A stretch of DNA of 44,416 nt from a virus, in the IMG/VR virus record IMGVR_UViG_3300027247_000008, positions 1 to 44,416 of that record; one strand, given 5' to 3'. The notes beneath the pieces are model-generated. The model was given only the letters and a program-made list of their open reading frames with translations. It made no database searches and was not told the origin of the DNA. This document shows positions 1-44,416 of the stretch, in pieces. Each line of letters opens with the position of its first letter. The stretch's first letter is position 1. The translations under genes were made by a program, and so were the position numbers.

Positions 1-20
1 TAGGCTCCTGTGTTGTTGAA

Positions 21-89
21 GAAAAAAAAAAAAAAGTTTTTTTAAAGCCCCCCACCCCCCTAAGGGGATGAGGAGCGGCCCCGAAGGGC
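21..89 (-). terminator. Hairpin and poly-T terminator region at the left edge
   Basis: Read on the minus strand after the tandem-HTH gene, positions 89-78 form GCCC-TTCG-GGGC, a C(UUCG)G tetraloop hairpin. A CCCC-TTA-GGGG hairpin follows at 67-57, then a T-rich run at about 35-21. The bases at 12-1 (CACAGGAGCCTA on the minus strand) look like a ribosome binding site for a gene beyond the edge. The hairpins are seen directly; termination is inferred. Confidence 0.55.
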
Positions 90-94
90 AATTG

Positions 95-114
95 TTCTTT
101 AAGGTCAGCTATTA
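95..114 (-). promoter_or_regulatory. Phage-type promoter candidate, copy A
   Basis: The minus strand reads TAATAGCTGACCTTAAAGAA. It is one of seven near-identical elements in this window and is identical to the copy at 35052-35071. It overlaps the TAA stop of the tandem-HTH gene. By comparison with the SP6 promoter, transcription would start at the G at 97, and a UUCG hairpin begins at about +9. It would drive genes to the left of the window. Promoter function is inferred from repetition, placement and the SP6 resemblance. Confidence 0.6.
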
Positions 115-504
115 GCCACGATTAAGGTAAGTTGTATTACCTTGAAACGCTTTGATCCAGTTATCAACTGAACCAACACTTACTGCATAACGGTCAGCAG
201 CCTTGATAGTATTTGTCCGCATGGCGTACTGAACAACTGTTTGACGGAAGTTATTGTCGTACTCCGATTTACGAATAAAGGAGGCCTGCGGATATTGAGC
301 TAAGTTATGTTTCTTAGCTGCATACTGTTTAAACAAGTCGTAGGCCTTGAGCCAACGATATACTGAACCCTTGCTCACTCCAATTGTTTCGGCAACAAAT
401 GGAATATCAGCGGTTTCTACCGCAAGCAAGGCAACTTTGCGGCGGAAGTTGTCGTTGTAGTTGCCACAGTTAAACATAGTGCCGAAGAAGTAAGAATTAC
501 GCAT
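112..504 (-). CDS. Tandem helix-turn-helix DNA-binding protein
   Basis: This 130-residue protein contains two copies of one HTH unit. Copy 1 spans about residues 17-55 (YNDNFRRKV ... VSKGSVYRWLKA) and copy 2 about residues 82-121 (YDNNFRQTV ... VSVGSVDNWIKA). Each resembles the N-terminal HTH of IS3-type transposases, but no catalytic domain follows, so it is probably a regulator or DNA-structuring protein rather than a transposase. It is the last gene before the left-edge terminator, and its stop codon overlaps a promoter candidate. An AGGAGAACTGAC ribosome binding site precedes the ATG. Its target site is unknown. Confidence 0.7.
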   Translation of the reverse strand: MRNSYFFGTMFNCGNYNDNFRRKVALLAVETADIPFVAETIGVSKGSVYRWLKAYDLFKQYAAKKHNLAQYPQASFIRKSEYDNNFRQTVVQYAMRTNTIKAADRYAVSVGSVDNWIKAFQGNTTYLNRG

Positions 505-527
505 GTCAGTTCTCCTATTTATGCGTT

Positions 528-701
528 TCAGTATTGGGGATCGAAGTCACATTCAGCACGAGCGATCTCATCAAGTTCGTCTCGCATCTCGTCAGTTAGT
601 TCCGGTTGGTCAGGCACATCAATGTAAGTGTGTGACCACTTCTTGTCAATTGCCTGAACAAGTTTGCTGAAAGCCAAATCTTCAAGTTTGATTTTAGTCA
701 T
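528..701 (-). CDS. Small acidic hypothetical protein
   Basis: This is a 57-residue acidic protein that begins MTKIKLEDLAFSK and ends in a D/E-rich stretch (TDEMRDELDEIARAE). An ATG five codons upstream at 716 is possible, but the ATG at 701 has AAAGGA at good spacing while the upstream one has no Shine-Dalgarno sequence. I do not recognise a family. A repeated TATAAT-containing element at 718-733 lies just upstream and may be its promoter. No membrane segment or known motif is visible. Confidence 0.6.
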   Translation of the reverse strand: MTKIKLEDLAFSKLVQAIDKKWSHTYIDVPDQPELTDEMRDELDEIARAECDFDPQY

Positions 702-717
702 CCGCTGTCCTTTCATG

Positions 718-733
718 GTAGCATTATAGATGC
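718..733 (-). promoter_or_regulatory. Repeated -10-like element (GCATCTATAATGCTAC)
   Basis: The minus-strand GCATCTATAATGCTAC contains a perfect TATAAT. It matches the element at 2869-2884 at 15 of 16 positions. It lies 17 bases upstream of the start codon at 701. No TTGACA-like -35 is visible at normal spacing. It may be an activator-dependent host-RNAP promoter; function is inferred from conservation and position. Confidence 0.4.
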
Positions 734-749
734 GTTGTTTTTCTCAGAA

Positions 750-1058
750 TTACTCGTCTTCAGTCCAGTAGTCAAGATCATTAGGAAGCTGTTCAATCAT
801 GTTTTGAATGATATTAATTGCTACCGATTTTCCGAATAGATCCACAAGATCATTATAATCCCAAGTTTCGTGGTAGATACTCATACCAACAAAACTAATA
901 GAGCCTTCGTCTATCTCCCACCATATCGGACTACGAGAGTACCCATAATCACACTTTTCTGCAACTGCTTCAAACTCTGCTAACACTTCTCCGAAGATAG
1001 TGTCATCAAAGATCCAGCTGCAGGATAAATTCTTTTGCACGTCAGCAAGATATCTCAT
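750..1058 (-). CDS. Hypothetical protein, 102 residues
   Basis: This is an acidic, aromatic-rich soluble protein beginning MRYLADVQKNLSCSW. It has no recognisable domain, signal peptide or membrane segment. Its ATG overlaps the stop codon of the upstream gene in an ATGA junction at 1055-1058, indicating translational coupling. It lies in the run of small genes after the lysis-type genes and before the HTH protein. Function unknown; the coding call rests on the overlap and the intact frame. Confidence 0.65.
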   Translation of the reverse strand: MRYLADVQKNLSCSWIFDDTIFGEVLAEFEAVAEKCDYGYSRSPIWWEIDEGSISFVGMSIYHETWDYNDLVDLFGKSVAINIIQNMIEQLPNDLDYWTEDE

Positions 1059-1270
1059 ACTTCTTCTCCAAAAGTTTCATCCCATTCCTCAGCAGTGATG
1101 CCTGTCATGATAAATTCTCGATCATCTCCTGAGAGATATGGAAAAGCATTCTGAATCAAACCTCCGTCTGCGTACTTCTTTACATCTTCAGGATTTACTT
1201 TAAACGTCATTGTTCGAGTAATTCCTGACACCATCGATTTACGGGTTACTTCCCAGTTTACTTTTTCCAT
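1055..1270 (-). CDS. Hypothetical protein, 71 residues
   Basis: The chosen start is the ATG at 1270 (MEKVNWEVTRKSM), which has GAGAAG just upstream. A longer frame reaching 1312 would run into the SleB-type hydrolase gene and lacks a good ribosome binding site. The C-terminus (ITAEEWDETFGEE) is acidic. The fold looks like a small alpha/beta phage protein with a TMTFKV strand. No family recognised. It overlaps the next gene by ATGA and follows the hydrolase by a few bases, so it is probably co-transcribed. Confidence 0.65.
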   Translation of the reverse strand: MEKVNWEVTRKSMVSGITRTMTFKVNPEDVKKYADGGLIQNAFPYLSGDDREFIMTGITAEEWDETFGEEV

Positions 1271-1277
1271 GATCTTC

Positions 1278-1685
1278 TCACTTATGAGGAGTGTTGTTAG
1301 TGTAAAACACATGATTACCGATACGACCTTCTTTATCGTAATACTTACGCCAGAAAGGCTTTACACCTACAGCATGGTAGTGTGTTGCTGTAGTAATTGG
1401 AGAACCACGATAGTAAGCCTTATACGCTATAGAAATAGCAATTGCTTGCGCCTCCTGATCATAATATGTATCATATTTAAACATATTATCACTCTTACCA
1501 TCATGGGTGAAGGAGAAGGCTTTTTTCTCGTACACAACATCACAAACATTATTTGGATAACGAGAGTCTTCTACTCGATTCATAATAGTCTCAGCTACAA
1601 ACATTTGACCATCAAGAGGTTCTGCTCGTGCCTCGAAAAACACTGCGGTCGCTAGACAAAGAATTGTGGGAGTTATTACGGACAT
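1278..1685 (-). CDS. SleB-type cell wall hydrolase
   Basis: This 135-residue protein matches the SleB/CwlJ hydrolase family (Hydrolase_2). The signature FFEARAEPLDGQMFVAETIMNR spans about residues 16-37 with the likely catalytic Glu at 18, and the THYHAVGVKPFW segment lies near residues 100-111. The N-terminal ITPTILCLATAVFF stretch is hydrophobic and could be a short signal anchor, although it runs directly into the catalytic motif. The family cleaves peptidoglycan glycan strands, as lytic transglycosylases or amidases depending on the member. It follows and overlaps a holin-like gene by 74 bases, which suggests a lysis role. A virion-associated role remains possible. Confidence 0.8.
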   Translation of the reverse strand: MSVITPTILCLATAVFFEARAEPLDGQMFVAETIMNRVEDSRYPNNVCDVVYEKKAFSFTHDGKSDNMFKYDTYYDQEAQAIAISIAYKAYYRGSPITTATHYHAVGVKPFWRKYYDKEGRIGNHVFYTNNTPHK

Positions 1686-1938
1686 TGCTAGTCTCCTTGT
1701 CCTTGAAGATTAAGTTTAGAGAGCGGATTACTTCAGGTAGAAATAACCCGAATACAGTAAACATGTTTACGAAAGAAAACCCAGCATAAGCAGGTGCAAA
1801 TACGACATAGTGTGCAATAGCTACTACACCAAGTAGAGGGGGTATTTTTATTAGCTTAACCCCAAGTAACTTTTCTGATACTGCTATAAGAAAACCTCTA
1901 GCAACAAAGCCAGCAAGTATCATTGTCAAAACTTCCAT
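1612..1938 (-). CDS. Small membrane protein, holin candidate
   Basis: This 108-residue protein has hydrophobic segments at about residues 4-22 and 30-70 (PPLLGVVAIAHYVVFAPAYAG and FVNMFTVFGLFLP) and a polar, Ser/Arg-rich C-terminal tail. The gene overlaps the SleB-type hydrolase by 74 bases in another frame, so the tail is encoded over the hydrolase start. Several short hydrophobic segments immediately upstream of a wall hydrolase fit a holin or a regulator of lysis, but no holin family is recognised. The ATG follows GAGGAGACTAGA. The membrane nature is seen; the lysis role is inferred. Confidence 0.6.
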   Translation of the reverse strand: MEVLTMILAGFVARGFLIAVSEKLLGVKLIKIPPLLGVVAIAHYVVFAPAYAGFSFVNMFTVFGLFLPEVIRSLNLIFKDKETSNVRNNSHNSLSSDRSVFRGTSRTS

Positions 1939-1962
1939 TCTAGTCTCCTCTGAGGGATTTGA

Positions 1963-1986
1963 CCTCTACTCCCTAAGAGGTAGAGG
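1963..1986 (-). other. Intergenic hairpin
   Basis: A perfect 7-bp stem (CCTCTAC at 1963-1969 with GTAGAGG at 1980-1986) with a 10-base loop lies between the stop of the gene at 2002 and the ribosome binding site of the holin candidate. There is no T-tract, so it may be a processing or attenuation hairpin rather than a terminator. Confidence 0.4.
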
Positions 1987-2001
1987 CTATTTACGAATAT
2001 G

Positions 2002-2328
2002 CTAGAAATCTACACCTTTTATATGAATCTTTGCAGACTCAGCGTAACAGTACATTCCACCATCCTTCTCAAAGTACTCGGAAGGAATTCTCCATTCACG
2101 AATGTTACCATGAATCTCGTTTCCTTCTGCGATACTTTTCCGCTTGTCAAAGTGGGGAGGCAACTCGTCAAATTCAAACTCAATTACATAGTTACCATAC
2201 ATGCCTGCTTTCTCAAGGCTATCAGTCCAGAAAGTAATAGCTTTGTGTTGATACCCCTCACCGAGAGATTGGGCCTCAAGGTAAGTTTTGCAGCCACGAA
2301 ACAGACGTGCAATCACAGTGTTTGTCAT
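2002..2328 (-). CDS. Conserved phage hypothetical protein
   Basis: This 108-residue soluble protein has the pattern LFRG near the N-terminus, FWT at about residue 33, YVIEFEFDELPPHFD at about 47-61 and NEIHGNIREWRIPSEYF at about 68-85. The pattern looks like a recurring phage protein, possibly a small ADP-ribosyltransferase-like fold (an early Arg, a mid S/T strand, a late acidic strand), but that reading is weak and I do not assign activity. GGAGATAACT precedes the ATG. It sits between the small membrane genes and the holin candidate. Confidence 0.65.
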   Translation of the reverse strand: MTNTVIARLFRGCKTYLEAQSLGEGYQHKAITFWTDSLEKAGMYGNYVIEFEFDELPPHFDKRKSIAEGNEIHGNIREWRIPSEYFEKDGGMYCYAESAKIHIKGVDF

Positions 2329-2346
2329 AGTTATCTCCTGTAGATG

Positions 2347-2363
2347 ACAAAGCCCGTTTAATT
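2347..2363 (-). repeat. 17-bp intergenic repeat, copy 1
   Basis: ACAAAGCCCGTTTAATT on the plus strand matches 2911-2927 at 16 of 17 positions. On the minus strand it reads AATTAAACGGGCTTTGT, 19 bases upstream of the start codon at 2328. It may be an operator or a promoter element. Function unknown. Confidence 0.4.
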
Positions 2364-2402
2364 GTTTTGGCAGTTTTTATACAGGATGCCAGCCTGTTAG
2401 TA

Positions 2403-2600
2403 TTACAAGAAGCCTAGAATGCCAATTATGATTGCGAACGTAGAGCAAATAATCATAGCGGGCACTGTAGAGTTCAGGAAAATTTTCGGATGCAAGATCG
2501 CTCTCGCCCCTACCTTGTAACCATCTGAGCAAGGCGAAGACCACATTACTACAACACCCATCAGGCAACCAGCTACTACTGCAATGAGAAATACTTCCAT
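2403..2600 (-). CDS. Small double-spanning membrane protein
   Basis: This 65-residue protein has two membrane segments: about residues 3-22 (FLIAVVAGCLMGVVVMW) and about 46-65 (TVPAMIICSTFAIIIGILGFL). A short polar, basic stretch (DGYKVGARAILHPK) lies between them. The start at 2600 has AAGGAGGATAAA upstream. An overlapping frame at 2377-2568 lacks such a site and is rejected. It is one of four small membrane proteins clustered near the SleB-type hydrolase, so a role in lysis timing is plausible but unproven. Confidence 0.65.
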   Translation of the reverse strand: MEVFLIAVVAGCLMGVVVMWSSPCSDGYKVGARAILHPKIFLNSTVPAMIICSTFAIIIGILGFL

Positions 2601-2617
2601 TTTATCCTCCTTGGAAG

Positions 2618-2695
2618 TTAGTTAGACAGACGTTGAAACATAGCAATAATCAACAACATACCGAGGCCGATTGAAACTACGAGTTCCAGTTCCAT
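2618..2695 (-). CDS. 25-residue single-span membrane peptide
   Basis: The frame reads MELELVVSIGLGMLLIIAMF and ends QRLSN: acidic start, one hydrophobic helix (residues 5-20), polar end. The ATG at 2695 follows AAAGGGAAATAAA, a good ribosome binding site, and the stop lies 18 bases before the next start. Its size and context resemble tiny phage membrane peptides; no family can be assigned at this length. The initiation signal and clean spacing support its being translated. Confidence 0.5.
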   Translation of the reverse strand: MELELVVSIGLGMLLIIAMFQRLSN

Positions 2696-2717
2696 TTTAT
2701 TTCCCTTTGTGATTAAG

Positions 2718-2742
2718 GTTATCACCCAAGCTGAGTGATAAC
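2718..2742 (-). other. Hairpin across the end of a small gene
   Basis: GTTATCAC (2718-2725) and GTGATAAC (2735-2742) form a perfect 8-bp stem that contains the TGA stop of the 35-residue membrane gene. No T-tract follows. It may protect or process the mRNA 3' end, or limit coupling to the next gene. Confidence 0.45.
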
Positions 2743-2829
2743 TCCTATTAGCATTGTTACAGAAAAGAAAGTCCAAGCAAAGCTGTTAAGATTGCTTTTT
2801 GCTTTCTTCTTTTTTGGCTTTGCTCTCAT
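2722..2829 (-). CDS. 35-residue basic membrane protein
   Basis: The frame begins MRAKPKKKKAKSN, giving a strongly positive N-terminal tail, followed by a hydrophobic helix (about residues 17-34, FAWTFFSVTMLIGVITQLG). By the positive-inside rule this predicts a single-span protein with its N-terminus in the cytoplasm. AAAGGAAAATCCA precedes the ATG at 2829. A repeated -10-like element lies about 45 bases upstream, so it may start its own transcript. It could be a pinholin or lysis regulator, but no sequence family supports that. Confidence 0.5.
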   Translation of the reverse strand: MRAKPKKKKAKSNLNSFAWTFFSVTMLIGVITQLG

Positions 2830-2868
2830 TGGATTTTCCTTTAAGCTTTTTGCCTGTGATACTTTATT

Positions 2869-2884
2869 GTATCATTATAGATGC
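2869..2884 (-). promoter_or_regulatory. Repeated -10-like element (GCATCTATAATGATAC)
   Basis: This is the second copy of the element at 718-733, containing TATAAT on the minus strand. A TGATAC/GTATCA hairpin (2857-2874) overlaps its downstream edge, and the 17-bp repeat at 2911-2927 lies about 32 bases upstream, where an activator would bind. There is no clear -35 box. It precedes the small membrane gene cluster. Confidence 0.4.
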
Positions 2885-2910
2885 TATAATTTTCTCACTT
2901 TTTTATAGCC

Positions 2911-2927
2911 ACAAAGCCCGTCTAATT
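2911..2927 (-). repeat. 17-bp intergenic repeat, copy 2
   Basis: ACAAAGCCCGTCTAATT on the plus strand, 16 of 17 identical to 2347-2363. It lies between the terminator of the HNH gene and the -10-like element, so it could be an activator site for that promoter. Confidence 0.4.
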
Positions 2928-2939
2928 CTAGACTCATTT

Positions 2940-2970
2940 AATAAAAAAGGCCATCCCCAAAGGGATGACC
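2940..2970 (-). terminator. Intrinsic terminator after the HNH gene
   Basis: On the minus strand GGTCATCCC pairs with GGGATGGCC across a TTTG-type loop (one G-U pair) and is followed by TTTTTTATT. It lies directly after the HNH endonuclease stop at 2976, so it closes the tape measure transcript. Confidence 0.8.
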
Positions 2971-2975
2971 AATTG

Positions 2976-3278
2976 TTATTTCTTTTTCCAAGACTTTCTG
3001 TTCTTGTTGTTTTCAGAACGAGAAGTTTCTCGAAGGTTCTTAGGTTTATTATTAGATCTGTTACGATCTTTATGATCAACAAAACCATTAGCAGGTTTTC
3101 CTGTTTTCATTTCCTGAACGATCCTATGTACATAGCGAGCCTTACCATCAATTCTGACAGTCTTGTAGCCATCACCATGATTAGTACCAGCAAGTTGCCC
3201 CGCAGCTGTTCTGCCACGGGACACCTTCCAAACTAATTGACCGTTTTTAAGTTCAAATAGCTTTCCCCACTTCTTCAT
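2976..3278 (-). CDS. HNH homing endonuclease
   Basis: This 100-residue protein has the HNH_3-type pattern: an N-terminal beta region with GDGYKTVRIDGKARYVHR (His51), then VDHKDRNRSNNKPKNLRE (His69, Asn77/81) and a basic C-terminus. Proteins of this family cut DNA and spread their own genes. The C-terminal AP2-like domain often seen in relatives is absent. The gene starts one base after the tape measure stop and ends at an intrinsic terminator, so it is a free-standing insertion tucked behind the tape measure gene. Activity is predicted only. Confidence 0.85.
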   Translation of the reverse strand: MKKWGKLFELKNGQLVWKVSRGRTAAGQLAGTNHGDGYKTVRIDGKARYVHRIVQEMKTGKPANGFVDHKDRNRSNNKPKNLRETSRSENNKNRKSWKKK

Positions 3279-3279
3279 G

Positions 3280-6200
3280 TTATGTTCTCTCTCTGTTTAC
3301 GGTATTAACACCAGACGCAATTTGAGGGATCATCCGCATGATTTCTTTCTTTGTCTGAGTGCTAATGTCACCAGTAACATTGAGGTTAACAACAGTTTGT
3401 TGTGAACTATTCTTTTGATTCTTAAAGATCTCAGCGGATCTTTGACTTGGTAATACGTACTCTCCGGGAGTTAGCATTACAGGGACACTATCCTTGCCTG
3501 CCTGACCAATCATAGGATTAATTAAGCCACCAGAAATTCTCTTCTGGATTACACCACCAGCATGAGAGGCACCTACAGAGGCTCCTCCACCAAAGAGACT
3601 AAAGATACTGGAAAGGAAACCTCCTTTACCAAAGATAGACTTGAAAAGTCCAGAGAAAAGACCATCTTTACCAAACAATGATGAAATAACTTGGCTAAAT
3701 CCTGAAGCACCTTCACCAGCAGAACTATTTAATCCGTCTGCCACCTGCTTCTGAGTGTCTACACCAATACGCTTACCAAAACTAAAGACTCCTTCAAAGA
3801 GTTTACCAAGGGGGCCATCCCCCTCTTTCCCAAGGAGGCCTGACATTAAGTTATTAATAAGACCTTCAGCAAACGTATCAACGATTCTTCCAGTGAAGCT
3901 ATCAAGAATACCTTTGAAGAACTCTTCAACATCGCCCGACTTAAGAGCATCTGCAAAACCTACTTTTAGATCATCTACAAAACCGATTGCCTGCCCTCTT
4001 GCAAACTCAGTTTCATCCTTAGTAAGTTTATAAGGATCAGCTTTTCCGCCTTTACCTTTACCTTTGCCTTTAGCGATTTCACCAAGGTATCCTGTAGAAG
4101 TTTGAGCTGACTTTAACGCAGATTCTGCTCTAGCTTCTTCTTGTGCTTTCCTGCTCTGCCATTCTTTAATGTAATTTTGTGTTGCGGCAGTATCAAGTTT
4201 TCCCGCTTCTGCTGCACGAGCCAGTTTATCATTAAGGCTTTTGTCAAGGGCGTCTAATGCTTTGTTGGCCGTTTGAAGCTCTCTTAGTGCCTCAACATTA
4301 GGTTTAGTATTAGGCCTTGTAATGGTTCCAGAATAACTCATACCTACGGGTTCAAAAGGATCGCCACCAGTACCGTTAGCAAAGGCACCAATACGTCCTC
4401 TGTTAAGCTTATCTAGGAAGCCAGTCCCAAATTTCTTAACAGAAGCGGCCCTGATAACATACTCCCCATTAGAGAGCATAGCAGGGATCTTATCTTCTGT
4501 AGGACCACCGGGACCAGAAATATAACCACCAGATGCAAAAGCACGGCCTTTAGTGTCATAGTTCTCAATAGGTGCTTCACTAAGACCTCTTAGTTTAATG
4601 AGATTCACTGTAAGAGTTTGCAGCGCCGCAGATAACTCTCCTGCGCCTTTTGCTGCAGAATTTATCTTTACTGTAGGCAACTTATCCCCCAGACCTTCTA
4701 GATCTTCTCTGAAAGTCTTTAGATCGATTCTACCAGCAACAAACGCATTATTAATAAGCGTATACTGTCGAGTCAGATCTAGTAGATCATTAGTGACTCC
4801 AGCATTACTGTAGTCAGCCTCTGTTTTAAACCTTAATAAATCTTGAGGACGACCGCTGTTTGCTCTAACATCTGAGTCTTCTAGGGCATATTTTATTTCA
4901 GCAGGTAAATTAAAGAGTGCTTCAAAATCAGCATTATTACCAGACAACGTTTCAGCAAGAGATCGAGTATTTTCTAAGAGGGCTTGCTGCCTTTTAACTT
5001 GTGCCTTCCCTTCTTCTTTCTGTCTTTCTTCTTGAATTTGTTGCTGCGTAATTTTCCGACCTATTCTCGCCGTTTCTAGTATCAAAAATCCTCTAGCAGC
5101 AATAGCACCATCAAGCTCTGCCTGTATATTATTTAAAGTTGCCTTTGCAATTTGAGTTGCACTACTATCTTCACCTAGTTTTCTAGCAAAATTATCATAT
5201 CTAGCTTTAGCTTCCTCAAGCTCTTTTGTTTTCTCAGAAATTACATCAGAAGCTTTGTTAACCTGAAGCTCTCTTGCATTAAGCAATCCTTGATCAGTTA
5301 ATGCAATGGGTTTTGTGGTTAACTCATCGTAAGTTTGAGCAGAGCTAATACCAAATGCAAGTTTTACTGTTTCTTTTAGTCTTGATACAGTATCTACAAC
5401 AGCTTTGACACCTGAATCAATAGCAGAAAGACTTGAGGAAATAGCAGTATTTATAGCATCTCCAATGCCTTGCCAAACAGCAGGATCTTTTAATCTATCC
5501 CAGAGAGCTAAGAAATCATCAATGGTAGTTGGCAGCTCAATACCAAACATCTTAGAAAGGCCTGAAGTAATAGCTACTGCAAGACCAGCACCAAGTGCTA
5601 TCCAAGGGTTCTTTGTAAAGAATCCAGCAGTAATAGCTGCATTAACACCGTCACCAATTGCGTCAGTAAAATCATTACCGTAGCCAGCTGCATCGATAAC
5701 ATTTCCTGCAAGATCAATAGCAAAGAGTCCCCCTTTTGCTTTATTACCTAGTTTACCAAAACTTAGTAAGAGTGCCGACTCAAGAGTATCACCTATTGCA
5801 TTAGCAATATTCTCACCTACACCAGCAAAACCTAATCCTTCCGCAATTGCTTCACCAGTAAAGCTTAGAGCAACAGCTGCAAGCCCTTTTCTGAACGCCT
5901 TTTGTAAGCCTTTGCTTAGTGCATCACCATTGTCACCAATTAGAATTTTAACTAGATTAGGAACAAACTTTCTATTAACAGCAGTACCAAGAATTAGTCC
6001 ACCTACAACAGCGTTAAGAGAAGAAGTTAAATTAAAACCAAATGCTTCTGCAACACCTGCACCAACACTCTCAAAAGTTTTAAGAAGAACTTCTAATAGC
6101 CCTGCGCCGACTTCACCGTCTCCAATAAGAGAATCCTTAAGGAAAGTTGTAATTTTCTTTGCGGCAGCTTTAACTTTAGCTTGCTCTTCTGGTTCATCTA

Positions 6201-8148
6201 AGAAGTTAGGTAGTAGGGTAATGCTTGCGAGAATTAAACCAATAGGAAGTAGTTTTGGAATAGCTTGAATAAAAGCTAAGCCAAGACCTAGGCCGATTAG
6301 AGATAGCGTACCTTTAAAGGCTTCAGGAAACTTATAGGCAAAAGCGCCAATAAAAGTAGCCACCCCAATTAAAACAGCATTATCGAATGCTTTAACTAGT
6401 CCTGTTTGGAATGCTATTTGAATTTTCCCCGGAGTATATTCTTCGTATTGAAGCCCCGGTGCCTCTGTAATAAGTGCAGTATAACCAAAGTAATCTCTAA
6501 CAAATTTTCTAATTCCATCTCCTAGATTTCTAACTACACCCTCATCAAAAGAAAGACCAAAGTTGTTAAGAAATCCTGATGATTTTAACTTGTCGAGTTC
6601 TTTCGAGACCCCCTTAAGAGAGGGCACAAAGTTAAAGTCTAATTCACTAAGATCTGTAAGGTTTGTAATAAGACCTTTACTTGAGTCATTCATGGAGGTA
6701 AGAAGATTACTTAGATCTTCTACAGGTTTAGCTTGAGACAAAGAAGACTTAAGAGCTTCCCACTTATCAATTGCACCTGACTTTAATTTTGAGAAGAACG
6801 TAATAATTGTATCGATTACGCCTTCGATTTTATCTCTTACTTCTTTAAACTTAGCAAGATGAGCTTCATCCCCCACACTACCTGCATTAGTAAAGGTATC
6901 AAGCCAAGATGTATTACCAACAACGCTCATGTATAGATCGTCAAAGAAGCCAGCAATGCTTACAAGAATACTTTGAATCTTATTTGCGATACTTTGTAAG
7001 TTTGTAATAGCTGAAACGAATGAAGAATCGTCAACAATATCTCTGAATCCAGGTGCCTTTGAGTTTGGTCCTAGAACTCCAGAGTCTTTTACAGCTTTTA
7101 GCTCTTTGTTTAGTTTTGAAAGCAGTTTACTAGGGTCAAGTTCAATTGTAGGAATGTTTATTAAAGATGTGATTTCCTCTATTTTTGATTTTAATATTCT
7201 ACCAACTTGAGATACATCAACATTGAAAGCTGATAATAGGATATCAGAAATCCCTAGGAATGCTTTTTCTAGATTACCTGCGAGAATTACTGCCTCTAAT
7301 CTAATACCTGCAATTGTTAACGAGTATTCATCATTAAATCTTGATAAGTAGTCAGTGATATTCTCAATAGTTTTGATTACTCTAGAAGAAAAACCTAGAG
7401 TGCCATCAATCTTTCCTAATGCTTTTGTAAACTGACTATTCAGCGCATAGGATACTGATTTTACAGTCTTTTCAATAAGCTTAAACTCTTGATCGATTAA
7501 GTATCCTTGACCAAGAAGTGCCTGTAAAATTTGTTCTGTAGTGATCTTACCATCTTTGGCTACTTCACGAAGTTTGCCAAGAGGGAGGTCCATCCCATCG
7601 GCAATTGCTTGAGCAAGCCTTGGAGCTTGTTCTAAAACAGAATTAAGTTCTTCACCTCTTAATGTACCAGAAGCAAGACCCTGTCCAAACTGAACAAGGG
7701 CGGCTTGTGCAGAAGCACCAGAAGTACCAGAAATAGTTAGAGTTTTGTTTACAAGCTCAGTTACTCTGTAAAGATCTTGAGCTTGGACTTTGGTTCCTTT
7801 TAGAGCAAGACCAAATCTATTAAAGGTATTCGCAGTTGTGTCCATAGGAACACGGGTATTTCTAGCAATTCTAGAGAGGCGATCCATAGCAATATTTAAT
7901 TGTTCGCCTTCACCAGTAACAAGCTTAATTCTACTTCTCAATTCTCTAGCAGAATCTCCTGCATTAATAAATGCTTTTGAGAGCTTGTTAACAGAATATA
8001 AAACAGAAGCACCTACTGTAATTGCCTTAAATGCAGAAGATACACGGTTAGCTGAAGCTTCAATATTCTTTACCGAGTTTTCTAGTCTTCCTAAATCAGC
8101 CCGTGCTTGTGTACTATCTGACCGTACTTTAATTTTTATACCAGTCAT
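3280..8148 (-). CDS. Tape measure protein
   Basis: This 1622-residue protein sets tail length and, in the family, forms part of the DNA entry channel. The N-terminal 230 residues match the TMP_3-type tape measure domain (GTSGASAQAALVQFGQGLAS, LRGEELNSVLEQAPRLA). The middle (about 570-700 and 800-900) holds hydrophobic, possibly membrane-active segments such as LSLIGLGLGLAFIQAIPKL. Two copies of a GG-x-I ... IPAMLSNGEYVI-type motif (about 1200 and 1565; the second reads VPVMLTPGEYVLPS) are typical of tape measures. A GKGKGKGG linker lies at about 1370. It follows a terminator and is closely followed by an HNH gene. Confidence 0.93.
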   Translation of the reverse strand: MTGIKIKVRSDSTQARADLGRLENSVKNIEASANRVSSAFKAITVGASVLYSVNKLSKAFINAGDSARELRSRIKLVTGEGEQLNIAMDRLSRIARNTRVPMDTTANTFNRFGLALKGTKVQAQDLYRVTELVNKTLTISGTSGASAQAALVQFGQGLASGTLRGEELNSVLEQAPRLAQAIADGMDLPLGKLREVAKDGKITTEQILQALLGQGYLIDQEFKLIEKTVKSVSYALNSQFTKALGKIDGTLGFSSRVIKTIENITDYLSRFNDEYSLTIAGIRLEAVILAGNLEKAFLGISDILLSAFNVDVSQVGRILKSKIEEITSLINIPTIELDPSKLLSKLNKELKAVKDSGVLGPNSKAPGFRDIVDDSSFVSAITNLQSIANKIQSILVSIAGFFDDLYMSVVGNTSWLDTFTNAGSVGDEAHLAKFKEVRDKIEGVIDTIITFFSKLKSGAIDKWEALKSSLSQAKPVEDLSNLLTSMNDSSKGLITNLTDLSELDFNFVPSLKGVSKELDKLKSSGFLNNFGLSFDEGVVRNLGDGIRKFVRDYFGYTALITEAPGLQYEEYTPGKIQIAFQTGLVKAFDNAVLIGVATFIGAFAYKFPEAFKGTLSLIGLGLGLAFIQAIPKLLPIGLILASITLLPNFLDEPEEQAKVKAAAKKITTFLKDSLIGDGEVGAGLLEVLLKTFESVGAGVAEAFGFNLTSSLNAVVGGLILGTAVNRKFVPNLVKILIGDNGDALSKGLQKAFRKGLAAVALSFTGEAIAEGLGFAGVGENIANAIGDTLESALLLSFGKLGNKAKGGLFAIDLAGNVIDAAGYGNDFTDAIGDGVNAAITAGFFTKNPWIALGAGLAVAITSGLSKMFGIELPTTIDDFLALWDRLKDPAVWQGIGDAINTAISSSLSAIDSGVKAVVDTVSRLKETVKLAFGISSAQTYDELTTKPIALTDQGLLNARELQVNKASDVISEKTKELEEAKARYDNFARKLGEDSSATQIAKATLNNIQAELDGAIAARGFLILETARIGRKITQQQIQEERQKEEGKAQVKRQQALLENTRSLAETLSGNNADFEALFNLPAEIKYALEDSDVRANSGRPQDLLRFKTEADYSNAGVTNDLLDLTRQYTLINNAFVAGRIDLKTFREDLEGLGDKLPTVKINSAAKGAGELSAALQTLTVNLIKLRGLSEAPIENYDTKGRAFASGGYISGPGGPTEDKIPAMLSNGEYVIRAASVKKFGTGFLDKLNRGRIGAFANGTGGDPFEPVGMSYSGTITRPNTKPNVEALRELQTANKALDALDKSLNDKLARAAEAGKLDTAATQNYIKEWQSRKAQEEARAESALKSAQTSTGYLGEIAKGKGKGKGGKADPYKLTKDETEFARGQAIGFVDDLKVGFADALKSGDVEEFFKGILDSFTGRIVDTFAEGLINNLMSGLLGKEGDGPLGKLFEGVFSFGKRIGVDTQKQVADGLNSSAGEGASGFSQVISSLFGKDGLFSGLFKSIFGKGGFLSSIFSLFGGGASVGASHAGGVIQKRISGGLINPMIGQAGKDSVPVMLTPGEYVLPSQRSAEIFKNQKNSSQQTVVNLNVTGDISTQTKKEIMRMIPQIASGVNTVNRERT

Positions 8149-8160
8149 ATTAGACCTCCT

Positions 8161-8212
8161 TAATAAAAAAGCCCCAAGACAGTATCTCGATTATGAGATG
8201 CCATCAAGGGGC
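8161..8212 (-). terminator. Nested-stem intrinsic terminator upstream of the tape measure
   Basis: The outer stem pairs GCCCC (8171-8175) with GGGGC (8208-8212). Inside it ATCTC (8184-8188) pairs with GAGAT (8195-8199). On the minus strand the structure is followed by TTTTTTATTA. It lies between the gp10-like gene and the tape measure gene, and the AGGAGG ribosome binding site follows directly, so read-through probably sets tape measure expression. Confidence 0.75.
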
Positions 8213-8217
8213 CAAGA

Positions 8218-8550
8218 CTATTCATCGGGTGTTAAAACACCAACAGTAACTAGAACTTGTTCGATAAAGTAACGAGGAGCTTGTTGACTATGACCATTGT
8301 TCAAGTAAACAATATGCTCAACTTCGTTAACTATTTCACCAGCTAAGTAACCGTCATTTTCTTTATATTTTATATTTTCCCAACCTTCTCTTGCTTCCCC
8401 CGTGTCAACAGGAGTAACCACACGAAGAGTATCGGTTGCATACTCTATTCGCTCATTAATTTCAAGGTTAGCAAGTTGAGCAATCTCTCGCTCAACCCTT
8501 TTAATTTCTTTTTCGAAGTCAACGACATCTAAATTAACTTTCACTGCCAT
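8218..8550 (-). CDS. HK97 gp10-like tail completion protein
   Basis: This 110-residue protein has an N-terminal coiled helix (FEKEIKRVEREIAQLANLE) and the characteristic RVVTPVDTGEAREGW segment at about residues 42-57 of HK97 gp10-type minor tail or tail-completion proteins, followed by a beta region (VEHIVYLNNGHSQQAPRYF). These proteins act at the head-tail joining end. It overlaps the chaperone T frame by 17 bases. The location between chaperone and tape measure is unusual, since it normally lies before the tail terminator. A terminator follows. Confidence 0.75.
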   Translation of the reverse strand: MAVKVNLDVVDFEKEIKRVEREIAQLANLEINERIEYATDTLRVVTPVDTGEAREGWENIKYKENDGYLAGEIVNEVEHIVYLNNGHSQQAPRYFIEQVLVTVGVLTPDE

Positions 8551-8887
8551 TTAGCCACCCCAATACTGATAGTGAATCACCAGATTTAGCCTTAAGCATC
8601 TTCTCTAACATAATACCTTTTGGTAATGCTTGATCAGGCTTCTTAGAGTTTTCTTCTGCTGCTTTTAGCAATCTGATAGATGTAAATACGTTCTCAAGTG
8701 GTTCCTTTAGCCCCATAGACTGAGCAATAACACCTGCTCGGTAGTCGTCTCTCCAACCATAAGGTTGTTGTTCAAAGAAAGTAATCCACTTTAAAAACTC
8801 GGTATATGGCATTTCATCTAATAGCTTGTATACTGGAATGCCTAAAAAGAAAGCAATTTGGTATATCGTTTCTTCTTCTCTTGTTAG
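8534..8887 (-). CDS. Tail assembly chaperone T domain (frameshift product)
   Basis: This frame is entered by a -1 ribosomal frameshift at 8887-8893. Its first residues after the shift read LTREEETIYQIAFFLGIPVY, followed by MPYTEFLKWITFFEQQPYGWRDDYR, the pattern of lambda gpT-like chaperones. The frame runs open from the slippery site although it has no start codon with a good ribosome binding site there. The fused G-T protein (9192 to 8534) would be 219 residues. G and GT proteins in the family coat the tape measure and recruit tail-tube protein. Confidence 0.85.
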   Translation of the reverse strand, partial: LTREEETIYQIAFFLGIPVYKLLDEMPYTEFLKWITFFEQQPYGWRDDYRAGVIAQSMGLKEPLENVFTSIRLLKAAEENSKKPDQALPKGIMLEKMLKAKSGDSLSVLGWLNGSES

Positions 8888-9192
8888 TTTCCCTCGTTCT
8901 TTTCACCAAGGCCAGAGAATTCCATAATTGCTTCCGAGAGCTTAGATAGTTCATCTAGAGGAAAAGTATCAAAGTCTGCGTCTGTTAGTTCTTCTGCATC
9001 TTTTACGGCAATACGGATTACTTTACGTAGTAGTGCCATTTGTGCTGTTTCTGTTTCAGATTTTGCAGACTTCTTGACTGTGTTCTGAATTTCCATCACT
9101 TCAGCAACAGATAGCTTTTTAATCTCTACTGAATCACCCATAAAATCTACTGACTTTGTGATGCTTTTGCCAACTAGTTTCTTCATGCTCAT
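8884..9192 (-). CDS. Tail assembly chaperone G
   Basis: This 102-residue, mostly helical acidic protein begins MSMKKLVGKSITKSVDFMGD and ends GLGEKNEGN. It occupies the position of lambda gpG, just downstream of the tail-tube gene and upstream of the tape measure. Its last codons contain the slippery heptamer GGGAAAC immediately before TAA, so a fraction of ribosomes would make the longer GT form. AAGGAATATATT precedes the ATG. The assignment rests on synteny, the frameshift site and the T domain that follows. Confidence 0.85.
   Translation of the reverse strand: MSMKKLVGKSITKSVDFMGDSVEIKKLSVAEVMEIQNTVKKSAKSETETAQMALLRKVIRIAVKDAEELTDADFDTFPLDELSKLSEAIMEFSGLGEKNEGN
8887..8893 (-). other. Programmed -1 frameshift site GGGAAAC
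   Basis: The minus strand reads GAG GGA AAC TAA in the G frame. The heptamer G GGA AAC fits X XXY YYZ exactly and touches the stop codon. After a -1 slip the next codon is CTA and the T frame stays open to 8534. This is the same logic as lambda G/GT, though with a different heptamer. Confidence 0.85.
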
Positions 9193-9206
9193 AATATATT
9201 CCTTAC

Positions 9207-9446
9207 TTATTTAATACGGTCTTTTTCTTCAAAGATCTCTGGGTTGTTTACTTGAAAGTCATCAAGCATTTTGCGTACAGTGTGGAGAACAGAAAGGGTT
9301 TCCATGATCTCTTTCCCTGTTTGTGAATCGTTATCAAAATCTTGAAAACGTTCAAATGACTTTCCAATACTAATATCTACACTACGCTTCATATGCTTGA
9401 ATGTAGTTCGCATAACGAATGCTTTGCTAAATGGTTTATCTATCAT
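9207..9446 (-). CDS. Hypothetical protein between tail tube and chaperones
   Basis: This 79-residue, helical, charged protein begins MIDKPFSKAFVMRTTFKHM. An alternative start is M12. No known family. It sits between the tail-tube protein and chaperone G and is the first gene after promoter candidate B and its 5' hairpin. Its position suggests a minor tail or chaperone-related role, inferred from synteny only. Confidence 0.6.
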   Translation of the reverse strand: MIDKPFSKAFVMRTTFKHMKRSVDISIGKSFERFQDFDNDSQTGKEIMETLSVLHTVRKMLDDFQVNNPEIFEEKDRIK

Positions 9447-9467
9447 ATGTAATACTTTCTAAGGATA

Positions 9468-9491
9468 GAGAAGGGGATCTCTCCCCCTCTC
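9468..9491 (-). other. 5' leader hairpin after promoter B
   Basis: GAGA-A-GGGG (9468-9476) pairs with CCCC-C-TCTC (9483-9491) with one mismatch and a 6-base loop. If promoter B initiates at 9494, this stem begins at about +4 of the transcript, like the 5' stem-loops of T7-type phage mRNAs. It could equally terminate transcription coming from the tail-tube gene, but no T-tract follows. Confidence 0.5.
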
Positions 9492-9511
9492 TTCTTTAAC
9501 GTCAGCTATTA
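9492..9511 (-). promoter_or_regulatory. Phage-type promoter candidate, copy B
   Basis: The minus strand reads TAATAGCTGACGTTAAAGAA, one mismatch from copies A and F. It overlaps the tail-tube stop codon. The predicted start is G9494, and the transcript would carry chaperones, gp10-like protein and tape measure. Confidence 0.6.
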
Positions 9512-10039
9512 GGGTGCAGCAGTTGTGAATGGACCGAAGAAGTCTGACTGAGCAGAAAGAGTAACGGTCGCAGTGGTTGCATCTGTTAGCTGTGGGTTAA
9601 CAAGAATAGCTTCAACTTTACCGTTGAAGAAGAATTCAGTGTTTTCAGCAGCAATAGTTGCAGCGCAAGACTGTGCTAGTGTTAGTGGAGCAGCTGCCAT
9701 CATAAAGCGGAAAGCGACCTGCTTACCGATGAGAGCGTGAATTGCCTGCATGTCTGCAGCAACGTAGTTCACAGTAATTTCGAGTGAAGGCGCATCTGCC
9801 TGACCCTGAATCTGTGAAGAAGTTGCTTGGCCGTAAACAGGAACGTTTACGATGTTTGCAGGAGTACCAACTGAAGGGAATTCACGAACTGAAGGCATAC
9901 GTACAACACCAGTGGTTGAACCAGCGTTAAATACAGTTGCCCACTCGTTTAGCTCGTCAAAAGCTGCAGTGTCAGTTGCACCAGTGTAAATGTCTAGGTA
10001 GGAATAGACACCTGCCTGAAGGCTTGAAATATGTGCCAT
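9509..10039 (-). CDS. Major tail (tube) protein
   Basis: This 176-residue, beta-rich, Ala/Thr-rich protein begins MAHISSLQAGVYSYLDIYTG. Low charge, many small residues and a position after the tail terminator and before chaperones G/GT match a siphovirus tail-tube subunit (compare lambda gpV and HK97-type tube proteins). It polymerises into the tail tube around the tape measure. The stop codon is embedded in promoter candidate B. The function call comes from synteny and composition rather than a strong motif. Confidence 0.82.
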   Translation of the reverse strand: MAHISSLQAGVYSYLDIYTGATDTAAFDELNEWATVFNAGSTTGVVRMPSVREFPSVGTPANIVNVPVYGQATSSQIQGQADAPSLEITVNYVAADMQAIHALIGKQVAFRFMMAAAPLTLAQSCAATIAAENTEFFFNGKVEAILVNPQLTDATTATVTLSAQSDFFGPFTTAAP

Positions 10040-10042
10040 TTG

Positions 10043-10432
10043 TTATTCTCCATATAGTTTAAATGGTATGATATATTTGTATCTTGATAGAGACCGATTA
10101 ACCGGATCTTGCCCATCATAATTGAGGTAAGAAACCCCAAGCTCTGTTTTATTTGTAAGAATCTTGTTTTCAAGAACTTGATTCAATGCATCTGCAATTT
10201 GAAACGCCCTATTTTGGCCTTTTCCTGCTTCTACAAAAATATCGATAATTACGATACCACTGATATGTTTATTTCTATCATTATTATATACATCAGCGTT
10301 AGAAGGAAGTACAGTGTATCTACAAAACTCAGAATCATTAGCAATATTGCCCTGATAGTCTGAAGGGTACATAACTGATGTTGAAAAGGTTGCTAGTCTA
10401 AGCTCAATATCACGAAGTGCGGTTGTAAACAT
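10043..10432 (-). CDS. Tail terminator protein
   Basis: This 129-residue protein begins MFTTALRDIELRLATF. It has the helix-then-beta layout of the gpU / HK97 gp10-neighbour tail terminators (ISGIVIIDIFVEAGKGQNRAFQIADALNQVLE) and ends with a beta hairpin (RYKYIIPFKLYGE). It would cap the tail tube and join it to the head connector. It lies between the head-closure protein and tail-tube protein, the canonical place. GGAGGTATAA precedes the ATG. Confidence 0.75.
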   Translation of the reverse strand: MFTTALRDIELRLATFSTSVMYPSDYQGNIANDSEFCRYTVLPSNADVYNNDRNKHISGIVIIDIFVEAGKGQNRAFQIADALNQVLENKILTNKTELGVSYLNYDGQDPVNRSLSRYKYIIPFKLYGE

Positions 10433-10771
10433 TTATACCTCCCGTGACAATGAAATAGTGATAACGAAGCCGTTATCGTCAAAGCCATTAATTTTATACT
10501 GTAGTGAGTTTACCAGCAAATACTTATAAACTGATAGATCTACCCCAGATTTAATAATGGCGGAATAGGTTGTTGTAGAGTCATCCTGTTTTGATGATTC
10601 TGTTAGGATAACTTTTAGGTTTAAAGTCTTTGCTTGAGTGCTTACAACTTCGCCAAGCGTTAAGTCGTAACCTGTTACTTTTTCCCCTAGAAGTTTTCCG
10701 GAAAGTTTCAAATCTCCAGCTGCATTAAACGCCTTATCTACTGCTGCCTGCAGTTTGCGCTTTAATGACAT
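10433..10771 (-). CDS. Head-closure / neck protein
   Basis: The chosen start is the ATG at 10771 (MSLKRKLQAAVDKAF), which overlaps the upstream stop as TAATG and has GGAGGG upstream. A GTG five codons earlier is less likely. The protein of 112 residues has an N-terminal helix and a beta domain (LNLKVILTESS ... ITISLSREV), like small neck or head-closure proteins. Assignment is by order: adaptor, this gene, tail terminator, tube. No diagnostic motif is visible. Confidence 0.65.
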   Translation of the reverse strand: MSLKRKLQAAVDKAFNAAGDLKLSGKLLGEKVTGYDLTLGEVVSTQAKTLNLKVILTESSKQDDSTTTYSAIIKSGVDLSVYKYLLVNSLQYKINGFDDNGFVITISLSREV

Positions 10772-11277
10772 TAGTTGGCCCTCCACCAGCCTGCACCAAG
10801 CCCACTAGCACCAACCTTGATTAGTGGCTTAATAAGCTTCATGACAATAGATGGCTTCATCGGAACTCTTGTAACATCATTATTAGAGTCTGAAATACTA
10901 ATGTTGCCAATAGAAATCGACTCAAAGGTCTGAGTAGTTCCAGCTAAAAGATCTTCATTATTAACAAGATGTAATGCTTGCTCGTAAATAGCAGTCTTAA
11001 GCCTCTCTGGAATTTCGGTAACAGAGAAGGAAATCTCTTGACCTAATCTTTGATCGTAGTAGATTGCATATTTACGAGGCCAAGCCAGAGCCTGAGAAGG
11101 GCTAACAGCAGAGCCAATCCAAGCATTGTCATCTACAAGCTGAGTTGCAGTAACTAATGCTTGTTCTTTAACCTCATCTGAAGCGTCAAACCAAGCGGCA
11201 CTATCAATACGAGTTTCAAAGTATGAATCAGCATTATCTACTGTTACATAACTATTTGTGTTTAGTTCTAGTGCCAT
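10771..11277 (-). CDS. Head-tail adaptor (DnaT-like family)
   Basis: This 168-residue protein begins MALELNTNSYVTVDNADSYF and contains WFDASDEVKEQALVTATQLVD and ALAWPRKYA. These are hallmarks of the head-tail connector family often labelled 'DnaT-like ssDNA-binding protein' in phage annotation. The helical bundle fits the adaptor that docks below the portal. It follows the major capsid gene. The C-terminal glycine/tryptophan tail (GASGLGAGWWRAN) is frequent in the family. The DnaT label reflects fold similarity and does not imply a replication role here. Confidence 0.8.
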   Translation of the reverse strand: MALELNTNSYVTVDNADSYFETRIDSAAWFDASDEVKEQALVTATQLVDDNAWIGSAVSPSQALAWPRKYAIYYDQRLGQEISFSVTEIPERLKTAIYEQALHLVNNEDLLAGTTQTFESISIGNISISDSNNDVTRVPMKPSIVMKLIKPLIKVGASGLGAGWWRAN

Positions 11278-11293
11278 TAGCCCCTCCTAATAA

Positions 11294-12412
11294 TTATGAG
11301 TGGAAGACTGGGAGAATACCTAGGTTTAGGTAGTCCATCTTACGAGTCCAAGAAGCAGCCGCAGCGTAGTTAGCATTGGTTGCGAAAGCGTTAGTAGCGC
11401 CCGCCCAGTCATAACCTTGTGGGTGCATGATGAAGCCATAACGATACCAGATGTTGGTTGAGCCACCACCAGTGTAGGAAGCAGGGTCACGGTCAACTTC
11501 AACAGGAGTTGGAACCATAACGCCAGCAGCAGCGACTGAAGAAGGCTTGATGATGAATGAGCACTTGGTTGATTGTGCGTTTAGGTCGCCAGTAGCAGCA
11601 CCAGAGAGCATCTGGTTTGCACGGGTCATGACTAGACGGAACTTACCACCGAAGATGGTGTCAAACTCAAGGTTACCATCCTGAACTTTAGTCTGGTCAA
11701 CGAGGTTAGCAGCACGCATCTCAGCCATAACTTCGGGTGAAGTTACTAGATACATGTAAGCAGGCTCATAGTCTTTGAAGCCCATGCCGATAGCCCGGAA
11801 TAGACGCTCACCACGAGCAGCACCGATAGCGGTAGAGTCGAAGAGGCGACGTGCGTCGGAAGAACCAGTAGCAGCAGCACCGAAAGCACCAGCAGCATTT
11901 ACATCTACGAAGAAACCAGTTGCAGAAGCATCTGCATCAGTATCAAAGTCAACGATACCACCGTTACCTGAACCACCTGCATCGCCGAGAGCAACTTCAG
12001 AAGCAGAAACACCCTTTAGGACGGCCATAAGTGCATTGCCTTCATCTTCGCCACGAACCTGAGCAAAGTCACGAGCAATCTTAGCAAGACCATCTTGCTT
12101 GGTTACGACTTCCTGAAGGTTTACTTGCTGCGCACCAAAGGTACGAACAGTCTTGACATAGTTTGCAATGTCAGTGGTGATGTCGGTGTATGAACCAGCA
12201 GCAGCGTTGCTTAGTGAAGGAACGTTGATGTTAGCTGATAGGGGCTTGTACCAACGGAATTGACCAATGAATGATTCACCATCTGCGGTAATATCGCTAC
12301 GCTGACCAACGATACCAGTTGAGTTTAGTTTACGCTCAGTGGTGTAGGCTTCGTCTGCATAGGCAGAAATTGCGAGTGCTACTGACTGAAAATCTGTGTT
12401 TGTAATAGCCAT
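11294..12412 (-). CDS. Major capsid protein
   Basis: This 372-residue protein begins MAITNTDFQSVALAISAYAD. Typical features are an N-arm, an alanine/glycine-rich central part (about 140-190), a spine-type segment (MYLVTSPEVMAEMRAANLVDQ) and IFGGKFRLVMTRANQM. It lies between scaffold and adaptor. Together these support an HK97-fold capsid protein. No adjacent protease gene is seen, and the scaffold is separate, so maturation may not need a phage protease. Strong codon bias toward GCA/GCG alanines compared with neighbours is consistent with high expression. Confidence 0.88.
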   Translation of the reverse strand: MAITNTDFQSVALAISAYADEAYTTERKLNSTGIVGQRSDITADGESFIGQFRWYKPLSANINVPSLSNAAAGSYTDITTDIANYVKTVRTFGAQQVNLQEVVTKQDGLAKIARDFAQVRGEDEGNALMAVLKGVSASEVALGDAGGSGNGGIVDFDTDADASATGFFVDVNAAGAFGAAATGSSDARRLFDSTAIGAARGERLFRAIGMGFKDYEPAYMYLVTSPEVMAEMRAANLVDQTKVQDGNLEFDTIFGGKFRLVMTRANQMLSGAATGDLNAQSTKCSFIIKPSSVAAAGVMVPTPVEVDRDPASYTGGGSTNIWYRYGFIMHPQGYDWAGATNAFATNANYAAAASWTRKMDYLNLGILPVFHS

Positions 12413-12436
12413 TTTATTTAATCCTATTATTTATAG

Positions 12437-13180
12437 TTAATATTTAAAGTTACCTAACTGACCTTTCTTAGCCAGATCTAGTACTTCTGTTGTTGACATC
12501 TCAAGAATTGATTTCTTAGGTGTTGTATTTGGGACGCCAGCAGAAGTGTTAGTACCTGCGCCAGTATTAGCTTTAATACGGAACAGGAAGGAGTTATCTT
12601 CGTTTTTAGCGTAGGACTCAATAAAGTCTTTAATTGAAGAACCTGTTTTGTGGACCCATTGACCCTGATCGTTTTGGATTAGGTCATCTACGATTTCTCG
12701 GCGAGCCATCTCTCGGGATTTCTCATTACGGAACTCAAGACCAGCAAGAGCATCATTTACAACGCTATCACGGCGTAGTGAAGTGATATCTTGTTCATAT
12801 AGAGATAGCTTAGCTTTCGCCTCCGCTAATTCCATTTCGAGAGCTTCTTGAATCTTCCCTTCTTCTTTCATGCGAGCAATGTCGGCGTCTTTCTTTGACT
12901 TTTCCATTTCCGCTTTAAGTTTGAAGGCTTCATCACGCTCCTTGGCCATACGGTCCATATTAGCTTTCATCTTAGCTAGTCGTTCTTCGACAATAGCTTC
13001 GATATCATCTTTCTTATCGCTAGTATTATTAGTATCGTCACCTTTTTCTGCCTTTGCTAGCTCTTGTTTAAGAGCATCAACTTCAGCCTTTGCAGCAGCA
13101 TAAGACTCATCGTCCTCCTCCATTGCAGCAAGATTACGTTCTTTTTCAGCGATATTTGCTTTTAATTCTTCAATACTCAT
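12437..13180 (-). CDS. Capsid scaffolding protein
   Basis: The chosen start is MSIEELKANIAEK at 13180, with AAAGGATTATCA upstream; a longer frame to 13228 lacks a site. The 247 residues are dominated by a long charged coiled coil (about 5-140: KERNLAAMEEDDESY, EAFKLKAEMEKSKKDADIARM), then a less charged C-terminus ending STTEVLDLAKKGQLGNFKY. A coiled-coil protein directly upstream of the major capsid gene with a basic capsid-binding tail is the usual phage scaffold. It would guide procapsid assembly and then exit. Confidence 0.85.
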   Translation of the reverse strand: MSIEELKANIAEKERNLAAMEEDDESYAAAKAEVDALKQELAKAEKGDDTNNTSDKKDDIEAIVEERLAKMKANMDRMAKERDEAFKLKAEMEKSKKDADIARMKEEGKIQEALEMELAEAKAKLSLYEQDITSLRRDSVVNDALAGLEFRNEKSREMARREIVDDLIQNDQGQWVHKTGSSIKDFIESYAKNEDNSFLFRIKANTGAGTNTSAGVPNTTPKKSILEMSTTEVLDLAKKGQLGNFKY

Positions 13181-13286
13181 TGATAATCCTTTCCAGTCAC
13201 AGACTGAGTTTAATATGATTAGAGTCACAGACCCCGTTAAAATAGAAGTTATAGGCTATTACAAATAAACTATAACTGTAAATAGA

Positions 13287-16200
13287 TCAAGGACCGATAC
13301 CATACCAATCCTCTCCTTCTTTAAAGTCGGCTAATATGTCCGCTCTAGTAAGTTTATTAGGCGGATCAATTAATCCTAATTGTTTTGCTTCGTCAAGCAA
13401 TGCTCTGTAAGATTTATCAGAAAGACCTTCTTTTTTCATCTTTGCCAGAGTTTTACGAATTGTATCGCCTTCAAGAGCATCTGCGTAGATGGTTCTTAGG
13501 GCGTCTTTGGCACGGCGAGCTTCTCCGATATTCGTGAAAAAAGCGTCGTGGATTGTACCTGTTTGCACATTATTCTTCAAGCCCCACAAGTGAAACTTAC
13601 GAACAATAACTGCGTCATTACTATGGTTTCCGTTAACTCCTAAACCAATACTTGCACTGTTTAGAGAACTTTTACCAATAAGTCTACCATCCTTTGCGCT
13701 ATCTTCATAGATATTCGCAATTTTACGACCAGTAACTGGATCGGTAAACTCAATTCTTTCTTGAATTTGAGGTCTATACCTCTGCATCATAACTTTACCG
13801 TCAAATGTAACCCATGGAATATCTGATTTCTGAGTTTCATTAACGTATATCTTTGCAACTCTTTTCCAATAAGTGATAAACTCATCAGTTACAGGTGCTC
13901 TTTGGGCGAGATTTTTAGACATAATTCTATTAATCTCTGAAAAGTCTTTCGGACCTACAAACCCTGTTCTTGCGTTAGTAAGCTTTTCTACAAACAAGGC
14001 AGTATCAGGGTGAATTTCCAAGGCTTCTTTCAAAATTTCTCTTCCAACAGGTTGCCCTGAGTTAACAAGCTCAATAAGTTCTTTCCTAAATGCCTCTAGA
14101 GAAGACTTAGTAACATCTGCACCAAGCTTATCAGCTACTTTAATTTGCCCGTCAACTATACGAAGTTGCTCACCAAGCTGATCTTTAGTGATAGTAATAA
14201 ACCCTTTTTCGTTTAGGACTTTTGACAATTTTGCAGAGACATTTGCTGTCTTAGTAGCAGCACCCGCACCATAAAATGAGACCATGTTTTGTGCTTTAGC
14301 AGCTTTTGCAAGATCTTCCCAAGTTAGGTTAGCATCTCTTAGCGATGGAATTTTAAGGAATTCAGGATCATTTACTGTATCCATCGCAACAAGGTCATAT
14401 AGCCTGTTCTTTTGAGTAGTAGCAACAACATTGGATACCTGTGCAATTTGTCTGTCACCAGTTGATAAGGCAATAATTTGAGCACCAGAAGAGGATGCGT
14501 CATTCTCGATCATAAGTTTTGTTTTATAACTGCTTAATAACCGAGGATTTGCAAAATCTCCATTAACATGCTTATATACCCTAGTATATTCTAAGGCTAA
14601 CCTTGCCATTTTGGCAACTTCAGCTCCTTCTAAGCCTTTGACAAGAGGATGCTCAAGAAATTCACGGAGTCTACGATCTCTTTGAGTGGTTGCCATCATT
14701 AACTCGCCGATTTCTAAAAGACCCTTTTCATTTCTTCTAAAGATCTCTCTACGGCCCGCTTGAGTTAAAGCTTCTGTCCCCGGACCAATCATTGCGCCTA
14801 ATTGAACTCTAAGCTCATCTACAGCGTCAATAGACATTGATATAGCTCTTCCTGAGTTTAAAAATGGACGAACAAGCTCACCCCCCGTAGGTGTTAGATA
14901 ACCTCGGTGATACACTCGGCCACGAGAGTCCATAAAGACTTGAGTCTTAAAGTTTTTACCCCGAATACGATGCCATTTTGCTGTAGCCATCATGCCGTAA
15001 CCCTGTTCACCACGGTTAAGAATCTCGTGTCTAAATTCGTTGATAGAATCGTAATACTTAGAGTTACCCCTTGGGTCTCTGAATCTGAGTAAGTCATCCA
15101 TAAAGTCAAAGAATTCGTTATCAACACCATACTCTACGCTACTAACATGATTTAACATATTAGCGATATCACGGTCAATCTGAGCTTTATCATAGTCAGG
15201 AAACTTATCTCTTGAGATGATAGGAATACCTGTTTTATTACCACGAGCATCAAAGAATACCTTTTCATTAGGCCTGACATAAAGCTGATCTCTGGGTTCT
15301 ACAGTTCCAATACGTCTTGCAATTGTAACTCTTCTTTCTGCTTCTTGAAGCTTTAGAATTTGTTTATCAACAACAATGACTTCTCTTGAAATAGTTTCTG
15401 CCCAACCTCCAGACGGTCTACCTGTATCTAGATCAATTACACCTCTGCGAGCTTTACCTCTAAATTGAACTTTAATGACACCCTTTTGTTTAAGAAAGTC
15501 TAATACCTCGGACCCAATCTTGTGATGGTCTTTTAAGGTATGAGACGTAAATGGGAATAGATCTTTAAAGTTATCGTTAAACAGCTTACCAATATTGATT
15601 GCCAGGGAATCGTAGTCTGTAGACTGCCCCGAAGCAACTAATTTAATAGCATTTGTAATCGTATCTAAGGACTTATTATCCATGATAAGAGAACTTGGTG
15701 CCCTCTTAGCATAAAAGAACTCTAGATCAAGAATCCTTCGCTCTTGCTCTCTTGCAAGCCTGAGTAGCTTTGTAATAAATGCTTCTGTTGGTGGTTTTTC
15801 TTCAAAGATAAAATTGTATACTTTATCTATAATCTTATTTCCAGTAGCCTTGTCAAGCTCCTTTCGGAACTCATTAAGCTTTTTTACCTTCTCAAAGTCA
15901 CTAATCGAGCGAGCCTCTTTGATTTGTTGATCAACGATAGCCCTACTGATTCTCGGGTACTTCATCATAGTGTTCTTAACGAACTTTTTTTGAGTTGGAA
16001 ACTTGTTAGCATAGCTTTGAAAGTATACTTTAAGCGGAGTTCTTCCTGAGAAATAAAGTTTCTTTGCTAGCTTGGCGCCATCCTTGGCTCTCCAGTTATC
16101 AATAAATCTTTGATCTTTTAACAGATTCTCTTGAAGCTCATCAAACGAGTAATATTTACCCATGATATTTACTTTAGGGACTTCGTCTTTAAGGTTCATG

Positions 16201-17783
16201 TAGCTTAGAAAAAGCTCAGATTTCTTTCTTGATCTTGTATCAAGTAATCTAGCCACGTTTTGAACAGCGAATCTATTTTCAGCCCTAACAACAGCCGGAA
16301 AGTCCTCCCAAGGAGTTTTATCCTTAGCATACCGCTCAAATACAACTCTTAAATTCTCAACCATAACTGTTTGTTGATTGACAGAAATCTTGTCATCAAG
16401 GCCGCTAATAACACTCTCAATAAACTCTTTTTCTTCCGAAGAGATGAGTTTAGAGGCCTTCATAAAGTCAATACGTTCTTGTAGTAAATTAAAGTCTGGG
16501 TCATAGATCAAGTTATTTTTAATTTCACCTGTAAGAGGATCTGCTGAAAAGTTTCTTTCATCAAAAACATTACCTGTTCTGCGCCTAGAGTCCTGCTTAC
16601 CAGCAAGAGTGACGCCTTTATAATCAGAAAGTGATAACGTTTTGTTATAATCATCTGCGTCCATAAGAATCATCTGTCTAAGAGCATCTTTATGCTCGGG
16701 GCTTCTAATTAACACACTTGGTTTAGAAACCTTAATAATAGTATCTTTTTCTCTAAGCTTCTGTCTAGGTCTGAACACGGCAGTTAATTGTGTAGCCTTA
16801 GACCTTAATGCCTGAATAGAAAGTGCTTTGCCTGTTTGAGTGATAAACTGATCATATTTCAGCTTGCCTTCCCTAAACATGTTTGCCTTATCTTCACCAC
16901 CAAGCACACTCTTCTGAACATCAAAAGTCTGTCTTTTTAACCACTCACCAAAGGATTCTCTCTTAGGTGGAACCCCTGTTAGTAACTCTGGCTTTACTTT
17001 TTCAAGCGCCTTTTTGTTTATCTCTTTTGCATCTGTTTCTGCTAGTTCTGTCTTTGATTTTAGTACAGGAATAAGCGTACTACGGCAATTCCAATGTAAA
17101 GGAGGAACAAACCGCTTATCATCAACATCATAGACTTTACCGTTGTGATGTGAACAAATAGGACTTGTACGACTGTCTAAAATAGCACTAAACAAATAAC
17201 CCTTAATCAGGGGCTTGTTTGCAAGAACAACTCTATTTAAAGCCGCACTCTGTGTACTAGTAATTGCTGTTCTAGTCAAAGTAGATGCCTGTGCCTCAGT
17301 AAGCTTTGTTGTCCGCATTACATCAGCAATAATCTCTTTAGGTGGCTTGCCATTAGCAAGACCAGCTTTAACTTTAGTCTGAATTCTAACTAACTCTCCA
17401 GAGGAGATATTAACGACATTCTTAGTTAGTGTTCTCTCACCCTTCATCGTAGGGCCAATAATTTCTTCAAGTAGTTCCTTTGTTTTAGGTTTTTCAACCT
17501 TATAAAAGCCTTTTACATCTTTGTAGAAATTATCGGCATGAAATGAAAGTTGAGAAGTAGAAAATTCTTTGATAGAGCTAACAAGGTGCGAGTCTAATTC
17601 TCTAGCAAACCTTACTGCTTCTTTTTTAACATCGGCACGAATATCTTTATTTAATAATTTAAACAAGTTTTCCTTGTGACGAGTCATAATACGGCGGTTT
17701 TGTAACTGAACGCCCTCTTCGTATAAACGAACATCAAGCATGTGCTCGACAATACGACTGTAAATTTTGTCATTAATATCCAT
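13287..17783 (-). CDS. MuF head protein fused to single-subunit RNA polymerase
   Basis: This 1498-residue protein has two recognisable parts. Residues about 130-240 form a MuF/SPP1 gp7-type domain: LTRTAITSTQSAALNR, then DSRTSPICSHHNGKVYDV and PPLHWNCRSTLIPV (Cys210, His230, Cys233). Residues about 900-1430 form a T7/N4-type RNA polymerase: DSRGRVYHRG (952-960), motif A ENDASSSGAQ with Asp1095, motif B K1163 and Y1171-G1172 at the T7 spacing of eight, and motif C TIHDAFFTN with Asp1413. The linker (250-900) is long and charged. It sits between portal and scaffold, the MuF position. All catalytic aspartates are present. I infer a virion RNAP delivered with DNA to transcribe early genes; the T7 Arg627 equivalent appears replaced by Ala1159/Lys1160. 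Confidence 0.88.
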   Translation of the reverse strand: MDINDKIYSRIVEHMLDVRLYEEGVQLQNRRIMTRHKENLFKLLNKDIRADVKKEAVRFARELDSHLVSSIKEFSTSQLSFHADNFYKDVKGFYKVEKPKTKELLEEIIGPTMKGERTLTKNVVNISSGELVRIQTKVKAGLANGKPPKEIIADVMRTTKLTEAQASTLTRTAITSTQSAALNRVVLANKPLIKGYLFSAILDSRTSPICSHHNGKVYDVDDKRFVPPLHWNCRSTLIPVLKSKTELAETDAKEINKKALEKVKPELLTGVPPKRESFGEWLKRQTFDVQKSVLGGEDKANMFREGKLKYDQFITQTGKALSIQALRSKATQLTAVFRPRQKLREKDTIIKVSKPSVLIRSPEHKDALRQMILMDADDYNKTLSLSDYKGVTLAGKQDSRRRTGNVFDERNFSADPLTGEIKNNLIYDPDFNLLQERIDFMKASKLISSEEKEFIESVISGLDDKISVNQQTVMVENLRVVFERYAKDKTPWEDFPAVVRAENRFAVQNVARLLDTRSRKKSELFLSYMNLKDEVPKVNIMGKYYSFDELQENLLKDQRFIDNWRAKDGAKLAKKLYFSGRTPLKVYFQSYANKFPTQKKFVKNTMMKYPRISRAIVDQQIKEARSISDFEKVKKLNEFRKELDKATGNKIIDKVYNFIFEEKPPTEAFITKLLRLAREQERRILDLEFFYAKRAPSSLIMDNKSLDTITNAIKLVASGQSTDYDSLAINIGKLFNDNFKDLFPFTSHTLKDHHKIGSEVLDFLKQKGVIKVQFRGKARRGVIDLDTGRPSGGWAETISREVIVVDKQILKLQEAERRVTIARRIGTVEPRDQLYVRPNEKVFFDARGNKTGIPIISRDKFPDYDKAQIDRDIANMLNHVSSVEYGVDNEFFDFMDDLLRFRDPRGNSKYYDSINEFRHEILNRGEQGYGMMATAKWHRIRGKNFKTQVFMDSRGRVYHRGYLTPTGGELVRPFLNSGRAISMSIDAVDELRVQLGAMIGPGTEALTQAGRREIFRRNEKGLLEIGELMMATTQRDRRLREFLEHPLVKGLEGAEVAKMARLALEYTRVYKHVNGDFANPRLLSSYKTKLMIENDASSSGAQIIALSTGDRQIAQVSNVVATTQKNRLYDLVAMDTVNDPEFLKIPSLRDANLTWEDLAKAAKAQNMVSFYGAGAATKTANVSAKLSKVLNEKGFITITKDQLGEQLRIVDGQIKVADKLGADVTKSSLEAFRKELIELVNSGQPVGREILKEALEIHPDTALFVEKLTNARTGFVGPKDFSEINRIMSKNLAQRAPVTDEFITYWKRVAKIYVNETQKSDIPWVTFDGKVMMQRYRPQIQERIEFTDPVTGRKIANIYEDSAKDGRLIGKSSLNSASIGLGVNGNHSNDAVIVRKFHLWGLKNNVQTGTIHDAFFTNIGEARRAKDALRTIYADALEGDTIRKTLAKMKKEGLSDKSYRALLDEAKQLGLIDPPNKLTRADILADFKEGEDWYGIGP

Positions 17784-17870
17784 CTAGTACTCCCTTGAGT
17801 AGTTAGGTTAGAGAGCAGTTTAAGGTCGTACTCAGGACAAGTAGGATGCTATAGAGCAGAGCCTGAACTT

Positions 17871-19439
17871 TTATTGCTGCAAGTCAATCTGATTGTCTGG
17901 AACAGTATTAACAAGAGGATCTGTTTGAATCTGTTCTACTGCCGCTTCATCATCGTAATCAGCGGGAAGGAAATCATTGTACTTTGCAATATTGATAAAT
18001 GTATCACGAGAAATAATTCCACTCTGATACCACTCGGAAACGAGCCGCATAGCGCCTTCACCACCGACCATGGGTGAGAAGTCACTTGATAGTTGGAACT
18101 CGATATCATCTGCTGTATACTTTGTGTTATACTTCCAATTAAGTATGAATGCAAGAATTGAACGCATAGTACCAGAGATTTTAGCATTGAGTGTACCAAG
18201 CTGTGCGGTTTGAGAAGCATTACGAATTTCTAGCGCAACACCTGAAGCAGCCATCTCAGGAGACAACATGCGGATACCCATCTTAGCCATTTCATCCACA
18301 GTAGCAGTAATTGCTCTATCCATATCAGCAAGAGCAGTTGTAGGTGTTTCAAGAACAGTGATAGATTCATCCTTGCGAACACGAAGCCATGTACCAAGCC
18401 CTGCACCTACTAAGGTATCAAATTCTTCATCTGTCATGTCAGACTGCACAACTGGCGTATAAGTTGCAGCGCCATACAGCAGGTGATTGCGACGAGAAAC
18501 CTTATTGTAAAGTGCTACTTCTCTATCGATAAGTGGCATAAGAACGGGTTCAACATAATCAAACTGACCGTTAAGTGGCCAAGCAGGAATACGATTGAGT
18601 CTCTCACCGAAGAACATTGGGACTACAGTGTTAACTTTTTCAAATCCACCTTCTGTAACATCTACTGGATACTCTTGTCTTGCTTCACCATTAAGAACTT
18701 TAACTTCAGAGTTTGGATCTTTGTTCTGATAGATGTCGATTACAAGATATCCTGACTCATCGAGATAATGATCGGCGACAGTATCAACATAGTCTGGATG
18801 CCAAGGATTATCTGGTTTAAAGTTTTCTGAAAGATAACGAGTGATGAAACGTGTAAGTGTTTTCTTACGAGTAATAGGATGGATAGCTGTTTGAATGTTG
18901 ATAACATTTTCAGCTTGAATAAGAACAGGATAGGGTTTAATTGTATCACGTTCCTCGGTAGACATCATGTCGTATTCTTCATCAGAAACAGAAGGACGAT
19001 CAACATAGACCCAAGCATTAGAAGTCTGAAGCTCTTCCCATAGAGCATTGTCTAAAAAGTTAAAAATGGATTTACCTTCAGCGGTAAACTCATTCTTAAT
19101 CCAGTTGGTAGCCTCGTCAGGAAGATCTTTTGGTAGCCGCATTTGTGATTCTTTTCTCAACAGCGCACTAATAAGAACTTTACAATATTGAGAAGTTAAA
19201 CCCGGAAGTTCAGCTTCGGACTTATAAAACTCGTATTGTGCTCCAGTCATACTTGGAGAAAAAGGGATCAGAAGATTTGTATTGTTGCTTAAGAGAACAT
19301 CATCATGCGCTTTAGCGTTAGCTTGCCCTTGCAAGATGGCTCTTGATTTTTTCCATAGTGGTACAAGAGAATGATACTTTGAAGTAGGATCAGCAACACT
19401 CTTCTTATAATTCTTCATAGGTTGTTTAATTTGAGACAT
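17871..19439 (-). CDS. Portal protein (DUF4055 type)
   Basis: This 522-residue protein begins MSQIKQPMKNYKKSVADP. Segments such as YKSEAELPGLTSQYCKVL, FLDNALWEELQTSNAWVYVDRP and VEPVLMPLIDREVALYNKVSRRNHLL match the DUF4055 portal family. A clip/stem-like region with GVALEIRNASQTAQLG lies at about 405-420. It forms the dodecameric DNA channel at the capsid vertex and binds terminase. It lies upstream of the MuF-RNAP gene, normal portal-MuF order, but unusually far (about 19.5 kb) from the terminase genes. Confidence 0.9.
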   Translation of the reverse strand: MSQIKQPMKNYKKSVADPTSKYHSLVPLWKKSRAILQGQANAKAHDDVLLSNNTNLLIPFSPSMTGAQYEFYKSEAELPGLTSQYCKVLISALLRKESQMRLPKDLPDEATNWIKNEFTAEGKSIFNFLDNALWEELQTSNAWVYVDRPSVSDEEYDMMSTEERDTIKPYPVLIQAENVINIQTAIHPITRKKTLTRFITRYLSENFKPDNPWHPDYVDTVADHYLDESGYLVIDIYQNKDPNSEVKVLNGEARQEYPVDVTEGGFEKVNTVVPMFFGERLNRIPAWPLNGQFDYVEPVLMPLIDREVALYNKVSRRNHLLYGAATYTPVVQSDMTDEEFDTLVGAGLGTWLRVRKDESITVLETPTTALADMDRAITATVDEMAKMGIRMLSPEMAASGVALEIRNASQTAQLGTLNAKISGTMRSILAFILNWKYNTKYTADDIEFQLSSDFSPMVGGEGAMRLVSEWYQSGIISRDTFINIAKYNDFLPADYDDEAAVEQIQTDPLVNTVPDNQIDLQQ

Positions 19440-19454
19440 GAGTGAAGTCCTCTT

Positions 19455-19742
19455 TTACCATTTTACTTTATTGGCCCAATACGCAGCGGAAAGTTTTCCT
19501 TTAGCAATATTACTTGCGTGTCTTGCTTTAAAAGACTCTCTACGCTTTCTATAAGATTCTGATTCACCCTCTTTCTTGGGAGAGCCACTTACACCTTGAG
19601 CACCAAAGCGAATTGTTTTAATTGTGTCGCCCTCTTTAGCAACAACAATATGAGATTTAGTAGGATGATTTGGAGTCCTCTTTGGTTGATTGTAACCAGA
19701 GACTCCGGCTCGTTCGAAACGAGGATCTTTGCTTTTAGCCAC
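19455..19742 (-). CDS. Small basic conserved phage protein
   Basis: This 95-residue basic protein begins MAKSKDPRFERAGVSGYNQP and ends FKARHASNIAKGKLSAAYWANKVKW. I recognise the C-terminal Lys/Ala/Trp pattern as one recurring in phage genomes next to structural genes (possibly the DUF5872 family; family name not certain). Its role is unknown; a DNA- or virion-associated function is plausible from charge and position ahead of the portal. The AAGGAGGAG ribosome binding site forms the first bases of the predicted transcript from promoter candidate C. Confidence 0.75.
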   Translation of the reverse strand: MAKSKDPRFERAGVSGYNQPKRTPNHPTKSHIVVAKEGDTIKTIRFGAQGVSGSPKKEGESESYRKRRESFKARHASNIAKGKLSAAYWANKVKW

Positions 19743-19754
19743 GGGGACTCCTCC

Positions 19755-19774
19755 TTCTTAAAAGTCAGGTAATA
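19755..19774 (-). promoter_or_regulatory. Phage-type promoter candidate, copy C
   Basis: The minus strand reads TATTACCTGACTTTTAAGAA. The predicted transcript would start GAAGGAGGAG at 19757, placing a ribosome binding site at its very 5' end with no leader hairpin. It would drive the small basic protein, portal, MuF-RNAP, scaffold, capsid and neck genes. Confidence 0.55.
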
Positions 19775-19788
19775 ATTTTCTAATAAAA

Positions 19789-19852
19789 TGAGGGGTGTAG
19801 CGGTTGGCTTTAGCCTAACCCCGTGTCATAGACAAAATATCTACACCCCTCA
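19789..19852 (-). terminator. Structured terminator-like element with nested hairpins
   Basis: A perfect 12-bp stem (19789-19800 with 19841-19852, TGAGGGGTGTAG with its complement) encloses a GGTT-GGC/GCC-AACC hairpin (19802-19820) and a short TGTC/GACA hairpin. On the minus strand it is followed by TTTTATTAG, a weak T-tract. It lies between promoter candidates D and C. It may be a terminator, an attenuator or a structured RNA. No coding potential is seen. Confidence 0.55.
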
Positions 19853-19856
19853 CTAG

Positions 19857-19896
19857 GGAGACATTCAGGAAAACTTGAGAGTTTAAGCCTGTCTCC
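19857..19896 (-). other. Leader hairpin after promoter D
   Basis: GGAGAC (19857-19862) pairs with GTCTCC (19891-19896); AGG/CCT continues after a bulge, and AAACT/AGTTT forms the tip. It starts at about +16 from the predicted start of promoter D and just follows the spanin stop codon. Confidence 0.5.
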
Positions 19897-19908
19897 ATTT
19901 AACTTTTA

Positions 19909-19928
19909 TTCTTAAAGGTCAGGTATTT
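19909..19928 (-). promoter_or_regulatory. Phage-type promoter candidate, copy D
   Basis: The minus strand reads AAATACCTGACCTTTAAGAA. It overlaps the last codons of the restored spanin frame. The predicted start is G19911, followed by two structured elements and then copy C. Confidence 0.55.
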
Positions 19929-20065
19929 TTGGAAAAAATTACCTATACCTCTGCCGATATCACTTGGCCTTGGCAACTCCCATAAAAATAAAGACCAAAG
20001 CATAAAGAATATAATAAACCAAGGCGGAATATTATTTACAGTAATACTATCGACAGTATCTGCTT

Positions 20066-20410
20066 TTACCTCAGAAGTATCAGAGGATTGATTAATGGTC
20101 CTTGCTTGAGGGCGGACTGGTCCTTGCTTGAGGGCGGACTATCTTCTGCTCTGTATTCTGGGTATTCCCGATATTCTGGTTCGTCGTCTTGCCTATTTGC
20201 GTATTGGCTGCTACGTTGGTTCCTCCGCTGAGAAGGCCCAGAGGGAGTTTGCTGCAACTGCTTACCATGCCAGTCGAGACCAAAAGCAAGAGCGGCAAAG
20301 CTAAACGTAGGCCAAACAAGAACTTCAGCCATTGAAGCATCACCTTTCCAGACTGTAAAAAATAGTGGTATAAATAGCGCAATTGCTAGCTCCCTCTTGT
20401 AAGTCTTCAT
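20066..20410 (-). CDS. Membrane protein overlapping the spanin
   Basis: The chosen start is MKTYKRELAIALFIPLFF at 20410, overlapping the endolysin stop as ATGA. Hydrophobic segments lie at about residues 8-22 and 31-46 (VLVWPTFSFAALAFGL), followed by a polar Arg/Gln/Asp-rich tail. The MKTYKRELA start and MAEVLVWP segment recur in phage lysis clusters, where the gene precedes and overlaps the spanin in another frame. The 22-bp duplication extends this tail: without it the protein would end SSKDH at about 20092. It may be a holin or a lysis accessory; this is inferred. Confidence 0.65.
   Translation of the reverse strand: MKTYKRELAIALFIPLFFTVWKGDASMAEVLVWPTFSFAALAFGLDWHGKQLQQTPSGPSQRRNQRSSQYANRQDDEPEYREYPEYRAEDSPPSSKDQSALKQGPLINPLILLR
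20097..20140. repeat. 22-bp perfect tandem duplication
   Basis: Two adjacent identical 22-base units lie at 20097-20118 and 20119-20140 (each begins GGTCCTTGCTTGAGG and ends GCGGACT). Since 22 is not divisible by three, it shifts both overlapping genes (spanin and membrane protein). Removing one unit restores a full-length spanin. Confidence 0.95.
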
Positions 20411-20904
20411 TGTGGGTAATCCTTCCAAGTAAGTTGGAAATGGGGGCCATCAATAAAGGGGCGTTTTCCTTGATCCCAACGAGCCTTAACGTAAGTAGAC
20501 TTAGCTAGTTCGGCTGAGTCATAATAGTTAAGTGCCTTTAACCAAGCTGCACCCCATAAAATTTCTACATCATGTTCGATAGCAGAAAGCCTAAAGGCCT
20601 CTGCAATATTTACATAGAGAGAAAAAGGCTCGTAGGTATAGCCATTTACATAAGCAATAACATCTACAGCATGACCTGTAAGATGTCTTGACTTCATTGT
20701 TTTAGATGCGCCTGTGTTGTATAAGATCTTCTGTTTTTCTAAAGATCTAACACCTTCTGTAATACCGTGTTTTTCTAAAGATCTAACACCTTCTGTAATA
20801 CCGAAGTCTACAGAGGATTTGGCAAGAGCTGTTTTAGCAACCCTTACCAAATCAGGATGAACACCTTCAAGTTTTCTTAAGGAACGTTCACCAAAGTTAT
20901 TCAT
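20407..20904 (-). CDS. M15-type endolysin (L-Ala-D-Glu / VanY-like peptidase)
   Basis: This 165-residue protein has the M15 zinc peptidase signature SRHLTGHAVD (His74, Asp81) and the C-terminal GPHFQLTW (His155), as in endolysins that cut peptidoglycan cross-bridges. There is no signal peptide, so it would need a holin. A 36-bp in-frame tandem duplication inserts a second ITEGVRSLEK-type copy at about residues 36-59, just before the helix leading to the active site; relatives have one copy. Folding may tolerate this or not. AGGAGAGTACAA precedes the ATG, and the next gene overlaps by ATGA. Confidence 0.88.
   Translation of the reverse strand: MNNFGERSLRKLEGVHPDLVRVAKTALAKSSVDFGITEGVRSLEKHGITEGVRSLEKQKILYNTGASKTMKSRHLTGHAVDVIAYVNGYTYEPFSLYVNIAEAFRLSAIEHDVEILWGAAWLKALNYYDSAELAKSTYVKARWDQGKRPFIDGPHFQLTWKDYPQ
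20732..20803. repeat. 36-bp perfect tandem duplication in the endolysin
   Basis: Units 20732-20767 and 20768-20803 are identical (each begins TGTTTTTCTAAAGATC and ends GTAATACCG). The duplication adds 12 residues in frame. It is one of three tandem duplications in the window. Confidence 0.95.
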
Positions 20905-20962
20905 TTGTACTCTCCTAGTTTCGTTAAAGAAAATTCTTCGTTTTCAGAAAAGAACTTTGAAG

Positions 20963-21181
20963 TCATTCGGGGATTTCTTCTAAAATTTCTGTTAGCTTTA
21001 TTAGCAAATCAGGGTCGTTAGAATTTTGGTAGTTTAAATTTAAAGATAGACTAAACTCACCAATTTTCCGTTGGATGTTTTCTGAAAGTATTTGAAATAC
21101 TGAAACATCACAATCAGAAGTCTGTTTAACATCATTAACTCTAATAGCTGTTACTCTAATTGTTTTATCTGACATATCCAT
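20963..21181 (-). CDS. Hypothetical protein, 72 residues
   Basis: This small soluble protein begins MDMSDKTIRVTAIRVND and ends DLLIKLTEILEEIPE. It has beta strands and a C-terminal helix, with no recognised family. Its start overlaps the stop of the upstream tail gene as TGATG, with GGAGAA upstream. It lies between minor tail proteins and the endolysin. A virion or tail-associated role is possible from position only. Confidence 0.6.
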   Translation of the reverse strand: MDMSDKTIRVTAIRVNDVKQTSDCDVSVFQILSENIQRKIGEFSLSLNLNYQNSNDPDLLIKLTEILEEIPE

Positions 21182-21672
21182 CAGTATGTTCTCCTATAAA
21201 TTGATAACTCATATGTAAAAGAAACGGACACTGCAGGATCAACATGCGCTGCACCCACTTCATTAAAGTTAGCGCTGTTATCAGTTTGAGTATGTATTCT
21301 CTTATTGTTCATAAAAAGATATTGGCTTCCTAATGCAAAAGATAAGTATGTTGGTCTAGTGGTTAACTGTCCATAAATTTTTAAACCTGCGTAGCTTTCT
21401 ACATGAAGCAGCAAAGGTACTGCTATAGGAAACTTATTACCGACAAAGCTTGAACCAACATTACCACTACAAGCGGTTACGGTGTATTGACCTATAGCAA
21501 CATCAGTTGTAGGATCATAATTCATCCCATGGGCAACTACTGAATGATTTGATAACGTTACGGTATTTGACAAATACCCAACACGATACAATAATCCATT
21601 TGTACTATCAAACTTAGTTGTACCAACTACATTTTGTATATAGATCTTAGTAGAGTCAATCGATAAGCTCAT
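21181..21672 (-). CDS. Minor tail / adhesin-like beta protein
   Basis: This 163-residue, Ser/Thr/Asn/Tyr-rich, beta-dominated protein begins MSLSIDSTKIYIQNVVGTTK. Its first 50 residues are related to those of the next upstream gene (shared IDSTKI/IDNTKI, TKFDSTNGLLY/IKFSTDYKYLK and VAHG/LPHG positions), so the two are probably paralogues. The composition fits an extracellular virion protein at the tail tip. No catalytic motif is seen. It overlaps the preceding gene by four bases. Confidence 0.65.
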   Translation of the reverse strand: MSLSIDSTKIYIQNVVGTTKFDSTNGLLYRVGYLSNTVTLSNHSVVAHGMNYDPTTDVAIGQYTVTACSGNVGSSFVGNKFPIAVPLLLHVESYAGLKIYGQLTTRPTYLSFALGSQYLFMNNKRIHTQTDNSANFNEVGAAHVDPAVSVSFTYELSIYRRTY

Positions 21673-22328
21673 GGAGTTATCTCCGCATTGATAGTTGTTG
21701 CAGCTTTAACTTGAGAGTAAATTGGAAACACACACAAGCAATTCGGATAACCAGACCAGCCCGGCACAGCACGTATTCTATAGTAACCCGTACCATGTGT
21801 ATTTAAATGATTTGTCATGTCTGTATGAGATACAGATGCGATAACGAATGTTTGTGATGCAACAACCTGTTGTTGAATTAGCATTACCCGATGCTGTGCA
21901 TTTAAAGTATAGCTTCCTATTTCTGTCCAAGTAGAACCTGTGGGTGACTTATAATCAACTTTGCAATAGTCAGCATTCGCATAATTGTCTACGACGTAAG
22001 GGAGACCTAAAGGTTGTACGATGAGGTAATTTTGGTATAACTCTAGACTACCATCAAACCAAAATTGAATTTCCCACGCATTTGGAGCACTAATCGTGCC
22101 ATAGTTGGTGCAATATATTGTACTAGCAGTACCAACAGTCTTAAGAGCAACACTAATATCATCGTCGGTACTATTGCCATGTGGGAGCGTTGATGTTGCG
22201 AACCCTGACACCAAGGTATTACTTGCACTGTTAGTTTTCAAATACTTGTAGTCTGTACTAAACTTTATATTATTTGAGTTGTCTCTTGTTTCAATTTTTG
22301 TGTTATCTATATAGACCTTATTTACCAT
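21669..22328 (-). CDS. Minor tail / adhesin-like protein
   Basis: This 219-residue protein begins MVNKVYIDNTKIETRDNSNN. It is beta-rich with many Asn/Ser/Thr/Tyr, a YKSPTGSTWTEIGSYTL segment and a GTGYYRIRAVPGWSGYPN segment suggesting an FnIII-like or lectin-like fold. It shares an N-terminal module with the following gene. It probably decorates the tail tip and contacts the host; this is inferred from position after the hub and NlpC-like genes. Confidence 0.62.
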   Translation of the reverse strand: MVNKVYIDNTKIETRDNSNNIKFSTDYKYLKTNSASNTLVSGFATSTLPHGNSTDDDISVALKTVGTASTIYCTNYGTISAPNAWEIQFWFDGSLELYQNYLIVQPLGLPYVVDNYANADYCKVDYKSPTGSTWTEIGSYTLNAQHRVMLIQQQVVASQTFVIASVSHTDMTNHLNTHGTGYYRIRAVPGWSGYPNCLCVFPIYSQVKAATTINAEITP

Positions 22329-22805
22329 TTAAGCCACCGCATGAATATAAACGTTAGCAACTAATTCTAACGTATTTGATGATGAATTATAGGCAGCAAA
22401 AACCCTACGAGTAACATCTGCTGTTGAGAGACCATCATAAAAGTCAGCATAAACTGTTCCGTTATACTCTAGTAAACAAAAGGTCGGGTTAGAAACAGGC
22501 GAGGTTCCAAAAGATACCTTTTGAACTTTAGTTGTTGGGCCTAGTGTTGTATAGGTAGTTCCACTATTAAAACAATCGCCACCGCTACTTACTGAATATG
22601 AATCCCTAGAAAACCCTGCAAAAGAAGAAGAGTCTTTAAACAAAGAGCCTTTGACTGTTAAAAAGTTCATATTAGAGTGAAATCTAATTTGATCTAGATA
22701 ATTGCTAGGAGACGCCAGCATTATTGCTAAAGTATTATCCGACGCAGGGTTAGATATCATAATAGCCCCAGTATTCACATTTGCATAAAAAGTACTAGTT
22801 GCCAT
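22329..22805 (-). CDS. Minor tail protein, 158 residues
   Basis: This beta-rich protein begins MATSTFYANVNTGAIMISNP and includes LLEYNGTVYADFYDGLSTAD. It is rich in Ser/Thr/Asn/Phe, with no signal peptide or catalytic motif. It overlaps the upstream NlpC-like gene by 11 bases, and its AAAGGTG ribosome binding site lies in that gene. Context makes it a tail-tip structural protein. Family not recognised. Confidence 0.6.
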   Translation of the reverse strand: MATSTFYANVNTGAIMISNPASDNTLAIMLASPSNYLDQIRFHSNMNFLTVKGSLFKDSSSFAGFSRDSYSVSSGGDCFNSGTTYTTLGPTTKVQKVSFGTSPVSNPTFCLLEYNGTVYADFYDGLSTADVTRRVFAAYNSSSNTLELVANVYIHAVA

Positions 22806-23319
22806 ATCTAAACACCTTTGTTACTCGTGTTTCATCAAAATCATCAATGCTTGAGTATTTCTTTGGAACATGATGAAGAATTTTTTCATTACCCAAATAA
22901 ACTGCTAGGTGAGAAGTCACGTCTGAATCAGGGATTAGGTAAGATACAACATCATTAGGTTGTAACTCAGAGATATCTACCTCATACCCCCCAACATCTT
23001 TAATAATATTCTCTACACCTATTCTAGCGTAATTAGCCCATTCTCTAAAGGTTAATGCTAACAATTTTTCTTCAATATTCGAGCCAACATGCTTATCAAG
23101 ATATCTTGCACATAAAATTGCACAGTCATTTCTACCGAAATTGTAAGCGGTTCCAATCATTTGATCTGATCGAACCACCCACATTTCTTGGAACTTATTT
23201 ATATAAATACTGTTTTGAATAGGAGACAATGATACTATAAGAGGCCCATCGTCTTGTTTAACAAATTCACCGTTAACAACATTAAATCGTTGACCAATAT
23301 TTTCTACAAATAGCTCATA
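22795..23319 (-). CDS. NlpC/P60-like tail-tip peptidase
   Basis: The preferred start is MYELFVENIGQRF at 23319, just after the hub gene stop; an upstream start at 23361 would overlap that gene. The 174-residue protein has GRNDCAILCARYLDK with a candidate catalytic Cys, and later VTSHLAVYLGNEKILHHVPK with the candidate His, in NlpC/P60 order. An N-terminal beta domain (about 60 residues) precedes it. Tail-tip NlpC proteins (lambda gpK, for example) cleave peptidoglycan during entry. Placement after the J-like hub rather than before it is unusual. Confidence 0.7.
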   Translation of the reverse strand, partial: YELFVENIGQRFNVVNGEFVKQDDGPLIVSLSPIQNSIYINKFQEMWVVRSDQMIGTAYNFGRNDCAILCARYLDKHVGSNIEEKLLALTFREWANYARIGVENIIKDVGGYEVDISELQPNDVVSYLIPDSDVTSHLAVYLGNEKILHHVPKKYSSIDDFDETRVTKVFRYGN

Positions 23320-23335
23320 CATGTTTATATCTTTC

Positions 23336-26300
23336 TTATACTGAGATTTTAATAGTACCATTTGTCAAATCAATAACAAACGTATTATTATTGTTTCTTA
23401 ACACACCTGCAGTGATTGTTCCTGCATTACTAGTTAAATTACTAAGACCTTCTGATGGCCCTACATAAATAGCATTAGTAGTGACAGTCCCATTTACTAA
23501 AAGATTACCGTCAATAAATGCAGCCTGAGATACCCACCCTGTTCCACTATAAATGAATGCTTTTGTACCACTAGAGTGTGTTGTAGCAATAATAAATCTA
23601 TCATCCTTTACAGGAGGGATGTCTGGATTTTGCATTGCGTACCAGTATACGTCCACTTCGGCTGTTGTGTCAACTTCTGATAGATTTGAGGCTCCGGTAT
23701 CGTATCTCCACAATCCCGGACCTCTTGCGCCAGTTGCGCCAGTTGCGCCATTTGCACCGTTTGAGCCACCTATGCCTACAACAGCCGCAGCTGACCACTC
23801 ATCAATTGAAATAGTATCTGTATTCGTAGATGAGGAAGCAATTGCTTGTCTGACCCATAGATATTCTCCTTGAGATAAACTTGGTGCTGTCTGCGTCCAA
23901 CTATTCAACGTGAGACCTGATAAAGTTTTTGTGGAGAAAGTATAAGTTGCTGTACCAGTAAAGGATGTGGGAGCCGTCGTTCCTGATGTGCTTTTTATGT
24001 ATAAGAAAATTGGAACACTGTTAAGCCCATTAAAACCGTCTTTCCCGGCAACACCTAAAACAACCGCTGAACTGAATTCTGTTGCAGCAATTGAATCCGT
24101 GTTGGATTGAGAATACGCTGTAGCCTGTTTTACCCAAAGATATTCGCCTTGAGCTAAGCTTGGAGAAGAGGTTGTCCACCCGTTTAATGTTCCTCCTGTT
24201 AGAGAAACAGAAGAGAATGTATATGTAAACGTGCCTGTAGGGTCTGCGGGGGGTGTAGAAGAAGATGTGTTCTTTTGATAGATAGTTACAATTGCGGTAT
24301 TGTATCCATTGCTGCCTGCAAGACCAACAAATCGAGCGAAAGAAATTCCAGCTCTAATAGGTAATGTAGGAAGTGCTTCAGTTTTATATACATAGTAGGC
24401 AACATAAGCATTACTACCGATGCTATAAGACTGATTATTTGTTAATTCATCCGCCGAGTTAGCATAGATAACAGCAACCTTGTCAGGGGTTCCTCTCTGA
24501 ATAGTAATACTAGAGTTACCTTGAGCATCTTCTGCAATCGCCCGTGGAGATTTTCTTCCAAGCGGTGTTATAGCTCTAACAGCAAAAGAGTATACACCAG
24601 TTGAGAGACCCGTTATATCAAACTGGTAGGCGTAGGTCTGCCCAAGCGTCGTCCACGTCGCATTGTTATCCGCAGAAACTTCTACAAGATACTGATCAAC
24701 TTCAACTGAGCTTGATTTTGTCCAAGTAAGTTTTCCAGATTGAACTCCAAGAATACCATTGTTAGTATTGGTAAATAATACACTCGTAGGAGGTTTAATG
24801 ACATCGTTTACTAAAGTGGAAGCAGGATACGCTACGAAATCTCCAATATTCCATGCAAGATTAAGATAGTTAAAAGATTGAGCTTCAATTTTTACATTTA
24901 ACTCACCATCATACTCTACACTTTGTACTCTATAAATTTCGTATCCATCGGTGTTCGCCAAGTTCTTGATTGGAATCACTTCAGATTTAAGTAGGAAAAA
25001 GTCACCAGTTTCTAAAGTAATGGCCTTGCGAGTTAGCTTGATAGATAGCCTATGGGTGTTGCGGCTAGTCCTTACAAGCTCCTCTGCTCTTGATTGAGCA
25101 TGGTAAGGATCAATGATCCCCGGAATAGAAACTTCCGTTTTAAGTGGTTGATCATTGTCTTCTCCTAAATATACATTGTAGACTTGTGAAAATGTCTCTG
25201 GCCAAGTGATGCTATCAGATTTAAAATTCTTAATTGCATTAGAAAAGCGAACAGTCACCTGATTATACTTGTCTTCTGCCTTTGGCCAAGTAACATTTGC
25301 AGAGTCTCTAACGATATCTGCGTCTGTAAAGACATGATTAGTATTGACAAGACCGTTAGCTACAGAAGGATTTCCAGTAGGATATTCGACATTAAGTTTA
25401 TACCTGCCATCAGACCACACAAGAAAAGCCTGATGAGCACATTGAAGAATTCTATTTACGTTGTCTCTGACTTCCTGCTCAGTGTCAATGATATCGTTAA
25501 ATTCGTAAAGTTTGACCGTTGTTGGTTTAGACCCGCCATATACTTTACCACCAAAAGGCTTGGTATCTACAACAGTATCTGAAATAACTTTAGCTCTATA
25601 AAAGCTTTCAAGATCAATTTCGTTAATAGAAAGACCTCTGCCATAGATGCCGTTAATAAGATAATCTAATAGTACTCTAGCAAAGTTGTTAGAGAAGGTC
25701 TTTTCCGCACTCAGGCTATAAACACCGTTACTCTCTATAATATCATAAATTCTTTGGCCTTCTACATAGAAACTAAGTGAAGGTAGATTTCCTGAATATT
25801 GAGGGTCATCCCTGTTAAGTACGAAAGCGCAGGTAGCATAAGCGGTGCTAGTAAATAGATTGCTGCTACTAAACCCATTAGCAGTTGCCATTGGGTCCGC
25901 TACCCCACCATTTTTGTAAAAGTTAAGTACAAAACTATCTTTAAATTTATCGTTAGAGGCCGTGGTTTCGTCAATATCCAAATCGACTAGGGCATTGATA
26001 CCCCCAAAAGAGATTGCATTTTGAGTAAGCAATACTTCATTTTTAGACCCTTGATATCCTCTGTCTGAGCCAAAGACAATAGCAGAAGGAGAAAGTACTT
26101 TTCTAATTTCGTACTTATAAGTGATAGTAAGGCCACTTACAATCTTATCCTTCCTTGAACCTCTGTAATAACGGTCACCACCTGCAGAAATATTAGAAAG
26201 TTCGTTTTCAATATTCTTATATTCCGTTGATAAAAACAATCCTGCTACGCTATTGGTGTAAGTCTTATTATAAAGCTCTACACCTGCCCAGATCACTCTG

Positions 26301-26704
26301 ACGGTGTGAGAACTAATATTTTTTGGGTTATCAGTATCAGACACGTCAGCTGCAGTAACCTTGGACTCAACAAAGTAAGTGCTAGAGTTATAATCATAGG
26401 TAGTAGGAGAAGGTAAGTACTGTGCTGCGCTATAGCCGTTGGGAGCAACCCATGTATAAGAAGACTGAACCTTTAAATCTGTTACAAGACCGCCTACCTT
26501 GTTGTAGCCATAAATGACTGGTAGGTTCATTGCTTCACTTTTGCGAGTGAATTCAAACCCCTTGCGAGATTCTTCGGCGGCTCTCATGCGAGACTTCATC
26601 TTTTTAGCTTGAGATTGTTGGTAGGCAATAGAACCTATTGTAAATAAAAGTTGACCAGTAGTAAACGAAAATAAGGTTCCAATTGTAATTACTGTAGCTG
26701 ACAT
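23336..26704 (-). CDS. Tail tip hub / host-specificity protein (J-like)
   Basis: The start is taken as MSATVITIGTLFSF at 26704 (TAATG overlap with the upstream stop, GGGGGAAAG site). The 1122 residues comprise an N-terminal hydrophobic segment (about 2-28), a Phage-tail_3/J-like core (about 40-640, including VIYGYNKVGGLVTD and AEELVRTSRNTHRLSIKLTRK), an FnIII domain (about 640-740), two related repeats of about 85 residues (each with SLAQGEYLWVKQA or SLSQGEYLWVRQA), and a collagen-like GANGATGATGARGPG stretch before the C-terminus. It forms the central tip and recognises the receptor. Confidence 0.88.
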   Translation of the reverse strand: MSATVITIGTLFSFTTGQLLFTIGSIAYQQSQAKKMKSRMRAAEESRKGFEFTRKSEAMNLPVIYGYNKVGGLVTDLKVQSSYTWVAPNGYSAAQYLPSPTTYDYNSSTYFVESKVTAADVSDTDNPKNISSHTVRVIWAGVELYNKTYTNSVAGLFLSTEYKNIENELSNISAGGDRYYRGSRKDKIVSGLTITYKYEIRKVLSPSAIVFGSDRGYQGSKNEVLLTQNAISFGGINALVDLDIDETTASNDKFKDSFVLNFYKNGGVADPMATANGFSSSNLFTSTAYATCAFVLNRDDPQYSGNLPSLSFYVEGQRIYDIIESNGVYSLSAEKTFSNNFARVLLDYLINGIYGRGLSINEIDLESFYRAKVISDTVVDTKPFGGKVYGGSKPTTVKLYEFNDIIDTEQEVRDNVNRILQCAHQAFLVWSDGRYKLNVEYPTGNPSVANGLVNTNHVFTDADIVRDSANVTWPKAEDKYNQVTVRFSNAIKNFKSDSITWPETFSQVYNVYLGEDNDQPLKTEVSIPGIIDPYHAQSRAEELVRTSRNTHRLSIKLTRKAITLETGDFFLLKSEVIPIKNLANTDGYEIYRVQSVEYDGELNVKIEAQSFNYLNLAWNIGDFVAYPASTLVNDVIKPPTSVLFTNTNNGILGVQSGKLTWTKSSSVEVDQYLVEVSADNNATWTTLGQTYAYQFDITGLSTGVYSFAVRAITPLGRKSPRAIAEDAQGNSSITIQRGTPDKVAVIYANSADELTNNQSYSIGSNAYVAYYVYKTEALPTLPIRAGISFARFVGLAGSNGYNTAIVTIYQKNTSSSTPPADPTGTFTYTFSSVSLTGGTLNGWTTSSPSLAQGEYLWVKQATAYSQSNTDSIAATEFSSAVVLGVAGKDGFNGLNSVPIFLYIKSTSGTTAPTSFTGTATYTFSTKTLSGLTLNSWTQTAPSLSQGEYLWVRQAIASSSTNTDTISIDEWSAAAVVGIGGSNGANGATGATGARGPGLWRYDTGASNLSEVDTTAEVDVYWYAMQNPDIPPVKDDRFIIATTHSSGTKAFIYSGTGWVSQAAFIDGNLLVNGTVTTNAIYVGPSEGLSNLTSNAGTITAGVLRNNNNTFVIDLTNGTIKISV

Positions 26705-27267
26705 TAAACTTTCCCCCACTTAATAATTTGTTCGTTATCTTCTAACACCTTATCAAAAGCAGTATCACTAGTATTGATTTGGTCCATACCTTTTGGACTT
26801 GTGATTAGAGTTTTGACAAGTCCAAGATCTGCAAAAGGAGAAGAGAGTGTAATGCTAAAGACTGCTTGATCAAAATCGTTATTATAGCTATGATCGTCAA
26901 TAACACCAGAGTATGCGAGAATTACGTTAGCAGGATCTGTATTAGGAGTTCCATCTGAGTTATAAAAACCAAAATATATTTTTGCTGCTCTTCCCGCTTC
27001 TGTTCTAGAAACGTTATTCTTGAATATTGCGTTGTTGTCCGCAAAACTAATTGAAAAAGTCTGCCTATCTACTAGTGCTGATTGCAGTGGAGCTACGTAA
27101 TCGATTATCCCTAAGTCTTTTGTGTAAGTTTTTCCATTAAAATCAATCTCGTGCGGGCCAGCTGAGAGATATACAGGGCCATTTCTAAAGTCAAGAAAAA
27201 TTAACGGGAAGAATTTTACAGGATCTTCTTGTAACTTAGATAAAACAAAACTATTAAACTTTCTCAT
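26704..27267 (-). CDS. Baseplate / tail-tip protein
   Basis: This 187-residue protein begins MRKFNSFVLSKLQEDPVKFF and continues LIFLDFRNGPVYLSAGPHEI. The pattern 'x-FLDF ... GPVYLSAGPHEIDFNGKTYT' recalls the DUF2163-type tail-tip proteins of gene-transfer agents and siphoviruses, which sit between the distal tail protein and the hub. It overlaps the NlpC-like gene by 14 bases, with AGGAGAGATACAG upstream of the ATG. It is likely a tail-tip structural component; the family label is tentative. Confidence 0.7.
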   Translation of the reverse strand: MRKFNSFVLSKLQEDPVKFFPLIFLDFRNGPVYLSAGPHEIDFNGKTYTKDLGIIDYVAPLQSALVDRQTFSISFADNNAIFKNNVSRTEAGRAAKIYFGFYNSDGTPNTDPANVILAYSGVIDDHSYNNDFDQAVFSITLSSPFADLGLVKTLITSPKGMDQINTSDTAFDKVLEDNEQIIKWGKV

Positions 27268-27697
27268 CTGTATCTCTCCTGCATAGTATTCTTGCTCTTG
27301 GTTTTACATATTTCATAGGAAGCTTCTCATAGCTAGGATCATCGGAACTATTTAACCATTCTTTGCCTGTATAGATGGCAACAGTAAGGTCTACTAGTTT
27401 AGAATCAAAGAAACACACATCTCCTAGCGAGACATTCGAAAAGTCTATTACTTTGTAGCCGTACGCCTCTACCATCTCTTTGACATCTGTGTAGCCTAAC
27501 TCTCTAACTTTTCTATGAAAAACTGTATGAGTGCTATAGCTAGTTATCTTTCCGAACAGATTATTGTCTGGAAATAAATTTCGATCATACATTGTGAACA
27601 TCGTCCAACAATCCGATTTACCGTACTGATAGCCTCTCCCGATTTTAATCCTATTAACTTCTTTATACGCTTTCTGTAATGCTTCTAACTTATCCAT
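27254..27697 (-). CDS. NlpC/P60-fold tail protein, possibly inactive
   Basis: This 147-residue protein has GRGYQYGKSDCWTMFTMYDR (Cys30) matching the NlpC/P60 nucleophile region and LGDVCFFDSKLVDLTVAIYT at about residues 91-110. The latter is where relatives carry the catalytic His in an H-V-x-I-Y pattern; here that position reads Thr-Val-Ala-Ile-Tyr. The gene lies between the distal tail and tail-tip proteins, as in gene-transfer-agent-like tails. It may be a structural descendant of a peptidase, or use another base. Confidence 0.68.
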   Translation of the reverse strand: MDKLEALQKAYKEVNRIKIGRGYQYGKSDCWTMFTMYDRNLFPDNNLFGKITSYSTHTVFHRKVRELGYTDVKEMVEAYGYKVIDFSNVSLGDVCFFDSKLVDLTVAIYTGKEWLNSSDDPSYEKLPMKYVKPRARILCRRDTDEKV

Positions 27698-27700
27698 ACC

Positions 27701-28324
27701 TTATACTCTTTCTTGAATTGTAATTGTCCCAACGTCAGTCATAATACCGTCTGTGTAAGTAATACCAGAAATGTTTTCAACTGATCTAACATAGGTAAGA
27801 ACAGGTTTAATAGGAGTATTAGGCAAGTGAAGCAAGACGGCGTTACCCACGTTAGATTGGAGTGGAGGAAAGATAGGAACTTCTCTTGAAGTGCCCTCTT
27901 GAACATTAGCAGTGACAGTATAAATTTTACTGTGATTAGCAAACTTAATAAAAGTCCCTTTAGCAATAACTGTAGTGTTGTTGTTGAAGGTGCCAAGATT
28001 GTTCATCCAAACGGAAATAGAAGATTCTCCTACATCGTGAGTTCCAATAGTATAAGGATAAACAGTAATAGGGGAAACTAGGTCATCAACTGATTTAAGT
28101 TGAGGCATAATCATCGTGCTATTTTTTGTATCATTATCTAGCATAGAGATAAATAGATCTTGTGGATTATTTGTAGCAATCCTAAAAGATAGATCCCAAC
28201 GCTGACTGTCAGTAGCTCTTCTAAAAATTTTTTGAGATGCTGTTTCAGAACTTAAAACAATTCTCTTTGATTCAATAGTGAAAGGGGCTAAAATAGGTTG
28301 CCCCTCGAAATAGTAAGTAGCCAT
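27701..28324 (-). CDS. Distal tail-like baseplate protein
   Basis: This 207-residue beta protein begins MATYYFEGQPILAPFTIESK and contains ATDSQRWDLSFRIATNNPQD, a pattern of proteins found between tape measure and hub modules. It is probably the distal tail (Dit-like) hub component that caps the tube, inferred from order and fold type. It is the first gene after promoter candidate E, whose predicted transcript begins only about 30 bases upstream of its ATG. Confidence 0.62.
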   Translation of the reverse strand: MATYYFEGQPILAPFTIESKRIVLSSETASQKIFRRATDSQRWDLSFRIATNNPQDLFISMLDNDTKNSTMIMPQLKSVDDLVSPITVYPYTIGTHDVGESSISVWMNNLGTFNNNTTVIAKGTFIKFANHSKIYTVTANVQEGTSREVPIFPPLQSNVGNAVLLHLPNTPIKPVLTYVRSVENISGITYTDGIMTDVGTITIQERV

Positions 28325-28350
28325 TTCAGCCCCCTTCTCTGTTTTTCTTC

Positions 28351-28370
28351 TTCTTAAAGGTCAGGTATTG
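28351..28370 (-). promoter_or_regulatory. Phage-type promoter candidate, copy E
   Basis: The minus strand reads CAATACCTGACCTTTAAGAA. It lies between PhoH and the baseplate genes. The predicted start is G28353 with a short purine-rich leader (GAAGAAGAAAAACAG) and no hairpin. It would drive the baseplate, tail-tip and lysis genes down to about 19900. Confidence 0.6.
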
Positions 28371-28373
28371 TAA

Positions 28374-29057
28374 TTAGATGTTTTCTTTAATAAATACTCT
28401 AACCAGATCTGCTACAATATCTGATCTAACGATATCATCTACTGAGAATTCAATAATAGGTAGCTGGATACCTGCTTTACGCACTACAGTACAAAACTTT
28501 AGTAAGTCTTTACCATCTTTGACATCAGATTGTGCAGGGTCGCCCATTAATACTAACTTAGAGTTTTCTCCAAGTCTTGTTGTAATTGCCTTTAATTCAT
28601 CGATAGACAAGTTTTGAGCCTCATCAACAAGTACAAGCGCATTCTCGTAAGAACGCCCTCGAATAGTTTCAATGGGCTGAATTTCAATTTCACCTTTATT
28701 CATCATGTATTGGTATTTTTCTTTACCAAACGCTTTTTCTAGTACTTCTAACATAGGCAAGAGCCAAGGAGTCATCTTCTCTTGAATGCTACCGGGGAAA
28801 TGACCTAGTGTTTTACCCGTAGGAACATTTGCACGAGTAATAACAATTTTTCTGTATTTACCTTGCATATGTAACTGGGCAATAGTTCCTGTACTACAAT
28901 ATGTCTTGCCCGTACCAGCGCAGCCAATAGTAACAGTAATAGGGTTCATCTTAATTGCTTTAATTAAAGCATCCTGCTTTTCATTTTTAGGGATAACATG
29001 AAAGCCAATACGATGAACATTTGTTTTAGGAGCGTAGCGAGATTTTCTTTTGGACAT
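28374..29057 (-). CDS. phoH: PhoH-like P-loop ATPase
   Basis: This 227-residue protein has Walker A GCAGTGKT (45-52) and Walker B VLVDEAQ (142-148), with SKLVLMGDPAQSD and TRANVPTGKTLGHFPGS matching the PhoH family. The basic N-terminus (MSKRKSRYAPK) is short. PhoH-like proteins are common in marine phages; roles in RNA metabolism or phosphate stress have been proposed but remain unsettled. It is oddly placed between adhesin and baseplate genes, so it may be a late acquisition. AAAAGGATAATAA precedes the ATG. Confidence 0.92.
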   Translation of the reverse strand: MSKRKSRYAPKTNVHRIGFHVIPKNEKQDALIKAIKMNPITVTIGCAGTGKTYCSTGTIAQLHMQGKYRKIVITRANVPTGKTLGHFPGSIQEKMTPWLLPMLEVLEKAFGKEKYQYMMNKGEIEIQPIETIRGRSYENALVLVDEAQNLSIDELKAITTRLGENSKLVLMGDPAQSDVKDGKDLLKFCTVVRKAGIQLPIIEFSVDDIVRSDIVADLVRVFIKENI

Positions 29058-29082
29058 TTATTATCCTTTTTATTAAATGTAA

Positions 29083-29883
29083 TTAAGATACGGTAATTAG
29101 TGCAGCGGCTGTACACCCAGTAATACTTGAAGCAGACGATGTAAAACTAGTGCTACTGCTTTCTGTTATTGCACCTGCATAAGAATGATAACCTGTATCA
29201 TCAAGAAAATAGTTATTAGTGACATTAGTGATATTAGAATTACTTCCGCCATAACCAACAGCTCCAATAATTGCAATAGCAGGTAGTTGACTACTTTGTA
29301 AAGAAAAAGAAGTATTAACTGGACTATTATTTACATAAGAGTCTTGCAATGTTACTGTTGAAGCATTTGCGGAATAAACTGCAAGGCTGTCTACTTGAGA
29401 GGGCATAGCCCCTCTTACCGTAATAGAAGTCCCCTCTGTGCCAGTTGCAATTTTATAACCAATTCTGACAGAAGATGCAAACGGAGAACTCCACACATGA
29501 GAAGCATATGCTATTTGAATAAACCCATTTAGTAAATTTGATTCACCATAATAATTATACGCCCATGTTTCACCTATAAATAATAATAAATCACCTGCTT
29601 GTGGCGCAGCCGCTAATACAAAAGTACCAGTTGATGAACTTGCCTGCTCGACAAACGCTAAAACTATAGGTACTAGTTCAAAATTATTATCCGCAAATCT
29701 TAAAAGAGGAGGAGCGGGTATAGCGTCTACTTTTAAATTATCAAGTTTTAAAACAGAGCTTGATAAAAACGTTGTATTATCTAGGCTGTTTAGCTCTGAA
29801 ATAGTCTGGGAAAGAGAAACAGTTACGTTATCAGCTTCGTAGCCTGTAATACCATTGGTACCATTAAGAATTACTTTAGACAT
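29083..29883 (-). CDS. Tail fiber / adhesin with MSKVxLNGTNG module
   Basis: This 266-residue protein begins MSKVILNGTNGITGYEADNV. About 65 N-terminal residues are shared with the glycine-rich fiber at 30327-31384, probably a virion-attachment module. The C-terminal part (about 75-266) is a Ser/Ala/Thr-rich beta domain with SSSTGTFVLAAAPQAGDLLL and ITGCTAAALITVS at the end, likely an adhesin head. It is the last gene of the fiber cluster before PhoH. Receptor unknown. Confidence 0.7.
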   Translation of the reverse strand: MSKVILNGTNGITGYEADNVTVSLSQTISELNSLDNTTFLSSSVLKLDNLKVDAIPAPPLLRFADNNFELVPIVLAFVEQASSSTGTFVLAAAPQAGDLLLFIGETWAYNYYGESNLLNGFIQIAYASHVWSSPFASSVRIGYKIATGTEGTSITVRGAMPSQVDSLAVYSANASTVTLQDSYVNNSPVNTSFSLQSSQLPAIAIIGAVGYGGSNSNITNVTNNYFLDDTGYHSYAGAITESSSTSFTSSASSITGCTAAALITVS

Positions 29884-29898
29884 TTAAATTCTCCAATT

Positions 29899-30327
29899 TC
29901 ATTCTGTTACTGGGTCCCACATAATCATTCCTTTGAATGATTCTGTAGTATACATTCTCCAAACTATATTGTAATCTTCATTCTCTATAGCAAGATCCAT
30001 AAATATTTTTGCATAAGCTTCAACTTCTTCTTTGCTTTCACAATTAAACATTCTGCCTGTTAAAGCGTTATTCACAAAAAAAGTTTCGGTATTGTCAGCT
30101 TCAGAAAGATCATATATTTTAGTAGGTTGAAATGTATTTCCGTTTCTATTCTTTTTCACCCAAATATTAATGAATTTCATCTTATCCGAGTATCGGTTGG
30201 CAATAATCTGATTAGAGACCTCTCTGGCTTCTAAATAAGTATTGTATTCATCACCTAAATTTCCTGTCTGGGTGTTTCTAACAGTATAAACATTATGCCA
30301 TTCAGGGTTTAAACCTAATCTTGCCAT
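29899..30327 (-). CDS. Hypothetical protein in the fiber cluster
   Basis: The start is MARLGLNPEWHNVYTVRNTQ at 30327, in a TAATG overlap with the glycine-rich fiber stop. The 142-residue alpha/beta protein, with ESKEEVEAYAKIFMDLAIENED and EWHNVYTVRN segments, is soluble and non-repetitive, unlike the fibers around it. It may be a fiber assembly chaperone or a small accessory. Family not recognised; the role is guessed from its sandwiched place. Confidence 0.6.
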   Translation of the reverse strand: MARLGLNPEWHNVYTVRNTQTGNLGDEYNTYLEAREVSNQIIANRYSDKMKFINIWVKKNRNGNTFQPTKIYDLSEADNTETFFVNNALTGRMFNCESKEEVEAYAKIFMDLAIENEDYNIVWRMYTTESFKGMIMWDPVTE

Positions 30328-31384
30328 TAAGACGCCCCCCAAATTGTACCATTGTTTGTTAAAGTATAAGCGTTTGTTGAGTTAATAGCAGCACCACCAA
30401 AGCCCCCGGCTCCATAACCAGCCGAGCCATTTGCTCCAAAACCGCCCCCTCCGCCGCCGCCTCCATTAGTCTCTGCTGTTCTGCTAGGCGCAGAGGCACT
30501 TCCATTTGCACCACCTGCACGGCCTATGTAGCCTCCTGCACCTTCAGCACCACCTGTAGCATTAGTAGGTCTACGCCCGCCGCCGCCTCCGCCGCCACCA
30601 TAATAGCTACCTCCGCCATAGTCATAAAGTCCACCACCGCCGCCACCAGCACCGCCGCCTCCGCCTCGGAAAGAGCCAATACCGTCGCTACCAGCGTTAC
30701 CGGGGGAACCCCCTGAGCCACCCGTACCGTTCCAGCCGCTACCACCAAGACCGCCTCCGGCACCGCCACCTCCACCCCGGCACCGCCACCTCCACCAGCG
30801 GCAGAAGAACCGCCGCCTCCGCCTCCGCCACAAATAAATGCATCAGCGTTATTTATAACAAATAGTTTATTTGCAGCCAAGGCGCTTCTAATACCATTGC
30901 TTCCATTTTGACCGCCTGTTGAGGTGGCGGTGGCGCCATCACCACCTCCCCCAAGTATATAGCCGCTATTCACAATTGTAACTAAATTTAAAGAACTTGT
31001 AATATCAATGGCTGGTTTGTTATAAGAAGACGCATAAACGTATATACCCGGATTAATAGTAACTTTAATTGGAATCGGATTTGATGCACTCCACCCAGCA
31101 TTGACTGCAGCAACTGACACAGAATAATTTAAAGTGTTAGAAGAAATAATTAAATCTAATAAGGGGTCTAATAGAGTAGAGTCACCTGTAACATATCGCA
31201 ACTCTGGCGGATTTAACTGTGCGTCTACATGTAAACCCCTTTCAATTTTTAATATAGAAGGTGATGGGAATACTGTCGAGTTATTAGAGTTCAATGTTGC
31301 TAAGCTTTTTGTAGTAAATAAAGTTGTACCATCACTGTCATAACCAGAAATACCATTGGTTCCATTTAATGTTACTTTAGACAT
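30327..31384 (-). pseudogene. Glycine-rich tail fiber, frameshifted by a 20-bp duplication
   Basis: The N-terminal half reads MSKVTLNGTNGISGYDSDGT, then a beta segment ending in a Gly-rich run (ICGGGGGGGSSAAGGGGGAG). At 30757-30796 a 20-bp tandem duplication changes frame. The first frame then continues out of phase to 30524, while the true C-terminus (GGLGGSGWNGTGGSGG ... YTLTNNGTIWGAS) lies in the other frame and stops at 30327. With one unit removed the protein is a continuous 345 residues. It is a polyglycine-sandwich type fiber, as in many phage receptor-binding tips. As written it would be truncated. Confidence 0.8.
30757..30796. repeat. 20-bp perfect tandem duplication in the Gly-rich fiber
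   Basis: Units 30757-30776 and 30777-30796 are identical (CCGGCACCGCCACCTCCACC on the plus strand). The 20-base insertion breaks the frame. Local GGN-codon repetition would favour slippage or assembly error. Confidence 0.93.
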
Positions 31385-31388
31385 AAAA

Positions 31389-31820
31389 TTACTCCGCTAA
31401 AGATTGTGATAAGGCTTTTAACCTAGCAGCTTCAAGAACAGGATTATAATCAGGGTTTATCTCTTCGATTGATAAACCTAATGGTGCTACTGATTTAAGA
31501 TCATCAGGAGTATTAGCAGATTCAATGGCAGGGTCTGAAGGTGCATCTCTTAACGCTCGTTTACTAGCAATAATATCCGTTGTATCGGCACCTGTTTCTA
31601 ACGCTTTCATAAATTCTGTGTCTAACGTTTCTAACTTATCCTTTCTAGCAAACCTAATTTTGTTTCGCCATATGGTTTTTGCTTTTTCCATATCAACAGT
31701 AATTACACCGCTCTCTGGGTTGCCTCCAAATGTCCAAGCTTCACGAAACAATCTTTCGTCTGGTACTTGGTATTCATCAGCGTCTGCGGTGATAACACCA
31801 ATTTTAATAAAAGTTTTCAT
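31389..31820 (-). CDS. Tail fiber assembly-like protein
   Basis: The start is MKTFIKIGVITADADEYQVP at 31820, overlapping the upstream stop as ATGA. The 143-residue protein contains VPDERLFREAWTFGG, then VDMEKAKTIWRNKIRFARKDKL, a helical segment common in phage fiber-associated proteins where residues prime the beta module to a following charged helix. The VPxxRLFRxAW motif is also at the C-terminus of the preceding gene. It likely assists fiber folding or attaches to fibers. Function inferred. Confidence 0.65.
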   Translation of the reverse strand: MKTFIKIGVITADADEYQVPDERLFREAWTFGGNPESGVITVDMEKAKTIWRNKIRFARKDKLETLDTEFMKALETGADTTDIIASKRALRDAPSDPAIESANTPDDLKSVAPLGLSIEEINPDYNPVLEAARLKALSQSLAE

Positions 31821-32209
31821 GCAGCTAGTCTCCATGCATTTCTGAATAACCTATCTGAAGGTACTTGATCTTTAGTAACAACCTTAAACATAGGTCTATT
31901 ATAGCGCACCCCCCACACTCGGCGGGGGATGTCTTTCATAATTAAATAATCAATAGCTTCCTCTTCTGTAAGAGGGCCAATACGTGGTGCAGTAAACTGT
32001 TGCATCCACATATCGTGGTCGTGCTTGAACCCTTCGTGACGGCCCTCGTCGATTGCTTTCTGTTCCTCGTCCTGCAGTGCCCAGTAGACGCTGATTGGTG
32101 GTAGATTGCCAGCCATAGCGTCAGCCATCCAGTTAGGTGAAGGCACAAGGATCATAGCAGGTGCATCTGGATCAGTAGGATCTTCAAATATGATGCGGTA
32201 CTCTGTCAT
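31817..32209 (-). CDS. Fiber-associated protein with VPSDRLFRNAW end
   Basis: This 130-residue protein begins MTEYRIIFEDPTDPDAPAMI. It has a beta N-terminus (ILVPSPNWMADAM), a Trp- and Asp-rich middle, and ends VPSDRLFRNAWRLAA. The final motif recurs at the start of the next protein, suggesting that the two were one gene or are paralogous modules. It starts four bases inside the upstream fiber gene (ATGA-like overlap). It is probably a small fiber accessory. Confidence 0.62.
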   Translation of the reverse strand: MTEYRIIFEDPTDPDAPAMILVPSPNWMADAMAGNLPPISVYWALQDEEQKAIDEGRHEGFKHDHDMWMQQFTAPRIGPLTEEEAIDYLIMKDIPRRVWGVRYNRPMFKVVTKDQVPSDRLFRNAWRLAA

Positions 32210-32688
32210 CTGTCCACCTGCAAGTCTACAATGTCGCAGTCAGTGTTGTTGTTCTGTGTATCATTCCATGCTCGAGTCGTCCGTACCATAATAGCACTAG
32301 AGGTGTAGGTTCCACCCAGAGGAAAGGATACGAAGTCGCCGTAGCCGCTGCTAGCTTCCCTACAGACCCCTGTAAGACTAGAGTTCGCATCTACTAACGA
32401 GGATGCGAAATTCATAGTGTATAGCCCTGTCCCGTTATCGGTAATAGACGACACGTTACCACTCGCACGGACAGAAACAGTCCCGCTACCGTTGAAGTTT
32501 ACCCACGCCCTGCAGGCAAAAACAGGGGCAGAGCCGGATGCGTTAAAAAGAGATAGCGCCCCTGCATTCGTTAACAAAGCACCATCAGCATCAGGGAGTG
32601 TTACTGTTCTGTTTGAGTTAGTAGCAGGAGTTACAAGAGTGATTGTACCTGTACCTGATGTATTTCCTTGTACTTTAATTTTTGCCAT
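32206..32688 (-). CDS. Short tail fiber protein
   Basis: This 160-residue protein begins MAKIKVQGNTSGTGTITLVT and carries NSNRTVTLPDADGALLTN, a module shared by many aquatic phage fibers, followed by APVFACRAWVNFNGSGTVSV and SITDNGTGLYTMNFASSL, typical of a fiber head domain. It ends IVDLQVDR. It is placed directly downstream of the large 769-residue fiber, so it may form its tip or a second fiber. Receptor unknown. Confidence 0.75.
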   Translation of the reverse strand: MAKIKVQGNTSGTGTITLVTPATNSNRTVTLPDADGALLTNAGALSLFNASGSAPVFACRAWVNFNGSGTVSVRASGNVSSITDNGTGLYTMNFASSLVDANSSLTGVCREASSGYGDFVSFPLGGTYTSSAIMVRTTRAWNDTQNNNTDCDIVDLQVDR

Positions 32689-34998
32689 TTATATTACCGT
32701 CCATGTTTCACCGTCACCTACTGTTACAGTGACTCCAGAGTTAATTGTAATAGGTCCAAAAGTACCTGCGTTCTTTCCATTAGTAATGGTGTAATTCGTG
32801 GTTATTACCTGATCGTTTTCCCAGAATACTTTATCATTACCACCGCCAACAGCACCACCACCGGCAGTAGCACCTGCTTCGATACCATCTAGTTTAGTGC
32901 CATCAGCAGCAACGTCACGACCGTCTACAGTACCCGTAAGGGCAATATTGCCAGCTACGTCAAGTCTTTGCGTGGGCGAAGTTGTACCAATACCGACGTT
33001 ACCTGATACGTCGATACGCATACGTTCTGAATTATTGACCCTGAATCGCATATGGTTATCGCTGTGGTCATACATAATGTCGCCAATCTGTGCGCCACCT
33101 GCATCACCAAACATAAGGAACCCACGGCTGGTTGCGTCACCTTTTATGCGGATGCTAATGTCACCAGAAGTAGAAGTACCACCAACAGTAAGCTGTCCAT
33201 CAGGGCTGCTGTTGCCAATACCCACCGATCCTGTCGATGTGATACGCATACGTTCTGTGGTCCCGTCGGTGTTAAACGCCAGAGCATGACCATTAGCTGC
33301 CTGCAATGATGTAACATTCGCTGTAGCGTCAGAGTTAAACCCAGCGGTTTTGACCCCATTTTCCAGAAACTCAATAAAAGCGTTATTTCCCGCAGATGAA
33401 TTTATGGATAATCCCCCAAATGAAGATGTGACATCAATATATGCAACATTTCCAGAACCTGCTGCACCACCTGCACGAGCCACAGTCAGCCCATCGCTGG
33501 TGATAGTCCCAGTGACGTCTACACCTGTGCTGGTGGTGGAGAGTTTGGCTGTGTTGTCGTAACGCAAGCTAACAGCACCATTGGCGTCTGCTGCAATATA
33601 TTCTTCGCCAGCGTTGCTTTGCACACGGAAGTCATCCGCACGGATAATAAGGTTGCCCGTGCCACCTTCCGTAATGTGGCTGTTACTGCCGCTATGATAT
33701 ATCTGCAAGTCAGACCCAGCGCCGAAGACGGCTTTGTCGTTGTCACCGAAGGACAAGTCCCCAGTCATGGTATCACCAGCCTTAGAAACCTTAGTGGCAA
33801 TATTATTCGTTACAGTAGTGGCAAAGTTAGGGTCATCACCTAAAGCTGCAGCAAGCTCGTTGAGAGTATCAAGAGTGCTTGGGGCAGAAGCAACAAGGTT
33901 AGCTACAGCGGTGTCAGCGTAGCCTGTATAGTAGCTGCCATGTTGACCGTCAAGTAGATCTGCGTCTAGGCCAGAGCCTGTACCATCTACCGTCTTAATG
34001 GCTGTAAGAATTTCCGTAGCAGTCTGGTCTGCGGTTGCCCCAGCCTCAATCCCAGCAAGTTTAGTGTTCAGCGCCGAGGTAAAGTTGATTTCCGTCAGAC
34101 CACCATTGCCGACGGCATAGGTCGTGTTGGTGTCGGGTGGAGTAGCCCAAGTAAAGGTACCATCACCATCAGACCGCAAGTACTGTGCGGTAGTCCCATT
34201 ACCAACAACATTAAGCTCGTTAGCACCTACTACGTTGGCAGCAATCTGAGCGTTAATAGCAGTAGTACCAGAACCAGTCAAATCACCAGAAAGAGTGATA
34301 GTTTGGTTACTCGTCAGATAAGACCCAGAGGGCTGAATACCAGCTTCAGCAAGAGTGTTATTGATCCACTTAGTACCATCCCACTTAAGAAGCTCCCCTG
34401 AAGCAATAGAGGTAATTGCTACATCATGTAATTCACTAAGATGAAAACCATTACTAGGCCGAATAAATAAGATACCATTAGTAGCATGAGCATTAATAAC
34501 CATAGCTACAGGGATAGTCAAATTAGGGGCAGTAGGAGCTACGTTAGTCAAGACACCAGCAACAGAGGGTGATGCATAAAGAATAGAACCATTAGTCCAA
34601 GTTTGACCTACAGTGGATCCTGTAGTATTGATCCCCTTAATCTCACCAAAAGATACAGCTTTACCAACGTCACCAATAGCAAAGTCTTTCTCTGCTACAC
34701 CAATAAGATAAAGCTCATCGATTGTGTTGTTGGCGATAAATTTATTGACAGTAATAACTCCAGAGTTACCAACAGCACCTGTAGCATAAAGAGGCGTGCC
34801 TTTTGTAATTGCTACATCAGCCTTGATAGGCAAAGTTTGATAGTCTGTTGACCCAATCTCTATAACATTGTTATTACCGTCTTTGGAATAGAGTTTTTTA
34901 TCAGCTAAGTTAAGAGCAACTTCACCAACATCGATATCTGAAGTAGTAGGCTGATTACCAGCTACACTTGATTTCTTTAAAATAATTTTCGTTGCCAT
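32689..34998 (-). CDS. Large tail fiber protein
   Basis: This 769-residue protein begins MATKIILKKSSVAGNQPTTS. The first 50 residues match the 35075-36154 fiber and are probably the attachment module. Next come ELHDVAITSIASGELLKWDG repeats (also in the two upstream fibers), a middle with beta-helix-like spacing, and two tandem modules MRITSTGSVGIGNSSPDGQL / MRIDVSGNVGIGTTSPTQRL, as in phage tail spikes. It ends in a PITINSGVTVTVGDGETWTV cap. It has no intramolecular chaperone. A predicted promoter and leader hairpin lie upstream. Confidence 0.85.
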   Translation of the reverse strand: MATKIILKKSSVAGNQPTTSDIDVGEVALNLADKKLYSKDGNNNVIEIGSTDYQTLPIKADVAITKGTPLYATGAVGNSGVITVNKFIANNTIDELYLIGVAEKDFAIGDVGKAVSFGEIKGINTTGSTVGQTWTNGSILYASPSVAGVLTNVAPTAPNLTIPVAMVINAHATNGILFIRPSNGFHLSELHDVAITSIASGELLKWDGTKWINNTLAEAGIQPSGSYLTSNQTITLSGDLTGSGTTAINAQIAANVVGANELNVVGNGTTAQYLRSDGDGTFTWATPPDTNTTYAVGNGGLTEINFTSALNTKLAGIEAGATADQTATEILTAIKTVDGTGSGLDADLLDGQHGSYYTGYADTAVANLVASAPSTLDTLNELAAALGDDPNFATTVTNNIATKVSKAGDTMTGDLSFGDNDKAVFGAGSDLQIYHSGSNSHITEGGTGNLIIRADDFRVQSNAGEEYIAADANGAVSLRYDNTAKLSTTSTGVDVTGTITSDGLTVARAGGAAGSGNVAYIDVTSSFGGLSINSSAGNNAFIEFLENGVKTAGFNSDATANVTSLQAANGHALAFNTDGTTERMRITSTGSVGIGNSSPDGQLTVGGTSTSGDISIRIKGDATSRGFLMFGDAGGAQIGDIMYDHSDNHMRFRVNNSERMRIDVSGNVGIGTTSPTQRLDVAGNIALTGTVDGRDVAADGTKLDGIEAGATAGGGAVGGGNDKVFWENDQVITTNYTITNGKNAGTFGPITINSGVTVTVGDGETWTVI

Positions 34999-35030
34999 GG
35001 GGCGAATTCTCCTATGTGTTTAAGGATGGA

Positions 35031-35048
35031 GGCGACTATGGAGCCGCC
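35031..35048 (-). other. 5' leader hairpin after promoter F
   Basis: GGCGACT (35031-35037) pairs with AGCCGCC (35042-35048), giving a 7-bp stem with one G-U on the minus-strand RNA. It begins about +6 from the predicted start of promoter F. It resembles the hairpin after copy B in place though not in sequence. Confidence 0.5.
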
Positions 35049-35051
35049 CCC

Positions 35052-35071
35052 TTCTTTAAGGTCAGCTATTA
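35052..35071 (-). promoter_or_regulatory. Phage-type promoter candidate, copy F
   Basis: The minus strand reads TAATAGCTGACCTTAAAGAA, identical to copy A 35 kb away. It lies just after the stop of the 359-residue fiber gene. The predicted start is G35054. It would drive the large fiber, short fiber and downstream adhesins. Confidence 0.62.
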
Positions 35072-35074
35072 AAC

Positions 35075-36154
35075 TTAGTAAGAACCACCATCAAGTACAA
35101 CGTTTTGTACAGGGTAGCTACCAAAGTCCCAAGCGTCAGTTGACTCATCCCAGATGAAAGCAACATTAGCAGCAGTACCACGTTCTACTTCAAAACCAGC
35201 ATTTTGTGAAGGAGTGCCTGTTTCATCAGCATTGAGAACGATGATGTTGTCACCAATATTAACAGTGTTTGAGTTAACTGTAGTAGTCGTGCCATTAACG
35301 GTAAGGTTGCCAGTGATAACTGTGTCACCACCAACGTTAAGGTTGCCAGCTACACCTACACCACCAGTTACTTTTAAAGCGCCAGTAGTAGTGCTTGTTG
35401 AAGCAGTAGCGTTAGTAATTGAAATAGCAGTACCAGTAGTAGCACCACGACCAGTAACAGTAGCAAGGGTGTCTGACTCAGAGGCACTAACAACAATAGT
35501 ATTAGCGGTATCATTATAGGTAACACTGACAATACCAGAGCCTGAAATAATGCTACCGACAGCATCTTGAGCAGCCTCAGTGAAGTCTGTAATATTACTT
35601 GCTGTATGAGTATGCCCAACAGCAGAAATACCTGCCTCAGCAAGAGTATTGTTAACCCAAGCAGAGCCATTCCACTTCAGGATCTCACCAGCAGAGTTAC
35701 TTGTAATAGTAGTGTTGCTAAGTGAGTCTAGCGTGTGGTTATGGGAGGTAGAAGACTTACCGTCAAGCTGAGTTTGAATAGCTGAAGTGACACCATCAAC
35801 GTAGTTTAGTTCAGTAGTAGTAGCGGTAATACCATCAAGTACGTTTAATTCAGCGGCAGTTGCTGTGATACCAAACTCACCAAGAGTAGTAAAGCCAGCA
35901 TTTACCCAAGAAGAACCGTTGTATGCTTTTAAGTAGTTTGACGTTGTATCATACCAAAGATCACCCTCTGCAGGGGTGCCTGGGGCAACAGAATCAACGT
36001 AAGCACCTTGTAGTGTTACAATAGCACCTGAGTTGTTCTTAGTATAAATTTTACGATCAGCAAGGTTAATAGCGAGTTCTGCTGCGTCTAGATCAGCAAC
36101 TAGAGGAACTGCACCCGCTGTAGAAGATTTCTTTAAAATAATTTTAGTAGCCAT
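35075..36154 (-). CDS. Tail fiber protein, 359 residues
   Basis: The N-terminus MATKIILKKSSTAGAVPLVA is paralogous to the large fiber. The middle has DLWYDTTSNYLKAYNGSSW and AEILKWNGSAWVNNTLAEAG-like repeats plus short ELNVLDGITATTTELNYVDG units. A TGALKVTGGVGVAGNLNVGG segment, common in structural protein beta-prism regions, precedes the C-terminus, which ends VVLDGGSY. It starts TAATG onto the preceding fiber stop. It probably forms part of the same fiber complex. Confidence 0.78.
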   Translation of the reverse strand: MATKIILKKSSTAGAVPLVADLDAAELAINLADRKIYTKNNSGAIVTLQGAYVDSVAPGTPAEGDLWYDTTSNYLKAYNGSSWVNAGFTTLGEFGITATAAELNVLDGITATTTELNYVDGVTSAIQTQLDGKSSTSHNHTLDSLSNTTITSNSAGEILKWNGSAWVNNTLAEAGISAVGHTHTASNITDFTEAAQDAVGSIISGSGIVSVTYNDTANTIVVSASESDTLATVTGRGATTGTAISITNATASTSTTTGALKVTGGVGVAGNLNVGGDTVITGNLTVNGTTTTVNSNTVNIGDNIIVLNADETGTPSQNAGFEVERGTAANVAFIWDESTDAWDFGSYPVQNVVLDGGSY

Positions 36155-37539
36155 TAGAATGAGCCTCCATTAATAATTTGGTCGTTAAGAGTAGTTGTTG
36201 CGGTATACTTAGCAGTAGAGCCGTTATACACAAGTACTGCCCCATTAACTTTGTTTGTGTTATCAACGTCAGTCATGCTAGTAGTCGTAAGCGTATGAGG
36301 TTTCCAAACTTGAGTAGCAAGATCATAACGAAGAACGTCGTTATTCTTGATGCCACTATAGTTTACGTCATTAAGCTCGCTTACCTTAAGCTTTCTAGAT
36401 TCCCAGCGATTATACACAGAATTGTAGCCAATAACATAACCTGTTGCTGCAACACTAACGTTAACATCAGAAAGATCGTTAATTGCATGGGTATGTCCTA
36501 CGTCAGATTTTGTAGCCAACCCTGCAACAAGCTGTGCATCGGTAGCATATTCAAGATCTAAGTTAGTATTTACCCAGTAACCTAGAGCAGCGTCATATTT
36601 TAGAACATGCCCATTAGCAACGTTGGTGATCTTTACATCATGAAGTTCATTTAATTCGTAACCATTATCAATGTTTACAAATACAGAACCAATTGTTGTG
36701 TCTACTGTTGAAATCCAACCAACATGAACCAAATGATAAGGAGTAGTATTTTGCGTTGTTGTAAATCTACCAGAAACAATGTCTAAATAGATTCTCTGAC
36801 CTGCTGTATAGCCTGAAGTATCTAAACCTCTAACAAGGCCAAAAGTAGTTACATAGCCGTAGGAGTCTGCAAGAATTGTCTCAGTGGCAATACCAAAAGT
36901 CTTTGACGATGTTGCCTCAGAAGACGCATTAGCTAGTTTAACCGAAGTCAAACCATTATGAGCGCCATCTACATAAACTACTTGCCCATTGTTGATAGTT
37001 GCTCCGGTATTATTCCATACACGAACAACTTGCTCTTGACCAACCTGAAGTACTACATTATCACCTTTTAGATGGAGATCAAGGGTACCATCAGTTGTAT
37101 TCCACTCCATAAGGCCTTCGTTACTGATACCGTCAAGAAAATGAACGCCTGTTGCTCTTACTTTACCTGTTGAGTCTCTTTCTACAATTGTATTAGGAGT
37201 ATCGTTTATATCGGTTTGAACAACAAAGTTGACTTTGTTTGTATTGGTATCGTAAGTAATATCAACAAAAGTTTTGTTACCGTTAACAACATCAGAGACC
37301 AGAATTTGTCTGATGGAGTCTTCAAAGATTGTAACAACGTCCCCAAGGTTAACATCGTAACTTGTTCCAGCTACAGTAGAGATAGTAAAAACTAGCTCAC
37401 CTTGACTGTTAATAAAAACATTAGAAACACTGTCACCCTTAGAACCTTGCCCGCCAGTTCTGGCTAATGATACTTCATATTTAGGATTTGTTACATCAAC
37501 GACAATTCTATCATTATTTGTTGTAATTGTGTAGCTCAT
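36154..37539 (-). CDS. Tail fiber / virion structural protein, 461 residues
   Basis: It begins MSYTITTNNDRIVVDVTNPK, includes a short GGQGSKGDSV collagen-like patch, and then beta repeats. A NGQVVYVDGAHNGLTSVKLA segment and an ELHDVKITNVANGHVLKYDA segment are shared with the large fiber, and DLSDVNVSVAATGYVIGYNS follows the same 'd-v-n ... l-k-y' repeat. It ends TTLNDQIINGGSF. It is a fiber component likely to assemble with the two MATKIILKKSS proteins. Confidence 0.75.
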   Translation of the reverse strand: MSYTITTNNDRIVVDVTNPKYEVSLARTGGQGSKGDSVSNVFINSQGELVFTISTVAGTSYDVNLGDVVTIFEDSIRQILVSDVVNGNKTFVDITYDTNTNKVNFVVQTDINDTPNTIVERDSTGKVRATGVHFLDGISNEGLMEWNTTDGTLDLHLKGDNVVLQVGQEQVVRVWNNTGATINNGQVVYVDGAHNGLTSVKLANASSEATSSKTFGIATETILADSYGYVTTFGLVRGLDTSGYTAGQRIYLDIVSGRFTTTQNTTPYHLVHVGWISTVDTTIGSVFVNIDNGYELNELHDVKITNVANGHVLKYDAALGYWVNTNLDLEYATDAQLVAGLATKSDVGHTHAINDLSDVNVSVAATGYVIGYNSVYNRWESRKLKVSELNDVNYSGIKNNDVLRYDLATQVWKPHTLTTTSMTDVDNTNKVNGAVLVYNGSTAKYTATTTLNDQIINGGSF

Positions 37540-37541
37540 TT

Positions 37542-37991
37542 TTATACCTCCTCAGAAGGAGAGTATACCACTTCTACTAAGCCTCTAAATGGCTTCCAAA
37601 TTTGTTTATATTGGTTAATACCACTATCTTGAACCTCAACTCCAATCCAGCCATAGGTAGGAGAGTTAGGTGTAGGCTGCGTGGTCCAGCTGTTAATTAA
37701 TGTTTCAGGGATTACAATATCAAATTTATTATCGGATGTGTCATCATCAATGGTTGTCAAAGTTGTTACAACACCCCCAGATTTAACTGAGAGTGGGTAG
37801 CCTTCTTCATCCTTACTGCCTGTCATATCTGCTTCGACAATCTTTGCGGTAATAGTATAAGAAGCAAGGCTAGTTACCCAATTAAGAGTAATCCCCATAC
37901 GTAGTTGTTCCCCTTCGACAACAGAGATAAGCACTGCACCATTATCTTTAATTAAATCTTTAGATGCAGAATTGATTCTAGATCTTGCCAT
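37542..37991 (-). CDS. Virion structural protein upstream of fibers
   Basis: This 149-residue protein begins MARSRINSASKDLIKDNGAV. The beta-rich body with VEGEQLRMGITLNWVTSLAS and PTYGWIGVEVQDSG recalls the BppU-like N-domains of baseplate and fiber attachment proteins, but the match is loose. AAGGAGGTAATT precedes its ATG. It is the first gene of the fiber cluster after the decayed methyltransferase. Confidence 0.62.
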   Translation of the reverse strand: MARSRINSASKDLIKDNGAVLISVVEGEQLRMGITLNWVTSLASYTITAKIVEADMTGSKDEEGYPLSVKSGGVVTTLTTIDDDTSDNKFDIVIPETLINSWTTQPTPNSPTYGWIGVEVQDSGINQYKQIWKPFRGLVEVVYSPSEEV

Positions 37992-38021
37992 AATTACCTC
38001 CTTGCCGATCCTCAGATGGGC

Positions 38022-38283
38022 TTATTTTGGTTTTACAAATACTGCTAGGTGTCCTTTTGTTTTATATACATTTGCTCTGCCACCAACCTGCTGATCTAAT
38101 AGTAAGATGAGCATTTCTACCATCAGGTAAAATAAGGAAGGCTGGAACAAGACAGATACAAAGAAATCCACCTTTCAGCATTAGAGATTGGATGTGTTGC
38201 AATACACTATCCACTAATTCGGGTTCGATATGCTCAAGCACATCAACGCTAACAATATAGTTAGCAGGATTAGGTAAACTACA
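38022..38283 (-). pseudogene. Remnant of a SAM methyltransferase
   Basis: On the minus strand a frame from 38283 reads NYIVSVDVLEHIEPELVDSV and LPDGRNAHLTIRSAGWW before a stop near 38061. This matches the C-terminal half of class I methyltransferases (VxVDVLEHI motif). A one-base shift later, RANVYKTKGHLAVFVKPK continues to a TAA at 38022, as in relatives' C-termini. The N-terminal SAM-binding part is missing and no start codon is present. It is a decayed fragment filling the 37992-38359 gap between structural genes. Confidence 0.72.
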
Positions 38284-38332
38284 TTATCCCCAATAACGAG
38301 TTATTAACGCTTAGTCTTTTCTGAATTGTAGG

Positions 38333-38352
38333 AAGGCCAGTTTCCTAGCCTT
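38333..38352 (-). terminator. Hairpin after the basic protein gene
   Basis: AAGGC-x-AG (38333-38340) pairs with CT-x-GCCTT (38345-38352) with a 4-base loop and one mismatch. It follows the stop at 38360. No T-tract follows, so it may be a weak terminator or a 3'-end stabiliser. Confidence 0.45.
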
Positions 38353-38359
38353 CACTATA

Positions 38360-38983
38360 TTATTTCTTGTTCTTACGATTTGCTTTGACGTAATTCTTTG
38401 CAGTTCTAAGAGCAGTCGCTCTTAAAGCACCACGCCGGGACATAATATCAGCTTGCTTTTTAACTTGCATACCCATACCATTGCCCCGTGGACGTTTTGA
38501 TGGGCCAGTTGATTGAGGCTTATTGCCTGCTGGGCCAATGTTAGCTGGACGTTTTGATGGGCCTGTCTTTGATGGAGCACCTGCTCTACCAATTACTTTT
38601 GCTCTACCGCTTGAGCCTTTTCCTGCACCAGTAGATTGAAGACCAGCACGTTGTAGATTCTTATTAACTGTTTGCTTCGCTTTAAGAGCGGCATTAGAAG
38701 CTGCGGAGGATCCCTTACGCTTTAGGCGATTAGCAGAAAGACCTGCTCTAGCTCTTAGTGAAGAAGCAGTATTAGCAGCAGTACGCTTCATACGAAGAAG
38801 ATTAGTTTCACCGCCAGCAGCTTTAGCAGCAAGTGAACGAGCACGAGCGGAGGCTTCTTGAGCTTTCTTAAGCGCAACTTTCTGGGCAGAGGTCATTGCC
38901 TTGCCTACACGAGCTTTAGCATAAGCTTTTGCATAAGAAAATTTAGATTTCATAGAACCTGTATTTGATCTATTCTCAGGCAT
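38360..38983 (-). CDS. Very basic, low-complexity protein (nucleic-acid-binding candidate)
   Basis: This 207-residue protein is extremely rich in Lys, Arg, Ala, Ser and Gly and nearly free of acidic residues (AKAYAKARVGKAMTSAQKVA, SARARSLAAKAAGG). It has a TGPSKRP motif three times (about 138-165) in a Gly/Pro-rich linker and a basic end (TAKNYVKANRKNKK). The composition resembles histone H1-like or RNA/DNA-binding proteins, so it may condense DNA or act in the virion, but no domain family is recognised. It lies between TerL and the fiber cluster. The coding call rests on a long intact frame with normal codon use. Confidence 0.72.
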   Translation of the reverse strand: MPENRSNTGSMKSKFSYAKAYAKARVGKAMTSAQKVALKKAQEASARARSLAAKAAGGETNLLRMKRTAANTASSLRARAGLSANRLKRKGSSAASNAALKAKQTVNKNLQRAGLQSTGAGKGSSGRAKVIGRAGAPSKTGPSKRPANIGPAGNKPQSTGPSKRPRGNGMGMQVKKQADIMSRRGALRATALRTAKNYVKANRKNKK

Positions 38984-39013
38984 TTTGTTATTCCTTTTAA
39001 GTTTATGTTACAG

Positions 39014-40345
39014 TTAAAAACCAAACCCTCTTGCCGTGAGTTTAGTACCTGCTCTAATGGGGTAAAGATACTCTATTGCATAGCGGAGAGCATCTGACCA
39101 GTGTTCTACACCTTCCTTTTTGTCAATTGTGGCAGAGTCAGGATTTGTCTCAGTCCATTGAGTTCTTTCAATAGACTTGACTGTGTTTACAGCACGAGGA
39201 TGAATGTACATATCTATATCGCCACTAGCATTTTTAAACTTCCTATTCACAGCCGCAACTGAGTCAATAATAGGAGGAGCCTTGTTATGTGCTCTTGTTA
39301 TAATACCCTTAGATTCAAGAATCTTAAAGTCTGTAACACCTACTGCGGCAGAGGTTTTTCTTGCTCTACCAGCAGGGTCAGGATAAGAAATGATACGATG
39401 ACCGTTAAACTTTTCTTTAAGTTTGTTGGCAAGGGTCTCCGTATCTGGGTGTCCCTGCATCTCATCCAAGATATGTACTTGATTTCCTCTAATAGCAAAG
39501 ATAACAGAAGCCATAATTCCGACGTTGAAGTCGATAGCCACATGAACATCTTCACCATGCTCAAAATAAGGAAGGTTGCTGTCAATATGCTCTTTACGGT
39601 TAAATGTATAGAACACATTGTTGCCTGAGTCTTCAAAGCTTGCAGTATATTCTCTTGCAAATTTCAGAGGGTCAAGCGTCCTCTTAACTCTTTCGATTTC
39701 TTCTTCATCAAGGAAGGGAGAATCTTTGTATGTATAGTGATAAGACTTCCAATCAGGATCATACTCTTGTCTGTTATACATTTCATGGAAGTAGTCATAA
39801 CCGCTAGGAGTACTAATAATAAGTGCTCTACCAGCATTAGCATTATACTTACTTGCATTCTGTCTAGACCAACGAGTAGTTACACAGGGTTGAATAATAG
39901 ACTCCCAAGACTCTTTTAAGTTCATCCCTGCACCATGCCATGATGTAACCTCGTCAGCAACAACAAAGTATTGACCTGTACCACGCATCCGCTGGGAGGC
40001 CTCATAAGACCATAGTTTAAGCTGTACGTTATTAGGAAACCAAAATGTTCCTGCTGCTTTAGAGGCCTTATCAGCATAATCTTCCATGCCCATCTGCCAA
40101 GCAATAAGTGGATAGTAAATATCTACAGCCTGTGAGTAAGTAGGCGCAATCAAAGCTACGTTCTTGTTAGGAACATCTTCGGGCAGCTCCATTAACTCCT
40201 GAACAGCAATTAGTGCAGCAGAGGCAGCTAAGTATGATTTACCGAAGCCACGAGAAGCTGTAACAACACTATAACGACATACTTTATCTACGAATAGGTC
40301 TTTGATGACTTCCGACTGTTTTGCGTGTAATACAATTTCTGACAT
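39014..40345 (-). CDS. terL: Terminase large subunit
   Basis: This 443-residue protein has Walker A TASRGFGKS (29-37), Walker B YFVVADE (126-132) with the catalytic Glu, and motif III-like IISTPSGYDYF (176-186). The RNase H-like nuclease has VAIDFNVG (Asp272), HILDEM and HWSDALRYAIEYL near the C-terminus with a late Asp. It packages DNA into the procapsid through the portal and cuts it. The portal gene is far away, downstream of fibers and lysis. AGAGATATT precedes the ATG. Confidence 0.95.
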   Translation of the reverse strand: MSEIVLHAKQSEVIKDLFVDKVCRYSVVTASRGFGKSYLAASAALIAVQELMELPEDVPNKNVALIAPTYSQAVDIYYPLIAWQMGMEDYADKASKAAGTFWFPNNVQLKLWSYEASQRMRGTGQYFVVADEVTSWHGAGMNLKESWESIIQPCVTTRWSRQNASKYNANAGRALIISTPSGYDYFHEMYNRQEYDPDWKSYHYTYKDSPFLDEEEIERVKRTLDPLKFAREYTASFEDSGNNVFYTFNRKEHIDSNLPYFEHGEDVHVAIDFNVGIMASVIFAIRGNQVHILDEMQGHPDTETLANKLKEKFNGHRIISYPDPAGRARKTSAAVGVTDFKILESKGIITRAHNKAPPIIDSVAAVNRKFKNASGDIDMYIHPRAVNTVKSIERTQWTETNPDSATIDKKEGVEHWSDALRYAIEYLYPIRAGTKLTARGFGF

Positions 40346-40357
40346 AATATCTCTTTA

Positions 40358-40636
40358 TTAATTACCTGATCTACTCTTCATCATCGCTTCTACACTATCA
40401 CGAATTGACTTTATATTTTCGTCAATACGACCAAGAGTAACAGCTTGTGACTGAACAATCATTTCAAGATTTGCGATACGAGCATCATTCCTAAGAATTT
40501 CCTTAGTATTAGATGTAACAGCACTATCAAGGCTTGATACATACCATACAAGAGCTACCGTTTGCATGACAATAGCAAAGATGAGTGTAAGGGGGACAGA
40601 TTTAGACAGGTGCCAGCTTTCTTCGTTTATAGGCAT
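40358..40636 (-). CDS. Membrane-anchored coiled-coil protein
   Basis: This 92-residue protein begins MPINEESWHLSKSVPLTLIF. One membrane helix (about 14-33, VPLTLIFAIVMQTVALVWYV) is followed by a coiled coil (about 36-85: TKEILRNDARIANLEMIVQS, LGRIDENIKSIRDSVEAM). A single N-terminal anchor with a periplasmic coiled coil recalls i-spanins or small lysis/holin regulators, but the lysis genes are 20 kb away. The position between terS and terL recurs in related-looking marine phages (recollection; not verified). Function unknown. Confidence 0.72.
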   Translation of the reverse strand: MPINEESWHLSKSVPLTLIFAIVMQTVALVWYVSSLDSAVTSNTKEILRNDARIANLEMIVQSQAVTLGRIDENIKSIRDSVEAMMKSRSGN

Positions 40637-40642
40637 GGGAGT

Positions 40643-41050
40643 TTATCCTTCTTCTTTATTGGTGGAGTCAAATGTAAGCTTAATAGCAATAGGCTTTTTA
40701 TCAGGATCAGCAATTTCTACTTTATCTGGGATTTTCTTATAACCATAAGCCATGAGGTTGTTAATCAATTGACCTTGAGTAGCAATCATTTGTGCATGAG
40801 CACCTGAACCAATCTTTACTTCACCACTATCAAGAAGCTTTTGAATGCCTTTATATTGTCTTACCATCATTTCAATAGGATCAAAGTCTAGCTCTTCTAG
40901 ACGTCTTACTGATGCCATAGAGTTAATGTTAATTGAACCCTTCGGACGACCAGCACCTTCACGCTTCCCTCCCCTTAGCTTAGGCTCACGAGGTGGTTTA
41001 GGCGGTAATCTGGGACGCCCACGGGATCTCTTTTGGGGAGTTTCATCCAT
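40643..41050 (-). CDS. DNA-binding protein, terminase small subunit candidate
   Basis: The start is MDETPQKRSRGRPRLPPKPP at 41050 with AAAGGAACACACG; a TTG start at 41077 is less likely. The 135-residue protein has a basic N-terminus carrying two AT-hook-like motifs (SRGRPRLP, EGAGRPKGS), then a helical domain (about 45-95, RRLEELDFDPIEMMVRQYKG) and a C-terminal DPDKKPIAIKL strand. It lies two genes before TerL, as small terminase subunits usually do. It binds DNA by charge; cognate DNA ends are unknown. Confidence 0.75.
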   Translation of the reverse strand: MDETPQKRSRGRPRLPPKPPREPKLRGGKREGAGRPKGSININSMASVRRLEELDFDPIEMMVRQYKGIQKLLDSGEVKIGSGAHAQMIATQGQLINNLMAYGYKKIPDKVEIADPDKKPIAIKLTFDSTNKEEG

Positions 41051-41164
41051 CGTGTGTTCCTTTATGTTGTCTATCAATTGTTTTAAAAAATCTTACTTTT
41101 CATCAAACTACATCAACCAAGGGTTATCTTAAAGAAAAATAACAATTTTTAGTCATAATAATTT

Positions 41165-41173
41165 ATTATAGCA
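41165..41173 (-). promoter_or_regulatory. Extended -10 promoter candidate (TGCTATAAT)
   Basis: The minus strand reads TGCTATAAT, a perfect sigma70 extended -10 (TGnTATAAT), about 115 bases upstream of the terminase small subunit start. No strong -35 is seen, as expected for extended -10 promoters. It lies downstream of the two structured elements, so terminase genes could be transcribed by host polymerase as well as from promoter candidate G. Confidence 0.5.
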
Positions 41174-41212
41174 AGGATACTCTCCATAATATTTTGCTAT
41201 ATGATTTTCCAC

Positions 41213-41259
41213 TATCTTAGTGTATATCAAAAACATTTATAAATGCTTACACTAAGATA
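41213..41259 (-). other. 12-bp nested hairpin
   Basis: TATCTTAGTGTA (41213-41224) pairs with TACACTAAGATA (41248-41259), perfect over 12 bp, and the loop holds the palindrome CATTTATAAATG (41234-41245). It adjoins the 20-bp stem structure. No coding frame spans it. It may be a terminator without T-tract, a structured leader or a protein-binding inverted repeat. Confidence 0.6.
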
Positions 41260-41396
41260 CCCTGAGAAGATATCCTAAAGACCCCCGTAAGAGAGTCTCT
41301 AGAAAAAGAGAATCTAAGCAGTGACATCATCGGGGGTCATGAGGAGTATTGCTTTCAGATGTCGGTAGCAAGTCCTTTTAGGATATCTTCTCAGGG
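41260..41396 (-). ncRNA. 137-base structured leader element with a 20-bp stem
   Basis: A perfect 20-bp stem pairs 41260-41279 (CCCTGAGAAGATATCCTAAA) with 41377-41396. Stacked on it, GACCCCCG (41280-41287) pairs with CGGGGGTC (41331-41338), enclosing a TCTCT/AGAGA hairpin; a TTGCT/AGCAA hairpin fits between 41339 and 41376. It forms a compact multi-branched fold about 20 bases into the predicted transcript from promoter candidate G. No coding frame is seen. Part of the gene-free stretch 41078-41451. RNA function is inferred from structure only. Confidence 0.6.
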
Positions 41397-41414
41397 CAGA
41401 GCCTAGCAAAGTTA

Positions 41415-41434
41415 TTCTTAAAGGTCAGGTAATT
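41415..41434 (-). promoter_or_regulatory. Phage-type promoter candidate, copy G
   Basis: The minus strand reads AATTACCTGACCTTTAAGAA, nearly identical to copies D and E. The predicted start is G41417, followed by the structured leader and then the terminase genes. Confidence 0.6.
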
Positions 41435-41451
41435 TTTCTAACCAAAAATAA

Positions 41452-41649
41452 CTAGAAAGTGTTAAGTTTAGACTGAACACAAATAATAGCTTTATTATCC
41501 ATAGTACCTTCTTCAGTAGTCTTTTTCTTGATCATCTCCTGAACAATATAGCAATCGTCTTTTGTACGGAATGTCTGAACAGTACCAGACAAAGGTTCTC
41601 CTGTACTTGGACTGATCATAATAGCAACTAGTACCCAAAAGTAATTCAT
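41452..41649 (-). CDS. Small secreted or membrane-linked protein
   Basis: This 65-residue protein begins MNYFWVLVAIMISPSTGEPL: a short hydrophobic N-terminus (about 1-15) that could be a signal peptide or anchor. A polar part follows with FRTKDDCYIVQEMIKKKTTE and a second Cys near the end (IICVQSKLN), so a disulfide is possible in the periplasm. AAAGGAGGTGAGAG precedes the ATG. It is isolated between the terminator at 41671-41753 and promoter candidate G. Family unknown. Confidence 0.65.
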   Translation of the reverse strand: MNYFWVLVAIMISPSTGEPLSGTVQTFRTKDDCYIVQEMIKKKTTEEGTMDNKAIICVQSKLNTF

Positions 41650-41670
41650 ACTCTCACCTCCTTTCTATGA

Positions 41671-41753
41671 GAAAAAAAAAAAATAACCCCCTCTCGATAC
41701 CCCCACCTACCTATCCAATTAAGGATAAGTAAGCAGAGATACCGAGAGGGGGT
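41671..41753 (-). terminator. Strong intrinsic terminator with nested stem
   Basis: ACCCCCTCTCG (41686-41696) pairs with CGAGAGGGGGT (41743-41753), a perfect 11-bp stem. Inside, TATCC/GGATA (41712-41716 with 41723-41727) forms a second hairpin. On the minus strand GGGGGTTATTTTTTTTTTTT follows at 41691-41672. It ends the operon of small genes at its right. Confidence 0.88.
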
Positions 41754-41757
41754 AAAA

Positions 41758-41997
41758 TTAAAGTTTCATTTGTTCCATAAGTTCATCTAAGATCTTCTGA
41801 GGATACTTGCTCATAATCCCTGCATACAGCAAGAACTTAAGACCAATTTCTCCAACTATTTGGCTGGTCTTAGAGTTCATATCAAAGACATAAGTAGCAG
41901 AACCATCTTCATGTTCTTTTACTTCTACTACTTCAATTGAAATATCTTTAGAGTCTGCCTTGTCGTTCATAGCATCAATATCTTCTTGAGTGATCAT
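41758..41997 (-). CDS. Hypothetical protein, 79 residues
   Basis: This acidic protein begins MITQEDIDAMNDKADSKDIS. It has a beta segment (ISIEVVEVKEHEDGSATYVF) followed by a helix with a hydrophobic face (GEIGLKFLLYAGIMS). No family recognised. It is the last gene of the coupled small-gene operon; its stop is followed within five bases by the terminator stem. The ATG is four bases downstream of the preceding stop. Confidence 0.65.
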   Translation of the reverse strand: MITQEDIDAMNDKADSKDISIEVVEVKEHEDGSATYVFDMNSKTSQIVGEIGLKFLLYAGIMSKYPQKILDELMEQMKL

Positions 41998-42001
41998 TTA
42001 T

Positions 42002-42298
42002 TTATGTCCTTTTGAAGTTTTCAGGTTGTTCTTTTTTCTTAAACCACTCAGAAAGAAACATGGGATTAAACGAATTACGACCTTCTCGCTGAATATACAG
42101 CATCATATCCCCTTCAGGATACAACTCCAGTAACTGAGTTACAACTTTGTCAATAATCCGCCCATCCCCTACTTCTTCTAAGTTATGGCTAAGAACTCTA
42201 GCACGATTAACATAGCGATACTCACTATTATTACTTTGTTTACGGACAGTATCTAATTCGATAATTAACCGTCCTCTTGCTTGTTTATTATGAATCAT
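42002..42298 (-). CDS. Hypothetical protein, 98 residues
   Basis: This basic protein begins MIHNKQARGRLIIELDTVRK and continues RYVNRARVLSHNLEEVGDGR. An alpha/beta layout with a YPEGDMMLYIQREGRNSF segment and a basic C-terminal tail (WFKKKEQPENFKRT) is visible. No family recognised. It overlaps its neighbour's stop as ATGA, which supports translation. It may bind nucleic acid, from charge only. Confidence 0.62.
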   Translation of the reverse strand: MIHNKQARGRLIIELDTVRKQSNNSEYRYVNRARVLSHNLEEVGDGRIIDKVVTQLLELYPEGDMMLYIQREGRNSFNPMFLSEWFKKKEQPENFKRT

Positions 42299-42579
42299 TT
42301 CACTAGTCTTCCATCATCATAAAGTTCTACCGTATAACCAAGAGCCTCTAGTGCTGTTTTAAACCCAGAGGCAAAATCATCAAAAGAATCATAAACTCCC
42401 TTGATTTCTTTATCTCCTTCACGAAGAACACCACCGAACTGATCATTATAAGAACCAGACCAGATAGGAAGAAAATCATCAAAGATTTTCTCGTAAAGAG
42501 TTAAAGAGCCATGTTCTCCACTACCACAGCAATCACAATGCCAAGGAATAGCCTTATAAAGAACTTTAAATTGAGACAT
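42295..42579 (-). CDS. Hypothetical protein with Cys-rich N-terminus
   Basis: This 94-residue protein begins MSQFKVLYKAIPWHCDCCGS. The HCDCCGSGEH cluster (about residues 14-23) is a possible metal site. The remainder (DFASGFKTALEALGYTVELYDDG) is an acidic alpha/beta region. It joins both neighbours by overlapping stop-start codons (TGATG and ATGA). Family unknown. Confidence 0.63.
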   Translation of the reverse strand: MSQFKVLYKAIPWHCDCCGSGEHGSLTLYEKIFDDFLPIWSGSYNDQFGGVLREGDKEIKGVYDSFDDFASGFKTALEALGYTVELYDDGRLVK

Positions 42580-42800
42580 CAGTTATACTCCTTGATTCCA
42601 TACTTCTCTAGGTCATGTAGCATTAGCATAAGTGACTTCTTCACGTCTTCTATACTATTACCAGTTACGTCTACAGGGTTCTCTGTCCAACCGCCACCAT
42701 CATCCATCTCGTAGTATTCATGGATAGCATAGTAACCTTCTTCACCAAGAACAGGTTCATCATACTTGTGATACATTAGTTGATAGTGCCAGTGACTCAT
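42579..42800 (-). CDS. Small conserved phage protein (MSHWHYQ type)
   Basis: The start is MSHWHYQLMYHKYDEPVLGE at 42800, overlapping the upstream stop as ATGA; a start at 42833 would lie deep in that gene. The 73-residue protein has YYAIHEYYEMDDGGGWTENP then a helix (SIEDVKKSLMLMLHDLEKYG). The MSHWHYQ ... EYY ... WTE pattern recurs in small phage and bacterial proteins of unknown function. Soluble, acidic. Confidence 0.7.
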   Translation of the reverse strand: MSHWHYQLMYHKYDEPVLGEEGYYAIHEYYEMDDGGGWTENPVDVTGNSIEDVKKSLMLMLHDLEKYGIKEYN

Positions 42801-43120
42801 TTTATGATCCAATCCCAATCTTCTTTTGTCCACTCTTGGTCTTCAAGTAGTTCAACTTTATCACCATGTAGCTCTTGTAGTTTTGCCCAGATATGAGCAA
42901 TGTTCATTTTAAGCTCATAACTATCAACATAACACTTATAGCAACTTCCAGTGCTACCCTTAAAATACCAATAGTCACCATCAAACTCATGGTGGGTAAT
43001 GCCACTATTTAACCGCCAAGAGTCTCCGGTAGTGTACCCGCCAGACCAGCCAGCAAGAACACGATAGTGTGGATCATCGCCTTTCAGTTTAATGATAACC
43101 CAGTTGTCAGGAGTATACAT
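42797..43120 (-). CDS. Hypothetical protein with conserved WSGGYTTGDSWRLNSG motif
   Basis: The start is MYTPDNWVIIKLKGDDPHYR at 43120, in a TGATG overlap. The 107 residues contain AGWSGGYTTGDSWRLNSGIT at about 25-44 and an HHEFDGDYWYFKGSTGS segment with nearby Cys residues, then an acidic, Trp-rich C-terminus (DQEWTKEDWDWIIK). The central motif is one that recurs in phage small proteins; its function is unknown. Translationally coupled to both neighbours. Confidence 0.68.
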   Translation of the reverse strand: MYTPDNWVIIKLKGDDPHYRVLAGWSGGYTTGDSWRLNSGITHHEFDGDYWYFKGSTGSCYKCYVDSYELKMNIAHIWAKLQELHGDKVELLEDQEWTKEDWDWIIK

Positions 43121-43416
43121 CACGATCCCTCATAGCTAATAGTGCGACCACACGATTGATATACCATTGACCAACCGCATCCATATGCAGGAACAATCTC
43201 AACATACAATGGCATACCGTTTTCATCCTTTGGGCCATGACCACCACTCAGAAAATATGCACCACTCATTTCTGGGGTTGCATGTGCATAGCGGTCACGT
43301 TCACGCTGGTAGATATCAAGTGCTTTACGCAGATTTTCATTTTCAGCTTCCAGCATTTCAATTCGTGCCTGAGGTGCTAGTTCTTTAATTTGTTCTACAG
43401 GGTTGTTATTACTCAT
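43120..43416 (-). CDS. Hypothetical protein with coiled-coil N-terminus
   Basis: The start is MSNNNPVEQIKELAPQARIE at 43416, with GGAGGGC upstream, overlapping the preceding gene by eight bases. The 98-residue protein has a short coiled coil (about 14-40: ARIEMLEAENENLRKALDIY) then a glycine-rich and aromatic C-terminus (GAYFLSGGHGPKDENGMPLY, GCGWSMVYQSCGRT). It may be a small DNA- or protein-binding factor; not recognised. Confidence 0.65.
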   Translation of the reverse strand: MSNNNPVEQIKELAPQARIEMLEAENENLRKALDIYQRERDRYAHATPEMSGAYFLSGGHGPKDENGMPLYVEIVPAYGCGWSMVYQSCGRTISYEGS

Positions 43417-43600
43417 CAAGTAAGCCCTCCATCTCATCCATTCTAGCTAGTGCAATCAGGAACCTTTCCTGTAACAGTGCAGTTTGAACACCTTGTGTGA
43501 TTTGTTTCCACGACACCATGCCCATCTGCTTAGGGCCATCAGGTGTTTCTTCTATGAGCCAGATACCTAGCTCGTCAGTGTCTAGTGTAATGTCCATCAT
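43409..43600 (-). CDS. Hypothetical protein, 63 residues
   Basis: This acidic protein begins MMDITLDTDELGIWLIEETP and ends LARMDEMEGLLDE. Strand-loop-helix layout, no membrane segment or motif. Either of the two adjacent ATGs could be used, with AAAGGCTGA upstream. The last codons carry the ribosome binding site of the next gene. Function unknown. Confidence 0.62.
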   Translation of the reverse strand: MMDITLDTDELGIWLIEETPDGPKQMGMVSWKQITQGVQTALLQERFLIALARMDEMEGLLDE

Positions 43601-43661
43601 TCAGCCTTTCTCGTGGTTGTAGTACACGTAAATCGTAATCCAGATATGTGTAGTACGAAGG

Positions 43662-43946
43662 TTACTTTTTAGGATAAGCCCTTGCAGCTACCCAACCATT
43701 GAACTCATCAGTGGTCATAAAGTCCTGTAGCACACGTTCAATAGCCCAGAGCAGGTCTTCATCAGGGTCGATGTATTCATCCCTTGTGTTGTCTATCTTG
43801 TCTGGCTTAGCGCACATCTCGTAATATTTCATCAGAGATACGACAACAATCTCATCCTCGTAGTCGTCCTGTAGGTTCTTCAGCATGTTAGAGAAGCGAG
43901 AGGTGATGATACCTGCTGCGTCTCGGGTTTGTTTGTAGTCACTCAT
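43662..43946 (-). CDS. Hypothetical protein, 94 residues
   Basis: This helical acidic protein begins MSDYKQTRDAAGIITSRFSN and contains DEYIDPDEDLLWAIERVLQDFMTTDEF then a basic end (AARAYPKK). The start overlaps the previous stop as ATGA with AAGGAGGACC upstream. No family recognised. One of the coupled small-gene series. Confidence 0.65.
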   Translation of the reverse strand: MSDYKQTRDAAGIITSRFSNMLKNLQDDYEDEIVVVSLMKYYEMCAKPDKIDNTRDEYIDPDEDLLWAIERVLQDFMTTDEFNGWVAARAYPKK

Positions 43947-44119
43947 CCCCGGTCCTCCTTTACTGCGAGTTCATCCAAAATAAACGAGGTCACGCTTACA
44001 CCTGAAATTTTTTCTTCAACTGGCCTGCACACTAGAACATGACCTAACGGTGCGAACTGTATGTAGTTTATTGCTCGACTAGTCAGAGGCCCATTTGTGA
44101 CAATCAGCGTTTTACTCAC
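43943..44119 (-). CDS. Hypothetical protein with GTG start, 58 residues
   Basis: The frame begins with GTG at 44119 (read MSKTLIVTNGPLTSRAINYI) and stops with TGA at 43943. Its start overlaps the upstream TGA (GTGA) and its stop overlaps the next ATG (ATGA). GGGGGAGAAACAG lies upstream. The middle (YIQFAPLGHVLVCRPVEEKI) is beta-like, and the end (VKEDRG) carries the next ribosome binding site. It fills what otherwise looks like a 170-base gap. Family unknown. Confidence 0.6.
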   Translation of the reverse strand: MSKTLIVTNGPLTSRAINYIQFAPLGHVLVCRPVEEKISGVSVTSFILDELAVKEDRG

Positions 44120-44295
44120 CCTGTTTCTCCCCCTGCGGCCTTGATGATCGCCGCCACCTCTGCGGGGTCGGATGCGAGGGTGCGAATATGTTCCATCGCA
44201 TCGTAATCATCGGCATGTCCATGAACTGCTTGCGCCGCCGTCTCCAGCGCCGCTTTGACAATAGCCTCGGGTGAGGGAATTCCTCGGTCACTCAT
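44116..44295 (-). CDS. Small alanine-rich hypothetical protein
   Basis: The start is MSDRGIPSPEAIVKAALETA at 44295 with GGGAGGATTTG upstream; a longer frame starting at 44316 is inside the upstream gene. 59 residues, helical and Ala-rich (QAVHGHADDYDAMEHIRTLA, DPAEVAAIIKAAGG). GC content here is visibly higher than in the rest of the window, suggesting host-like or recent origin. The same TGATG/GTGA coupling links it to both neighbours. Confidence 0.6.
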   Translation of the reverse strand: MSDRGIPSPEAIVKAALETAAQAVHGHADDYDAMEHIRTLASDPAEVAAIIKAAGGETG

Positions 44296-44416
44296 CACAA
44301 ATCCTCCCAGTGGCATGTCGATACATCGTTAATTGTGTCAATGCGGAGGACGCCAATTCGGTTGTCGAGTGCGTATTCGTCAACCGTTTCTCTGCTATTG
44401 TGGGCATCTCCCGGTC
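44295..44416 (-). CDS. C-terminal part of a gene cut by the window edge
   Basis: From the right edge one frame stays open to a TGA at 44295-44297 and reads NSRETVDEYALDNRIGVLRI, then DTINDVSTCHWEDL. It joins the next gene as TGATG. The sequence looks like a real small acidic protein; the start lies beyond the window. Other frames on this strand are either interrupted or less protein-like. Function unknown. Confidence 0.5.
   Translation of the reverse strand, partial: PGDAHNSRETVDEYALDNRIGVLRIDTINDVSTCHWEDL

Follow-up and report, generated by a model that had tools for sequence, protein, structure and literature searches.

A MuF head protein joined to a complete T7-fold RNA polymerase in long-tailed bacterial viruses

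The window analysed here, the 44,416 nucleotides of IMG/VR record IMGVR_UViG_3300027247_000008, encodes a two-domain chain of ~170 kDa in which a MuF head domain is fused to a complete single-subunit RNA polymerase (RNAP). Judging from gene content and layout, we consider it likely that this fusion is a virion RNAP anchored in the capsid via MuF, which would be packaged, ejected and start an early-to-late RNAP cascade. In this way the virus would probably enter the host with a polymerase at hand for transcribing its earliest genes, one of which encodes a second polymerase. The phages bearing the fusion form a widespread group of mostly uncultured long-tailed bacterial viruses. The gene belongs to the head operon, with portal on one side and scaffold on the other:

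13287-17783, minus strand: MuF-RNA polymerase fusion gene, a single uninterrupted ORF with an ATG start, 1498 aa
17871-19439, minus strand: portal protein gene, adjoining the fusion on its upstream side (phrog_145, E 5e-42)
12437-13228, minus strand: head scaffolding protein gene, next downstream of the fusion (phrog_206, E 2e-8)
11294-12412, minus strand: major capsid protein gene (phrog_247, E 6e-26)
3280-8148, minus strand: tape measure protein gene, not joined to the RNAP (TMP_3, E 4e-50)

The coordinates of the fusion in the preliminary description were correct and its strand, left unstated there, is minus. That one frame holds both a MuF head domain and a complete RNAP was borne out by Pfam, by PHROGs and by a T7-fold model. 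The MuF and RNA_pol profile searches that had been proposed both scored above the Pfam cut-offs, with 58.7 bits against 29.6 for MuF (PF04233, residues 134-238) and 28.0 bits against 22 for RNA_pol (PF00940, residues 1084-1452); the latter also exceeded its curated cut-off in four relatives. Against PHROGs, the protein matched phrog_241 (head morphogenesis, E=7e-55) and phrog_414 (RNA polymerase, E=9e-20). An open fusion of full length is present at 64 of 107 loci of clade 1 and at 55 of 80 loci of clade 2, counts in which some loci are the same contig viewed twice. The other 43 clade-1 loci run into the contig end or stop a few bases short of it, contain a group I intron, which splits the gene in L046-L048, or have a broken frame, as in one contig only (L079), while the other 25 of clade 2 are cut by the contig end. 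It had been stated that a frameshift or sequencing error joining two genes would refute the fusion. Such a join, whether by frameshift or in assembly, is contradicted by more than 100 homologues from two clades that are open over their full length and include those of isolated phages, and by the invariance of the named catalytic residues in 126 homologues from two deep clades at ~32% identity. No point in favour of this artefact was found, and its probability is negligible.

The polymerase half and its motifs are located as follows:

13290-16151, minus strand: complete T7-fold RNAP module, residues about 545-1498 (VIA-align, Foldseek, HHalign)
14910-14930, minus strand: DSRGRVY motif, residues 952-958, aligned with T7 421-427, its D, R, R and Y invariant
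14499-14501, minus strand: motif A catalytic Asp1095, aligned with T7 D537, invariant
14271-14297, minus strand: motif B, Lys1163 to Tyr1171, from alignment with T7 and conservation among homologues
13545-13550, minus strand: motif C His1412-Asp1413, aligned with T7 H811-D812

All residues named beforehand are in place (C210, PPLHWNCRS at 227, DSRGRVY at 952, D1095, K1163/Y1171, H1412-D1413). Structure prediction, which had been suggested as a comparison with T7 and N4 RNAP, gave an AlphaFold model whose residues 545-1496 take the T7 RNAP fold, aligning by VIA-align on T7 RNAP 34-882 with Z 30.8; Foldseek (E 1.7e-17) and HHalign (E 8.7e-9) also matched the module. In this predicted model the right-hand fold and the N-terminal domain are present, and the fold is T7/mitochondrial-like (Z about 23-31), with N4 distant (Z 19.9). 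Of the earlier label "T7/N4-type", the T7 part holds, and the N4 part applies only distantly: the fold score is about 20 and there is no detectable sequence match, HHalign of the fusion against N4 gp50 having aligned 27 columns that lie beyond the RNAP domain (E 0.34). Kinship with N4 found no support by sequence, the two having the fold alone in common. A PDB search with the single fusion sequence returned no relevant match, and a profile was needed. The fused RNAP has a long branch and low identity (15-21%) to known RNAPs, as might be expected if the RNAP half were catalytically dead or vestigial and served as a DNA-binding or structural plug. This is very improbable, given that the catalytic residues are invariant in both clades, that the RNAP region is better conserved between clades than the MuF part, and that the group I introns of relatives are inserted at motif B codons, after codon 1167 or 1168.

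The remainder of the chain consists of two parts:

16779-17783, minus strand: MuF module of the head protein, ending near residue 335 (Pfam hit at 134-238, HHalign with Kolga gp59, pLDDT dip)
16152-16778, minus strand: linker and helical extension, residues about 336-544 (predicted models, without a confident fold match)

MuF homology extends to about residue 335-370, the HHalign match with gp59 of Pelagibacter phage Kolga covering residues 1-373, and the predicted model of the fusion has a pLDDT dip at 338-345. A PDB fold search with residues 1-560, which take in the MuF half and the extension, gave no confident match, to a MuF fold or otherwise. In the predicted models a helical extension of ~200 residues separates the MuF and RNAP modules. 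The long linker proposed earlier for residues 250-900 does not stand, as this stretch is mostly RNAP (from ~545) plus the helical extension. Kolga gp59 (MuF, 634 aa) is homologous to the MuF module and Kolga gp44 RNAP is related to a second, standalone RNAP of the fusion phages; unlike these phages, Kolga has MuF without a fused RNAP.

Of 20 records, 16 contain this standalone T7-like RNAP, and the remaining four are fragments (40-54 kb). None was seen within the window itself, and one lies just past its left end in the overlapping contig G042, which is identical to the window where the overlap was tested. The identity between fused and standalone RNAPs is only 15-19%, and the two fall into distinct lineages; a recent duplication within the phage, as has been proposed for the RNAPs of P23-45, was therefore rejected as the origin of the fused copy. 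Each lineage is divided into the same two clades and both RNAPs thus appear older than the clade split, although the tree rests on a low-identity alignment and its deep topology is weak.

Each clade has two intergenic promoter-like classes. The early element of clade 1, [G/C]TGAGAAA-N6-GCATCTATAATR, precedes the genes that lead up to the standalone RNAP, and is seen in the window as follows:

2873-2898, minus strand: candidate early promoter 1, GTGAGAAA-N6-GCATCTATAATG, past the 3' end of the tape measure gene
2858-2873, minus strand: hairpin GATAC-AATAAA-GTATC directly after early element 1 (z -4.2)
722-747, minus strand: candidate early promoter 2, CTGAGAAA-N6-GCATCTATAATG, preceding the genes that lead to the standalone RNAP past the left end

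The early core occurs in 15 copies against 0.0 expected, on the coding strand throughout, with 2-4 per clade-1 phage, and a hairpin lies 3' of it at 17 of 27 sites compared to 11% of controls. In seven genomes of clade 2, an analogous bipartite element precedes the standalone RNAP by about 2-7 kb. Since the clade-1 core holds a perfect TATAAT, the host polymerase with a helper could act at the early element, and these elements might be host RNAP promoters, with TATAAT as -10 and a box for a host or phage activator, while the fused RNAP acts elsewhere, for example at a late stage in head assembly or on a small number of genes. We regard this as unlikely. A sigma70 promoter was rejected because, despite the TATAAT, the -35 match is not above random (best matches 2.2 of 6 at early elements versus 2.9 of 6 at random); moreover, clade 2 has TTATAT at this position, and the spacer and the upstream box are conserved too. 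The element was not found outside the phage group in contigs where this was testable, and in Kolga, which has a standalone RNAP and no fusion, it does not exceed chance level. In 12 of 12 examined contigs that bear the element without the fusion, the portal locus was missing too; a positive control was run.

The late class has 7 sites in the window against 0.15 expected and recurs before late operons:

95-111, minus strand: candidate late promoter (TAGCTGACCTTAAAGAA), upstream of ORFs past the left end, standalone RNAP included
9492-9508, minus strand: candidate late promoter, tail region, late-class motif
19755-19771, minus strand: candidate late promoter, ahead of the portal gene and the fusion, late-class motif
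19909-19925, minus strand: candidate late promoter, ahead of the portal gene and the fusion, late-class motif
28351-28367, minus strand: candidate late promoter, late-class motif
35052-35068, minus strand: candidate late promoter, late-class motif
41415-41431, minus strand: candidate late promoter, ahead of the terminase region, late-class motif

The late motif of roseophage DSS3_VP1 (ACGTTAAAGAGGGGG sites) is absent from the window, which carries its own version, TACCTGACCTTTAAGAA. In DSS3_VP1, whose laboratory host is Ruegeria pomeroyi DSS-3, the fusion is gp28 (about 165 kDa), the second RNAP is gp56, and GCATCTATAATG sites occur at 35.8, 36.3 and 67.8 kb.

As the fusion gene lies between portal and scaffold, its product is expected to be made late, and its MuF half would place it in the prohead close to the portal. 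When a cell is infected, a few copies may leave the capsid together with the DNA, and transcription by the T7-fold module at the C-terminus would begin at the small set of putative early promoters located just downstream of the tail genes. From these, transcription would proceed through the gene block to the standalone T7-like RNAP, which in turn would read the repeated putative late promoters, TACCTGACCTTTAAGAA, found before structural and packaging operons. The fusion gene itself sits among these operons, and the loop would be closed. The packaged early RNAP proposed in the preliminary description thus gains support from the second RNAP and from two promoter-like classes placed as such a cascade requires. 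Counted against it were the exit of a ~170-kDa two-domain chain through a siphovirus tail, the TATAAT in the early core, the absence of a MuF fold match in the PDB, and the position of the standalone RNAP, seen only beyond the end of the window. In T7, transcription by the RNAP does part of genome entry. Likewise, the fused RNAP could be active and in the virion with a mainly mechanical job, pulling the genome into the cell by transcription and not making specific early mRNAs. Tethering to the head and the adjoining portal gene fit such a role, as does the link between DNA entry and transcription that has been suggested for P23-45 (PMC10770324), but the few discrete promoter-like sites before the standalone-RNAP block point to gene-specific initiation, and we consider a mainly mechanical role distinctly unlikely. 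It is compatible with the capsid-anchored starter enzyme that we favour.

The closest parallel in organisation is phage P23-45, also a siphovirus, with a tape-measure-fused virion RNAP (gp96), a non-virion RNAP made early (gp64) and two promoter classes, an arrangement that the cascade proposed here would parallel; its relatives without the fusion also lack the early motif, the same as here (PMC10770324). That system is experimentally proven and the present one is deduced from sequence. The P23-45 RNAPs are of the two-barrel, cellular type and carried by the tape measure, whereas the fusion has a T7 fold and a MuF carrier (PMC10770324); in the window the tape measure gene is separate, at 3280-8148, and the model is T7-fold, not two-barrel. 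N4 gp50 (Schitoviridae) can be likened to the fusion as a right-hand-fold single-subunit RNAP within a large virion protein, with further RNAPs made in the cell. However, it has 3500 aa and no MuF domain and belongs to a podovirus, and the fusion is nearer to the T7 fold (Z 31 versus 20). MuF as capsid carrier of a C-terminal enzyme is shared with SPP1 gp7 and the MuF-effector fusions, whose partners in the part of PMC5512222 considered here are PBECR, RelA/SpoT, PRTase and 2H, with no RNAP among them. Orthologous full-length fusions occur in roseophages DSS3_VP1 and DSS3_PM1 (Naomviridae; 59% identity) and in EBPR siphovirus 1 gp47-gp49 (about 31%). Their records carry the labels "minor head protein-like protein", head morphogenesis or hypothetical, and the RNAP half is unnamed.

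A full-text literature search did not find a paper on a MuF-RNAP fusion, although an earlier mention is possible in a 2021 Current Biology paper, which reportedly describes roseophages with deoxyuridine DNA. Deoxyuridine DNA was rejected as a general reason for the fusion, since among 17 records, of which several are fragments, just 3 yielded a homologue of the DSS3_VP1 dCTP deaminase. N4, P23-45 and crAss-like phage fusions represent earlier routes by which phages carry their own polymerase into the host. The logic of the present system, as we read it, matches those of N4 and P23-45, and the pairing of MuF with a T7-fold RNAP was not found in the literature searched. On balance, we lean towards MuF being a capsid address for a T7-fold RNAP in a widely distributed siphovirus group, with its own bipartite promoters (a TGAGAAA or GCGGAAAA box and a ATCTWWWATGATA-like core, then a 5' transcript hairpin), a self-contained cascade via the second T7-like RNAP and, in the roseophages of the group, a template with deoxyuridine for thymidine. 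If true, this would be another route for a phage-borne polymerase, one that combines a head protein with a T7-fold enzyme and so differs in its components, and would account for the start of transcription on deoxyuridine DNA in cultured phages such as DSS3_VP1. It would also give a function to a large protein currently labelled "minor head protein", and the short element would predict early transcription units across many uncultured contigs.

The reading frame at 13287-17783, which the preliminary description had taken for a MuF head protein fused to a single-subunit RNA polymerase (RNAP), is real: it is a single unbroken minus-strand ORF of 1498 codons, running from 17783 to 13287, and each MuF and RNAP motif residue named there was found at its position. 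Both parts are recognised in one chain above the curated Pfam cut-offs (MuF at residues 134-238, RNA_pol at 1084-1452), and PHROGs assigned head morphogenesis (phrog_241) and RNA polymerase (phrog_414). The gene lies in the head operon, in the order portal, fusion, scaffold, major capsid protein, connector genes and tape measure, with two copies of a candidate promoter, the early element, further downstream:

17871-19439, portal gene, head operon (Pfam/PHROGs)
13287-17783, minus strand, fusion gene, 1498 codons
12437-13228, scaffold gene, head operon
11294-12412, major capsid protein gene, head operon
3280-8148, tape measure gene, after the connector genes
2976-3278, minus strand, HNH endonuclease gene (HNH_3, E 9e-15), past the tape measure gene and ahead of the first early element
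2873-2898, first early element, downstream of the tape measure gene
1278-1685, minus strand, gene for a cell wall hydrolase (Hydrolase_2, E 1.5e-23), in the stretch from one early element to the other
722-747, second early element; small ORFs come next, and after them the standalone RNAP

The AlphaFold model of residues 299-1498 (56 sequences in the alignment, pLDDT 80.9) had T7 RNAP (3e2e) as its best Foldseek match (E=1.7e-17). In VIA-align, residues 545-1496 of this predicted model superposed on T7 RNAP 34-882 with a Z of 30.8, while Z was about 22-28 for mitochondrial RNAPs, 19.9 for N4 mini-vRNAP and 17.3 for N4 RNAP II; of the T7/N4 type proposed earlier, the T7 fold was borne out and N4 is only distant. 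Since HHalign also matched T7 RNAP (E=8.7e-9 across T7 394-877) and all catalytic columns of both proteins coincide in a multiple alignment, the predicted RNAP module is complete, N-terminal domain included, and starts near residue 545. The long linker placed at 250-900 is therefore mostly polymerase. No confident fold match in PDB was obtained for the MuF half, whose identity is a sequence-based assignment. Because HHalign aligned fusion residues 1-373 with a 634-residue MuF protein of Pelagibacter phage Kolga that has no RNAP part (E=4e-45), and confidence dips at residues 338-345 in a second model, we set the end of the MuF module at about 335; a short linker, a helical extension of ~200 residues and the RNAP follow. 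Some relatives (loci L024:964-5772 and L038:7995-12767) carry an extra domain of ~100-130 residues directly after MuF, at about residues 250-386, which starts with NNI[TS]VFGE[SQ]HT and had no Pfam match over the cut-off.

Among named phages, tblastn found full-length relatives (59%) in roseophages DSS3_VP1 and DSS3_PM1 and one matched in pieces in EBPR siphovirus 1. A first IMG/VR query yielded 51 loci; searching with a profile built on the RNAP part confirmed 472 stretches, of which the top 80 were used; a distant member, L110, opened a second clade of 359 stretches, represented here by 80. Some loci are double views of one contig. L110 (JAOUJT010000001.1) is a phage contig binned into a Gammaproteobacteria MAG, and L111 in IMG/VR is the same 74,179-base contig. 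A sequencing or assembly artefact was ruled out by the intact fusion being open in 64 of 107 clade-1 loci and 55 of 80 clade-2 loci; the other 43 clade-1 loci ended at or near a contig end, were split by introns (L046-L048) or were frame-broken in one contig (L079), and the clade-2 remainder ended at contig ends. C210, D952, R954, R956, Y958, D1095, K1163, Y1171 and G1172 were invariant in 126 full or near-full sequences, as were H1412 and D1413 in all sequences long enough to include them (a single one is gapped at this point); the DxRGR glycine is mostly alanine in clade 2. The column of T7 R627, the motif B arginine, holds Ala or Thr in four aligned clade-1 fusions and arginine in clade 2 and the standalone RNAPs.

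Group I introns (RF00028) were found at motif B of the fusion gene in four phages, and in L046 a second one near the 3' end of the gene (matches at L046:3157-3476 and 5039-5259, L047:1-187, L048:7-209 and L054:15179-15405). In L046 (E=1.5e-19) and EBPR siphovirus 1 (E=1.2e-8, under Rfam's gathering score) the gene is broken at codons equivalent to 1167-1169, inside motif B, and L047 and L048 start within such an intron. EBPR gp48, within the interruption, is an HNH endonuclease. Introns lying at codons for catalytic residues are a typical trait of essential genes that are expressed. The terminase large subunit, one ORF in the window (39014-40345), is annotated in DSS3_VP1 as two pieces flanking a small ORF (MN602266 4390-6410), perhaps owing to another intron or insertion. 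DSS3_VP1 also has a tRNA-Asn gene between the portal and fusion genes (MN602266 21063-21138); no tRNA gene was found in the window. DSS3_VP1 DNA contains deoxyuridine (PMC12697855), which as a general correlate does not track the fusion.

A second RNAP of 732 residues is encoded by DSS3_VP1 gp56. When 20 records were searched with PF00940, the fusion was found in all 20 and a standalone RNAP besides in 16, with a far stronger score than the fusion's; the other four are fragments of 40-54 kb. The window ends short of this gene. The IMG/VR contig G042 (28,210 bp), identical to window 600-3000 and across the fusion, reaches further left than the window, and in it a gene for a standalone RNAP of 720 residues starts about 140 bases outside the window's left end. 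In a tree from a low-identity alignment, the fused RNAPs form one deep lineage apart from T7, SP6 and the standalone RNAPs; fused and standalone RNAPs each divide into the same two clades, which suggests that the common ancestor already had both.

Two repeated promoter-like motifs were first spotted in DSS3_VP1 intergenic gaps. The early element, [G/C]TGAGAAA-N6-GCATCTATAATR, occurs in 2-4 copies per phage in six clade-1 phages (core: 15 coding-strand copies and none on the other strand, against 0.0 expected under a Markov model); the upstream box is missing from one VP1 copy and degraded in one G017 copy. The late motif, ACGTTAAAGAGGGGG in DSS3_VP1, recurs ahead of structural operons and, as TACCTGACCTTTAAGAA, has seven sites in the window against 0.15 expected. 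A k-mer search without preset motif recovered these two classes in clade 1 and, for clade 2, two that are analogous: a bipartite GCGGAAAA...GGTATCTTATATGATA, which in seven genomes precedes the standalone RNAP by about 2-7 kb, and CCCGTTAAATTAACCC. A hairpin (z below -1.5) directly follows the early core at 17 of 27 sites (mean z -2.0), compared with 11% of 311 TATAAT sites taken as controls (mean z -0.14), and since its stem sequences vary between sites, a 5'-terminal transcript structure is suggested.

The bipartite early element was found in 93 IMG/VR stretches, many on known fusion contigs, and 7 of 23 further contigs tested have the fusion. Of the remaining 16, 12 were examined: all have a standalone RNAP, none has a portal gene (the portal query was positive in 10/10 fusion-bearing records) and nine retain part of the tape measure gene, so that most simply they are fragments starting downstream of the fusion locus. 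In Kolga, which besides its MuF without RNAP has a related standalone RNAP (28%), the early element was at chance level only. As the early element contains TATAAT, it is possible that the host polymerase reads it with a helper; however, the best -35 matches (2.2/6) are below random (2.9), clade 2 lacks TATAAT and conservation reaches into the spacer, which favours a dedicated polymerase. Among phage candidates, only the fused RNAP could be in place at time zero.

Gene layout and motifs are observed features, for which the following mechanism appears most likely: MuF would target the RNAP to the inside of the head, close to the portal, the fused RNAP would be ejected together with the DNA and read the early elements, yielding the standalone RNAP, and the latter would read the late elements, among them those that precede the fusion-gene operon. 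The logic is the same in P23-45: its tape measure protein carries a fused two-barrel RNAP, the pre-early promoters that this enzyme reads serve a second RNAP, and relatives without the fusion also lack the early motif (PMC10770324). It also equals that of N4, which ejects its vRNAP from the capsid (PMC12633501). MuF carrying other enzymes is described (PMC5512222); a MuF-RNAP fusion was not found in the literature searched, whose reach did not include a 2021 paper on cultured roseophages. The standalone RNAP gene, too, has a late-class site upstream (window 95-111, minus strand, equal to 3576-3592 of locus L347), which would permit self-amplified expression of this RNAP.
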